Below, in pieces: positions 1 to 64,000 of a stretch of 64,000 nucleotides of DNA. The notes beneath the pieces are model-generated. The model was not told the DNA's origin, did no database searches, and saw only the letters and a program-made list of their open reading frames with translations. Source of the stretch: Punctularia strigosozonata HHB-11173 SS5 (taxonomy: Eukaryota; Basidiomycota; Agaricomycetes; Corticiales; Punctulariaceae). The stretch lies in assembly GCF_000264995.1 (NCBI RefSeq), contig NW_006767433.1, positions 2,433,074 through 2,497,073 on the forward strand. Reading direction: 5' to 3'. The translations under genes and the position numbers were made by a program. Position 1 is the stretch's first letter, and the number at the start of each line of letters is the position of its first letter.

Positions 1-3000
1 GAATCGACGAGGGACGTCGGAGGACAACGACGCAACGGATCCGTGGTCTTGGGCATATCTCACGGAGCCATCTATCAGCTCGTATACACCAATCTTTACA
101 AAGGATGGAGGGTGCGTTATGCGCTGCTGCCTTGCTCATGAACTGATCCATGTTACAATCTGCATGTAGATACTTCTTCTCAATCGTTGGGTCCTCGGTG
201 CGGATTCATTCCGCAATCACCGGACAGGTCGTATCTACCCTTTCCGCGTCCTCGGCTGGTAGCTCTGCCACCCTCAATCCTGTCAGGGACCAACATATCG
301 ACAATATAACGTCCATCATCCTGAATCCTACAAACCCCTTCCAGCTTATCACCGGCTCTCTCGATGGTTGCATCAAAGTATGGGACTTCTTGGACGCTGT
401 CCTGCTGCATACTGTGGACATTGGACAGCCCATACTGCACATCTGTGGCCACGAACGATTCCCAGACCGTGTCTTCGTTGCCGCTGCGCGCCCTACGAAG
501 AAGAAAACCAATAGTGGTAAGAACCACTTGCACGCTGGTCTTGCAGTGTCTTGACGAACAGTTCGGTTCAGGCATTGAGACGGAGGACAATGCGATCGTT
601 CTTTCGGTGTCTCTCAAACCCACATCTACGTCGATAGATGGCCGTGGACGCCGGCCTTACGACATAGAGGTCGCTGGGAAAACGAGGGCGCCTCATGGCC
701 TTGCTCTATCACCAAGCGGGGAGTGGCTTGTGACTATAGGCGGGCACAAGGCGTACGTTGCCCGAACATCGTCGTTGAAGGCCGGATTCACGAAATTTGT
801 GTCTCCTGAAGCCCTTACCTGCCTCGCATTCCATCCCTCCGAGGAATATTTTGCCACCGGGGATGCGAAGGGTAATATCCGACTTTGGTACTGCTTGAAC
901 GAGCAGAGCGTCAAGAAAGCCATCGGTGTTGAGAAACGCGCTCAGACAACCACGTTTCATTGGCATGCTCACTCTATATCATCCTTGGCATTCACAAGTA
1001 ACGGCGCCTATCTGCTGAGCGGTGGAGAAGAAGCAGTACTTGTCATGTGGCAATTGCAATCTGGCAGGAAGGAGTTTGTTCCCCGAGTTGGCGCCCCAAT
1101 AGCGAGTATCGCTGTATGCAGAGGTTCCGATCACGAGGAGGAGTACCTACTTGGGCTGGCAGATGCAAGTTATGTCTTCATCAGCTCGAGTTCAATGAAA
1201 CCGTCGAGAACCTTCTCCCGCATAAAACTTAGTACGTTGTTGAAGGGTTCACTTCTTTGTCTCGCTCATCAAAGCCTTAGATCCCATGCTTTCCTCAGGC
1301 TTGCCACCCATAGCGAGTTCGGCGCCGCTGGCTACTCATGTTCCTTCCTCGACACTCATTCTCCCATCCTCTCACCCGTCATATCTGCAGATATACTCTC
1401 CTTCCACCTCAAATTCAATTGCAGAGCTTGAGATATCCCCTACAAATCGCGTCTCTCGTCGCGATTCAGAACACATCCTGCCTAGCACGGTGGACAGTGC
1501 TGTCGCTGCCCACTCAGGAGAATGGTTGGCAACCATCGATCGAAGAGAAGGGGACGAATCTTTCCATGGCGAGATCTACCTGAAGTTCTGGCGCTGGGAT
1601 GGTAGATTAAGTGCTTGGACCGTGAATACTCGCGTTGATCGTCCTCATGGATTGAAGAGGGTGGTTGATATGGCATTTGGCCCCACTGGAGATCACTTGG
1701 TCACTGCAGGTGAAGACGGGCAAGTCAAATCCTGGCGGATCCGGGAACTCGAGGATAAGAATGGCCATCCAGAAGGTATGAGACCCATCATTGATTAAGA
1801 TCTTAGCTAAGCTAAGCATCTTGCCTGACAGTTTTTTGGTTTCATCGCTCCACATTCACTTTTCGATCTATGACCCCTCTGCATGTCTCTTGGTCGCACG
1901 ATGGCTCGGTTTTGGCGGTGACATACAACGTCTGTGTCGCGCTTTATGATCCGTCCTCGACAGGGCTGCGCGGCGTCATAACGTCTTCGGAATGTCGATC
2001 GCTCATAAAGGCGCATTTTGTTGGACAAACCGGGCGATATCTTGTTCTGGTTGCCGTAAATGATCTGGTGATGTGGGACGTCGTTTGCCAGACAAGTAAA
2101 CACGTCTCTCGGCCTTAAAAACAGTTACTTACTCCTCCCCTTCATTCAGGTGTATGGCATCGGCGCTCGTCCTCTCCTATCGATGGTATTGTGACTCATC
2201 CTCACAGGACTCAGTTCGCAGCCTTGCATCGTCTACAATCCCCTAACGGCACACCTTGGACCAAGGCGGCGATTTTTGATGCAAGTTCGGCCAACCCCAT
2301 CGCTCATCGAAAACTCCCCTTCCAGCTTCGCAATGTCACCTGGAACAATCTGTCAGCCTCCAGTCTATCGCCACGGACCAGTGGTTTCACCCTCGTCGGC
2401 ATCACGTCTGACTGGGGAGTTGTCGTCTTCGGTGACGATGTCCACATCGAGGCGAAGCGTGCTTTCGACGCCACGATAGGCTTTGGAAGTCCAGGGCAAG
2501 TCAGAACTTTGTTCCAGGATATCTTTGGGGCAGCAGCATTCACTCCAGATGCAGACCCCCCCTCGATTTCAGACGCCTCTTCACTTGAAGCACGTTGGAG
2601 CAGCAAAGAGGCCGTTAGTTTGGTAGACGGACCATCATACTTGATGCCGCCATTCCAGGCCATATTCAACCCTTTGATCGACACCTTGCTCCGGCATCGC
2701 CATGACGACGTACCAGTCGAAGAAAGAAGTCATGAACAGGATGAGGCTGATGACAACAGCGTTGAAGAGTGGCGGCTTACCTCCAGCTCCCACGTCGAGC
2801 GGTTCGTGGACAACGATGAGCTTGATATGCTCATTGCACTGTTCAGGAATCACGCCATCGAGGGTGCGATTTCCCGATTGACTCGACCTCCAAGTGTTAT
2901 CCTGATCATGAAGTTATGGTTATGCAGAAGCTCGGCTCGCCGTCAAGCCGGCACATATGGCAAACACCGTACCTCGAGCACTGGACAGCAAGAACAGAGC

Positions 3001-3139
3001 GCCCCCTATAGTGGTCGCTGTCTCGAGGCATGGAAAGGCGCATGGTGATGGCTTAGAAGGATCGCTACCGGAGCTGCGTCCTGAAACAATACGACATTCG
3101 GGTTACAGTCCAGCGGCTAAAAAGCGGAAGAAACCCTAG
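1..3139 (+). CDS. NAN1: WDR75/Nan1 (Utp17)-like WD40 protein, 5' end outside window
   Basis: The reading frame is open from the window edge, so the N-terminus is missing. The first exon ends near 112 and is followed by a short intron; further introns near 1220-1290, 1775-1865 and 2095-2155 join frames that keep giving WD40 blades, such as the stretch ending GSLDGCIKVWDF near 395 and the blade ending GDAKGNIRLWYC near 890. The C-terminus is disordered and ends in a basic KKRKKP tail, compatible with nuclear localisation. The blade order and the phrase APHGLALSPSGEWLVTIGGHK fit WDR75/Nan1, a subunit of the t-UTP/UtpA part of the small-subunit processome, which works in nucleolar pre-18S rRNA transcription and processing. 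The family call rests on recognised similarity; another U3-associated WD40 protein is the main alternative. Exon edges are approximate. Confidence 0.78.
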
Positions 3140-3394
3140 GCTAGCGGATCAACCTATTAATTTAATTACTGTATTTCCCGTACATAGCTACAGCATGTCC
3201 GGCATTCAGTGCAGAAAAACTGCGTATGTTGTACACCAGATACGACAAAAGCTTTCACTTGTCAATATGCTCCTTTGCGAGCGGTTTTGCAAGGAAGGGA
3301 ATAACAATGAACGGGATTTACCGTACGGATCTCTGGCTGCGTAAATACCTTCAGGCTCAAGGGAGTCCTCGGCAGAAGTCAAATGTGGGAGATT

Positions 3395-5380
3395 TCAACG
3401 ACCTCGAACCAGCGGTGACGTCTCTGTCAGGAGGCTCAGCTCTTCTGGTGCCATTCTCGCGCCAAACGCTGCTGGCCAAACCCCGTCGCGTGCGAATGCG
3501 GCTCCCTCAGCCTGCAGTGTTCTCCAAAACGCTCCTAGACGACCGATGGTGCAGGGATTGATGTACAGTTTAGTCAAAGGAACCCCGAGTTGCTTTCTGC
3601 GGCGAGCAAATAAGAGGGCATTCCTTGGATCCACCTCCTGCCAATCCAAAACCCGTAATCGACAGCCCAGAACAGCCCTGTAACGGCGTTGAGGGTCTGA
3701 CGGTATGCCCAATATCGGGAACGGAAGTTGGACAGTGACATTGGACGCAGAGATCATCTCTGGGGGAGGGATGATCGAAGACAATGTCACCCCGTCGTGC
3801 GCGAGGTTTACATCCGAAGGCGAAGAGGCGTCGCGATATGCAGCTGGGAGGAGTGGATTATATTGTGGCATCTTGTTCGTGGACTGTGGATTCTTCCTTG
3901 GCGGATTGCGTGTAGGATGGTCGCGAATGGGAAGCTGGGCACAGGAAATATCCGCTATATTCAAACCGTAGCGGCACGGATCGTCGCATAAGAGGTCTAG
4001 CCAACTCGTGTTTTTCACGGCAACCCTCAGGTATCCTAGAAGGGGCATTGAAGCCATCCACTTCGCCATGAGGGTCTTGTGATGAGGCGTATCGGGCATA
4101 TCAAAGGCACGGATGGTTAAAGACCGAACATCCGGAAATAGGCCGACCAACGCTAGGACGAAAGGTCCGTAATCATGTCCTGTCATGTTCGCGATCGTGA
4201 GGATGCGGGTGTTGGGTCCTCTGATGTGCTTCGTGATGAACGCTGCATAGGCAGGGTGAAGCTCACCGAGCGTTAGAACATTCAATTTCTCAAGCACGAT
4301 GGGCTCAGCATCGTGTTCAGGTTCGTCAGGCCACCGGGGACCTGCGCCATAAAGAGTTAACTGGCGCAATTCTGGCGAGCTTCGAAGGATAATTCGAAAG
4401 CATGCGATGTCGGGAGATGCGTTGAGTGCTATGCGTCGTAAATCCAAGCTGGTCAAGTTATGCAGAGAAGAGCCGGTCCAGTCTACGTGAATGCCAGCCA
4501 GAGTTAGATGACGCAAAGACGGGGCAGTACCGCCGCACAGAGGCATTGCCTGCCGAAGCTCGGCGGGTTGGTATCCGGGTCCTATCCACGCGAGGGGTCT
4601 GCCTACGCGGTAAAGTTCAAATCGTTCCAACAAAGTAGGGCAGGTACTCGTCTTCCTGAACCGGTCGAGTATAATCAGCGCAGGGTCCCAATCATCGACG
4701 GATGCTATGAATACTCGAATCTGCGCGACCTTGGTCATGATCCGATCCATGAGATTCGACATCCTTGCAGCATCGAGTCTCGCGTGTTGAGATGCCTGTG
4801 TGACCGCCTGTTGCTCGCAAATTCGGAGATCCAGGGGTGCAGAACCGGCTCTTTCCAACCAAGCCAACGAACGAGTGAAAGGCCAGGAATCCCGAAAGCA
4901 TATGTCATTCCAGATGGTCATGTCGGTCAAGGCCACGGCTCTCCAACGTCGGCATACCCAGGTCAACCACAGCCTCTGGTTTGTGCTGTTGGAAGGACCG
5001 CCAGGGTGCCAGCATGCAAAGCGGAAGATCTCTACGAGTATCTCATTGGGCAAATCGTTGATCGGGAAGATTCGGCATAGCATAAAGTGGCGTCGCATCT
5101 GTCGTTCCGCGATCTCGCTGTCAAGCGCATGGTCCCGGTCTCGAACAGCGTTCTTCCTCATACTGAGAGCTTCAATCTCCTGCTTCAAATTCTCCGCGTA
5201 CATCCGACAAACAGCAGCGGTGTCGGGGTCGTCGGCTCTTGGCTCGGGAAGTAGGTTTTGGAAGCGACAGCGTAGCATCATCGCAAGGCCTGCGTCTATG
5301 GTATAAACGTTCCAAGGCAGAAACTTGAAGGGCGGATCGTCGTGGAAGGTGGATGGCAGCGCTGGAGGTGATAGCGGCAT
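3395..5380 (-). CDS. F-box protein with leucine-rich tail
   Basis: One uninterrupted frame of about 661 residues. The frame is open a little further upstream but only with a TTG codon, so the ATG at 5380 is preferred. Residues about 50-95 are charged and likely coiled coil. An F-box follows at about 106-155, with the core INDLPNEILVEIFRFACW and a downstream WLTWVCRRWRAVAL. The remainder has leucine-rich stretches (for example LRHLTLAGIHV, LTSLDLRRIAL) as in the large agaricomycete F-box families. Such proteins recruit substrates to SCF ubiquitin ligases through Skp1. The substrate cannot be told from sequence. These genes are numerous and fast evolving in mushrooms, so no orthologue is proposed. 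Confidence 0.85.
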   Translation of the reverse strand: MPLSPPALPSTFHDDPPFKFLPWNVYTIDAGLAMMLRCRFQNLLPEPRADDPDTAAVCRMYAENLKQEIEALSMRKNAVRDRDHALDSEIAERQMRRHFMLCRIFPINDLPNEILVEIFRFACWHPGGPSNSTNQRLWLTWVCRRWRAVALTDMTIWNDICFRDSWPFTRSLAWLERAGSAPLDLRICEQQAVTQASQHARLDAARMSNLMDRIMTKVAQIRVFIASVDDWDPALIILDRFRKTSTCPTLLERFELYRVGRPLAWIGPGYQPAELRQAMPLCGGTAPSLRHLTLAGIHVDWTGSSLHNLTSLDLRRIALNASPDIACFRIILRSSPELRQLTLYGAGPRWPDEPEHDAEPIVLEKLNVLTLGELHPAYAAFITKHIRGPNTRILTIANMTGHDYGPFVLALVGLFPDVRSLTIRAFDMPDTPHHKTLMAKWMASMPLLGYLRVAVKNTSWLDLLCDDPCRYGLNIADISCAQLPIRDHPTRNPPRKNPQSTNKMPQYNPLLPAAYRDASSPSDVNLAHDGVTLSSIIPPPEMISASNVTVQLPFPILGIPSDPQRRYRAVLGCRLRVLDWQEVDPRNALLFARRRKQLGVPLTKLYINPCTIGRLGAFWRTLQAEGAAFARDGVWPAAFGARMAPEELSLLTETSPLVRGR

Positions 5381-5589
5381 TGAGGATTGCGGAAGAAGTG
5401 TAAACTGGTTCACCAACTGATGCAAACTATGAGCGCGGAGTCACTATCTCGCAACACTCGTCGCGTCACGCACCTAGCGCGGGCTGTGTCCAGCGTCCGG
5501 TTGCGCCTCAGACCTTGAGTCTTGGATGCGTCGCTCCTCCAGCAGATGGACTCGATATACGTAGAGCAATTGCCCACCCCCCAGGACAA

Positions 5590-5603
5590 CGTTAACAGCG
5601 ATG
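5590..5603 (+). repeat. 5' target site duplication of the LINE
   Basis: CGTTAACAGCGATG here matches CGTTAAACAGCGATG directly after the poly(A) run, differing by one A. It marks where the LINE inserted, between the F-box gene and the PAC1 gene. Confidence 0.8.
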
Positions 5604-5835
5604 CCCTTGAACAAGGACCATCACCACTGATGGTGCCGGCGGTTGGCCTCTTCGCGGCTCAAGGGACAAGTACCCTCCGGGGGAAACCAACAACCGTTCC
5701 TCGACCCTATACGGGGAGGAGAAGGACGCAGACCGCGCCCCACGACGTACAGAACGTCGCGCCACTCGATGACCCAGTGGCTTGGGACAGCCAGACACGC
5801 CAGTCCCGAGAATGTACTCCTGCACTACATAAATG

Positions 5836-6293
5836 AGATACGCTATGTTACCCTATGACACCCCCTGACATCCTAGAGGGAGCCAATGACTTTTGAGCTA
5901 GTCACCGCGACCAGCTCAAACGATGCAAAGAACAGGACAAGTACTTATCCCTCCCACCTCCACGACGGAGCCGAAACGCTACCGGGCGTCCGCGCCATTT
6001 TGTGTCCCCTCCACCATCTGAAAGACCGCCGCACGGGTCACCAAGAGGGGACCGACGACCAACCACAGTGACCGAATCGAACTGACGCATCGAGGGGCGA
6101 TCCCCCCCCCCCGCGACGAACCCAGGGTGCCGCCAGATAGCCACACAGAAACCTGAGTGAGACAACGCGCCACAGCCACTACTGGAAGAGCAAAGGCACA
6201 AAGACGCAAAGACAAAGACACAAAGAGGCCTCGAGGCAGAAGGCCACCCCGAGCCATCTTATCAAAGGACAAAGAAAGTGATCTCACCGAACA
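5836..6293 (+). repeat. LINE 5' UTR repeat unit, copy 1
   Basis: Begins AGATACGCTATGTTACCC and ends just before the N run with ...CTCACCGAACA. It is nearly identical to 6736-7198, with a handful of substitutions and a different C-run length (near 6103-6113). Repeated 5' UTR units (monomers) in other LINEs, such as mouse L1, carry promoter activity; that role here is inferred. Confidence 0.85.
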
Positions 6294-6735
6294 NNNNNNN
6301 NNNNNNNNNNNNNNNNNNNNNNNNNNNNNNNNNNNNNNNNNNNNNNNNNNNNNNNNNNNNNNNNNNNNNNNNNNNNNNNNNNNNNNNNNNNNNNNNNNNN
6401 NNNNNNNNNNNNNNNNNNNNNNNNNNNNNNNNNNNNNNNNNNNNNNNNNNNNNNNNNNNNNNNNNNNNNNNNNNNNNNNNNNNNNNNNNNNNNNNNNNNN
6501 NNNNNNNNNNNNNNNNNNNNNNNNNNNNNNNNNNNNNNNNNNNNNNNNNNNNNNNNNNNNNNNNNNNNNNNNNNNNNNNNNNNNNNNNNNNNNNNNNNNN
6601 NNNNNNNNNNNNNNNNNNNNNNNNNNNNNNNNNNNNNNNNNNNNNNNNNNNNNNNNNNNNNNNNNNNNNNNNNNNNNNNNNNNNNNNNNNNNNNNNNNNN
6701 NNNNNNNNNNNNNNNNNNNNNNNNNNNNNNNNNNN
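6294..6735. other. Assembly gap (442 N)
   Basis: A run of N sits between two near-identical repeat units, so the assembler probably failed on tandem copies. The true number of units, and hence the length of the LINE 5' UTR, is unknown. Open frames that cross it are meaningless. Confidence 1.
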
Positions 6736-7198
6736 AGATACGCTATGTTACCCTATGACACCCCCTGACATCCTAGAGGGAGCCAATGACTTTTGGGCTA
6801 ATCACCGCGACCAGCTCAGACGACGCAAGGAACAGGACAAGTACTTACCCCTCCCACCTCCACGACGGAGCCGGAATGCTACCGGGCATCCACGCCGATT
6901 TGTGTCCCCTCCACCATCTGAAAGACCGCCGCACGGGTCACCAAGAAGGGACTGACGACCAACCACGGTGACCGAATCGAACTGACGCATCGAGGGGCGA
7001 TCCCCCCCCCCGTCCCCCGCGACAACCCAGGGTGCCGCCAGATAGCCACACAGAAACCTGAGTGAGACAACGCGCCACAGCCACTACTGGAAGAGCAAAG
7101 GCACAAAGACGCAAAGACAAAGACACAAAGAGGCCTCGAGGCAGAAGGCCACCCCGAGCCATCTTATCAAAGGACAAAGAAAGTGATCTCACCGAACA
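6736..7198 (+). repeat. LINE 5' UTR repeat unit, copy 2
   Basis: Starts with the same AGATACGCTATG as copy 1 and runs to ...CTCACCGAACA. Its C-run near 7003-7018 is longer and includes an extra GTCCCCC. Unique 5' UTR sequence (about 165 bases) follows up to ORF1. Confidence 0.85.
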
Positions 7199-7363
7199 CT
7201 TAAAAGCTTACTCCTCACCTTGACTCCCCAACAAGCTCCCCCCTCCCTGCAATCCCCGAGTCCGCGCACCGAGGCCTGCCCACCCACGAAAGACACCCCA
7301 ATTAACACCTCAGTGATGGCGAGTGACACACCACCCCATGCATCCGCATCCTGACCCTTTGAA

Positions 7364-8731
7364 ATGCAGAGTCACCTAGGCATGATGCAGACACTGGAGA
7401 TTATCGCACCCGAGACCGGACGCTCCCCAAAGCGCGTGCGCCCAGACGACGACCACCCCAAGGACGACGCCATCCCCGGCTCCAACGGACACCTGAGTGG
7501 CGACGTACGTGATGAAGTCATCGACGAGATCGAGTCGCGCCCGCGCATCCCTCTTCCGCAGAGAGCCATCTGGCCCAGCCCAACTGCGCCACCCGCCTTC
7601 ACGAAAGATAATCCCCACACCCAATCTTCGAGGCGGGGGGAAGCCCCACTGGCCAAGCCAACCGACCAGTCGGTCGAATTCCTCGACGCGACCTTTCCCC
7701 GGATAGGCCTGAGTATGGTGGATCTCCTAGACGGCATGGAGACGGCCCAGACCACGCCAGTTCTAAACAACCCGGGCGAATTCCTTGCGATTGTCCCCTT
7801 CAATGCCGGACCGGACCTCTTCGCGGCATGCCCAACGCTTCACACAGACATCCGCGACTTCATCGCAGACCTGCGCATCGACGAGGGACCGCCACAAGAG
7901 ACTTTGGGGAGCGCCAAGAGGCGCCTCGACACACACCGTCCCCTAGCCAAGAGAAACTCCAAACGCGCCTTCGACAAGCCGTGGACTATCCTCCTTACCG
8001 GATTCAACAACAAAGAACGCGCCTATCTGCTTTTCCAACAGACCTTCGCCGTCAATGAAGACATATGCTTCCATGTATTGTCCTTCGACCCGACTTTCTA
8101 CGAATGGACGATTATGCACATCTCGGGCGATGCGGTTAGGGCCGCTGAGGACGAAGAAGCCCGAACGGAGGTTGAGAACGAAATACTCACCACTATCAAG
8201 ACGACCCTTTGGAAAGACAAGCCATTCCGCAACTTCGTGGACCAGACCCTCCGCGCCGCCGGCATTCCAGGCACCGTGAACGACCGTGTCGCCTACGCGA
8301 CGAGCTCCTTTACCCTCTCGTACATTCCCCTACGCAACCAACAAGGCAGACTCGACCCGGTCATGCAACTGATGGGGCGTCCGATCTCACCCAACTACGA
8401 CGACCACCGCCGCTGGCTCGCGCTCATCCGCAGACCGGGATACTATACTAAAGGGGGACTGAAGAAGCTCCTCATCGAGAAAAAGGAAATCGAATGCGCC
8501 CTCTGCAAATCGTACACTCACCCGGCATGGGACTGCCCGTTCCCGAAGACACCGGGATGGTACGGCCCCACAGAGGCGAAAGCGTCGAAAACGAAAGGCA
8601 ACCTGAATGACCACCGCGGTAGAGGAAGAGGCCGCGGAAGGAATAATAGGGGCCGAGGCGGAGCCAGGACTCACGGCGGACGAGGAGGTTGGGAGACCGT
8701 AACCCATGGCCAGTACGGCAGCAGATGGTAG
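7364..8731 (+). CDS. LINE ORF1, CCHC zinc-knuckle RNA-binding protein
   Basis: 455 residues in one frame from the ATG at 7364. The N-terminus is polar and rich in Pro, Arg and Asp. The middle part (about 200-370) looks folded. A single CCHC knuckle at about residue 379 reads CALCKSYTHPAWDC, spacing C-x2-C-x4-H-x4-C. The tail is RG-rich (GRGRGRGRNNRGRGG), typical of nucleic-acid binding. By analogy with other LINEs, ORF1p coats the element RNA and helps form the RNP that is moved. No frameshift is seen. Confidence 0.9.
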   Translation: MQSHLGMMQTLEIIAPETGRSPKRVRPDDDHPKDDAIPGSNGHLSGDVRDEVIDEIESRPRIPLPQRAIWPSPTAPPAFTKDNPHTQSSRRGEAPLAKPTDQSVEFLDATFPRIGLSMVDLLDGMETAQTTPVLNNPGEFLAIVPFNAGPDLFAACPTLHTDIRDFIADLRIDEGPPQETLGSAKRRLDTHRPLAKRNSKRAFDKPWTILLTGFNNKERAYLLFQQTFAVNEDICFHVLSFDPTFYEWTIMHISGDAVRAAEDEEARTEVENEILTTIKTTLWKDKPFRNFVDQTLRAAGIPGTVNDRVAYATSSFTLSYIPLRNQQGRLDPVMQLMGRPISPNYDDHRRWLALIRRPGYYTKGGLKKLLIEKKEIECALCKSYTHPAWDCPFPKTPGWYGPTEAKASKTKGNLNDHRGRGRGRGRNNRGRGGARTHGGRGGWETVTHGQYGSRW

Positions 8732-9272
8732 ATATCCGGCCGACTAACATAGAACACCATTGAAGTAAACCCCACGTCCGTAATCAAAAACATACAATAC
8801 ACGATAGAACCCGGTGAAAGTTAGTCTTCTTTGGGGAGAATGAGACAACGGAGACGCTATACGGCCCAAATATACTGAGCCGCGAGGCGACAGGAAAGCC
8901 GTCCGAGCGTATAAACTCACGCGTATGGGCTAAAAGGTAAGTGGAGCCCAGCCGACGCTAAACGGCGAATTCGTGCGGGAGACGCGACCGCCCCAACGGG
9001 CGTACCACCCGAACGATGACCACTAACCGTTTCTAGGTCCAGCTAGCCGAGAGACGGAACCAAAGCAAGCAACGAACACGAACGGAAAGAACACAGTAAG
9101 CACTCACCACCCTCCAAACACTGACGGTCTTCTAGGCAACGGCGGATCCGCTCTCAGAGGCGGACTCGACGCAGCCGCCAGTCGAACCGTCGAGGACGAA
9201 GCGCGTGGTATCGGAGGCGGACAGGTACAACCAGATGGTGGCGAGGCCGTAGCGAGAGAGATCCACACGACC

Positions 9273-12200
9273 GTGACAGACGCTCGGCGTAATGACCCAC
9301 CACAGTTGACCGAAGGGCCCTCAGACAGAGAGAGCATGGCGACCTCGGAGCAAGGCCGACCAGAGACACAGACCGTGTCCGGGCCCCAGCAGACCGCTGG
9401 AGGACCACCACTGCAACGCAGAGGACGGCGAATCGCCGAGCAAATGCCCCACACGAGATCGGTGCACACAGAGGCCGTTGCGAACGAGTTACGCAGACGC
9501 CTAGGGGAGAACCCAAACGACGGCAGAGCGATAGGCAGACCAAGACGGAAGCCCCCCAAGGCAATGAAAGCAGGGATCCACATTGCGTCGTTGAATATCC
9601 GTGGATACGGACAAGCGAGTAGTCAAGTCAGTCATAACAAATGGTTCCACATAAATCAGCTGATGAGGGAACGGAGAATCGCGATCCTCCTGGTACAGGA
9701 GGCGCATATGGACGACCAGCGCCGGGACGAAATAGAGACCCTGTTCACGAACAGACTCCGCGTTTTCGTGTCCCCAGACCCAGATAACCCGACCGGGAAG
9801 GCTGGGGTAGCAATAGTAGTCAATAAACAACTAATCCGGAACTGGGACAAAATCACAGCAAAGACGGTCCTTCCAGGAAGAGCATTGAGTATAGAGCTCA
9901 ACATGCTAAACAACAAAAAACTCACGGTACTGAATGTGTACGCCCCTAATGATCCGCAAGAGAACCTCGCCTTCTGGATAGAGTTGGACGGACACTATGC
10001 GATGAACCGACGTGAAACGAGGCCGAACGTTATGGGAGGAGACTATAACCTAGTGGAAAGTGACATCGACAGATTACCATCTCACCCAGATTTCGACAAG
10101 GCCGTTGAGAAACTAGATGAGACGGTCAGCCGCCTACGACTAATAGACGGATGGAGAAATACATATGTCGATCGAAAAGAGTTCACATACTACCAAAAAT
10201 CGACCATGTCCCAGTCGAGAATAGACAGAATATATGTGACCCCAGAGTTTTTTGAGACGGCGAGAGAATGGAAGATATCGACAGTGGGCATCCCCAACCT
10301 CGACCATAAAATGGTGTCAGTACAGCTAACTGATGAGGCAAGCCCCGCGGTTGGAAGAGGACGATGGTCTATACCACAACACGTCCTCAAGGACCGCAAA
10401 TTCCGGAAGACAGCACATGAAGAGGGCCGGAAAGCAATGGAACGCCTAGAAAACGTGACGAACTCACGACGAACGTGGCAAGAAAACCCGCAAGTAATAT
10501 TTGCAGAAATGAAACGGGCGATTCTAAAGGCAGCCAGGCAGCGAGAACGTGAGACGGTCCCCAAAATAATCAAGATGCAGAAAGCCCTAGAGAACGACAT
10601 CGCCGAAGTCCTAAACCGGGAAATGGACGAAGACGAACGTGTGAGGGAAGCCGGCATCCTCACACAAAAATTGGAGGAGCTTGAAAGGAAGAGACACGGC
10701 AAGGCGAGGGAAGCGGTCGCAGTACGCAGCAGACTAGAGGGAGAAACCATCAGTCGCCATTGGATACAAACGAGCAAGGAAAAGAAACCGCGTGACATGA
10801 TATACGCCCTCCGAATCCCGCCGCAGCCGGGAACCCAACCAGGAGGCAATGCTGAGTACGAGAAAGAGACGGGGAAAATGGCCGAACTCGCCAGGAACTA
10901 CCACGAAGCCCTCCAACGGGAAGAAGACATTACAGATCCCGAAACCCGAGAAAAGACAATGCAAGAAGTCCTAGAAACCATTAAGTCAGAACCGAACCAC
11001 AGAGGAAAGGCGATCCTGAACGGACTAATCACAGAAAGAGAAGTACAAGACGCACTAAAGCACTCCAAGAACGGGAGCGCCGCCGGTCTAGACGGAGCAA
11101 CGTATGAACTGTGGAAAACACTGCACGCCCGCTTTGTAGAGGACTCACGACACGAGGATCGAGAGCCCTTCAATGTTATTAAAGTGATGACCGCGGCCTT
11201 CAACGACATCCAACTGCACGGCATTGACCCAAGAACAAAGTTCACCGAAGCTTGGATGTGCCCACTATACAAGAAGAACGATAGAAACGAGATTAGTAAC
11301 TATAGGCCGATATCCCTCCTCAACACGGACTACAAACTACTCACGAAATCACTAACCCTGAAGCTGGCGGAGGTGATAACCGACCTAGTACATCCAGACC
11401 AAGCTGGGTTTGTACCGGGGCGACAAATAACGGACCAAACTAAACTCACAAGGATGGTGATGGAATACGCGGAAGCTATGGAAGAGAACGGCCTCATAGT
11501 AGCGCTGGACCAGGAGAAAGCATATGATAAGATCGCACACGACTATCTCTGGAGGACCCTCGAAGCTTTCAAAATCCCTGATTTCTTCATAAGAACAATA
11601 AAAAACCTATACGCATATGCAGAGACAAGAGTGATGATCAACGGAACTCTGAGCTCACCATACAAAGTTATCCGCGGAGTGCGGCAGGGCGATCCTCTCT
11701 CATGCCTACTTTTCGACCTCGCGATTGAGCCGCTTGCGGAAATGTTACGATCATCAAACCTAAGAGGTTTCAGAATACCAGGCACAGAAGATAAGCTCAT
11801 CGCACGGCTATTTGCAGACGACACCACGGTGTTCCTGTCCGAATTCGACGATTTTGAGGACCTGCAAAAAATACTGAAAAAATGGTGTATAGCGTCAAAA
11901 GCAAAATTTAACATAGGAAAAACGGAGATACTCCCTATCGGAACCCCAGAATACCGGGAAACGGTCATTCGAGAAAGGAAGACAGAGGGGTGCGTTGTGC
12001 CGATCAACGACGACATCCACATGGTAGCAGAGGGTGAAAGCATCCGCCTCCTAGGGGCCTGGTACGGTAATAATCTTGAAGTGGAAGGCCCGTGGACGAT
12101 AGTGCTCAACAAAATTGATAAAAAATTAGAGCAATGGGAACGGACACACCCAACGATCCTGGGAAGGAAACTTATAGTCATGCTAACGGCGGGGAGCATG

Positions 12201-14402
12201 ACGCAGTACCTGACAACAGTCCAAGGCATGCCCTCTCACGTTGAGGCGAAGATTGCACGACGAATTTCGAGCTTCATGCGTGCGGATAAGTCGGCCGCAG
12301 CAGTGGCAGAAGAGACGCTTCAAGCACCTATAGAAATGGGAGGCCAAAATGTACTCGATATACGAGCAAGAAACAAGGCGATTAAAATCATGAACTTACG
12401 AGAATACCTAAACTTCGGACCACAGCGTCCATTGTGGGCAACCTTCGCAGATGCCCTATACGCTGCGAGAACGCCAAAGACGGAACGAAACCTAGAGAAC
12501 AGCATAAAAGTCAATATCTTCCTGCAAACATGGAGGACGAGCAAGGGTAATGCGACACACATCGCGGTAGAGCTCCGTGACCTCTGGAAAACAGCAAACG
12601 AATTTGGTGTCCGCCCCGAAGGGATAGCCTTCTCGAGAGACATCATTCGTAAAATGCCAATCTGGCGGCACAGGGAGGCCGACCCAAGAATACGCAGACT
12701 CGAACGATCACTGCCGGCCAAATGCTTGAAGACGACGCACCGCGTCATAACGGTGGGCGATGCAGAATTAATGGCAGACAGACGACATGAAGGGTCGCAT
12801 AAACCGCGAAGAAACTGCAAATGCTGCAACTGTAAGAATATGCGGAGCATGGGATGCTCCAACCCACACAAGTGCTATACCAAGGCAGATGAGCTCCTAG
12901 ATACACTCCCCCCCAAGTGGAACCCGAGAGGGCCAAAACCAGAGGACCGTGAGCCAAGAGACGTTATCGATGAGAACCCAGATGGAAGCCTGAACTTCGA
13001 CAACAGGCTGACAACGAGAGGTGAACTGGGGGACATATTCCGGATCTTCACTGAGGGGACCACCACAAACGAACTCCCGGACATAGCGAGGAACAACGAG
13101 ATCCCACAGAGTGATGGAATAGTGATAGCAACAGACGGGTCCTGTGTGAACAATGGAGATGCGGATGCGATAGCCGGCGCTGGGGGTTTCGTGACCGAGG
13201 GTGACGAAATGAACTTTGCCGTGAGACTGCCGGAAAAGATGGACCAATCAAACCAGACAGGAGAGATGGTCGCGATCAAAATCTGTGCCGAGAAAGTACC
13301 ACACGAACGAGCACTAGACATTGAGACTGACTCTAAATATGTCATCGGAGAAACAATAACATACCTGAAGAAGAGAGAAGACTCAGGCTACATAGCAGTT
13401 GCCAACCGCGAAATCGCAAAGGCGACAGTGGCTGCGCTACGAATGCGCCCCAAGAACACAAGCATGAAATGGATCAAAGGTCATAATGGACATGAAAGGA
13501 ATGAAGGAGCCGATCGGAAAGCTGCGGAGGCCGTTAAGAAAACGACGTGCGACGATGTGCCGCTAGAGATCCCCCCCACTCTGAAAGTAACCGGGGCAAA
13601 ACTGTCCAAAATGACCCAAAAACTAGCATATAAAGCGATCCGAGAAACCAAAATGAAAGAATACCGAGTACGTGAGAGAGCCGCGAGGAACATAGAACTA
13701 GTGCAAGACGCCAGTAAATCCATCTTTAATAAACTGCCCTCCCCCGCCAGGATATGGAAATCAATTCAGAACAAAGACATAGCCAGAGAAACGCGGTACT
13801 TCCTATGGATGGCAATGCATGACGCATACATGCTAGGTGACAAATGGCTTCGCCCAAGTTGCCCCGCGGACTTGAGAGAGAGGAGCGTGTGTGCACACTG
13901 CGACAAAATAGAATCAATGGAACACATACTAACGGAGTGCCGAGCATCGGGACAAGAAGAAATATGGTCACTCGCCTGCAACCTGTGGAAGAAAAAGAAC
14001 ACAGAGATAAATTTACCGTCACACCTGGTGGGTGCCATACTCGGAAGCCAGTGCACAGAGATCAGGAACAGTAAAGGGAAAATCAAACGGGGACAAACAC
14101 GACTATACCGGATCCTAATCGCAGAATCTGCGCACTTGATATGGAAAATGCGGTGCCAGAGAGTAATCCGCGACGGTAACCAGCCAAAAACACGCCGGGA
14201 AGTAAGGAACCGATGGAAGGCGGCGATTAACGCGAGGCTAAAGCTAGATTGCCGCTTGGCGGACCGAGCAAGTTTTGGCGCCAAAGCAGTAAACAGAGAC
14301 CTGGTCCTAGAGACGTGGTCCGGCACACTGCAAAACGAAAACCTCCTACCCGAAGACTGGGTAGGATGGAGCGGGGTTTTAGTGGGTATGGACCCAGATT
14401 AA
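9273..14402 (+). CDS. LINE ORF2: APE endonuclease, reverse transcriptase, RNase H
   Basis: 1709 residues open without interruption. The first codon here is GTG; the first ATG is near 9336, and the frame stays open upstream without an ATG, so the start is uncertain. Domains: APE-type endonuclease, residues about 105-350 (ASLNIRGYG, LLVQEAHM, GGDYNLVESDIDR, LDHKMVSV); reverse transcriptase about 640-900 (NYRPISLLN, AGFVPGR, ALDQEKAYDKI, RQGDPLSCLLFD and the catalytic FADD at about 847); a Cys-rich stretch at about 1180-1200; RNase H about 1285-1420 (ATDGSC, ETDSKYV, KWIKGHNGHERNEGAD); and a zf-RVT-like C-terminus with CAHC at about 1540. It nicks target DNA and copies element RNA at the break. 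All key catalytic motifs are present, so the element may be competent. Confidence 0.95.
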   Translation: MTDARRNDPPQLTEGPSDRESMATSEQGRPETQTVSGPQQTAGGPPLQRRGRRIAEQMPHTRSVHTEAVANELRRRLGENPNDGRAIGRPRRKPPKAMKAGIHIASLNIRGYGQASSQVSHNKWFHINQLMRERRIAILLVQEAHMDDQRRDEIETLFTNRLRVFVSPDPDNPTGKAGVAIVVNKQLIRNWDKITAKTVLPGRALSIELNMLNNKKLTVLNVYAPNDPQENLAFWIELDGHYAMNRRETRPNVMGGDYNLVESDIDRLPSHPDFDKAVEKLDETVSRLRLIDGWRNTYVDRKEFTYYQKSTMSQSRIDRIYVTPEFFETAREWKISTVGIPNLDHKMVSVQLTDEASPAVGRGRWSIPQHVLKDRKFRKTAHEEGRKAMERLENVTNSRRTWQENPQVIFAEMKRAILKAARQRERETVPKIIKMQKALENDIAEVLNREMDEDERVREAGILTQKLEELERKRHGKAREAVAVRSRLEGETISRHWIQTSKEKKPRDMIYALRIPPQPGTQPGGNAEYEKETGKMAELARNYHEALQREEDITDPETREKTMQEVLETIKSEPNHRGKAILNGLITEREVQDALKHSKNGSAAGLDGATYELWKTLHARFVEDSRHEDREPFNVIKVMTAAFNDIQLHGIDPRTKFTEAWMCPLYKKNDRNEISNYRPISLLNTDYKLLTKSLTLKLAEVITDLVHPDQAGFVPGRQITDQTKLTRMVMEYAEAMEENGLIVALDQEKAYDKIAHDYLWRTLEAFKIPDFFIRTIKNLYAYAETRVMINGTLSSPYKVIRGVRQGDPLSCLLFDLAIEPLAEMLRSSNLRGFRIPGTEDKLIARLFADDTTVFLSEFDDFEDLQKILKKWCIASKAKFNIGKTEILPIGTPEYRETVIRERKTEGCVVPINDDIHMVAEGESIRLLGAWYGNNLEVEGPWTIVLNKIDKKLEQWERTHPTILGRKLIVMLTAGSMTQYLTTVQGMPSHVEAKIARRISSFMRADKSAAAVAEETLQAPIEMGGQNVLDIRARNKAIKIMNLREYLNFGPQRPLWATFADALYAARTPKTERNLENSIKVNIFLQTWRTSKGNATHIAVELRDLWKTANEFGVRPEGIAFSRDIIRKMPIWRHREADPRIRRLERSLPAKCLKTTHRVITVGDAELMADRRHEGSHKPRRNCKCCNCKNMRSMGCSNPHKCYTKADELLDTLPPKWNPRGPKPEDREPRDVIDENPDGSLNFDNRLTTRGELGDIFRIFTEGTTTNELPDIARNNEIPQSDGIVIATDGSCVNNGDADAIAGAGGFVTEGDEMNFAVRLPEKMDQSNQTGEMVAIKICAEKVPHERALDIETDSKYVIGETITYLKKREDSGYIAVANREIAKATVAALRMRPKNTSMKWIKGHNGHERNEGADRKAAEAVKKTTCDDVPLEIPPTLKVTGAKLSKMTQKLAYKAIRETKMKEYRVRERAARNIELVQDASKSIFNKLPSPARIWKSIQNKDIARETRYFLWMAMHDAYMLGDKWLRPSCPADLRERSVCAHCDKIESMEHILTECRASGQEEIWSLACNLWKKKNTEINLPSHLVGAILGSQCTEIRNSKGKIKRGQTRLYRILIAESAHLIWKMRCQRVIRDGNQPKTRREVRNRWKAAINARLKLDCRLADRASFGAKAVNRDLVLETWSGTLQNENLLPEDWVGWSGVLVGMDPD

Positions 14403-14690
14403 ATCATTACCACATCGGGTAAAGGTAAGTTAGTCTGTATATACACTCAAGGTAAGGAAATAAACCCGATGTCTACTCTACTCTATGCTATGCTATGATA
14501 TACCACATGCTAAGTCCGAGTCCCACACTATGTGCGTAACGCATTTCCTCGCGGTACACTCCTCCAGGGTTGCAATTCCCCGGAAACCTCAGCGCGGCTT
14601 ACTGGGAAAGGCCTGACCTATTACCAGTACTGACCACCTAACGCTTTTGCGTCAGAGCGCTCCACCAAAAAAAAAAAAAAAAAAAAAAAA

Positions 14691-14705
14691 CGTTAAACAG
14701 CGATG
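14691..14705 (+). repeat. 3' target site duplication of the LINE
   Basis: CGTTAAACAGCGATG directly follows the poly(A) run. It is the partner of the copy at 5590-5603 (one-base length difference), as expected for target-primed reverse transcription. Confidence 0.8.
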
Positions 14706-15461
14706 GACCCACAAGCACAAATAGGACCACCACAAATTGTGACGGATTTGTCGTGTTCCAACTTGTGGGATCCTAGACGTCGTTTGGCGGAGGAATTACG
14801 AACGAGAATCGTTGGGATATGCTCTGTCAGTATTTCCGAACTCACCTACGCTGCCTATATATAGGATGCAGTGTTCTTTGTTCTCTTTCGACGCAGAGCA
14901 ACATTGGGACTACACCGGGGCACAAAGGGGCGGATCTTAATGGGATCGCTACCATTGTAGCACCTGCGCGGCGATGAATGATGATCGATGATTCCACAGT
15001 AGTCGTCTGCAGGGATATGCAGAAATACCGATATACGAAGCGGTATGAAGTTCCACTGCGGATGGTCCCCCAGAGCGTATGTAGAATCCTTGGTGTACAA
15101 TGTAGGATGCACGCCGGAGAGACGCTGGATACCAAGGGTACCGGTGGCGCAACCGATGGTTGTGGCAATACGCGCAGACGCATGGCCCATTGTCCGCGTT
15201 CTTTGCTGATTACTGAACAAAAGGTGCCAATCCGTCACCGAGGCGAACTGACAAGAAATCGTAGGCAAATCCTACTATACGCGCACAGCATGATAAAGGA
15301 GAGATAACATGCTCGATTTCGACGAACAGGACACTGAAACATAGCGAGTGTTGAAAGCGATAAATGGCGCAATTCTACCATCCGTCCGTATAATGGTTGG
15401 TGCATCAAGAGAGATCCAGTAGTGGAAGGCGTTGGCATCGTACCAACTCAACAAATGCCAA
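14706..15461. other. Intergenic stretch, no supported gene
   Basis: Host sequence between the LINE and the PAC1 stop. Several short open frames exist on both strands but none has recognisable domains or a consistent splice structure. It probably holds the PAC1 3' UTR and the flank interrupted by the LINE. Confidence 0.6.
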
Positions 15462-17325
15462 TCAAGGTTTCCAAATCTTGACGCTCTGCACAAGCAATGG
15501 ATGATAAGTGTCGGGTATATGTGATGAAGAGAAAGGGTGGCCCACGTAATCCCAGCATCCCGAAGCAATTGTATTGACTCGCCTCGGGCCTTGTGCATCT
15601 GTCTGTTGAGTGGATGCATCTGCTCCTGTGATCTGTCGAGCCCACGCCAGTGAAGACATGAACCGTTCCCCAGTGTCTATTTTCCGTATGCAGCGCCCCG
15701 TCTTGATTTCCCATATTCGGATTGAGGAGTCATCTGCAGCAGACAGCAAGTATTGACCATTGGGATGGAATGTAAGGCCATGCACCCATCCATCATGTCC
15801 AACCTATGGCACCGATGCGCGCTGAGTACAGAGCAGTAGAGCAGAACAAAGTTGACGACCTACCAACGTGTAAAGGCATTGGCCTGACCGGGCGTCCCAT
15901 ACCTTTATTTTTTGATCACGCGATGCTGTCACTGCGAAAGCCACCGATAGTTCATCCGGAGTCATCGAGGAATCAGGGCCTGTCTGTAGCAGTCAGCCCC
16001 ACAGACCACGATTGAGTATGAACGAGAAGACCTTTGACCCACCAACCTTCATACCGACAAGTTCGTAGAGAGCCGGTATTGCGTTACGAGGGACGAATAT
16101 AGCGTTCTCAACGACATTATCATGGGCTCTAAGTTCCGCTTTAGTAGCACCAGTTGCGAGCTCCAACACCCGGGAAGTCTAGGCTTTGTCCGTAAGTACG
16201 TGGCCGCTGGCAGCTAAGATGACTGGCCCACATGGTCCATACAGCTCGTTATGACGAATCGTCCATCCGAGCTGGGCACAGCGGCTCTCACCCAATCGTC
16301 ATGGGACTTGATAACCTTGATGCAATGACTAGACAGCCATGTCAATCCATCATTGTAGATGAAGACAGCAGACCCAAGCATACGTGGTAGCGATCTCCCA
16401 TACACGCACGGTCTGATCGCGGCTGGCGCTGACGATGCGTTCATCGCCGGGAAGAAATCGAGCAGAGGAAATGGAGTGCTCGTGCCCTCTAAAGGTAGCG
16501 GTATTCTTGTACTCGTTGTCTACGTCCCATAACTTGATGAAGAGATCATGCGATGCGGACACTGCGATAGGACATGATCAGCCATGAAGGTATGTGGCGA
16601 GCCGCGATCGCTCAAGCGCCACACTGATGGTAACGCACCAAGGTATTTCCCCTTCGAATCGTATTCGCAGTCGCTAACGCGTCTCGTATGGCCTCCAATG
16701 GTACGTTCAAGCTCCCCGCTCTCGTGATCCCAAACCTTCATGGTGCTATCATCGCTAGCAGAAACGAGCACCGAATACCGGGGATGAAACGCAACGGCGT
16801 TGACGTTAGCCCTATGGCCGGTGAGGACAAGTTTAGGTGGGGTCACTGCCGGGAGCCAATCGGGGTTGCTGCGTTGATTCAAGGTCGCGGGGTTGGTCGT
16901 AAGGCTGACGTTGTCCTGCAACGCTTGAGCAAGTCGGCTTTCTAAATCCACAATCTAACGAAAGTCCATGGAACATGTCATCTGACGGAACAAATGGTAA
17001 ATCGGGATTCCCATCACCTTCTTCTGTAGCCGTATGACGCTAACCCATTTCTTGACGAGAAGGTCAGTGGACGTACTCGGGTCGAAGTGATATTCTGCCT
17101 GTGATCAATATATGTATGAGAAGATGAACAGCTACGGGCTGCAGTACATACATAAGAGGCTTCTTCTTTAAACTGCTCAAGAGTCTTGTGGTATCCAGAA
17201 GAGTGGAAATAGTCCAATATAGCTTTGTGTCTAACGACCGGAGTAGTATCGTTGAAAGTCGGATGCTCATGATCAACAGCACACGAACAAGTCAGTCTTT
17301 TGACGATCGGTGAGGCTGTTTGACA
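15462..17325 (-). CDS. PAC1: PAC1/LIS1 nuclear distribution protein
   Basis: The start at 17325 gives MSNSLTDRQKTD; after an intron the frame continues HKAILDYFHSSGYHKTLEQF, a typical LisH dimerisation motif. Downstream exons give a short coiled coil (MDLESRLAQALQ) and seven WD40 blades, including VLTGHRANVNAVAFHP, DDSTMKVWDHESGELERTI and SASRDQTVRVWEIAT. The last exon ends SVKIWKP, as in LIS1 proteins. LIS1 binds dynein with NudE/NDEL1 and controls nuclear migration and spindle positioning, a key process in dikaryotic hyphae. At least seven small introns interrupt the frame. No lesion is evident. Confidence 0.92.
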
Positions 17326-17648
17326 TGATGACGGCTGGAACGTTCAGCTTTGAAGATCTTGGTTGCGTTGCAATTCGCGATGTAGCAGCCAAAAGTAACT
17401 ATCCGTGAGCGACCGTGGGCACTGTGGCCACGTTTATACAAACACATACGTATGTACCTCGCACAGCCGGAGCACGAAGGGCCGATTGATCAAAGTATCT
17501 CAAAAGCTGGGTACATCGCTGATATACATTCTGAACAATACGTAGGGAAGAGCCCACGCCCACGATGAGTTTACAAGAGTACAAGGCACGGATAATCACG
17601 AAGCATAAGCATCAATAAAAAGTGGTACATAGTCGGGGGCAAACTGGC

Positions 17649-18153
17649 TCATTTCCATCCAGTAGGGATTGTCGATGCCGGTCTTGACGCCGTCGGCGTG
17701 CCGTTGGTACCCTTCGGCGAAAAGGAGAGGATTTCTTCAAGCATCTTGGTAACGATCTCGTCCTCCTCAGTCCTCGAGAGCATACTATCCGGACGAACGT
17801 GCGAGCCCATCAAGGACTTGATCCGAGGATACTTGTCGTCCGTAAACCCCATCTGGGTAGCACATCATTTATTTTACCAAAATAATCGAAGATATTGTGC
17901 TTACATCCGCCAGTTTCCTACTGATGCGCCGGGTTGATTTGGTTATGGTTGACTCCGAAGGTCCAGATGGGTCGGACACGTGTCGACGGCTGGGCCCCGC
18001 AAAAGCCGTACCAGGCTCTTTGCGTGAGCCACCAACGCCAAAAATCTCAAGCTGTGGGTATGGGCCCCGCGCATTGCTGACAATCTGCCACTGAGGGATG
18101 AGACGGGGAGCTTGAGTATTGTGTCGTGGTGTGGGCTGCTTGTCATTCTCCAC
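17649..18153 (-). CDS. Small frame with UBA-like C-terminus, maybe last exons of the PB1 gene
   Basis: Two exons joined by a clear intron (GTAAGC...CCCAG) between about 17853 and 17911: the first ends RRISRKLAD and the second begins MGFTDDKYPRIKSLM. The join makes LADMGFTDD, which looks like the first helix and MGF loop of a UBA domain; a charged helix (EEDEIVTKMLEEIL) follows. A WQIV tetrapeptide sits in the first exon. There is no in-frame ATG, only a GTG at 18153, and the PB1 frame stops just 42 bases upstream. That suggests this is the 3' part of the PB1 gene after one more intron rather than a gene of its own. Function unproven; a PB1-UBA receptor is discussed in the findings. Confidence 0.5.
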
Positions 18154-18194
18154 GGGTAACGTTGGTCCCGCGTCTTTGTTTATCGGAGGGGACC

Positions 18195-19751
18195 TTAGTC
18201 AACGGTGTCAGAGAGCGCAATGATCGGATTTTCCACAAAAACAAACCTTTCTTGAAGCTTCCGCTCTCTTTCCTTCCGACGCTGTTCTCTCTCGTGTCGA
18301 TATCTAGCCTTCTCCTCTTGGTAAAGTCTCTTGGCTGCTTCCAATCGTTCACGTGTACTAGGACCATCCGTCATCTGGATTGACGGAGCGCCAGTGGCAG
18401 CCGACGGTGGAGGAGGAAGGTGAATAGGTTCCGAGGGTAGTGATTGTGACGACTGAACTTGGGTAGAAGCAGCCTGCCGAGGCCGGATGGGCGACGGTGA
18501 TGGAGTCTCCACTTCAGACGAGGCGCAGACATCACCTAAGGGAGGACCGCCTAGGATACGGAAAACGTCCTCTACGGGGGGATATCGTTCGGAGGCTGTC
18601 GAGCGTATGTCTGATGCAAGTGCATATCGACCTGCGGCCGGTGTAGAGGTAGCCGTCGGATCCTCACTTTTGGGCAGCACATCCGGAGAAACGCCTAGAA
18701 CATTGAACATCCCTCCAATGGCGTCTGCAACTCGTTTCTTCGCCTCCTCCTCTCTTATATGCTCCGTGTTTTGTGCAAGATCGTTGACATCGTGAGCGCC
18801 GGCTTCGGTCTCCGGCGTCCAGTATTCACCGTTAGAGGCGCTACGCACGATCGTAGTTGCCGTGTTGAGCAAGCTCGCTAGATCTAACAGTCGCTGAGTG
18901 GCTACGTGTATGGGACTGCTCGATGTGTGCTTACCATTGTACAAGGATGGTTTTGGACCGGGAGATACAGGGCTCCGGACGGTGGGAGACTTCGTACCAG
19001 TTCCAGTTGTATTACGGAGGGCGACCTTGACGGTAGCCTCGGATCGCATAGAGTGAGATGAGCGGGAACGATCCATGTGATTCTTTACACCAGATGTTTG
19101 AGCGCTGGGAATGCGGGCGTCGCTGACGTCGTATACGTGAACTGGAGGTTTATCGGGGTTGTCTGCCGCAAGCACCGATACCATCGAGTCCGTGCGGGCA
19201 CGAGACTTGCCCTTGCGTTTGTTGAGAGTTGGGGAGATAATATTGCCCAGGTCTGAGACGGTCGATGACGAGGTGATGTCTCTTTCATCCTTGAGCGACA
19301 ACTCGGCGTCGCTAGGAATAGTCTCCACGTAAGCGTGAGGTTCCGTGTCATCATCCCCGTAGTATCTGCTACCTCCTCTGAACGAGGGTATCCTTTGCCA
19401 GCTTCCGTCATCCACTTCGAAGATCAGAGGGATTCCTGATTGAGTCCCGAACGTATTGCGCTGGGGGCCGAAGAACGGCGTCTCCGGAAGAGGCTTGTCT
19501 TCACGATCGAGGTGAAGGACGTCGAACTTGATAGGTTCGCCAAAGCGATGAGTGGAGTGGTAGAACTCGTGCAATTCACGGTCGGTGGAAAGTGTGACCG
19601 CGTCCCCGTCTATGTCTACGTAAGAGACGCCAACATGTCGTGCAGGGATGCCGTAGAGAACCTCGATTTTGTTGGCTAGCTCATCCCACGAGGGCTGGTC
19701 GGAGAATAATATACGTCGGGTCAAGTCGCCTTTTGAGAGCTTGAACTCCAT
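18195..19751 (-). CDS. PB1-domain protein
   Basis: 518 residues in one frame from the ATG at 19751. Residues 1-85 form a PB1 domain: MEFKLSKGDLTRRILF with the basic cluster, then a region with acidic DIDGDAV and DRELHEFY (OPCA-like motif). PB1 domains pair head to tail by basic and acidic faces. The rest is low-complexity, Ser/Pro-rich, and ends in a basic coiled coil (about 465-505) with many Arg, Glu and Lys. There is no ZZ zinc finger: cysteines are almost absent. The stop at 18195 lies very close to the following UBA-like frame on the same strand, so the true C-terminus may differ. Alternatives include a signalling scaffold of the Bem1/Scd2 type, but no SH3 or PX domain is seen. Confidence 0.75.
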   Translation of the reverse strand: MEFKLSKGDLTRRILFSDQPSWDELANKIEVLYGIPARHVGVSYVDIDGDAVTLSTDRELHEFYHSTHRFGEPIKFDVLHLDREDKPLPETPFFGPQRNTFGTQSGIPLIFEVDDGSWQRIPSFRGGSRYYGDDDTEPHAYVETIPSDAELSLKDERDITSSSTVSDLGNIISPTLNKRKGKSRARTDSMVSVLAADNPDKPPVHVYDVSDARIPSAQTSGVKNHMDRSRSSHSMRSEATVKVALRNTTGTGTKSPTVRSPVSPGPKPSLYNGKHTSSSPIHVATQRLLDLASLLNTATTIVRSASNGEYWTPETEAGAHDVNDLAQNTEHIREEEAKKRVADAIGGMFNVLGVSPDVLPKSEDPTATSTPAAGRYALASDIRSTASERYPPVEDVFRILGGPPLGDVCASSEVETPSPSPIRPRQAASTQVQSSQSLPSEPIHLPPPPSAATGAPSIQMTDGPSTRERLEAAKRLYQEEKARYRHEREQRRKERERKLQERFVFVENPIIALSDTVD

Positions 19752-19947
19752 AGTCCTCAGAGATGGAAGGAGCGAATGTTGCGTCGTCTTCTGCTTATCA
19801 GCGCTTCAGCGCTCAAGACTGCGCATCGCCATCACCGGTACTATCCCACGGGGTTCACTACGATATGTATACGAAATGGGAGGGCGTATGCAGTATGCAC
19901 GGATCCGTATCTCCTCTCGATAATGCACGTCGCAGTCTTCCTCGTAT

Positions 19948-21707
19948 TCAGGCGAAGATAGCCATACGAGGGTCAATGTCAGCTGGGTCGTTCATCTATA
20001 GGATGTGGTCACTTCAACGTGGTGAGGCACCGAAACTAAAGACGCACTCTGAGGTTGATATTGAGATCGCTAATGCGCGACATGCTATCGAAGATGTTGG
20101 TTGGAAAAGTCACACAAGGAAGCAAGGAACGAGCTCACAGTTCATCAGGTATATCAAATGAGGTGCACTGCAGATTGGCTTCCAAACGTTGTTGACTGTT
20201 GCTCTTCGGGATCACAGCAACGCCGCGCTGAGTTGCCCAACGAAGTAATACCTGCGCAGGTGCTATGGAGAGACTTCAGCTTATGCCAAGCACTTTGTTC
20301 TAAACCCTTCCTCACTTTTACCCAGTTGCTTAGCGATAGCGCTGACCTCATCATGCTCAAGGAGGCTCGGAACACCCTTGTGCATACCCAACTCGACGTA
20401 ACTCTGAGGCCCAAAGGAACTGTACCCTGTAACCGCGATACCCAGAGTCTTTGCGAGCTTCAGGAGCGGCTCCTGCGTGAGATACGGGTGGAGCTCAATC
20501 TGAAGGACTTGTGGTTCGATTCTTGCGTAACGCATGACGTCGAGGATAAGAGATCCTTGACAGTTACTGTTGCACATTCGAGAACTGTCAAACAACACGC
20601 ATGAAGCATCTGACTCGCCTCAGGCCGATGTTAGTAGTAAGTCCTTCGTCAACCAGCTCTTCCATGGCCTTCCAAGTTTCGTGCATGGGACTGTTCTCTG
20701 CACACAGCTGTACCTCAGTGCTCGCCACAAAAGTATGCAAAACAGTGCGCACCAAGGTGGACCTTGCCGTCGTCTCCAAACCATTCCGGGGGGAACCTGA
20801 CAGAAGGATGATTGATAACTTGCTAAGGGATGATGCGATTGTACTTGCCGATGCTCTGGGTCAACGTACGCCAGAGAGATGGGGAAGTGGACAAGGAAGA
20901 GATCGAACCTGTCGAGGCCCCACAAACCTACCGAACTGCTTGTCAACGAATAGCCATGAGTGTACACACGAGAAAGGTCTACCAAGCTGATACTTGGCGA
21001 TTTTCTTGGCCTGTTGAATAACAGATTATATAATTGCATCCACCTTCAGAACGTTCGCGGCGTACATTCTCGTACTTGTGGTTGGTGTTCCACAGCTAGA
21101 TAATGGTCCGGCTCGGTTTCAACTAGAACTGTGGCACGGGAAACGCTGAGGTACCTTGGAGGTGATGACTGAAACCCAGTCAGGAGAGCAATGTACAATG
21201 GATGCTTCAGTCACGCACATAGTTCTTCCCTGTGTTTAAAATCAGAAGTTGTGCGCGGGCGAATCCTTCAGATTGAAACCGCGTACCTCGTTACAAGGCC
21301 GTCCTTGATCGCACGACGAACGCCTTCACCTGCTTCTTTCTCGTTGCCGTAATCAGCTGCGCCATCGAAGAGTCGGTATCCCGATTTGATGGCATTATAG
21401 ACAGTCTAACAGGCTGTCAGAAAATACATTCCTATACATTCGAAGATTGGTTCACATCTGCGCAGGACGACTTGGTGACCTGTGCACTTTTTAGTTGAAG
21501 CGTGCAGGCTGCTCATGTATCCTCACCTTCCACAAACCAAAGCTATGTCGACGTAGACAAGATGTCCAGAGCGAAGTGCAGGAAGTGGGTTAGGCAGCTT
21601 ACCCTACGAGAGGCATCTACAACCGACGAGTTGCTAACACTGTCCGCATGGTGAGCACCAATGCCACGTACCTTTTGACCAGTTCTCTTGAGGATGGCGC
21701 TGGCCAT
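19948..21707 (-). CDS. XYL1: Aldo-keto reductase, D-xylose reductase type
   Basis: Reconstructed start [12 protein letters not shown] at 21707, then three tiny exons giving MPLVG, FGLWK and VTKSSCAD, then [22 protein letters not shown] (the Asp and Tyr of the AKR catalytic set). Later exons give [84 protein letters not shown] (the family NAD(P)H-binding segment) and the C-terminus [14 protein letters not shown]. This matches fungal xylose reductases over the whole length (about 320 residues expected). The enzyme reduces D-xylose to xylitol with NAD(P)H in the cytosol, the first step of fungal pentose use. About ten introns, one of GC-AG type at 20567-20618. The Lys of the catalytic tetrad was not separately confirmed because splicing around 21150-21250 is uncertain. 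Confidence 0.88.
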
Positions 21708-22335
21708 ATCTTTCGATGTTGAATTTGAACCTATCCGGGAGATTATGATGGTAATCTGCAGGGTCAACAGCGTCTCGAGAGCGTAGCGCAACGTGAACCC
21801 AACAAGGCTTATACCACCAAGTGGGGCCGAGATACTCCCGATTGCATGCGGATGTTCTCATGACACGTTTTTGTTCATCATCGGATACTTATGATTGGTG
21901 CGATTGCTGATAGCAGCGATTCTGAGGCCAAGTCGGGTTCAGAGAACTGTATACGGAGTGCCGATGGCTCCGTTGTCTTCAGGGTATAGATTGAGCTTTG
22001 CGTTTCCTGCTGTAGATAGCAGCAATCTGCAGCCGGTGAGCGGTTCCATCGAGCAACTCGGTGTGCTGCACTGCACGAAAGAAGGAGCTTCGGCACGGTT
22101 GAGTTTGGGACCACGCGAGCTCGGCGCCGCCGTGTCAACTCCCTTGCATCCCATCACTACTGTCAGCTCAACTAGCTATTATTACACCATCGACATCGCC
22201 CTGGTGGGTACATCGTCCACATGCGTGGTGGGTGCGTTCGCTGAGGAGTGAAAACCAATTTCTATCGCCTCCAGCTATCCCATTTCAAGCGTACGCTTGG
22301 CACTACTCGCCAACGACTGAAACGCCTACCAGGAT
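21708..22335. promoter_or_regulatory. Divergent intergenic region between XYL1 and ketopantoate reductase
   Basis: About 630 bases between two start codons pointing away from each other. Open frames on both strands inside it show no domain or sensible splicing. It should hold both promoters; no specific element was identified. Confidence 0.5.
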
Positions 22336-23568
22336 ATGCGCTTTCATGTCCTTGGAATTGGCCCCATCGGCTCCCTCGTGGCCCATCACCTACGCAGGGC
22401 TCTACCTCCAGCCCACAGCATTGTCCTTATGCACAGGACCCTTGAACAGTCAAGACGTTCCGCATCCTCGGGCGAAATCCAGGTCGAGCACGGAGGGGTC
22501 ATCGAAACGCAGCGGGGATTTGAGTACGAGGTCTTCAAAACCCTTGATACAAATTCGCGGCCAGCAGGGGCCACTACTCATCCCATCGAATCCCTATTTG
22601 TCACCACAAAGGCTCATCAGGTTCTTCCGGCGATACGACCTCTCCTCCCTCGGCTTTCGCATGCGAGCGCCATCGTACTCCTGCACAATGGGATGGGCGT
22701 CTACGAACAGCTCGTTCATGAACTATTCCCGAATCCGAACACGCGACCCCACTTCATTCTGGCGAGCAACACGCACGGCGCATGGCTCAAAGACCGCAGT
22801 CCACCGCACGTTGTTCATGCCGGCATTGGGAGAATCTTGTTTGGCATCATACCCGATCCTCTTGAACGAGACTTTGAGCTGGGTCTCCGAAATGAAAGCG
22901 TTCCTGTCCACGAGAGAAAGCTCAGCTTTACGGATATTGCCAATCCGCCTGTTGATCACGCATACGCGAAATACCTGCCGCTGCGAAACACGGTGGCAGC
23001 GCTGCTGGCCATGGACTCGCTCAATACGCAATGGCTTCCGATATCGACCATTCAAGTTGAGATCAGACGCAAACTCGTTGTTAACTCGGTCATCAACCCG
23101 CTCACGGCTATCTTGCGGGCACGTAACGGGGACATTTTTGGGACACGTGAATCGATCCGTCTCGCACATAGAGTGTGCAAAGAGGCCTCTGCCGTCTTCA
23201 GAGCGCAGATGCAGGCAGAGGCCGACGTTGCGCAGCCGCAGAAGACTGCAGATACCACGGTCAAGCAAGGAGAAAGCAAAACGTGGAAACGCAAGTCCAT
23301 GAATGAAGCCCTCGGTGTGAAGTTGCCTCGCGATCTTCATGAAAGAGAACTGCTCAGAGCCTGCCTCGAGGTTGCCAAAAGCACTGGGGAAAACTTCTCG
23401 TCCATGCTCAAAGACTTATTGCAAGGCCTCAGCCCCTTCGAGATCGAGTACTTGAACGGATATCTTCTTAAATTGGGCAACGTGTACAACGTACCAATGC
23501 CGGCGACAGCAACCCTTCGAGATTTGGCTATCATGCGGTTTGCCATCCCCATCGACCAGTCGTTCTGA
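22336..23568 (+). CDS. PAN5: 2-dehydropantoate 2-reductase (ketopantoate reductase)
   Basis: 410 residues, single exon. The start MRFHVLGIGPIGSLVAHHLR carries the Rossmann GxGxxG fingerprint at the very N-terminus, which fixes the start. Family marks follow: SLFVTTKAHQV (catalytic Lys region), LHNGMGVYEQL and the C-terminal helical domain with EIRRKLVVNSVINPLTAIL, containing the KxxxN motif (Lys and Asn of the active site), and EIEYLNGYLLKLG. It reduces 2-dehydropantoate to pantoate with NADPH for pantothenate and coenzyme A. Length is somewhat above the bacterial enzymes (about 300) because of a longer middle and C-terminal insert, as in other fungi. No introns, unlike its neighbours. Confidence 0.9.
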   Translation: MRFHVLGIGPIGSLVAHHLRRALPPAHSIVLMHRTLEQSRRSASSGEIQVEHGGVIETQRGFEYEVFKTLDTNSRPAGATTHPIESLFVTTKAHQVLPAIRPLLPRLSHASAIVLLHNGMGVYEQLVHELFPNPNTRPHFILASNTHGAWLKDRSPPHVVHAGIGRILFGIIPDPLERDFELGLRNESVPVHERKLSFTDIANPPVDHAYAKYLPLRNTVAALLAMDSLNTQWLPISTIQVEIRRKLVVNSVINPLTAILRARNGDIFGTRESIRLAHRVCKEASAVFRAQMQAEADVAQPQKTADTTVKQGESKTWKRKSMNEALGVKLPRDLHERELLRACLEVAKSTGENFSSMLKDLLQGLSPFEIEYLNGYLLKLGNVYNVPMPATATLRDLAIMRFAIPIDQSF

Positions 23569-23689
23569 GTCAATCCCGCTTCCCCGCGCATTATACGACA
23601 GACGAGGCTTCAACGTCCCCTGCAGATTACAAAACCGCACTATATACTGTTGCAGCCAAATCTATTCTCTATATTGGGCAGCGCCGACA

Positions 23690-24662
23690 TATGGATTATA
23701 CGTGGATGAACGTATGTCGACGACATGCGTTAACCGGACCATGTGCAACGTCCATGTCCCCTCGTCCCGCACTCAAAGAGCAGAAGAGACGTGTCTGGAG
23801 ACACCTCCGTGCCAGTTTGCCGAGCGTCGAGCCGCGAGAATTGACATCGTGGATGTTGTTGTTCCAACAAACAAAACCAACAGCGCCCGACTGAATAACA
23901 GCATCCACTACGGTATCGTGGCTAAGGCAGGGCCCTCAGCTAATCTCGTGCAAAACGGCAGAGAGAATGGCATACCATCCACCATAGTCCTCTAGCACAC
24001 CAACGTTGTGCTCCACTGTAAACCATCCCAATGCAACCACCTCTTCCCACCACTCTGGATCCTCTTCGTCACTGTTCAGGATCATCGTGACCAACCTTAA
24101 CTAACGCCTTTCAACCAGATAATCCTCGATGCACCTCGCGGACCATTGGGGCCCACTCTGCGAGCGGGTTGGCACACTCTTGCTTGGATCGATGACAAGC
24201 CCTCGAGAAATCGCCGTGCCTGACGTGTATTGCGATATACTACGGTGCACTCAGTGCACGCACGAAGGCAAGGCGCGACACACATACCGGGGTATGTCCA
24301 CGTTATTTCAAACCCGAAGCTTCGCCGGAGGTAGACATCCACGGTTTGCATCAAGCTTCGAGACAACTTCGTGCCATGCTGGGCTATAGTCATGCTCGTA
24401 CTCGAAAACTGGGGCAAATGAGCGGACTCATCCGCATGCCTTCGTCATCACTTGCCTGCGTTCCCGCATTCACGAAGTATAGGAAGTCATGGCAAATCAG
24501 CTGTTCGTCCAGATGCACCGCGGAATGAAGCTCAGGCGACGGAGCAGGAATCCCCGAGCTTCGCTCATGGGCCTCTAGGTAGGATAGGGCGGCTAGGTTC
24601 CAGAAACATACACGGTCGTCATGACCCAAAGAAACCGAGTCCGGGACCGATGTGTAGGACAT
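23690..24662 (-). pseudogene. Decayed O-fucosyltransferase-like gene copy
   Basis: Parallel in order and content to the intact gene at 25521-27338 but lacking its N-terminal membrane segment and first half. Recognisable pieces: a first exon reading YTSVPDSVSLGHDD at about 24655, FEYEHDYSPAWHEVV near 24370, the motif YIAIHVRHGDF at about 24200-24235, DEEDPEWWEEVVALGWF near 24050, AVIQSG near 23900 and GTTTSTMSILAARR near 23850. Relative to the intact copy there is an in-frame stop soon after the FEYEHDY piece and what looks like a four-base duplication (TGTT) near 23870. These signs and the missing 5' half argue for a pseudogene left by tandem duplication. Which intron positions remain functional is not clear. 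Confidence 0.75.
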
Positions 24663-25520
24663 ATATAGGTAAATTCGTCAGAAGCAGCGCATGTGTTTGA
24701 AACGAGCGACCAACCTCGCGGAGTGGGGATGATATATGGTATATGGTCCTATCAGATTAACCTCAAGTCGTTATGATTGCATGATAGCGCTGTTCTGACC
24801 GCCCCAAAGACAGCACGTAAATCTTCATGACAGCGTCCGTCGGACGACTGACGCTCCTTCGAGCTGCCGATGAATGTAGTCAGCGTAACTGCTTAGTCCG
24901 CAAGGAGCAGTTTCGAATTGATGTGCCTTGCGATAATCGGCACAAGTACTGACTAGAGGAAAGGGCGGTCTCCCGCCAATCCACCTTCGCTTGCACCTCC
25001 CTTGTGTGATTTAAGACGCAATGGTATACTCTACGTGTATACATGACAACTAGATAACTATTAATGCACCTTAGGATGCCAGCCATCCCTAGTCTTGGGC
25101 CATCTAATGCCAACTTAGGAAGGATGTGACGTACGCTAAATTGTTCTGCAAATCACTGTTATGTTTAGTAGCCGTACAACAAGCCATGTATATACTTCGT
25201 AAAGTCTGCGTAGAATCGACGATGTATGTTTGCCGTATACCGTATACGCTCCGTTTTGAATCGGAGTATCAAATTGGGGCGTAACACAGCCACGGTTAGC
25301 GATGCGTACTAATTACGGGCAGGGAGATACCAGAGCAAGCTCAGGTAACGAAACCGCAGTCGGGAATCTTGGGGACACTTGTAGTACAATACTTGACGCG
25401 TCAACAGAGCAATTCGTTGAGGCGTGAGCAGTCGCTCATCAGGTACAGTATGAGTGATACAACATCGTACATAGATTGGTCCGTGTCGGGTGGTGTCCGT
25501 TTATCTCGGAAGTAGCACTG
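24663..25520. other. Stretch between the two fucosyltransferase copies, no supported gene
   Basis: AT-richer than its neighbours, with many stops in all frames. It does not contain a recognisable copy of the missing 5' half of the decayed gene. No RNA gene or terminal repeats were seen. Confidence 0.6.
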
Positions 25521-27338
25521 TCAATGTGAATCCGCGTCAAGGGTTCCCCATCGGACTGTTCTCGTCGAACCGTGATGCCAATCTTCCACCCGCCGACATG
25601 CCAACACCGACATAGTTGATGCTGCGGTGCCAACAAAACCCTGACCCGACGACTGAACCACTGCGTCAATGAGAACAGGATACCTCATCATGGACACCCG
25701 TCGTCAGAACGTCGGGAGAGTGAAGAATGACATAAAAGCTCACCATTTGCTATAAGTTTCGACCGTGCGAAGGGCATCGTGATCCACTCTGTACCACCCC
25801 AACGCGGCGACGTCATCCCACCATGCAGGATCCGTTTCGTCGCTTGTCATAACGACTCGCGAAACTTCAATGCCTTTGCGCTCCATCAGTTCCAGCTGTA
25901 TCTCTTGAACTCTTGTAGAGAACGCAGACAACGGGGCGAAACAGTCAGCTTTGGGCCTATCTTCGCAATATACGCCAAAATCTCCATGTCGGGCGTGTAT
26001 CGCAATGTACTAAACCACGTGAGAGTGCGCTCAACAAGATGAAATTGATGCAGAAGCACGGCACACACCGGTGGCAAGTCTTCACCATCCAAGACATCGA
26101 ATGTGACACGCAGATAGTAGTCTGCGATGTCCTGAAGCCTCGGGTTCCACCTAAAGTGCGTTGCCACTTCGCGCCACTGCGGAGCGTAGTCCGTTTCCCA
26201 TTCGTACGGCTACACGCGCCGGTCAGCACCTCTCGCTCTTTCCTGCGGCGATATTCCCACCTGATGAACGCTGGTATAATAGAGATAGTCATAGCACGTA
26301 ATATGTTCGTCAGGTTCCAGACTGGCGTGATGTTGGGGCGAAGGTTGGGTATCTCCGAGGCTCGTCGCGCGAGTCTCAGGGAAACTCAGGGTAGCCAGGG
26401 ACCAAAAACTGGCATGAGGGTCGTTCTCAAACTGCGGGAACATCTTGACCCAATCCGGAGCGCGTGTGTACGATATATCTAGGAAGGAGCAGTATCAGTC
26501 GAACCGAAATTCAGGGCCCGTATAGGCGTGGTTAGCGTGGATTTACCTAGATTGAGCCACGATGGTACTACACTGTACCGTGGAGAGTCCGCATCGAACT
26601 GGACGGCCTGCCAGATATTCCAGCAGCCAATGTCTTCGAGTTCGGAGCTCTCCGGTTTCTTGAGCTCGTGCCATTCAACGATAGGGCCCACTGCTTGACG
26701 CAACCGAGGTACGTCGAACACCTCCCCGAAGGCAATGGGCGGAACGTCGGAACCGATGTGCGACGGTACAAACGGCGGAATGACCGGCACGCGATCTGTG
26801 ATCAGTCCAAGATAGACTAGATTGGCCTGCAGAGATGGCCGTCAGCGCGGATTGAACGGCTCCACACGGCATACGCACATATGTCATGCTGGAAAGCAAG
26901 TCAGCCCTGCTCCTTACTGTGCGACGTTCCAAGCGGGACGTACACATCGTTCGTCCATCCAGCAGCGACCCAGGATGTTATATATCTCGTATCGTTCCGC
27001 AGGTTGTCACGGAAGCGATCCGTAGGTGGTCCCAGCACATATTGCTCCTCGTCCACTAGGAGGGAATTGTTCGAGGTGGAGGGACACGCCTGGCTGATGA
27101 TGCGTGCTCTCTGGTAGCCTGTCCTGGCGTACGAGAAGGCCAAAGCGCCGATCGAAAGGAGGATCAGCAGTGACGCAAGGATAGCAACCAGGCGTCGGCG
27201 GGAGATGGTGCCTACGGCCTTGGGGTTGGGAGGGGAATCCAACCAGTCCCGGTCACCCAAGGGAGAGGGTAGCAGCGGTTGAGATGACTGGCTGCGCCCA
27301 TGCATCAAGAGCGCGGCAAAGCGTCCCTTCTGGGCCAT
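25521..27338 (-). CDS. Type II membrane O-fucosyltransferase-like protein
   Basis: The start MAQKGRFAALLMHG at 27338 is followed by a basic stretch and one membrane segment (LVAILASLLILLSIGALAF), typical of a Golgi type II enzyme. Spliced exons then give AAGWTNDVMTY, ANLVYLGLITDRVPVIPPF, PSHIGSDVPPIAFGEVFDVP, PYEWETDYAPQWREVA and the motif YIAIHARHGDF at about 25975-26005, then CFAPLSAFSTRVQEIQLELM, VVMTSDETDPAWWDDV and a final exon with GQGFVGTAASTMSVLACRR. HxRxGDF followed by a late Ser/Thr-rich loop is the pattern of GDP-fucose O-fucosyltransferase folds (POFUT/GT65/GT68-like). Acceptor and exact donor are unknown. A 10-nt exon at 26879-26888 is needed to keep the frame. It lies head-to-head with a GDP-fucose-type transporter. 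Confidence 0.78.
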
Positions 27339-27880
27339 GTCGAGAGGACGGCAGAGGAAGAACTCGGATGCGATCCCTGGCTGGTGACTCGGATTGTGCG
27401 GAGGGTCGTTGCAGGCAGAGATAATGACGAGCCAGTGGTTTGCGAGAGTCGCGGATGAGCCGGAGTACGCGGACGGCGGTGAGCAGCTGGTAAGTTATGT
27501 GGGAGATCGGATGATGATGGCCATGGGGTGCGGGCATAGACCGCACAAAATGTAGGCGCCTCATGCTGTGAGCACGTTGACGTCGCGTCCGGTGCGGCAA
27601 TGGATGCCGTCGGTGGGAAGGGTGCGCGCTGCGAAGAACAAGCGGCTTGCGAGTCCACCTCTCATTTGGGAGCGCGTTCAGCCATGGGACCCCTGCTTCG
27701 GCGGGCCAGCACAGCCCCTGCGACCTCCCCTGGTGTCCGATGCGTTGGCCGCCCTGGGCCGCCTTGGGCCCGACGGTGGGTGCCTGGGTCGCCGCGTCCG
27801 ACGAAAATCCACCTTTCTCACCGACACCGATAGCGCGTTGATCTTCGACAGCTCAGGGTCAGGGCGCCCAGCCGGGGTCC
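27339..27880. promoter_or_regulatory. GC-rich divergent region between fucosyltransferase and transporter
   Basis: About 540 bases separate the fucosyltransferase ATG from the first supported exon of the transporter on the other strand. Frames are open by chance because of high GC. It probably contains both promoters and possibly the first coding exon of the transporter. Confidence 0.5.
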
Positions 27881-27886
27881 TCCACA

Positions 27887-29603
27887 GTGTCACGATCGCC
27901 ACTGTCATTCTCGGCCCACCACGAGGCGCACCAATCGAACTCTGAATTCGCCCCGGGATACATAATAATCTATCCTCCCGATGTCATCTCACGTCCGCAG
28001 ACCCTGCCCGCGCTGGTCGATCGCATCACGGTATACAAGACACATCGGCCCTCACCTTCGTGCTCCTCAACGCCTGCTCGATCCTCACGATGGTCGTCCC
28101 TAACAGAATGCAGCTGCAAGTCGCGGGAGTCGTCGTGTTCTACATGTCGGCGGCACTGGTGGTCAGTCCTCCGTACATCCTTCCTAGTTTACGATTCCTG
28201 AATGCTAGTCATGCAGATGGTCTTCGTGTAAGTACTTATGCAGCATCCTGCAGCACCCGATCCTCCTCACGGCCTTGTTCAGAAACAAAGCCGTGTTGAA
28301 ATCGTCTCCGGATCTTCCTCTGGTGTTCCTCTTCGTTCAGCTTGTCATGGCTGTGTTGCTCCTGCACGCGACAGCGTTGGTCACGTCAAAGGTCGAGATT
28401 CCAGCGATGGACTTGGCTGTTGCGAAGAAACTGCTTCCCGTGGTGTCTGTGAACGCCATCGGACTGGTTTTCAACACTCTCTGCCTGCGGGACGTTGAAG
28501 CCTCGTTTTTCCAGGCGCGTCTGCATTCAGTCCCCGCCATCGCAGACGGCACTTGTTAATGACCGTGACCTGCAGATTGCCAGAGGTATGCAATTGCCGC
28601 TGACCATTCTGGTCTCTTCCTGGCACCTCCATCAGATACCGACAAAGCGCGTGCTTGTGGCTGCTTGTGTTGTTACGGCCGGGTTTTTCGTCGGGATAAC
28701 GCCTACGAGATCTCTTCCCAGGGATGCGACGCCCTCCGGCCTTTCGCTATTTTACGGCGTCATCTCGTCCTTGATGATCGCTATCCATGCAGTCCTTATC
28801 AAGTCGTCTCTGCCTCACTGCCAGAATTCGACCATTCAGTTGGCGTACTGGACCAACATAGGATCGGCCGTCATGCTCGCACCGTTTGTCATCTTCCATG
28901 GTGAAATAACCAAAGTTGTGGATCTGTATGCGACACCTTCTTGGGACGGGAATACATTCGTGTGGGGCAGTTTGGTGACCGGTATGTCTTATCTCCATTC
29001 ACTCCGTGCACAGGATCTGAAACTGTCCGTCGCTAGGTTTATTTGGATTCTTACTCTGCGTTGCCGGGTTGCTAAGCATCAAGGTTCGTCATTTATCTCC
29101 AACGGTCAAGCATCGATTGCTCAGTGCTACGTCGGTGTAGGTTACTTCACCGACGTCCCATATGTTCAGCAGCGTATGTCACGTCACATGCCGTGCGGTG
29201 TCGAGCTAGACTGAGGTCGATTGAACGTTACCTCCAGGCGGCTAGATCGGTGCTTCAGACGGCCTTGGGCGTTTTGATTTTCCACGATATTCTTACGATG
29301 TGCGGTGATTACTCGCTCCTCAGTCCGCGCGCTCACACACAGCCCGATTTTTAGCAACCGCGCGGCATCCATCTTGACCATTCTTGTGGGTACCCTGTGA
29401 GCCATCGATTCCTCTCATACATCAACAGGATATCACGTTGACAGCCTTGTAGGTGGTACACTTGGATAAAATCGACCGAGAGTCGCCAGCAACCACCTTC
29501 GCGTCCAGTCGACCTAGAAGCGATGAACACTCCAAAGCACAACGAAGAGGAGGCGGTGGTGCTCTTTTCTGCGCCCGAGAAGGATGTCACGGATAGGGAC
29601 TGA
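27887..29603 (+). CDS. Nucleotide-sugar transporter, GDP-fucose (SLC35C1) type
   Basis: Exons joined by small introns give AGVVVFYMSAALV, MVFVNKAVLKSSPDLPLVF, FVQLVMAVLLLHATALV, NAIGLVFNTLCLRDVEASFF, then IARGMQLPLTILVSSW, AACVVTAGFFVGI, GLSLFYGVISSLMIAIHAVL, LFGFLLCVAGLLSIKVTSP, SHMFSSAARSVLQTALGVLI and a tail with many Glu and Asp ending at 29603. About ten hydrophobic helices, the EASFFQIARGMQLPLTI signature and GFFVG match SLC35C1-type GDP-fucose transporters of the Golgi (GDP-sugar/GMP antiporters). GDP-mannose or another GDP-sugar is possible as substrate. The intron at 28515-28575 starts with GC instead of GT. The true start codon is unclear: no in-frame ATG occurs in the first supported exon, so an upstream exon is likely. 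Confidence 0.82.
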
Positions 29604-30230
29604 ATCCAATACGACGAGTGAGCAATACGCGGCGTTTCGGTGCCATGTCGGCACTGCCGCGAGAATGACAACCACCCTGGGACAATATGTTTGCATAAGG
29701 CACGGCCGTACTTTGTATTACATACTGTATCTGGATGTATCTTTTCCCCGCGATATGTGGGCAGGTTGCCGTTCGAAGGCAGAGGCACCAGTCTGGTTCA
29801 CCACCTCCGAAGCTTCTTCGATAAGTGCTAGCAACGGTGGCCTTTGGACATTGAACGGCGCTCAAATGCGGAACCTTATCCGGGCATAAGACGCAGATCA
29901 CGATCGACCGCCACCGAGCTCGATCGGCGAGTCGGGCCTGCCCTTCGTATCATCGGCACCTCGTCCTTCTCGCTTCCACCATAGATCCAGGCAATCGCAA
30001 ACGCCGACGGATTTTGCGCGAGTGGAGTTTTCAAGGGACCCCCGATGTCAAGTGTGACATCGCTTGATTGGGTTCAACGTTCATCTTCCCTCGTCGACAT
30101 CCACATGCCGAGTGCGGTGTAAGATCGTGGAATCACCCGGAACCTTGCAAGGGCATGCAACGCGGGCGCGTTCGATCCCACTTATAATGCAAGGACAGCC
30201 CGGCACCATGATCGCCGCAACACGCAGGTC
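29604..30230. other. Intergenic stretch, no supported gene
   Basis: Between the transporter stop and the acyltransferase-like ATG, in tandem orientation. No domain-bearing frame, tRNA or repeat seen. It should hold the 3' UTR of one gene and the promoter of the next. Confidence 0.6.
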
Positions 30231-32209
30231 ATGGCCACAGCTCTGTTCCAATCGCATACACCCCCGTCGCCGTCTACGTTGTCCAAATCAGACAGCGATG
30301 GCTCTCGTCTGTCGGTGGACGGGAAGAGTAGTGACGGCCTCGACACGCCGCTCACGTCGCCGGAGAGCTTTCCGGTGAAGAGATACGAGCGCCGTTTGGG
30401 AGACAGCGAACTGTCCTATTTCCTTCCCTCTCGCGCCGATGGTGTGAATGACATGTGAGTTGCGTTCGCGTTCTAGGTACCGCGTCACCTAACGATCGAG
30501 AGGTGTCCAGGTATCTTCACCTTGGTTTACGAACGACCGCGGAGAGGATGGACCGGACTCGAGTCCGTACAGTGTGGGCCATCTTGCGGCAAAGGCATCC
30601 GCTCTTAGCTTCGGAGGTCGAGTTCCATGACTACGACGACGTCAGATTTGTGTAAGTAACAGCGTGCGGGTTGTTGGAAACGACATGAGGCTCACTACCT
30701 CGTTATAGGTATACACCTGCAGCTTCCGTGGAAGATTGTATCAGTGATGCTGATGCCAATCTAGAGTATCGGACGCAAGGCAAAGATGGTATGCCTTCTG
30801 CATGCTTTCACTCCGCCGTTAAGCCATTTACACGGCTTCTCCAGAGCTTATCGACGCATACCTCAACGGGCCCCGGACACTGTCGAGCAATAGGTTATCA
30901 TATCTCATCGTCTCTCGTCCGAGCGCTCCCAGGTCCGCCCCCGCAGATGACGCACCTCACGAGGAGCGTGAAAGCTTGCAAGACTTTGAAATTCTGCTGT
31001 GTGCTACACATTATCTTGGAGACGGCATGGCTTTGCATACATGCGCAAACGATTTCTTCACGATACTCGGAGGTCCACTTACGCAGGAAGCGTTGATCCA
31101 AATACTCTCCGACGAGGCTCCACCAAGATGGGATACACCGATCCACAACGTACATGTTCGCGACTCCCGTTACTCCGAGTGAGCGCTGACCAGTCCATTG
31201 TTTCATAGGCAGCCACTCTACCCGTGCCTCTCGAAGACAAGCTGCCGCAGACACACGGAAAATTCCAACAGGTCGCAGCAAAGCTCACATTCAAGGCCGA
31301 GCAGAGGAGGTCGTTTGTACGGATGTTTCCTCTTCGCTATATCGTCCGCTGACTCGGTGAGCAGGGTGGGCATGTCTTCAAAAGGAAAGGAGGGAAGACT
31401 CGGCACACGATCGTCCCAACGGTTTCCTTCGACGCTGTGCGAACTCAATCTATGCTGAAGAAGTGCAAGGCGAACGGTGTCTCTATCTCTGCCGCCATTT
31501 TCGCTCTATGCAACATCGCCTGGGCAAGAGTGAAGGACAGCAAGGATGATCTCCCCATGTTCGTCCCTGTTTTCGGGGCAATGTCACTCCCGCTGACTCG
31601 GCACGAAGGATGATGTACTCCGCATTGAACATGCGACCGTATTGCGGAGAAACCAACGGCCATGCGTCGTACTGGTTCCTTGCCGTTGGTTACTTCAACG
31701 TGGTCCTCCCTTCTTTCTTGTCGAAGTCGTCCAAGGCTGAGAAGATCTTCTGGCATCGCGCACGGGCTGCGAAAGAGCAGAGCAGCCGCGCCGCCAAAAG
31801 TCCTCTGGTCGCTGTCCACGCTCGGGAAATGGCCTCAGAGCGCGCCGCGAGGGCTCGTGCGTGGGGCAAAGAAGACGACGAAAAAGAGCGTGGCGTCTGG
31901 GTTCCGCCGCCTCCAAAGCCCGAGGCTGCCAGATCAGAGCAGCCCATCGTGCCCTCCGTGGCTCTCATCGGCCTGTCGCTCTTAGGAAATCTTGACGGGA
32001 TGTATAAGCATGTATCCTATCCGGATGTGCAGCTCCACACTCTGACAACGGGATCACGACAAAGGCCAGGAGGGATGCTTCTTTTCGGGTACACGTTCGC
32101 CTCGAAGCTCTGGATCAGTCTTGGGTACGACGAGAACGGGTTTGACGAGGTGCAGATCGCTAGATTTTGGAACACTCTTACTCTTGCGGTGGACGAATTC
32201 TTGGGGTAG
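30231..32209 (+). CDS. HxxxDG acyltransferase-like protein (CAT/BAHD-condensation fold)
   Basis: The start MATALFQSHTPPSPS at 30231 leads into a Ser-rich N-terminus, then exons with ERRLGDSELSYFLPSR, VRTVWAILRQRHPLLASEV, FEILLCATHYLGDGMALH and later CKANGVSISAAIFALCNIAW, MMYSALNMRPY and a C-terminus with FGYTFASKLWISLGYDENGF. The segment HYLGDG fits the HxxxDG catalytic motif of CoA-dependent acyltransferases and NRPS condensation domains; the DELS-like start of the fold (ELSYFL) and later SALNMRPY (the NxR-type motif) agree. A charged insert of about 90 residues (31740-31930) interrupts the second half. Acyl donor and acceptor are unknown. Ends at 32209. Confidence 0.7.
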
Positions 32210-32382
32210 TAATGTCCCTTTGGTAGTTCTCGATAGGTGTAATAGCATCGTGCATGGACTTGTATTACTATAGCACATGGACATCATATCCGTTGAACAT
32301 GGAAAGGTACCATGGCTGTACGAATCTGTTCGTTATCGCGCAGCTATATTCCTTCTGAAACCACAACGTTCTAGCCGATGTG

Positions 32383-34400
32383 CTACGGAGGGGTACCAGA
32401 GATGACAGGATCGGGAAGGATGCCTTGCTTCACCCACATATCGGCCACGGTCTCGTCTTCAGGATACCCGGAACGTAAATCAAAACTAGAAATAAATCTG
32501 CCTCTTGCACTGGAGTCTATCTCCACATCGTCGAAGAATTGTCCTAAGCGAAGAGTGCCGTCCAGAAATCGTTGAACGCGATCCGTTTGGAAGTCAATTA
32601 ATCCAATATTTTCTTCGGCGACGTCTACGACCATGTTATAATAAGGAATGATATTGCAGTACGTTGTGATGAAATAACTCACAGCGACTGGGTCCGTTGG
32701 TCACGAGTGCCTGGTAGAAGGGTTGCCTCCGTCCTCGGTTGAGTTCATCCACTTTCATTTGATTCATCCACTGTTCAGACTCGGCGCAGACAGGGTCCCA
32801 ACCGACAATCACACCATCATACTCGTATTTGTTATGCCGAAACATTGCGCCCACAAAGTATTTGATTGTGGTATTCAAGCGGCTCCGGCGACGCACGGCC
32901 GTCGAATCTCGTCGATCCTCCTCTACTTGCTGCTCGACCATGCGTGATACCGTAGCTCTCGGTTCTGGATGAAGCGCCGGTGCGAATACGTCCATCATGA
33001 CTGCCAAAGCATCCAGTGGATATGAGTTAGAAACGGCTGCCACCCGTGCCGCATACTGTACGTCCTCCGGTGTCATCATCGAGTTCGCGGCGAACCCAGC
33101 GTAGACGGCGGATGACTGGGAAATCGGCGAGATTTGTTCTGCAGTGGGCCCTGCGAACGCATGAAATGATCCAATTATATTCCTGGCTGCGCGGAGGAGC
33201 ATCTGGCCTGAGGTTGCAGGCTGTCGAAGCGTTTGCGAGATTACGCTTTGCGTGATCCGCACCCCGGCACGCGATAAGAGTTCAGGAACATCGGTTTCTG
33301 CGGAGAGTATGGCCTTCGTTTCGCTGCCGTATACATCAACTATGAGCCCATATGGTCCGTCCGATGGAGTCGGGACCTGGGCGAGGACTCGGAATGGAAG
33401 TCCTAGAGGAACGGCCTCGAAGCCGAGCCTTCGAGCTAGCGCCACGAAGACGTAAACCAGCGAGATGGGTATTGTGGCTCTGCATGGAGACAAGAACCAA
33501 TGCGGAAAGTGGTTGTATAGATCATGGAAACGGAAATCTGGCGTGGATAAGACATTAGGATCACAACGGCAGTGGGGAACATGGCTTTTGTGCTTACCCG
33601 ACGCAGAGGCCAGGCCTTGTTTGCGCATGAATGCACAGATAGCAATGCACACTGTCCGCATGTCGTTGGTAGATCGGCGAGTCTCGATGATTATGTCCCT
33701 CGATGTCAAGTAGCGATGGCAAGCGCGGGCTAGGTCATCGAGTTTGTTCGACAACTGCAAGAATATTCAGGCACGTAAGCTTGCGGTCAATAATGACGCC
33801 CACCTCTTGATGGGACACGCCAAAGAAGCCTGACAGCCCATGGAATGCTTCTTCCATAAGGACCTCCGGGGGATCTTGACGTAGTAGGGACCAGGTACGT
33901 ATGGCATTGTAGCGGGCGATAACACCTTGGACACTCTTAAGCCAGAAGGCACGCGAGATGGAACGCCGAAGAAAGCGCTGTGTCCTCCTCGGGTCGGTAG
34001 CCTTGTCAGCTGTGAAGTAGTCGAGCTCTAGCTGCACTACATCCCATGCGTCGTAACCTAGGTCTTGCACCAGCGCTCTTCCCAGTTCTCCTCGATTTGC
34101 GGGCTGCACTGTGATGTCCTCTACTCGAGCCATGGTCATCTCGTCTATACGGCGACGAAGAGCATACATCGTCCTCCAATTGCAGTTGGCCTCATATTTC
34201 CGTTGCCTTTCCCTGCCTGGATCCGAGTGCGTGTAGCGAACCTGATAATGCGCTTTCCAGAGCGAAGGCCGGATTGCAGCTTGTCGAAGAAGAGAACTAG
34301 CCTCAGAGAAGCTGAGTATGGTATTGACGGAGATATCTGTGTATCGATGGGAGGGCAGTTGACTCAGTATGTGTTCATAAATCTCTAGAGGCAACGACAT
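32383..34400 (-). CDS. FBXO21-like protein: F-box, SirB1/transglutaminase-like, YccV/HspQ-like
   Basis: Start at 34400. The N-terminal F-box reads MSLPLEIYEHILSQLPSH. The middle has the SirB1-type transglutaminase-like region, for example TIPISLVYVFVALARRLGF and AVPLGLPFRVLAQVP. The C-terminus has a YccV/HspQ-like domain with IKYFVGAMFRHNKYEYDGVI and GWDPVCAESEQWMNQM, then a tail ending PVISGTPP at 32383. This three-part order is that of human FBXO21 and its fungal relatives, an SCF substrate receptor. Three or more introns join the frames (near 33735-33770, 33540-33600 and 32640-32690). It is convergent with the upstream acyltransferase-like gene, with about 170 bases between stops. Confidence 0.85.
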
Positions 34401-35347
34401 ATCGTTGTGAGTTCAGTTCGCAGTGTACCTGGCAAAGTAGATCAGGGGATCCGTATACACTGAAGTAGGCCTCACAGATCATGTGAGTTTCACTGACGGT
34501 GCTTTGGTTGGTAGCGCAACATCTGATTCTTACTATCAGCGCTTCCCCTTGCTCCAGGCGCTAACTTTCCCTATCGAATGAAGATATAGGGAGTGATTAA
34601 GACACTTAATGTTATTACTTACAAGGTTATTATACGAGCTGACTCGGAGTAATCTATGCCCATTATATGGTAATCAATAAGTCCAGGATTGTAGGGCGAG
34701 AACACCGTTACCTAGTGGACTTGGCAGTCTGGTATAAGATAGGGCTCATTCAGTTTCAACAGGCGTGATAAGTGCTGCGCAGCGAATTCCACTCGCTACG
34801 GGGCACACTCTCTAAATCTAAAACCACAATTCTCTTTGAATGCACATTATCTTGAAATCTGTGGCGGCGATTTCTGTGATTTTTGAGCGTTTTTTATTCG
34901 ACTAGCAAGACCCGTGGGACCTGTTGAAACTGAATGAGCCCTATCTTATTATCTGTAATATTTCGTCCTCAGTCGCGATGGCTGTCGCGCCATATCGATT
35001 GCGCACACCAGCTGGGCATGGGCGCAGCTTGCACGGCAACATTGGTTGCAGCGACGCCCAAGATCTGCCATCCTGCCTGCTTCAATATTCATTCACGGCC
35101 AGAGTTTCACAGTGCCAACGTAGTTCGAATAGGTCTCCTTTATGAAGTTCTATACTTACTTACATCAAAATTGCGGTGATTAGTGGCCGCAGCCCAATTG
35201 CTTTATCGTAGAGGATACAAATACATCTGCACATCTGCGTAGAACGAGAACGCTGGGACAATATAGTCTCCCCAGTTAGACTCTCGATGGATGCGCAGTG
35301 AAGACAATCGTTCACACGCATGATAGCACATGATCATCATTTTTCAC
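34401..35347. other. Intergenic region around the MITE
   Basis: Apart from the MITE at 34735-34948, no supported gene is seen. Upstream of FBXO21 (34401-34730) is presumed promoter sequence; 34950-35347 holds the RSC9 3' flank. Confidence 0.6.
34735..34948. mobile_element. MITE with perfect terminal inverted repeats
   Basis: About 214 bases bounded by inverted repeats that match over 30 bases (34734-34763 and 34920-34949) without a mismatch. The repeat begins TAAGATAGGGCTCATTCAGT going inward. No coding capacity in the interior. The outermost TA/TA on both sides would fit a TA target duplication as made by Tc1/mariner-type transposases, but the TIR itself starts TA, so this is ambiguous. Non-autonomous; the source transposon is not in the window. 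Perfect ends suggest a young insertion. Confidence 0.85.
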
Positions 35348-37352
35348 TCAGTGTACCGCGAGTACATCGGTGTCGAGCATCTCTCTGATCCAACCCATCA
35401 TCGTATCATCGCGCAGTTTTACTTCTTCCAAGAGATTTCTCGTCGACGCGAAAGCTCTCCGGCCACGCATTTCTCCTTCCAACTCCTTCTCAGTCGTCAC
35501 AACTACTCGTTGTGTATGATCCCCGTCGTCTTCTTCGACTAAGCCAGGGAATCCGAAATGATCAACATCGAGCCGTGGCGCCGCATCCACAGAGGCGAAC
35601 GATGAATGATAGAGCAGTCGAATGCAAAGCAGAGCCGTCAGGGATGTCGAGAGTGGCTCCCCAATAGGTTGTCGGTAGCTCACAACTGCCTGTGTGGGCG
35701 GCGGTGGACGAGTGGTGGGGTCGGGTATAGGGTGCGTTGCGCTTTGGGTGGGGAGAGTGACGAAGTCGCCTTGAAGCGGGTGACGTGCAGGGGGCTGTGA
35801 GCTTCGTACGTGGGTGAGGACATGAGTATGAAGATTGGGTCGTGGGAGTTGTACAGCACAACTCGACCACTGGCAGCTCGCGTCTTCGTCGGCAGTTGCG
35901 ATATGTTCTAGTAGATGTTCGTATAGTTCACCAGGAGAATTGAAAGTCTCGACGGGGCACTGCGAGCGATTCCACAGGCATTTGAACCGCACATCCTCGT
36001 CCTCCGTCTGGCGGGCGACACCACGGACCACAAAACGCTGGGGCGGGCCGGGAAGAACCATGGCTTGAGCTTGAGGGAAGACGACATTGACGTTCTTGAT
36101 GACATCGGAAGCCACGAGAAGCGGATATGACTCGGCATGCGGGATGAAGGCGTCTTTGTATAAATTCCAGAAATCCACTTGCGTGAGTTCGCCGTCTGAT
36201 TTGGCCACAAACATAATCTTCATCCTGTGTACGTTGTAAGAAGTGGTTATCTGAAGATGTTCACCCAGCAACGTACCACTCGTAACAACGTTGCGGTTCT
36301 GGTTTAGGAAGTAGCTCATTGAACTCGGCCTCGGTTAGCTCGTGAACCTTGGTTGTCGCCACAGTGGCAGGTACGGTGGTTGCTGGCTCGCCTATGGTGT
36401 GCGTCACGGTTTCCTCCGCTTGCTCGGATATGAGTAGGCTCACGAGTAGCCTAAGCACACTAGGCATGCCAGGGTGAAGTAGAAACGCCTTGACCATTGA
36501 TGAATATGACAAATGAGCATAAAGATAGTTCAGAGATGCGTTTAATAACGGTTTGTCTGAGAAAAGGGGTAGATAGTGTAGGGCCGCCGTCAACGCAGGT
36601 GAGTCGGGAGAGACTTGGAAAGAATTGCCGTGGTTGGACATGATGATATCGAGGGTGGTCAAGCAGGTTATTATCAGCGACCGATGCGAGGTGTAGCGCA
36701 GGATGTGGAGGATGGCGGGACCGAAGTTATGAGACCGTGAAGGGGGTTGCGAGGAAGGGACGGTGAATATCGCATAGAGGATATCGATAGCATGAATGAG
36801 ATACTCGACATCGACATCTGAGGTTGGCTTGATCTTTTGGAGGGTCTGCGCAAGCAAAGGCCGGGTATGTGCGTGACCATGGAGTTCCAGAGCGTTAACC
36901 TCGTGGACTGAGGCGTTACGTAGAATGAAAAGAGATTCCAGAGCGTTTCTCCGGAGACCTTGGCGATCCTGCGAGGCCACAAACAGGTTGTCTAGGTCCG
37001 CTTTATCCTCATCGTATCCAGATATGAATCGTTCTGGCCACTCGAATAGAGCATCTGTGAGGCCTGGATAGGACCTTAAGCTGAACTTTTCGTTGTGGGA
37101 TAGACGACAGAGGCGATCCAGAGCCCATCGAACTTCTGTAGGAATGCCGGAGCGCAAAGACAGGAGCATGCGGTTGTTCGGCCGCTCTTCGGTGTACCAT
37201 CCTACAAGCAGGCGGTCAATCGGTGGTATACGAGCTGACGAAGCATGCTTACTCTCGTAATCATCCTTGGGAGGAGGCACTGGACGTGCGGGATACTGCA
37301 CGTAGGAAGACGTTCTTGCGGCGTAGCTTGTAGCGCCGTACTCAGTCGACAT
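35348..37352 (-). CDS. RSC9: RSC9/ARID2-like chromatin remodelling subunit
   Basis: The ATG at 37352 (MSTEYGATSYAARTS) is chosen over an upstream in-frame GTG. The first long exon gives helical-repeat sequence (MLLSLRSGIPTEVRWALDRL, HEVNALELHGHAHTRPLLAQ). A short intron near 36230-36265 leads to the second part with FVAKSDGELTQVDFWNLYKD, an RFX-like piece, and Cys/His spacing in CLWNRSQCPVETFNSPGEL and CQWSSCAVQLPRPNLHTH, resembling the C2H2 pair of Rsc9. The end reads DDTMMGWIREMLDTDVLAVH. Rsc9 belongs to the RSC/PBAF nucleosome remodeller. The N-terminal ARID seen in some fungi is not present here, so this is the short form. Divergent from the next gene with 106 bases between starts. Confidence 0.82.
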
Positions 37353-37458
37353 GACGGCGCAAGCGCAAGTAAGGCGCGTCGCGTCGCGCGTCACCGCGTG
37401 ACCTTCAGTGTGTTCAGTACAACGCGTGTCTACTTTGCTTAAGTACTACACTTGTGAT
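37353..37458. promoter_or_regulatory. Short divergent promoter between RSC9 and ARMH3-like gene
   Basis: Only 106 bases separate the two ATGs, so the genes almost certainly share one bidirectional promoter and have very short 5' UTRs. No clear TATA box was seen. Confidence 0.55.
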
Positions 37459-39959
37459 ATGTTCAGCAGTTCGCATGCTTTACAACAGCTGCCCACAAAA
37501 TATGCGGCCACTTACGAGAAACTGTTTCGCGTGAGTGATTTGCGCCATACCCTTGCTTTTCGAGGGACTCACACCGCTTTGAGTAGGGGTTGACACCGGG
37601 AGAACTGGATCCCAACGGTGATCCCAATGCGTTCTGGGCTGATGTGTATCTCCTTGACGTCGACAGGATTGTATTGTCCTCTCATTTTAGTGCTCTCTCG
37701 AGCGAACAGTGCTTAGGATCATACAAGGTATGGGGCCATTCAGTGCCGTTCAAATCAAACAGTGAATTAGATCATTCAGTAGCCTATCCTCAGTTCTATC
37801 TTCTCGTCTGCATTGCGTCAGCTACGTACAGGAAGACCGGATGATCCGAGAAAACTGGGGGCAACCTTGACTCTACAAGTATTCCTGCGTTGCATCATGA
37901 GCAAGAGCCTGGCAGGATGGGAAGTTATGGAGATATTGGCTGGTACGATCGCAGACAGTGATCGAGTATTCATGGTACGTCGCCCTCGTTCACTCCTCCA
38001 TGTCATCCTCACGCGAACTCGCGGCGGTGTTCAGGATTTTGCTGCTGTAGTCGATGATATCCTCGGTGACCCCATCTTTCCAGGTGACATTTGCTACGTT
38101 ATCGTGATTACCGACGGGTCTTCATAACGACAATGAAGCTACGCTCAGGCATCAAATACTCCAGGTGTCTCTCATATTCATGTGCGGAGTCAATCAGCTC
38201 AGTCCGGGTGCGTGGAAAAGCATCCACATCAGAACGAAGTCCCTAATGCCCCAGCAGGAGCATATTTTCTACGAAGGAATTTATGCGACTCAATCATGAA
38301 GGTTCGCCATCCAGCTGTGCGTGTTGCAAGTGTTTCAAGCGATGCCAGCAGATAATCACCACACCAGAGACGAGCGTATTTACATTTGAAGCGACCCTCC
38401 TTCTATCGCTTTTGTGCAATTATCACAAACCAGAAGCTTCAAAGCTCAACCCGTATGTGCAGAGGCTGAAGAAATTAGATGACTCGGAAATCATGCAGAA
38501 GATTTATTGGAGCACCAACTTCGCCCTCAATGCAGCCGTGAAGTAAGCTGGTAGTTCCTTGGCTGCGTTGTGAGCGGTTTATCAATGGTCTATATTGCAG
38601 GGCCTATCAAGATATCCTCCCCGACGAATCACCGACCATGCTTGCTTCAGTAGGCACGTTCCTCGCTACTATGCGACTCGACCGTGCGCCTTCTCCGACG
38701 ACAGCAGGTTCTGCACGCAGAGCACTCAGGAACCAGTTGCGTAATAGGCTCCCCAGCTGAGGTAGTATACTCACAAGATGTGTTCTGTAGCCCCATCGAA
38801 GGAGCTGCGATAGCATTTGCGCTCCTCGACTTGATCCGTGAAAATCATTCTTTCTCGTCTTTCGTCGTGACTCACGCGCCGTCGGATAACCGCATTGCTC
38901 CATTGCCGCAAACTGTCCTCAGCCTATCTTCTTACGTCCTCACGCATGCTTCATCATCTATGTCGGATCGTGCCCTTGCCTACGCTCAACTTACGATGAA
39001 CATCATGTTCACTTGGTCAGGCGACGTTGAAACAATGCGATTGTTCTGCGGCCCATCCACTAGCGCAATCCGACTCTGTCGGCAGAGGGAACCGCGGCTG
39101 CCACAAGCATCTGTTAAGAGGCCGTTGGTCTGCGCTATGTTGGACTGCTCGAGTCTGTGGCTGCGTCATAATTTGCGGAAACGCTTGGACGTGGTGATTT
39201 ATAGGTGAGCTCGACACATATCTGCTGCACGGATTTTATTCATTTGGTGCCTGGTAGTATGTGCATAGATGTATGCTATCGCATAATATGGTACCTCCAG
39301 AATACGCGTACTAGGCCTCGTGAGTCCTTCTGACCTCATGAACGAATGAAGGCATGATGATCCGCATTTGTCAGAATATCATTGGAAGGAGTTCTGGAAT
39401 TCCCTGCTTAGCCTCCTGACCTTCCTTTCGAGCAAAGTGGATAGCCTCACCGTTGGTGCGCGTGGCATCGTGGGCTTGTCGCAGAGGGTGAGCGTACTAC
39501 AATGTGAGGTCATGCAACAGTTGCTCAGCTGCACCTAGATTATGGAATTGCTGTATTTGCTGCTTTGCCGCTCCGAAGCCTTCTTGCCCACGACTCATAC
39601 GATGCATGAGCTCATAGTTGAGTCTCTTTTGTTGGATGCGTTGTTTCCCAGCATTGTGCCCATTTATTCTACACTACTAGTATGAACTCGTCCGATACAC
39701 GCCGGCCTTGACGAAGCATAGGGACATGACAGCGTCATTGACTCTCCAACCTTCCAAGCGGTCATCGACACTGGTAGATGCCAATCGTTCGGCACGAATC
39801 ACTGACGCTGTCTTGGCTGTGGCCGAACATTACCAGAGCTTGATTGCCCAAGCCGGGGTCAGCAGTGCCGAGGCGGCTATGGCGGTTGTGGCGAAGAACA
39901 TCGAGCAGGACGGAGTGTACGGTCTGCCAAGTCCCGACGGCGTCCTGGACTGCAGGTGA
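37459..39959 (+). CDS. ARMH3/DUF1741 (UPF0668)-like armadillo-type helical protein
   Basis: The ATG at 37459 gives MFSSSHALQQLPTKYAATYE; the next exon has GDPNAFWADVYLLDVDRIVL. Later exons give LQVFLRCIMSKSLAGWEVME, LRHQILQVSLIFMCGVNQLS, GAYFLRRNLCDSIMK, TFEATLLLSLLCNYHKPEAS, VLSLSSYVLTHASS, LVCAMLDCSSLWLRHNLRKR, EYHWKEFWNSLLSLLTFLSS and a last exon ending at 39959. This is the DUF1741 family (human ARMH3/C10orf76), a helical-repeat protein reported to work with GBF1/PI4KB at the Golgi in animals. In the exon at 39540-39670 the frame shifts between HDSYDA and ELIVESLLLDA, apparently a two-base deletion near 39603-39609. That is either a sequence error or a real break; the rest looks well conserved. 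Confidence 0.75.
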
Positions 39960-40382
39960 GTGACCTTCCCGCTGCACGAGCGAGCAGCCGCTGATTTGGT
40001 GTAGAGACGATACGGAGGAACTGACTGGGTTCCGCTATCTGTATTCTGATGTTCTGGCCCTGATGCCTTGATTTCTCCGTTGGGCGTAAATAGGCGTGTA
40101 AACGTACGGAAAGGGCAGCGACGGGGGCGCGCCGCGGATTCCCGACTCCGAGCCGAGGCAGGACGGGGTGAAAAAGTTTTTGCGTCATGACGGTGTGTGG
40201 CTCGGTTACGTAGAGAATGAGACGCGGTGAATTTCGTGGTTGGTACGGTTGCGGATGATAAGACTCGGTGGACGACTCGGTGAACCCGTACCACCAGAAA
40301 AACCGGGCGCGATGGCCCCGACGCTGTCTCAGTCCATCCCGCTGCATCCCCACGGCGCCCCGCCAGCCCTCTCCCTCCTCGC
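39960..40382. other. Intergenic stretch with glycine dehydrogenase promoter
   Basis: About 420 bases between the ARMH3-like stop and the P-protein ATG, with no gene seen. The long minus-strand open frames here are antisense shadows in GC-rich sequence. Confidence 0.6.
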
Positions 40383-43300
40383 ATGGCCCTGTCCCGTGCA
40401 CTTCTCGTCCGATGCCCTCGCCCTGGCCAGCCGGCGGCGGCCCGTAAGGCGTTGACACGGCGCTCGTTCGCGAGGCTGACCACCCCCTCCAACCTCTTCG
40501 ACCCTTTGGACACCTTTGCGGAGCGTCACATCGGCCCCGACGACCATGAGGCCAGGCTCATGCTTTCCAAACTTGGATGCGAGTCCATCGACTCGTTCGT
40601 AGCCGAGGCGGTCCCGGCGCACATACGCTTGTCTCCCCATGCCCTGGACAATACGTCCATTCCGGCCCTCAGTGAATCCCAGCTTCAAAAGCGCGCGCAC
40701 GAGCTCGGAGCGATGAACAAGCGCTTCAGAAGCTATATCGGCATGGGCTACCATAACGCCGTCGTTCCGCCTGTGATCCTGCGAAATGTACGCTTGCTCG
40801 TCACCATTGGCTTCCGATAACTGACGTGGTGCATCACAGGTCATGGAGAATCCCGCTTGGTACACCCAATATACACCATATCAACCGGAGATTGCTCAAG
40901 GTTTGTTCCCCCGTGTATATACCGAATGGACTTGGGCTCATATTCATCCAGGTCGATTGGAATCCCTCGTCAATTTTCAGACAATGATCATGTCTTTAAC
41001 CGCCATGGATATCGCAAACGCCTCTTTGTTGGACGAAGCAACAGCAGCTGCGGAGGGTATGGTCATGGCCTTTGCCTCGGCGAACCAGAAACGCAAGGCT
41101 TTTCTGGTTGACGAGGCTGTAGCGCCTCAAACCCAGGCTGTTCTGCGCACACGGGCGAAGGGGTTCGGCATTCGCCTTGTGATTGGCAACATACAGTCCC
41201 TCGCCAACGACGAGTCTCTCCTTTCGGAAACTTGCGGTGTTCTCGTGCAGTATCCCGACGTGGACGGCGATATTCGCGACTACGCTAAACTCGCGGAGGC
41301 TATCCATTCTTCCAACGGATTGGTGGTGTGCGCGACGGATCTCCTTGCTTTGACAATGCTCAAGCCGCCTGGAGAGTGGGGCGCTGACATCGTGGTGGGC
41401 AATTCAGCCCGATTTGGTGTTCCTGCTGGATATGGTGGCCCGCATGCCGCATTCTTCGCGTGCACGGACAAACTGAAGCGCAAAATGCCCGGGAGGCTCG
41501 TTGGCCGAAGCCGCGATGTCACTGGAAAACCTGCGTACAGGCTCGCATTGCAAAGTAGGTTATTATGTACGATATTGAAGGTCGATTTTGCTGACGTTGC
41601 GTAGCTCGTGAACAGCACATCCGCCGAGAGAAGGCTACAAGCAATATCTGCACTAGTCAAGCTCTCCTTGCTAACATGGCCGCCATGTATGCCGTTTATC
41701 ACGGGCCTATCGGATTACGCCACATCGCCAACAAAGTGCACGGACTCACATGTATCCTCAAGGCCAATCTCGAGCGTCTTGGTTACTCCGTCCGTAATCA
41801 GTCGTTCTTCGATACTCTGACAGTAGAGGTTGCTGGAGCAGCGGCATCTGCGAGTGTCGTGCATGAAGCATCTCAGGCTGCTGGCATCAATCTTCGGCAT
41901 ATCAACGCTTCCACCGTCGGCATCACCTTTGACGAGAGCGTTGGAGTCGAGGATCTCATTGATGCCATTAACGTTTTCGCTTCGGCTGCCAACAAACCCC
42001 CCGTTCGCGTTTCCGAGCTCGGTGCCGTCAAGGCCGTATCCGTTCCCGAGGTGCTCCTTCGGCAGTCCGGCTTCCTGTCTCATCCGGTTTTCAATAAACA
42101 TCATTCCGAGACCGAAATGCTGCGTTACATCCATCACCTGCAATCCAAGGATCTTTCGCTCGTTCATACGATGATTCCTCTCGGTAGCTGCACAATGAAG
42201 CTCAACAGTACGACCAGCATGGTTCCTATCACCTGGCCCGAGTTCAGCAACGTACATCCTTTCGCCCCAGCGGAACAGGTTCAAGGTTATTTGCAGGTCA
42301 TCAAGGTATGAGCCATAGTTTCACCGTCAAGCTTTGCTGGAAACTCATGCATCACCGAACCAGGAACTTGAGGCAGATCTTTGTCAGATTACCGGTTTCC
42401 ATGCTTGTTCGCTTCAGCCGAACTCCGGTGCTGCGGGTGAATATGCTGGTTTGAGCGTGATTCGCGCGTACCACGAATCTCGCGGGCAGGGTCACCGCAA
42501 TATCTGCCTCATCCCCGTCAGCGCTCACGGCACGAACCCTGCTGTGAGTTTATGCAGCTACCAGCCATTTATGGAGATGGTTGATTTTGTTCCAGTCTGC
42601 CGTCATGGCAGGACTGAAAGTCGTTCCGGTCAAAAGCCTCTCCGATGGAAGCCTCGATCTCTCTGATCTGAAAGCAAAGGCTGAGCAGCATAAGGACAAC
42701 CTCGCCGCTTTCATGGTTAGCGTCATTGGCACATCACTGAACGACCTATTGACACCGTTCATAAGATCACTTACCCGTCTACTTTTGGCGTGTTCGAAGA
42801 TGGCGTCCGAGATGCTTGCAATATCATCCACGAAAACGGAGGCCAAGTGTACCTCGATGGTGAGTCGGGTACCGTAGAGGCCGACGACTAAACGTATCTT
42901 ACACTCATGAAGGCGCAAATCTGAATGCACAAGTTGGTCTGACCAATCCAGCAACCTGCGGCGGCGACGTGTGCCACCTGAACTTGCACAAAACGTTCGC
43001 GATGTGAGCAGCACACCCTATCGTTTCTGACCAAGAAACTGATTACTATGTCAGCCCCCATGGCGGCGGCGGTCCTGGAGTTGGGTGAGTTGACTGTCGA
43101 CCATCAACCACCCGAGTGTTTGCTCTGCTAACTGTACTGTAGACCCATCTGTGTGGCGGAGCACCTTGCACCCTTTTTACCAACGCACCCCGTGTTTGCT
43201 ACCGGAGGACCACAGGCAATCGACGCAGTTGCCGGTGCACCGTATGGCAGCGCCTCTATCCTTCTGATATCTTGGGCGTATATCAAGATGCTAGGAGGGA

Positions 43301-44156
43301 ATGGCCTCTCCCATGCCTCGAAAGTAGCGTTGCTGAACGCAAACTACATGGCAAGTCGGCTGTCGCAGCATTACAATGTACGCTACAAGAACGTCAATGG
43401 CCGGGTAGCTCACGAGCTGCTCATCGATCTCGCGGAGTTCGAGAAGAGTGCTGGGCTCAAGGTGATGGACTTCGCGAAACGGCTGCAGGTATGATACCGG
43501 TCCTTGAACTACAGAACGAGTCTGATCCCGTGTGATTGGGTAGGATTACGGCTTCCACCCTCCAACCTGTTCCTGGCCTATTTCCACCTGCATGCTCATC
43601 GAGCCCACTGAGTCCGAAACCCTTGAGGAAATTGATAGGTATGCGGTAACGTTGATCGCTGTTGCATCCCAGATGATGATGCGTTGCAGGTTCTGCGATG
43701 CGATGATCCAAATTCGCCAAGAAGTGGATGGCATCATTTCTGGAAAGCAGCCCAGGGATAACAACGTCCTGAAGAATGCGCCTCATCCCGCTTCGGTAGT
43801 TGCAGTTCCGGATGATGAATGGAAGAGGTGATGCAGCGCTGAAATGTCTGTCAACCCTCCACGCTGACATCCATGCCTTAGACCCTATTCGCGCGTCACC
43901 GCTGCTTATCCAATTCCTTACTTGCTTGAACGCAAGTTCTGGCCCACCGTCTCTCGCATTGAGGATGGTGAGTTGCTATAATCTTAGGTTAACATTGTAC
44001 AGGCTGATAGACGCGCGTTTCAGCCTACGGAGACTTGAACTTGATTGTCAGTTCAGCATGCACTGCACTGCCATCGAATACTAACTGTTTTCGCAGTGTG
44101 ACTGCCCGTCAGTTGAAGAGACCGCATCAGCCTCGCCACGATCCTCCGAGAATTAG
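40383..44156 (+). CDS. GCV2: Glycine dehydrogenase (P protein), mitochondrial
   Basis: The ATG at 40383 starts an Arg-rich presequence ([16 protein letters not shown]...), then [20 protein letters not shown], the classic P-protein start. Exons continue through [74 protein letters not shown] and the PLP-binding [20 protein letters not shown], whose Lys forms the Schiff base. The last exons give [12 protein letters not shown] and [13 protein letters not shown], ending at 44156. About ten introns. Both homologous halves are present (around 1000 residues expected). The enzyme decarboxylates glycine and passes the aminomethyl group to lipoyl-H protein in the mitochondrial glycine cleavage system. 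Confidence 0.95.
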
Positions 44157-44236
44157 AGTCGAATATTACAGCTTTCTATTCACCTAGAGAGTTCCTGCTC
44201 GCGGATTGTTCAACCATACGCATTGTACCATCATCG

Positions 44237-46486
44237 TCATCGCATTTCTGTCTGCTGTTTCGTCCCTTTCCAGTCCGTGGCAGTAGATTTCATACGTTCA
44301 GGGAGTGTTGTCCATAATTGTGGTAGATAATTCCTAATCCTATCCAGTATTTCTTCTCCACGGCCAGAAGCACGGGCGAACTTTAACAGCGCATCGGCGG
44401 TCTCGACGTCCGGTTCCGCAGTTGAACCTTCACCGGCCATTTCTACGCAGAAGGCAGTGATAGCTTCGTCGAGCCATCCACACCTGCAGAGGCATTCAAT
44501 GTACGCGTTCCAGTTGCGAACATTGAGAGGGAAACGATGCGACCGTAACCCTTCCCAGATGGTTTTCGCAAGCTGGCCACGGTTACCGAATCCGCACGCA
44601 TCCATGATGATGCTCACGCTTGAGCTGTCGATCGATCCACGAAGGTACATCATTTCCCAAACGTTGTACGCATCAGTGATGTTGCCAACTTTCTGGTACG
44701 CGTCCATCAATTGGTTCCAGAGGGCGATGTCGGGGGTAACCGACGCATCGAGCGTGAGGTGTTGGTGCGTTTGCCGCAATGCATGTCGCAGGGCCCCCAG
44801 GGCGTGGAGTTCATCCTCGCGTTGTGGCGTTTTTCGAACGCGCGTAGCAAGTTGTGCTATCCGAACAAGCGGGAAAGAGTAAACTTGCGGGATGATTTCG
44901 TGGCCGTCCTGGATCATGTCTTGTACCATGTCAAAATAGTGGGATAGAGATGGCGGCTGAATTCCAAAAGGGAGCCGGCAGAAAGCGGATAGAACATCCA
45001 GGAACCCACGGGCATCGAAGGACGCTGTGGGAGATGTCCTCATGAACCGGTAGATTTCGAAAGCATCCTCGAAGTCTGATGCGACCCGCATAAAAACCAC
45101 TGTGAGCTGTGCGAGCGTCATACTGTCCAGGGGTACCCGCCTGAGGTGCATGTCTTTGACCAGGGACACAGCAGTGGCAAAGTACTGCTGAGGATCCGAA
45201 GACGAGGCGATAGCCCTCAGCAGGTCGTTGTAAATGGCGGCGTCTGGACCGTGCGGCGACGGCGGGCCTCCAGGAGGATGCGCATGCGCCAAATCCTTGT
45301 AAAGGGCGAACACATCCCTCAGAGATGAGTCGGAGGGACGCATCAAATGGGCAGACGAAATGGCCCGTATCAGCTGGTGTACCATCCTGACGTCTGGCAC
45401 GACACCACGACTTTTTGACTGGTCATAGATGGCTTGTGCCCCACGAATGTCGCCTTTGGATATAGCGACCTTTATCAGGAAGGACCAAGCTCGTGCGCCG
45501 CCCTCTATTTCCCAAGCCTTCTCCAGGCGAGTCAGATCGCGTACGGTTGGGGAGCGCGAGAGCACCGCGAGTAGCGTCTTCAATGAAGGCTTGAAATCGG
45601 GCGTGGAACTTGCGAATGCAATTGCAGCTTGTATGTTCCGTCGTGCAGCTCTTGCTGCGATCTGATCAATGGTTCGCGCTGAAGGATCCGTGTCGATCTC
45701 ATCCGGTAGATCGAAAGCATCCCTATAAATGCGTTCAATCTCTCCTGCCGAGGACGGCAAACCCAGCTCCATGTACTCGTCATAGAGGGCACTCAGTGTC
45801 AGGGAGTCGTATGTCAGTCCAGCCTCTCGCATTTCCGAGATGAGCTCCGAAATCTCCCGTACGCGTGGGTTGGTCTTCATCATGGCATGTATGAGGATGC
45901 GATAAGTTAAGTTTGAGGGCGGTCGTCGGATGGATGCCATGTCGCGAATTATGCTGTGCATCAATTTTGTATCGGCCCTAGCGTCTGCACAGCACATCAG
46001 GAGCGTATGCCATTGATCGAGGGAGGGAGTGCAGCGATGGTCATCTTCATGCATAGTACGCAGCCAATGCCAGGCTTGTCGGAAATGTCCTGACTTGCAG
46101 AAGGAGTGAACAATGGATGAAATGGTTCCCTGATTAACATCATGATTGAAGAATGGTCGCATGTCCGACACGATGAGGGTCAAGAGCTCGATGTCGGAGG
46201 CTCGGCCAGAGCTCGCCAGTGCACGCAAGGTGTCATGAAGTTGATCCGGACTAAGCAAGGGTCTATCAACATCAGAACCGTCTTCAACGAGCAAAGCACG
46301 GATTTCGGAATAATGCTTGTGTATGTCTTCAATTTGACGAGTCCATACGGCAGAGTCGAAGTTGCGGACGAGGCCCGGAACATCCGTGGCCCTGGTGGTG
46401 AGTGACCTGAGGTGGGGAGGGACGGCAATGCACGGCTTCCGTGAACGTCGACAGACAGAGGTAAGTCGCCATGTGCGTCGGTACAT
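44237..46486 (-). CDS. Pentatricopeptide (PPR) protein, mitochondrial
   Basis: The frame is open to 46708, but that part overlaps the first exon of SEC61 gamma on the other strand and starts with TTG. The ATG at 46486 gives MYRRTWRLTSVCRRSRKPC, a basic amphipathic presequence, so this start is chosen, leaving 749 residues. The body is a run of 30-35 residue helical pairs, such as IVHSFCKSGHFRQAWHWLRT, TYRILIHAMMKTNPRVREIS and LWNQLMDAYQKVGNITDAYN, typical of PPR repeats. PPR proteins bind organelle RNA; fungal ones act in mitochondrial mRNA stability, processing or translation. No orthologue is proposed. Only about 80 bases lie between its stop and the convergent glycine dehydrogenase stop. 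Confidence 0.85.
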   Translation of the reverse strand: MYRRTWRLTSVCRRSRKPCIAVPPHLRSLTTRATDVPGLVRNFDSAVWTRQIEDIHKHYSEIRALLVEDGSDVDRPLLSPDQLHDTLRALASSGRASDIELLTLIVSDMRPFFNHDVNQGTISSIVHSFCKSGHFRQAWHWLRTMHEDDHRCTPSLDQWHTLLMCCADARADTKLMHSIIRDMASIRRPPSNLTYRILIHAMMKTNPRVREISELISEMREAGLTYDSLTLSALYDEYMELGLPSSAGEIERIYRDAFDLPDEIDTDPSARTIDQIAARAARRNIQAAIAFASSTPDFKPSLKTLLAVLSRSPTVRDLTRLEKAWEIEGGARAWSFLIKVAISKGDIRGAQAIYDQSKSRGVVPDVRMVHQLIRAISSAHLMRPSDSSLRDVFALYKDLAHAHPPGGPPSPHGPDAAIYNDLLRAIASSSDPQQYFATAVSLVKDMHLRRVPLDSMTLAQLTVVFMRVASDFEDAFEIYRFMRTSPTASFDARGFLDVLSAFCRLPFGIQPPSLSHYFDMVQDMIQDGHEIIPQVYSFPLVRIAQLATRVRKTPQREDELHALGALRHALRQTHQHLTLDASVTPDIALWNQLMDAYQKVGNITDAYNVWEMMYLRGSIDSSSVSIIMDACGFGNRGQLAKTIWEGLRSHRFPLNVRNWNAYIECLCRCGWLDEAITAFCVEMAGEGSTAEPDVETADALLKFARASGRGEEILDRIRNYLPQLWTTLPERMKSTATDWKGTKQQTEMR

Positions 46487-46645
46487 AAGCCTAGGAACTA
46501 TATCAGCATCCGCCTCTATAAGACGACTTCCGTCTCGGACTAACCAGCGCTTGAACAAGAGGTCGGAAATCGGGCACAGCCACCAAAGCCCTTCCACGTC
46601 GACCACCGCCAGCGCCCTCCTAGCTTCACCTTCCCTTGTCCCACA
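46487..46645. promoter_or_regulatory. Divergent promoter, PPR gene and SEC61 gamma
   Basis: 159 bases separate the preferred PPR ATG (46486) from the SEC61 gamma ATG (46646). The compact layout implies shared upstream control. No individual element could be assigned. Confidence 0.5.
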
Positions 46646-47068
46646 ATGTCCGAGAAACTGCGCGAATATCTCGAGGTCCCCCAGCAATTTGTTCAGGATG
46701 GAAGACAAGTCAGCTACCGTGCATGTTTCTGCTTCTTTGTGACTGAATTTCTACGTTGCAGTTCATGACACGGTGCACGAAGCCTTCGCGCAAGGGTACG
46801 CGCAATGCCATCTCAACATCATCAAGCATTGCTGATCAGCACAGAGTTCACCCAAATATGCAAAGCCGTTGCCATTGGATTTTCTATCATGGGCTTCATC
46901 GGATATTTTGTGAAGCTAATTCATATTCCCATGTGAGCCCGAATCTCTGCTGGCAGTTTAGTCACTCACAGCACGTCCGTGCACTACAGAAACAACATCC
47001 TAGTGTTTGTCCTGCTGCAATCTGCGACTAACAAACGACACTCATCCGTTCTTAGGGGAGGCGCATAG
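46646..47068 (+). CDS. SSS1: SEC61 gamma / Sss1 translocon subunit (five exons)
   Basis: Exons 46646-46708, 46762-46795, 46845-46932, 46990-47004 and 47056-47068 join in frame to a 70-residue protein: [20 protein letters not shown] at the start, then [37 protein letters not shown] and INNILVGGA. Every intron has GT and AG ends. The single C-terminal membrane helix and the KPxRKEF motif are diagnostic of Sec61 gamma/SecE. It clamps the ER protein-conducting channel together with Sec61 alpha. No single reading frame covers it, so it is easily overlooked. The fourth exon is only 15 bases. Confidence 0.95.
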
Positions 47069-47302
47069 ACACTTCCGCTTGCTTGTTGTTGGGTACACCC
47101 GAGCTGCACACCGTGCTTATTTATTCTGATTGTGGAATCCGTTGCCCGTTCGTTCTTGCCTGTGTTCAAAGATATGCAAGTTACCAAACTCCGATGTGGT
47201 CACGGTCGAAGCAAGCTTGAACCTACCCTGGGGAAAACATGAGCTTTCTCGGGCGATCGAATGGCACTGACACAGGTTTATCCACAAACACACGGCATGT
47301 AC

Positions 47303-50300
47303 CTAAGCAGTAGTTGAATCTGGTATTAGAAGCAGCCCAAAACGAGCTGCGGGTTTGATCAATTCGACTGGAGGGAGTAACCGCGTCTCCAACCCGGTTG
47401 ATTTTAGTAAACTTGTTTCCTTCGCATCTGGAGGCATGAAGGGCTCGAGGAGCACCTGGCTTCGCACGAAGTGCTCAGACAAGTGCTTGTCTGCATCTGC
47501 TGCGGTGATAGCATCATGGCTCAGCTGAAGTGGGATAGTCATCGAAGGTGCTCTTCCTACAAAATGTTCGACGCACCTGGTTCCGCAGCTCTGAGATCCG
47601 GTCCCGCAAGCCCTTGGATAGCTCGCCACGGTCATCCTCCGCTATGGCAAGTTTCACCAGATGATCAACGAAGCTCAAATCCCAGCATCTACGCGCGCAA
47701 TCCTTTGCACTCGCTTTGGGTTCTAGCAGACGCGTGCAGAAATCACGCAAAGTTTGCTGTGCGACGACGGTCCGCCGCCTGTGCGACTTAGAGAGACCTA
47801 ATTCGTGAATCGATGTCGACAGAGTCTTGAAGCAGTCCAGCAACGCAGCCGAAGGTTGCGCCGGCCCTGTCGTAGCTAAGTACGGGGCAAGGTGTCAGGC
47901 TATAGCATCCACACACCGGTTTCAGTTGTGCCGCCACCACACCGAGCGACACGCTCATGATATAGTAGAGCTGCGTTAAGTACTGTGTCATGACGCCACT
48001 GATCGAGTGTGCGCTGGTACAGTCCTTGGGCCTTCTCCCGAAATGCTATTGGACACACGATTAGCGCATTGCTGAGTAATTAGGTACCGGAAGTTGTACC
48101 TGACTGAGCACGCTGACTACCACCTAGCGAAGGCACAAAGACAGGGGACTCCGCGAGATCGTTCGCCACACGACCGATGAGAAGCATTCGCTCGATGCCA
48201 TGGCCTAGCTGCCGTTGTTAGGAGGTAGATCACCCTGAGGGAGCGCGGCAGACCTGGAATCGCAGTGGCATCACTGAAAGCATCAATCATCGCCCCCAAT
48301 ATAACTGTATATAGTTGATCTGCCTCGGGCTCATATAACCGTTTCATCGTATTGACCAATTCTCTGGCAAGTCCGTTGAACGCTTGCTCCATCGCAAAAA
48401 TGGGGTTATTTACCTGGTCTCTTGATCAGCACCGTTCAGATAATCCAATCCTGTCCGTATCTCTCTAACTGAATCCTCCACAACAATCAATATGCGAGCC
48501 ACTGGAGCTGACCGCCCTGCGACTTGATGCTTCAGAGCAACTCTATACCGTTCATGGAAAGAATCCGCGGGAAACTCCGAGGCATCGTGCGTATACAAAG
48601 AGGCTTGCGAGCTCTCGTTATTACGGTCTATTATATGCTCAATGAGTCGAACTAGACCAAGCTGTAACTGCAAACACACCTGAGTCTTCCAAAGCCCGCT
48701 GTAACTGTTTTCGAAACAATGACGCAGATGAAGCTAATGATTTCGACCATATCGAGGACGCATGTGCACAACAAACGCCGTCTAACATTGACCGTAATCG
48801 TCGCCTTTCGGTCTCCTCCAGCACTTCATCCGCTTCAAGCCACATTCTCAGTGCACGTCGTAGTGCCCACAATTGCCTGACGCTGTCAAGTTCTGTAACC
48901 CAGCGGCTCAAAGCCTCGTTCACGGCGCCCAGTGTCCTCTGGAACCATGCATCAATCTTGTCCGCGAGTTCGCCGCCTGTGACAACAGTGGTCGGTGAAT
49001 GTAAGTCGATATAAGGTCTGTATCTCCGGAGATTCTGTGGTAAAAGCTGAGATTGGGTGGGAGAAGGAAGTGTTGATAGAAGTTTTGGGGTGTTTAAACG
49101 TAACTCTTCAGGTATTCGATCACAATATGGACTCGACGAGTCAGCCTGCACGTAATCAAGGACCTGTCGGACAAGTGACGGGTGTTGATCGGGTCCATCA
49201 GCGAATACACCTCTCGCACAGCCAACAGTCATCGACATAAGTGCGAATGCGCGTTCGATGGCTTGGCGAATCTCTCTAAAGATCTTCTTCCTTGATTTCT
49301 GCGGGGAAATGCCATTCGGGATGAGCTTGTCCGAATTGCCGTGGCCTGGTTGACGTGACGACGGAAAGCTGGCTTTATGGGCCGTGGATGCCAGCATTGC
49401 TTGGGCCGCTTTCGAGCGCTGTGTGAGCAGAACTGAGATAGTTTCTGTCAAAGGTTTTGAGTCAAGGAGGTGTAGCGCTAAGACGACCGAGCACACGGCC
49501 TACACAACCTCTTTAGGCCTTGCGTATTGATGAAGATTATGTGACGCACCTCAATCGTTAAATTGCATTCCCTTAGCGAAAGAGCGGCCCTATGTCCGAT
49601 CTGTGAACGGAAATGTGCTATAGTTTCCCATTGCCGCTTGATCAGGGGAAACTGCTCCTACTCATCGGTCAGCATGGAACAGAAAATAGTGTATGAACTT
49701 CTCCAACCATGACATCGGTGTCTGGCCAGCCTTCTTCTTCCATGTCGTCGGTAGACAACCCCCGATACGCCACCCGGGCAAGGAGAAAGAGCCAAGTAGC
49801 TTGGAAGTACTTTTTGGACTCGATCAACCGCCACAGGTGCTCTGGGGAGTCCAGTAGCAGCTTGACATGAGCTGCCAATGACTGGAGCGAGTCAACTCGA
49901 ACATCTAAGCGTATTAGCAACGCAGGGCGCGCATGCAAACGGTGAAACCGTACCATCTCCCCCCGCGGGAAGGTTGAGACTCGCTTGTCGGAGGATATTT
50001 GGATTTGATACTACTTCTTTCATTTCTACGAGTGAGCGTTGAACACGTCTGGATGATTCCGCGATCGCGATGATGGATGCCGATGCCTGTAGCAAGTCGC
50101 GGTATCTTTCCCTATTCTTTCAAGGCGAACTATGAGAATCGAAGTTGAATTTGGCGAGACTGTAGCATCACGGACCCTACCATGAGCCGAAGCTCGGACT
50201 GCTTTGCATTGGCATCGGCTCTGGGAATCTGACTTGAATGGACGGTTGAATCATTGCCTTAAGGTACGTACTTCAATTTCTCTTGTATCGTTCTCACTTC

Positions 50301-50519
50301 CGCCACGGTGTGTCTAACAAACAGTTCATCTGGTGTCACAGCCGGTTCGGAATGGTCAACATCCTCCGAGACCGAGAAGCTTTGGGGTGGCCAAGTGGGC
50401 CCAGTCTTGCGCTGCGCCCTCGCTGCGGACAGCACAGTTGAGGAGGACGCAACATTGGCACTGGGCGAGCTGGTAGTGCTCTGAAGCGCGACTGAGGATG
50501 TTGAAGGCCGTGGAGACAT
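47303..50519 (-). CDS. COG1: Conserved oligomeric Golgi complex subunit 1
   Basis: The ATG at 50519 gives a Ser/Thr-rich N-terminus followed by TPDELFVRHTVAEVRTIQEK, the Vps51-like helix of COG1. Exons then give LLQASASIIAIAESSRRVQR, HLWRLIESKKYFQATWLFLL, QFPLIKRQWETIAHFRSQIG and LSRWVTELDSVRQLWALRRA. The C-terminal exons give RYRVALKHQV, LSFVDHLVKLAIAEDDRG and LLPPVELIKPAARFGLLLIP, ending at 47303. This pattern, particularly QWETIAHFRSQI, marks COG1, a tethering factor for retrograde vesicles in the Golgi. About nine introns; some junctions in 47850-48640 are uncertain. Tandem with the TMEM115-like gene upstream. Confidence 0.85.
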
Positions 50520-50672
50520 CGCAAGAAAGGTTACATACGACACCACGTTCTCCAGCAGTCGACGTTGGCTTAGGGTTAAGGTTATCCGACGTCGCGACGA
50601 TTCGCACATTATATCGAAAGTATAAGTACCGTATACTGGACCATCGATAATTCAATCCTCAACACATCATGC

Positions 50673-51970
50673 TTATACCTTTTGAATAGACCCGTTCTCG
50701 CTACTTTCTTGCGGATTCGCCGCATCAGAGGACGAGGAAGCAGGCACGACGGGTTGAGCAGCTTGATGTGAGTTTGCGAGTCGTTGATCAAGCGCTTTCA
50801 AGGCCATTGCCCTACAGCACACCAGTTACGTCCTGCCATCCTCTAACGGCTGGCGGGGGAGACTGACCTTCTTCGCTCCGCTTCTGCCCTGGCACCGCCC
50901 GGAAGCTGGGCATATGCACCAGCTTCAACGTCCAAGGTGGCGCCCGGGATTAGATGGAAGCGGTTGGCAAGATGGTGGGCTGTATTAGAGAGGACAGAGA
51001 TCGGGGCACTGCGACATATTAGCGATAAGTTCACGATCTTCGATACAAGACCCACTGGACGAAGGGCGGAAACCATTGGATGAACGCAAAGGTCTCGCTT
51101 CGATCACCATAAACAGGCCCTCCGTCTACGGTGTCCCCCGTGTTCTTCTTGTAGAACCGGAGGTAAATCCAGGATACAAGCCTGAGTTGAGGGTGAACAG
51201 AGGTTCATCCAGGCACGACGATTTGACTCACCACGCGAATTGTATGATGATGAATGGACATTGAAAGCCCACTAAACCCATAACTGTTGAGAACGTAAGA
51301 TAGGCCATGGGAAGTGCCTGACAAGCATCAAGGACTGCAAAACGATCATATTGGCGACAATACCTTGACCCGCGCTTTGAGGATGCCAAACACCTGAACC
51401 TGATGCTCAGGAATGAGTTGCGTGAATGCCACAAGTATTCCGGTTTGGAGCGCCATTTGACCATGATATTCCATCCCGAACCCATGAGTAGGTCAGCGCG
51501 GCAATCTTGATGATTATGCGAGGTTAGGCTCACAAAAATGTGGGGCTCCGAAGGACAATATATTCGATCCAGTTGAATGCAAGGGCAATCACATTCGATA
51601 TGGCAAGTGTGACGACGATAAATTTGGCGGTTTCAATTGCTCCCCACAATCTCTCTAAGTATCGCAGAGAAGGTGGTATGACGAGTATCGTTACTAGCAG
51701 CTACGGTTGTTTGCGATGAGCTCGCGGGACAGCAGGAGTCAATGTCTTGCATACCTCTATGACGGTTGTTTCCACTAGGCCAGATGTCACGAGGGTCCAT
51801 GGATAGAAAAGACTTTGACCAGGTATCAGGGTGAGGTAAGGAGTGGTCCCACCGCGACCGTAGCGAATCCAGAAGTACAGCAGTGATAAAAACACAGTCC
51901 CAGCAGTCCAGGCACGCGTGACGGGCGGCGTGGAGACAATGTAGTGGACAGGAGAAGACAGAACAACCAT
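50673..51970 (-). CDS. TMEM115-like (DUF1751) rhomboid-fold Golgi membrane protein
   Basis: The ATG at 51970 gives MVVLSSPVHYIVSTPPVTRA, then LTLIPGQSLFYPWTLVTSGL and VETTVIE, the DUF1751 signature. Following exons give RYLERLWGAIETAKFIVV-like hydrophobic sequence, SNVIALAFNWIEYIVL, GMEYHGQMALQTGILVAFTQ, VLNSYGFSGLSMSIH-region frames and RFHLIPGATLDVEAGAYAQL. The tail MALKALDQRLANSHQAAQPV ends at 50673. Rhomboid-like fold without the catalytic Ser/His; the animal homologue TMEM115 sits in the Golgi and affects retrograde transport and glycosylation. Its neighbour COG1 also acts at the Golgi. Exon edges in 51080-51700 are approximate. Confidence 0.82.
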
Positions 51971-52121
51971 CTCTTCAGTTGTAAATGCCTGGTAGTATTA
52001 CCTTGCGTGAAGCTCCAGAGGAGCTCGAGTTGGACGCGCGCACTCAGACAGCGACGCTCGGTGCAATGAATGATACACGTGACTACCCCCGCCTTGCTTC
52101 CCGACTTTGCATGTCCTCCGC
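51971..52121. promoter_or_regulatory. Divergent promoter, TMEM115-like gene and FAM32A
   Basis: 151 bases between opposite ATGs. Likely one shared promoter; no motif assigned. Confidence 0.5.
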
Positions 52122-52666
52122 ATGTCCGACTATGACTTCCGCCCCGGGGGGTCGTTGAAGTTGAAGGGTGGTGTCACTGAGGGGGGTATTGTGAAGAAGT
52201 GTGTCCTCGATCCTCATGACGAATGAGCACCGCTGACGATATCCTAGAAAGAAGAAAGGGAAGTCCCATTCCAAAGTCGAGAAAGAACGCGAACGGGAAA
52301 GAGCGGAAGATACGCTGCGCAAAGAGGAGGAACGGAGTCGTTCAGGAACTCCCTCAGGCAGCAACAAGGACCTTCCAGCGGTTTCCGGTAGCAATGAGAA
52401 GAAAACCGAAGCCGAGAAACGATTCGAAGCTATCCAGCGCCAACGGGTGAGTGGGATTCACGTATGAACCATTGAGTGAGGCTCATACAGCTTTAAGATG
52501 GCTACTCGTGTGGCTAAGCTCGCCAACAAAACTCACAAGGACCGAGTTAACGAGTTCAACGCCAAACTAGAGGCCCTGAGCGAGCACCATGACATCCCCA
52601 AAGTAATCCCATCCTCTCGGATTCTCGCCACCTCACTCACCACTCTCGCAGGTTGGGCCAGGATAA
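52122..52666 (+). CDS. FAM32A-like nuclear protein
   Basis: Exon 1 from 52122 gives MSDYDFRPGGSLKLKGGVTE and GGIVKK. Exon 2 is a long Lys/Glu/Arg-rich stretch with KKKGKSHSKVEKERERERAE and ends TEAEKRFEAIQRQR. Exon 3 begins MATRVAKLANKTHKDRVNEF and has NAKLEALSEHHDIPK. A last intron leads to VGPG and the stop at 52666. The N-terminal GGSLKLKG and C-terminal HKDRVxEFNxxLExLSEHxDIPKVGPG pattern is that of FAM32A, which in humans stabilises the late spliceosome. About 150 residues, normal for the family with a longer charged linker. Confidence 0.9.
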
Positions 52667-52940
52667 CACCGAGCGGGTGTTCTCGAATCAGCTTGTTGTT
52701 GCGTGGGTGGCGGCATTTGCTTGCAGGGTACAGTACACTACTTCCAGGCGGTCCTTGGTCCTCGTGTTCGTCGCCTTGGGGCTGTCATGTATTTTGCGAA
52801 TGCTCCTTGTATGATAGCTTGGAAAACGTGCGAATCATTCGTGTAATCTCCAATCTCGGGAGTTCAAATAGACATGACGAAGTCCAATCAGAGTGCTTCT
52901 TTGCTCCTACCCTCAACAAGGCTCGCTTGCTGGCGCTGCG

Positions 52941-54980
52941 ATGAAAGCGCCTGTAGCCCCGACAGTCCTGAAACCAGACAAGAAAGGCCATGTTTGTCCG
53001 CCGTCCAACGCCACGCATCCGTCGGGTCGCTGGGAAACCTTATTCGTATACGCATTCATATGCAAGTTTACACCCTTGAAGGCGAAGGTTGAGGGTTTGG
53101 AATCACCTCAGGAGTACGCCGGCCCTCTTTTATCCGACTTCATGGTCCAAGGCTGAAGGGGCGTCGCGTTCATTGTCGTCAGCTTCGAGGATGCGCTGCT
53201 GTCGCCTGAAGCCACCAATGTCATGACTCAGATTCTTTCGCGTTTTGTCACCAACCTGCGTCCGCAGACGCGTAATTTGAGGTGAGCTCGTGTCCTAGCA
53301 CGGTTCCATACTGATCATCATATTTACGGTCATCGTCAATCATTACAGCACGGATCAGATCTCCAGCACGGTGGCCGCCGTACTGGGCGAATATTTCAAA
53401 ACCTCGGAGAGGACTGTTTTCTGGGACGAGAGCTTGCATGCCAATGTGGACCCCTTCTTGAACTTACCCGGGGGATTCTTCTCTGCGGACTGGGATCTAA
53501 AGGTTCGTTTGTACATTATTCATGCCCTACAATAACTTACGTGCTGCAGCTCAAGATCCTGCGACAGCTAGTTGAGCTTCAGTTAACTCACGGCACAGAA
53601 ATCAAGGGCATCATCGATAGCGCGTGGGGCGTCGTCCACAACAAGCACAAAAGAAAGGAACCGTCGTCAGCGCCACCCCTACCCGACCCCAGCGACCCTC
53701 ACTCACGGGAAAACCTGCAACTGCTGCCCGTAGGCCAGGACATCACGCGTAAACGATATTGGATTGCGGACGGTACGTGTTGTCCGTTGTTAATAATCCG
53801 CCATGTGCTCCCACCACCGGGTCATTTCTGTCTCTTTGGGGGTCCGCCGCACCAACCTCATGTCCACGCCACGCACTTACCGCTCCAAACCCGCAGATTC
53901 TCCACGTGTATGGGCATCAACGAATCCGTGGAAGATCACGGCGGGGTTTGAGGTCGTATCATCCAGCCGAGAAGAATACATGGCTGCGATTGAGAAGTTG
54001 AAACAAATGGCGCCTCAGAGTGTGAAGAAGCGCCTCGAAGTTGCACACGCAGCTCTGGTTCTTGCTCTCGAAGAGCGGGTTGAAAAGATCGACGCAGAGC
54101 TGGCGGTGAGTGTGCGGCGGTTCCGTGCTTCTTCTCGCCCAGATACATGAGACATGCGTTCGGCATGATATTGTTGGGCCGTATTCCATTTTTATGACTG
54201 TTGCTAACGATTCCTCTGGTAGCGCGTGGCACGTGTCCGGAAGAAAATTCAGCAACGTCAAATCCTCATGGCTCAAGCGGAGATTCGTGAAACAAGGACA
54301 CGTCGACAGACACGTCGACCTGACTACGTTTACCAGCATGAAGACCCTGACAGTGACGTGTGTGATGGTTCATTTCTTCCGTCCCTTTTCTGGAATAAAG
54401 ATTGCAGGACGATATGGAGGAAGACTACCAGTACAAAGAAGAACACGACGACGACGATTATGATTCAGTCGTCGAAGATGGAGGACCTAGTAATGGTCGT
54501 CGCAATGGGAACGGAAGGCGCCGCTCTACCCGGACCGTCACAAATGGCTATCGCCAAGATGTCGATGATTGGTCTGACTGGCGCGGAGAGAGACGCTCGG
54601 CACGACTAGGCGCTCCTCCTGAAACACGGGGCGAGGGCCCTGCACCAAAACGTGCACGAACCCATGACAGTAGCGCCAGCGATGGCGGTTCGGCCGTATC
54701 TGTGGCTGCAGAAACCCGAAACCAGCGACAGGGTGCGGCGGTGCTCAAACCGACGGAGACTGCTGTGGATCAGGTGGGAACAAAGAAAAAAAGCAAATAC
54801 TGGTTTTACGCTGTTGAGCCAGTTCCTGGAGCCACTATCGACCAGTCGGAGCCAGGACCTCCGACTTCATCGAACGACGCCGATTCCTCGAGCGGATACG
54901 GCGAGGGCGGGAATGGACACGTGAAGCAAAGCCCGCAAGATAGCAGCATTTCACTATCCTTAGATATGGATGGATCATGA
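52941..54980 (+). CDS. WHIM-domain chromatin protein
   Basis: The ATG at 52941 gives MKAPVAPTVLKPDKKGHVCP and then SGRWETLFVYAFICKFTPLK. Later exons give VMTQILSRFVTNLRPQTRNL, TDQISSTVAAVLGEYFKTSE, LKLKILRQLVELQLTHGTEI and the WHIM-like LLPVGQDITRKRYWIAD. A coiled coil (RVARVRKKIQQRQILMAQAE) precedes an acidic stretch (EEDYQYKEEHDDDDYDSVVE) and a disordered C-terminus ending at 54980. The helical N-terminus plus a G-x-D-x-x-x-x-x-Y-W core resembles the WHIM modules of ISWI-associated subunits (Itc1/Rsf1-like). A role in nucleosome spacing is inferred. About six introns. Confidence 0.75.
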
Positions 54981-55443
54981 TTCGGGTTAGGTATCGGCAC
55001 ATATCTTACAAACATCGTATTCGGCAGTTCTTTACATTCGAGAGCGACCTACAGGGTATACCACATACATCATCGCATATACTATCCATACATTGACCAT
55101 AACTTAATCTACCGTTTGACTGTCCGGTGTGTCATTGATGGTAGAGCAATCTATGGGATCAATTGCAGCTGCAGCTTATATATATGCTAGAAATACCCAA
55201 GGTGCCGGTGTCAGCTGCCTTGCTGTACCAACTATTGCCAGAACCTTATTCGTAAATATAGTGGCGTATGTCATTCGACTCATGGTAGGTAGATAGGTCA
55301 TGGTGGAACAACGGGCGCGGCAATAAAATGCAGGACGGAACTGTCGATGTCGAGTTTCATCGGCGTCAGCGCTGATTGGAGGATGCAGCTTGAGTCGATT
55401 AGAGAAAGACGCGGCAACGCCACCGAGGTTTGCGCCGTCACCG
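54981..55443. other. Intergenic stretch upstream of MIP
   Basis: About 460 AT-rich bases, then GC-rich sequence near the MIP start. No gene seen. The MIP frame is open a little further upstream of the chosen ATG but only with TTG. Confidence 0.55.
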
Positions 55444-57927
55444 ATGCTGGCGAGAGCGGCCACCGATGCTCTGAGCAAGTCCCGGCCAGTCTTCAGGTTC
55501 AAGGGCTGCCTCCATGCACCACCTCCGCCATCAGCGCGCACCCTATCCGCCGCGGCCGCTCCACCCACCAACGACGATCTTGCGCTCGTAACGCTGTTCG
55601 ACCAGCCTCCTCCGCTGCCTCGCCTCTCTTCCCGCGCTCACACGGGCATATTCGGTCACTCCGTCCTGCAATCGCCAGCGGGCTTCCATGCTCTTGCGGA
55701 CGCGACCCTCCATAGAGCACGGCTACTCACGGACCGCATCCTTCGTGCCCGAGAGTCCAGAGATGAACTCCTCAAAGTTGTCAAGAACCTGGACCGCCTC
55801 AGCGACCTGCTGTGCGGGGTCATTGACCTCGCAGAGCTTGTCCGTAACGCGCATCCGGATGCGCTGTGGATAAACACCGCCAATGACGTGTATGAGAGGT
55901 TATGCGAGTTCATGAACGTGCTCAATACGGACGTCGGCCTCTACGAAGTATGTCGCTGCGCCGACTCTTGATCCGTACGCTCATCGGAAGCAGGTCTTGA
56001 AAGCCACTCTAAACGACGCCTCGATCGTTTCGACACTTAGTGAAGAAGCTCGGCAAACCGCCCTCATATTCTGGCGCGACTTTGAAAAGTCTGGCATAAA
56101 TCTGCCCCCAGAACAACGAAATCGTTTCGTCTCTCTGTCCTCAGAAATCTTGGTACTTGGCCGACACTTCCTCAACGAAACCACCTCGGCCAAGCCTCCG
56201 GCGAGGATCGAAAGGTCGGAGTTGGAAGGCTTGAAGGACAAGGGCATGGGCGTACGCCTTCAACTACAAGCACAATTCACCAGGCGCGAACTACTCGTCT
56301 ATCCGGGGTCCCTGCAAGCGCAGATGATCATGCGCTCCGCTCCCTCAGAAGAGGCTCGGAGAAAGGTTTATATCGCCAGTAACTCCAGCTCCCCGGAACA
56401 GATTGAAATACTTGAACGACTTCTCAGGGCGCGCGCGGAGCTTGCACAGCTGGTTGGGAAGGACAGTTTCGCGCATATGGCTCTGACGGACAAGATGGCT
56501 AAGTGTCCAGGTGAGCTGCTCAATGCGGGCGTGTGTTCCGGGGGTTTATGTTCGTTTCCTCGCAGAGAACGTGCATCATTTCTTGAGCGCGCTGATGGAT
56601 TACACGAAACCGTACGCAAGGCGTGCTCTCCGGATGCTGAGCCACAGAAAGCAAGCGCATCATGGGACAGGACCGGAGCCGATCATCCAGGCTTGGGACA
56701 GAGATTACTATTGCCCTCCCGAACCGCCGGCGCCCCCAATTCCGCTGCCGCCGCTTACTCTGGGAACCGTATTCATGGGACTTTCTCGTCTATTCAAACA
56801 CATCTATGGAATAACCTTCCGACCCGCTGATGTCGCATCGGGCGAAGTCTGGCATACGGATGTCCGTAAACTAGAGGTACTGGACGAGGAATGCGGTGTG
56901 ATAGGTTGGATATATGCAGACCTCTTCGCTCGGAGGGGAAAGGCCAGTGGGGCTGCTCATTACACCGTTCGTTGCTCACGGCGCGTGGACCATGACGACC
57001 TCGCTGGTGATTATCGCGTCAGTAGTCATGCTGGCCCCGGCGAGGATCTGCTCGGCAAGGTCTCCGACGATTTCGAAGCAGCGCACCGACGGCAAATACG
57101 CGGCCACGAGGGTATATACCAACTTCCGGTCGTTGTGCTCTTATGCGAGTTCCCTCGGCCTTCGATAACTCGTGGACCGACCGTTCTCGAATGGCACGAG
57201 GTTTTAACTCTGTTCCACGAGATGGGCCACGCTATGCACTGTGAGTCACGTCCTTTTGCCGTTTCGTTTCTTCTGTGTTCTCATGTCATCTATCTCAGCT
57301 ATGATAGGACGCACGGAGTACCAGAACGTCTCAGGGACGCGATGTGCAACAGATTTTGTTGAGCTTCCGTCCATTCTCATGGAACATTTCCTCAATTCTT
57401 CGGCCGTTCTGGGTCTCTTCGACAAGAATGACGGCGTTCTAACCGCGCAAGTTGGTAACCACCATGAAGACCCCTGCCGTTCCATCGACACGCATACTCA
57501 AATGATGCTTGCCGCTCTCGATCAGATCTATCATTCATCGGCCGTCCTGAATCCAAATTTCGATTCTACCGCAGCCTTGGCGAGATTATACGATGACCAG
57601 GGATTGATCCCTTACGTACCAGGAACCTCATGGCAAACTCAGTTCGGCCACCTTTTCGGCTACGGTGCGACGTATTACTCATACCTGTTCGACCGAGCCA
57701 TCGCCTCGCGCGTTTGGCGCGAGTTATTCGCCTCCGATCCTCTCAACAGGAACGTCGGCGAAAGGTACAAGCAAGAAGTTCTGCGACAGGGGGGTGCAAA
57801 AGATCCCTGGATCATGGTCGGAAAATTGCTGCACGCGCCGGAACTGGCCGATGGTGATGCGGAGGCTATGAGGAAGGTCGGGATGTGGAGAATTGAGGAT
57901 GACGTTTCTGTCCCGGGTCGGCATTGA
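55444..57927 (+). CDS. OCT1: Mitochondrial intermediate peptidase
   Basis: The ATG at 55444 gives [20 protein letters not shown], a basic mitochondrial presequence. Family landmarks follow: [75 protein letters not shown] and the zinc site [10 protein letters not shown] (HExxH at 57216-57230). An intron then leads to [20 protein letters not shown] and the C-terminus [20 protein letters not shown]. It is an M3 metallopeptidase of the matrix that removes octapeptides from imported proteins. About five introns. In agaricomycetes MIP is the standard neighbour of the homeodomain mating-type locus; HD1 lies 3.9 kb further right. Confidence 0.95.
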
Positions 57928-59109
57928 AATACTGCCGTATTCCCTCAGTTATATGGCAGGCAGTGACTTCTGTGGATGTACTTTCCGGCTTAGTAGTGCA
58001 TACGAGAGAAAGGAGGGCATCGAGCGGTTGCGAAGGCCGGAACAGATAGCGAGATGCAAGCTCATGCACGAGTCCTACACGTGGTAAACACTGCCCGCAA
58101 AACGGAACCGTTCCGGACGCAACGATGTTCATCTCCGTCTCGCCGCCGGCCCTTGCTGATACGTAGAGTTATCGGGACTTTCTGGCACGAAGGAGTGTCA
58201 TGCAATCTGTCACGTGATGAAAAAGTAATTGAAGAGCTCGGTTCAACAAGATGCAACTCCAGATGAAGGCTTCAACGTTTCAACTTCACAGCTGCAATAG
58301 GTGCGGGTGACGGGAACTTCCGGTGTGGAACGCTCCTTTGTGGCCTTTTGTGACACACGCGTACGGCGGGTGACGGCACGCCGATACCTAATTACAGGCA
58401 CCGAAGTTATCCGACTGGAGAACTCAATGCCAGTCTTCCGGACTTGCTTCCGACCCTGCACGCCTAAACATCGAACGATACATGTTTCGGTGGCTGAAGT
58501 TGGCGCAGCAACCAACGTGCTCATCCAGGGAATCGTGGTCGCAAATGTACCCACCCTCGGCATGATCTGAGCACATGCAATATGAAGATGCATAGGCGGC
58601 TGCTCATCACTGAGCCTGCCGCTGCACAGGCAATGTCATCGGCGGGCACCATTCACGGGAAGGCCATCTGCGGTTTCACGGGCTGATCACATATGGTCAA
58701 TCCATACGTCTTCGGTGAGCACTATCATTGGGGAAGACGAACACGAGTCCTGAATGTCCTGCAGGTGTCTTCATGTTCTTCGGTTGCTGGACGAGTCCAG
58801 ATCGAAAGCCGCCAATCCGCCATGATGGAAAAAATGCATGATGGACTAGAGATTTTCCATCGCGACCGATTTACCTACAGGCTGTTGGAACGAAGGTCGT
58901 TGGCTCTCTTCCTCTCCTTCGGGACGCCTCCTCCGAAACTCGGCAATGGTCCCATCTCGCACTTTATCACTTTCCCTTCGTGCGATGCAACATAATGTGG
59001 AGTGCGTTTTGGGTTGTATTTCACAGCGACCTTCCCGAGCGAATAAAAGGGCACCCCGAACTCCTTGAAGATCGCAACTTGCTCCCGCTCGATCGCGATC
59101 ACCTTCAAC
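57928..59109. other. Intergenic stretch between MIP and the methyltransferase, no supported gene
   Basis: About 1.2 kb. A minus-strand frame at 58875-59183 (about 100 residues, start MINVVGDFDREVRVKG) looks somewhat protein-like but overlaps the first exon of the next gene and has no recognised family. It may be a relic or chance. Confidence 0.5.
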
Positions 59110-61086
59110 ATGAGTCTTGCTGTAACTGCCGGGTTCCCCTTCACCCTAACTTCTCTGTCGAAGTCTCCGACAACATTAATCACAAAACCTCGTACCTGGT
59201 TTAGCGCTGCTGGTTTGTGTGTTCAGCTTGACTGGTGCTGATCCGATTCGTAAATTGACGATCTGTCGTTAGCCCGATCGTCGATTTTGGCGTTTTTGGA
59301 ACAAGCAATCGCCGTTGGATACCTCGAAATAGAGGACGCCCAAGGCATACACCAATTCGGTCAATATACGGACCAATGCAATGTCGTTCATATTCGCGTT
59401 ATCAACGACAATTTCTGGAGCGCCCTCTTTCTGTGGGTTTTCCCCCGTTCTTGAGTGCTAGCTATATAAATCTCGATGTTGTCCCACTCTATCTCGATAG
59501 ATCCGGTGATCTAGGATGTAGGTTCTCTGTGATCCCATTTATCCCACGCTGGCGTTGACATTCTCGTAGTCAGTGAAGCCTTCATGATAGGCGACATACG
59601 GGTGGATAATCTCAAGGGAGTGTTTGATGTACGTTTCACTGTTTCGTAGCGCCAACCAAGGGGTTGATTGATGGCATAGCTCTGGCTTGACAATCCTAGG
59701 ATGGGCGGGATGTCCTCGTTATTCAATCGCCTATCAGCCAGAATCTCGGGCATATCAAATGCTCTATTTGGCCAATCTGTCACGCGCGCCAGATTGAATG
59801 CTATGGCGAGCTACGATCAATCGAACGAACTATTCAAGGTGAGGATGAATACACAACCAAACAGCTCTCTGGCTCATCACCCTCCCGCAGACATTCCTCA
59901 GTCGAGAGATGATGTACTCAACCGCTCTATGGGGAGAGGAGGAGGGCGGCGTTCGCGGAGACATTATCTCCGGTCCTACGCCGGACGATTTGGAGCGGGC
60001 ACAGTTGCGCAAGCTGCGGCATGTCCTGAAAGCTGCTCGTATCAAACCAGGTTATCGTATCTTAGAGTTCGGCTCTGGATGGGGAGGCTTCGCTATCGAA
60101 GTACGGTATATTACCATGACGCCGCTTCCTTTGTTAATTCCAATGCCCCAGGCTGCTCGGTCCTATGGTGCTCAAGTTGACACTCTTACCTTGTCCATCG
60201 AACAGAAGAAACTCGCCGAGGAACGCATCAAGGAGGCAGGTTTAGATGGACACATCCGTGTGCATCTCATGGACTACAGACAACTGCCTCCGGAATTCGA
60301 GAAGGCGTTTGATGCCTTCGTTAGCATCGAAATGCTTGAGGTGAGTACCTGCAATTGAGGTGAGTACGGTTATTCAATATCAAATGCGTAGCATGTCGGC
60401 ACAAAGGTACATCCAGCCCTCCGTGATGTCAGAAATGAAATTTTTGATAATGCCGTTTTTCAGTATTATGAAACGTACTTCAAGATGGTTGACTGGGCAC
60501 TCAAAGATGACGGTTCGACCGCCGTTGTGACTTCGTCAACCTTCCCGGAGTGCCGCTTCTCCGCATATCAGTGCGTGTAGCGTGGAGCTCTCATCGCGAA
60601 ACTATATTAGTGGATTGAAACCACTCTGCCGCAGACCGGACGACTTTATGCGCCGTTACATGTGGCCCAACAGCAATCTACCGAGTGCAACGGCCCTTGT
60701 CAATGCTGCACATTCCGCTTCGGAAGGTCGCTTCCTTCTCGAGGGTATAGAAAATCATGCTGCGCGTACGTATAACGAATCATCGCCGAAGCATTTGTTT
60801 CACCTCAGTTGTTTCAGACTACCCGCGGACGCTCAGAACATGGGGACGACGGGCAGCGAAGAATCTCACGCCTGCAGCCCTCGGTCTTTCACCGACGACA
60901 TCAAAGCAATACATCGCGTCGTTGCCGAGGACGCAGGCACATTATGAAAACAAGTACGACTTCGACGCACTAAAGCGGAAGTGGGAATACCTCTTCTCAT
61001 ACGCGGCTGCCGGATTTGCCAAAGGATATATCACATGCCACATGCTGACCTTCACGAAAAACGTTCATCCCGTCGCTTGCGATTGA
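59110..61086 (+). CDS. Cyclopropane-fatty-acyl-phospholipid synthase-like methyltransferase
   Basis: The ATG at 59110 gives MSLAVTAGFPFTLTSLSKSP; spliced exons give LAFLEQAIAVGYLEIEDAQG, INDNFWSALFL, SGDLGFSEAFMIGDIRVDNL, LWLDNPRMGGMSSLFNRLSA, YSTALWGEEEGGVRGDIISG and the SAM-binding ILEFGSGWGGFAIE. Then come LTLSIEQKKLAEERIKEAGL, AFDAFVSIEMLE, HVGTK, YYETYFKMVDWALKDDGSTA, DDFMRRYMWPNSNLPSATAL and the end LTFTKNVHPVACD. The GSGWGG loop, the SIEMLEHVG region and the YFKMVDWALK segment are those of CFA synthases, which transfer a methylene/methyl from SAM to lipid double bonds. Fungal sphingolipid C9-methyltransferases are relatives but carry two N-terminal membrane helices, not seen here. About nine introns, no break noticed. 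Confidence 0.85.
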
Positions 61087-61811
61087 GTCGCTTGTGCATA
61101 CATGCATGACTACCTTTTATAATTGTATCATTTCCTGTAGTTCAAACTACGATCAAGCTTGTCATGGTTTCGAGGGACGTTGCATTACAACCGGATTGCG
61201 TGGGGATCACTGCGCACCCACTGTGAGAGTAGCATACATAATTTCCAGATTAATCCGGATCCACTAAATGCAGAAAAGTGACGCTTAAGTAATGCAACAT
61301 CGATGCAAACCGCCATATCGTTCTCTGCTTTCCATACATATTTCTTGAGCGGAAACATTCCACTTATATATGTCTGCTACAAGCTGCGGACTTTCTTGAT
61401 GCTACATGTTGCCGTTGCCCCAAGGCCTCGCTACGGTGCTTCGCCTTTCCGAAGTAATCATTAATACTTAAAGGTTCGTGTTGGAAACACACCTTCATAG
61501 AGATGCAGTATTCGACTGGAGGAGTGCGTGAATTGGCAACTTAAAGCAGCTCGACGTGTAGTATTGAATAAATACAATGAGCACTACACACACCCAGTAG
61601 ATAGCACGAAAAGCAGAAAATAATATACGAATAGATTACTGAGAACCATGGAGTGGTATACATACAGTGGATGACAGCAATGACAGCGATACATCGAGTA
61701 ACGGCAACAGCAACGATAGCATAATGCAAGGGGAATTAAGATGAATGAGCACGGAGAGATAGCATGAATGAAGTATAATTTGAGTAAAATGGGGAAAGTG
61801 GCGTTGTGGGA
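61087..61811. other. Intergenic stretch between the methyltransferase and HD1
   Basis: About 725 AT-rich bases between two convergent genes. No gene, RNA gene or terminal repeat seen. Confidence 0.6.
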
Positions 61812-63825
61812 TCACATGAACTGGACGGCACGCTCGCCTGGGATTCCAAGTGAAAGATCATCGGCGTCCGGGCTAGTTGGATTCAACATGGTCCCAAAGT
61901 CGATATCGTGCGATGCGAAGTCGCAACCCGCCGCGTCAATAGGAATTGTGTCCGCTGAAACAGATGAGGGGGCCTCCATGGCCTCAAGGTCGGTCAAAGG
62001 GAGGCAAGCTGCGGATGTGCCGGAATCTGGTTCGGCGAGAAGGGCAAGGAAACTTTGGTTTTGCTCGCGGACGGGTCCAGATGAGAGACAGGAGGCGATG
62101 GAGAGCACCTGTTCCGAGGATGGAGACAAATCGAGAAGATTCGAATACGTTGCGTTCTGGTGCGAAGAGGGGTAAGACAACCGGGACACGTCGACAGAAA
62201 AGTCCTTATAATTCGGCAACGGGTCGAAATTGAACGCATCCTGGTTGCCTGACAGGGTTGAATAGTCGTTATAGCCGGCGCCGAATAAGGACTGGGATGG
62301 GTCGAAGATTGCGGGATTCGCGTTGTGAAAGAATTCACCGTCCGGCAGCTCCAAGTGAGAAAGGGGAGCAAGGAGCGACACGAGAGGGGGTGACGGGTGA
62401 GAAGAGCCATTTGAAGGCAGCCATCCTACGTCTACATTGTGGTCTGCACCGTCCATCGGGGTGGTAATTTCGGGTACCACATGTATGTTCGAGAACTTCG
62501 AGGTAAAGAAACCGCCGAAGAGATCGTAGGAAGGATCCTCGTTATGGACATCCGCACTATGTGCAGGGAATGGGTCCGACACGACTTGCAATCGGGAAGT
62601 TTTTGGGGCGCCCCGGGGTCGCTTAGGGAGACCTTCCGAGGCGGATGTAGAGAGTCGACGCTTTCTGCGCATTTGCGTAGCGGGGACATCCTCAGCTGTG
62701 ACCTTCGGGCTCGCCAATGGAGAAGGTAACTGCAGAGGATGAGCAGGGTCTGCTGTCACATCGACGGATCTGACGTATTGAATTAAGTAATGAGGTCTCA
62801 TGCAGATTCGTTGCAAAGCATACCTGTGGCGTTTTGCGGGCGGGCCAGACGGTGGAGACAAGCGCCGACGCTTCTGTCCGCATTGAGAGATGTCCTCCGA
62901 CTCTGTCGTAGACTGGTCCGCGGGAGAAGATGAGGGTGGCGATGGATACGAAGCCGCAGGATTTTCGGGCAAAATTCCTGAGGACAATGTGCATATTGAG
63001 TTCTTGCCCTTTCGCCGGCGTCTGGAAGTTCTGTGTCCAACTTTGTCGACCGACTGAACAACAGGCTGGAGTCTCTTCACCAATTCACTCGCTCTGTACT
63101 TGCCCGAGTATAACTCAAGGGCCCGGCTACGAAGCTGTACGAATACCATTGCCAATTCTTGAGGTAGGGGTTTATGAGGTTGTTCTAAATCGTCAACGTA
63201 AGCTCGGCGAGCGGCATCGATCATATCACTTTTGCAGTTGTTGAAATAGGTGGCGCAGATGTTGGTCCAACCCATGCGCCGCCGCGCTCTGGAAAACCAA
63301 TCTGATATGACCTCGACTGTGACTCCGCTTTTGCGAGCGAGACGGATCTTCTCTGCTGTAGAAGGGTAGGGATTGTGGATATTGGCGATAAGCCATTGAT
63401 AAGCAGGTTCGACGTAGGACATTGTCGCGCAGATTTCAGGTTCCTGATGCTGGAATGAGTTCAACCCAGCCGTAGCGTTGGATGGAGCTTACGAAGTCCG
63501 ATGACGATTCATCCTTATCGTTGGGTATGATGTCCGTGCTGTTCAATATGTGCTCCACGGTATCCAGAAATGAGGATTGGAAAGATGATGATGAGGAGTT
63601 GAGTTTAAGGAAATGTTCGACGAGTATTGACACCCGAGATGTGACACTATTCGCGATGGACCTCATTTGTTCGTCGAGCGAGTTGCTTTCGACGGCTCGC
63701 TCAACGTCGACCGAGAGCGCATCCCATGTAACGTGGAAGTCAAGTAAGGAGGTCCCGCCGCTTGTGACCGCGTTGAGGAGCTGCTGCTCAGCGGAAAGTA
63801 GCCTTTCTCGTATGTCGCTGGCCAT
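61812..63825 (-). CDS. HD1: Mating-type homeodomain protein, HD1 class
   Basis: The ATG at 63825 gives MASDIRERLLSAEQQLLNAV, the kind of variable helical N-terminus used for self/non-self pairing. A 52-base intron (GTAAGC...TCAG) near 63440-63491 joins it to EPEICATMSYVEPAYQWLIA, NIHNPYPSTAEKIRLARKSG and VTVEVISDWFSRARRRMGW, a TALE-like homeodomain with the HNPYPS loop at about 63260-63385. A second probable intron, 54 bases at 62770-62823, is a multiple of three and leaves the frame open. The tail is Ser/Pro-rich with a basic cluster, as in HD1 activation regions. HD1 pairs with an HD2 protein from a different allele to switch on dikaryotic development. The usual WFxNxR is WFSRAR here. HD2 is not in the window. 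Confidence 0.9.
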
Positions 63826-64000
63826 TGGAAAGGAATGAGTTGATCAGAGGGGATTGCTTGCGGCGTGGGATCACCGTCGCCTATTGTAGACGGGGGACAA
63901 TGGCACGGCATCGTACTGCCGCCATTGTGTTACGTAATACTTCGCCGTGCAAGGGATCGCTGCAGGTGCACATCGTCTTCGGCCTCACCTATCGCTATGG
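63826..64000. promoter_or_regulatory. Upstream region of HD1, likely shared with HD2
   Basis: In agaricomycetes HD1 and HD2 are usually divergent with a short shared promoter. The last 175 bases of the window would be this region; HD2 itself, if present, starts beyond the right edge. Confidence 0.45.

Follow-up and report, generated by a model that had tools for sequence, protein, structure and literature searches.

A divergent O-FucT-like transferase gene and an SLC35C1-like transporter gene lie head to head in Punctularia strigosozonata: a possible two-gene fucosylation unit

Examination of the window, i.e., the stretch of 64,000 nucleotides that was analysed (C1:2433074-2497073 of a genome of 33.57 Mb in 32 contigs), indicated that a gene encoding a divergent relative of the O-FucT glycosyltransferases and one encoding an SLC35C1-like nucleotide-sugar transporter are arranged head to head. 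In agreement with the original prediction of such a pair, the start codons are divergent and 642 bp apart, and both spliced models are open (Table 1). On balance we favour, with some reserve, the reading of this pair as a two-gene fucosylation unit. In such a unit, GMD and GDP-L-fucose synthase would make GDP-L-fucose in the cytosol; the transporter, to judge from its family, would act as an SLC35C1-type antiporter that exchanges GMP for GDP-fucose and so brings the latter into the Golgi lumen; and the transferase, predicted to be fixed in the membrane by a single N-terminal helix and to expose its catalytic domain to the lumen, would pass fucose to an acceptor, which may be Ser or Thr of a protein, a small molecule or a glycan, e.g., a fucogalactan or an N-glycan. 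The common upstream region would permit joint expression of both genes. Of the fucosylation module proposed earlier, the O-FucT relative, the SLC35C1-like carrier and the genes for donor synthesis thus stand, while a protein acceptor does not and the FYNN motif expected of the carrier is altered.

Table 1. Coordinates of the gene pair, its parts and its neighbours in the window.
Feature	Position	Strand	Basis and remarks
O-FucT-like glycosyltransferase gene	25521..27338	-	Spliced model, 490 aa; predicted type II membrane protein; PF10250 match; hydropathy
Transferase exons	27338-26944, 26888-26879, 26826-26547, 26478-26261, 26209-26069, 26009-25744, 25683-25521	-	Spliced model
Exon carrying IHARHGDF (H353, R355, D358, F359)	25744..26009	-	The four residues are invariant in 4/4 intact members of the genome
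Last exon, IDAVVQ...GFVGTAASTMS (D443, S459, T460)	25521..25683	-	Residues taken as POFUT2 D371, S387, T388
Region between divergent start codons (shared 5' region)	27339..27980	.	642 bp, from both spliced models
SLC35C1-like nucleotide-sugar transporter gene	27981..29603	+	Spliced model, 361 aa, 10 exons; PF03151 match
Transporter exons 1-5	27981-28030, 28107-28158 (or to 28161), 28217-28227, 28283-28514, 28576-28981	+	Spliced model
Transporter exons 6-10	29037-29083, 29141-29173, 29238-29299, 29355-29396, 29453-29603	+	Spliced model
Decayed O-FucT-like copy	23785..24674	-	Frame broken; N-terminal part undetectable; nearest paralogue probably GT_C2 (contig C2)
Ketopantoate-reductase-like ORF (ApbA/PanE), neighbour, not part of the pair	22321..23568	+	PF08546 E 5.8e-27; PF02558 E 5.5e-19

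The spliced model of the transferase gene, which begins and ends exactly where predicted (27338 and 25521, minus strand), was composed of seven exons, the smallest of 10 nt, separated by six GT-AG introns of 51-68 bp and read in a stop-free frame. The type II membrane protein with an HxRxGDF motif that had been expected from this gene was recognised by an N-terminal hydrophobic stretch on hydropathy analysis (residues ~45-68) and by the presence of IHARHGDF. Besides this gene and the decayed copy, three more multi-exon loci, on contigs C4, C2 and C7, were found in a genome search with the window transferase. Spliced alignments guided by the window protein gave models without frame breaks for all three of these paralogues, covering query residues 10-490, 37-480 and 30-490, although the C7 model is spliced at 14 introns, not all of which may be genuine. 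Identity of the three to the window transferase was 58, 50 and 46%. Two remoter O-FucT loci were noted on C3 and C1, with ORFs that scored 33.9 bits (best stretch, profile positions 1-37) and 25.3 bits (positions 151-310).

The family relationship of the transferase was evident from the alignment of the full protein with PF10250 (O-FucT, GDP-fucose protein O-fucosyltransferase) over profile positions 9-316 of 326 (E 5.2e-6, 26.7 bits). The same profile was matched by each of the four members, i.e., the window protein and its three paralogues, with a best E of 5.1e-13. Given the former E value and the matches of all four members, the likeness is more than chance, and the POFUT-like type suggested earlier is borne out by profile search in the sense of an O-FucT-type relative. 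Since the score of 26.7 bits does not reach the curated Pfam cut-off of 31.5 bits, the window transferase is, as far as its sequence indicates, a divergent relative of Pfam O-FucT and is not filed as a formal member. No Pfam family was found with an incomplete first model, whereas the complete model did match. PDB sequence searches with the transferase and with its four-row profile revealed no POFUT chain, and the likeness of the C-terminal part to a POFUT2 segment was weak: among 500 shuffles, those that attained the real score numbered 8 for the window protein, 0 for C4, 2 for C2 and 12 for C7. Genome searches with GT10 (PF00852) and XG_FTase (PF03254) were negative, but so were the controls, and the result therefore does not speak for absence of these families; scans of viral contigs with transferase and transporter profiles revealed no relatives. 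Relatives within PF10250 include plant enzymes for other sugars. A fucosyl donor appears likely for the transferase.

Residues P53, D371, S387, T388 and F389 of POFUT2 have been assigned to GDP-fucose binding and E54 and R294 to catalysis (PMC10481521). When positions were matched by motif, the GDP-fucose-site equivalents of R294, D371, S387 and T388 were kept in the transferase as R355, D443, S459 and T460, each of them invariant in the window protein and the three paralogues, and the F389 position was occupied by Met. The catalytic Glu was absent, the sequence AAGWTND, placed by eye, having Ala at the position taken as equivalent to E54. On this ground, the specific claim of protein O-fucosylation was not upheld. 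Similarities to POFUT1 and POFUT2 (GT65/GT68) include the profile family, HxRxxDF, D...GT..ST.S and an Asp-to-Ser spacing of 16, which a POFUT2 segment also has, as opposed to an Arg-to-Asp spacing of 88 in the transferase and 77 in that segment. Differences from these enzymes, in addition to the Ala at the catalytic Glu, are the N-terminal membrane helix and the lack of a significant POFUT match in the PDB searches. POFUTs are soluble ER proteins.

Eight O-FucT subfamilies, two of them plant-specific and the rest fungal, have been distinguished. Fungal members reach their highest frequency in Agaricomycotina, Pucciniomycotina and Mortierellomycotina, E54 is retained by subfamilies C and G alone, and the substrates of the fungal enzymes were left open (PMC10481521). 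The window transferase resembles the fungal subfamilies in its near-full alignment with PF10250, in its Arg, Asp, Ser and Thr and in the ketopantoate reductase gene nearby, as in subfamily E, but differs in its score under the Pfam cut-off and in its linked transporter, which the available part of PMC10481521 does not describe for any subfamily. The glycine of its first motif is followed by an aromatic residue (GW), which is reported missing from subfamilies D and E (PMC10481521); no subfamily is therefore assigned to the window transferase.

The transporter gene is complete, with a smallest exon of only 11 nt and a stop codon at 29603 on the plus strand as predicted; the start, previously put at 27887, is at 27981 in the model. 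Use of an alternative donor 3 nt downstream, with the exon ending at 28161, would give a protein of 362 aa with one extra Val, and we think that this version fits the family better. The model depends on a GC-AG intron (28515-28575, CAG/GCGCGT), since the unspliced frame would stop inside this intron (ORF ending at 28559).

The transporter matched TPT (PF03151) with 52.5 bits against a cut-off of 30. In a comparison of eight proteins, in which one of the genome's own two TPT proteins was a fragment, it was 29% identical to human SLC35C1 over 340 aligned positions (E 2.9e-34, 126 bits), whereas yeast Vrg4, human SLC35D1, the Vrg4 of this genome and the two TPT proteins gave no match at E<=10. 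The proposed SLC35C1-like identity therefore held among the carriers compared, SLC35C1 being the closest and no GDP-mannose or UDP-sugar carrier matching. Identity as a GDP-mannose carrier was rejected, given the lack of a Vrg4 match, the sequence SSAAR in place of GALNK (the TM9 motif of Vrg4) and the presence of the genome's Vrg4 as a separate gene on C11 with both FYNN and GALNK. PDB searches with the transporter and its two-row profile yielded no convincing relative. A genome search with PF03151 identified five other loci and missed both of the SLC35C1-like genes described here; such family searches therefore miss genes that are split by many introns.

Both genes for synthesis of the proposed donor, GMD and FX/GER1, whose presence the original prediction had made a point to check, were found. 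Thus, a PF16363 search located GMD on C1 near 3.814 Mb, a 178-aa piece of which scored 298.9 bits with PDB 6gpj (GDP-mannose 4,6 dehydratase), and a search with E. coli Fcl led to C1:3779960-3780901 (plus strand), the spliced reading of which scored 455.4 bits with PDB 4b8w (GDP-L-fucose synthase). A donor pathway was to be expected in this genome, since, Ustilaginomycotina excepted, fucosyl donors are predicted for most Basidiomycota (PMC8092308). The window transporter had one other homologue in the genome at E<=0.01, a 48% identical carrier (C1:3778099-3779121, minus strand) in head-to-head arrangement with the gene for GDP-L-fucose synthase, the two readings being ~100 bp apart; GMD lies ~33 kb further from the synthase on the same contig. 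This linkage of the sister carrier to GDP-L-fucose synthase is the strongest new support for GDP-fucose. Precedent for reading linkage of a carrier and a synthase as a functional clue is provided by the Aspergillus UDP-Galf carrier UgtA, which came under suspicion because its gene clusters with that for the mutase, ugmA, and Galf was lost when ugtA and ugtB were both deleted (PMC4630932). There, as here, one carrier is linked to an enzyme that makes the nucleotide sugar and a second, paralogous carrier is found elsewhere; the sugar is a different one, and the second carrier in the present case adjoins a transferase gene.

What argues most against a plain GDP-fucose carrier is the sequence at the TM7 position of FYNN, a nucleotide-binding motif (PMC13342644). 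FYNN was seen in SLC35C1 and in both Vrg4 proteins, as compared with WYNN in the paralogous carrier and YWTN in the window transporter, which suggests that the substrate of the latter may have shifted. Because FYNN is absent, the window transporter is named only SLC35C1-like, a likeness drawn from its sequence. In a tree of eight rows, the window carrier and its paralogue were paired (98/97), with their join to SLC35C1 left without resolution, and the branch of the window carrier was longer than that of the synthase-linked paralogue (0.69 vs 0.42). The YWTN motif and the longer branch would both fit a real pair with another sugar, in which the transporter has drifted from GDP-fucose and feeds the transferase a different nucleotide sugar. 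This is judged unlikely, as the rest of the transporter is nearer to SLC35C1, a Golgi GDP-fucose transporter, than to any other carrier compared and the transferase keeps four of the GDP-fucose-site residues named in PMC10481521. The former likeness extends, beyond overall identity and the lack of GALNK, to the columns of SLC35C1 R147 and T308, residues at which patient changes abolish rescue of fucosylation (PMC6508934), these being Arg and Thr in the window transporter and Arg and Ser in the paralogue. A more particular history, which we regard as quite improbable, is that duplication of a GDP-fucose carrier left one copy, relieved of its duty by the synthase-linked sister, to lose FYNN and to supply its own transferase with a different nucleotide deoxysugar or a modified one; if true, a module with such a shifted carrier would bring about a sugar modification so far without description in mushrooms. 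The natural change from FYNN to YWTN offers a test of how SLC35 carriers choose their nucleotide.

The association of transferase and carrier was not repeated at the C4, C2 and C7 loci, near which the genome search at E<=0.01 revealed no homologue of the window transporter. Since these three other intact close paralogues are without such a carrier nearby, pairing with a carrier is not needed for the enzyme family and is, as far as tested, special to the window transferase. Among 46 ORFs of at least 125 aa in 10-kb stretches around the three genes, 10 were scanned and five of these matched a family, namely TAF4, ABC transporter (two ORFs), a PHM7-type protein and an RNase PH domain. The unpaired paralogues might be taken to mean that the two window genes are chance neighbours, the transferase being fed by the synthase-linked carrier and the window carrier being redundant or otherwise employed, as the overlap in function of UgtA and UgtB in Aspergillus niger would allow (PMC4630932). 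We hold this to be improbable, because chance alone would be unlikely to set the synthase next to one carrier and an O-FucT relative next to the other. Thus, a rough estimate of O-FucT adjacency by chance, i.e., 2 carriers x 2 neighbours x 6 O-FucT genes divided by ~10,000 genes, is near 0.2%, the gene number being borrowed from the figures available for Pycnoporus cinnabarinus (33.6-Mb genome, 10,442 genes).

The preferred reading, a fucosylation unit, is composed of parts of known kinds. Class 2.A.7.16 of transporters is, we assume, the SLC35C1 class. Fungal members of 2.A.7.16, like fungal O-FucT enzymes, have been surveyed, so that the suggestion of an uncharacterised pathway holds only in part; fungal fucose transporters, according to that survey, were as of 2023 without experimental verification (PMC10481521). 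The literature search revealed no description of a fungal O-FucT gene paired with a carrier gene, and the pair has perhaps not been reported before. Fucose is a constituent of some mushroom polysaccharides (PMC6432100, PMC9573675). The two linked pairs in this genome, one of a carrier and GDP-L-fucose synthase and the other of a carrier and a transferase, make carrier and enzyme testable together.

The ketopantoate-reductase-like gene beyond the decayed copy belongs to a neighbour class of O-FucT subfamily E, and subfamily G has been linked to strobilurin (PMC10481521), both of which would suit a transferase that sits in a secondary-metabolite neighbourhood and adds its sugar to a small molecule. 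This reading is considered very unlikely, as the membrane anchor and the Golgi-type carrier point to the secretory pathway and neither a polyketide synthase nor a terpene synthase was recognised among seven other window ORFs scanned with profiles or, by eye, among the long ORFs listed.

The decayed second transferase copy that had been reported next to the pair proved to be real. Thus, tblastn with each of the four intact transferases gave matches within 23785-24674 on the minus strand, in several frames and from query residues 179-228 onward; a frame-tolerant alignment reached 25449 with 5-6 frame breaks, an extension that tblastn did not support. Origin of this copy as a tandem duplicate of the window transferase was set aside, since the decayed copy grouped in a tree with GT_C2 (95/95), the paralogue on contig C2. 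Similarly, chosen pieces were identical to GT_C2 at 97 of 186 residues as compared with 83 of 186 for the window protein, the frame-tolerant score was 524.5 for GT_C2 vs 443.0 for the window protein and the best single tblastn match was 90.9 vs 53.1 bits. In contrast with these measures, the linked tblastn E value was slightly better with the window protein (6e-26 vs 1e-23). The decayed copy thus seems, from these comparisons, closer to GT_C2 than to its intact neighbour, with one of four measures leaning otherwise, and two O-FucT lineages have probably been present at this site.

Genes for GDP-fucose synthesis were noted on the contig that carries the window (C1), where GMD lies approximately 33 kb beyond a GDP-L-fucose synthase paired with an SLC35C1-like carrier, the latter a paralogue of the window transporter. 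The O-FucT (PF10250) relative in L065, a further stretch of the same genome, contains the motifs HVRVGDG and GTPGSTFSAY and does not share the lineage of the window transferase gene.

Within the window, endonuclease, reverse transcriptase and RNase H domains of the retroelement occupy one 1791-aa open frame, and positions 7355-8728, judged by eye, are possibly its first ORF. The peptidase M3 gene was read as mitochondrial intermediate peptidase, and this gene and the Mating_C homeodomain gene mark the mating-type A region, which lies 26-34 kb from the transferase/transporter pair.

Coordinates of features in the window and in two further stretches (L064, L065) of the genome
Feature	Location	Strand	Remark
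SLC35C1-like carrier and GDP-L-fucose synthase	L064 4300-7426 (C1:3777799-3780925)		head to head
O-FucT relative	L065 2700-4541	minus	613-aa open frame
Run of 442 N	window 6294-6735		
LINE-type retroelement	window 7355-14399		
Glycine cleavage system P-protein gene	window 40825-42308		match of first ORF
Peptidase M3 and homeodomain genes	window 55327-63488		both within span
Homeodomain gene with Mating_C domain	window 61815-63488	minus
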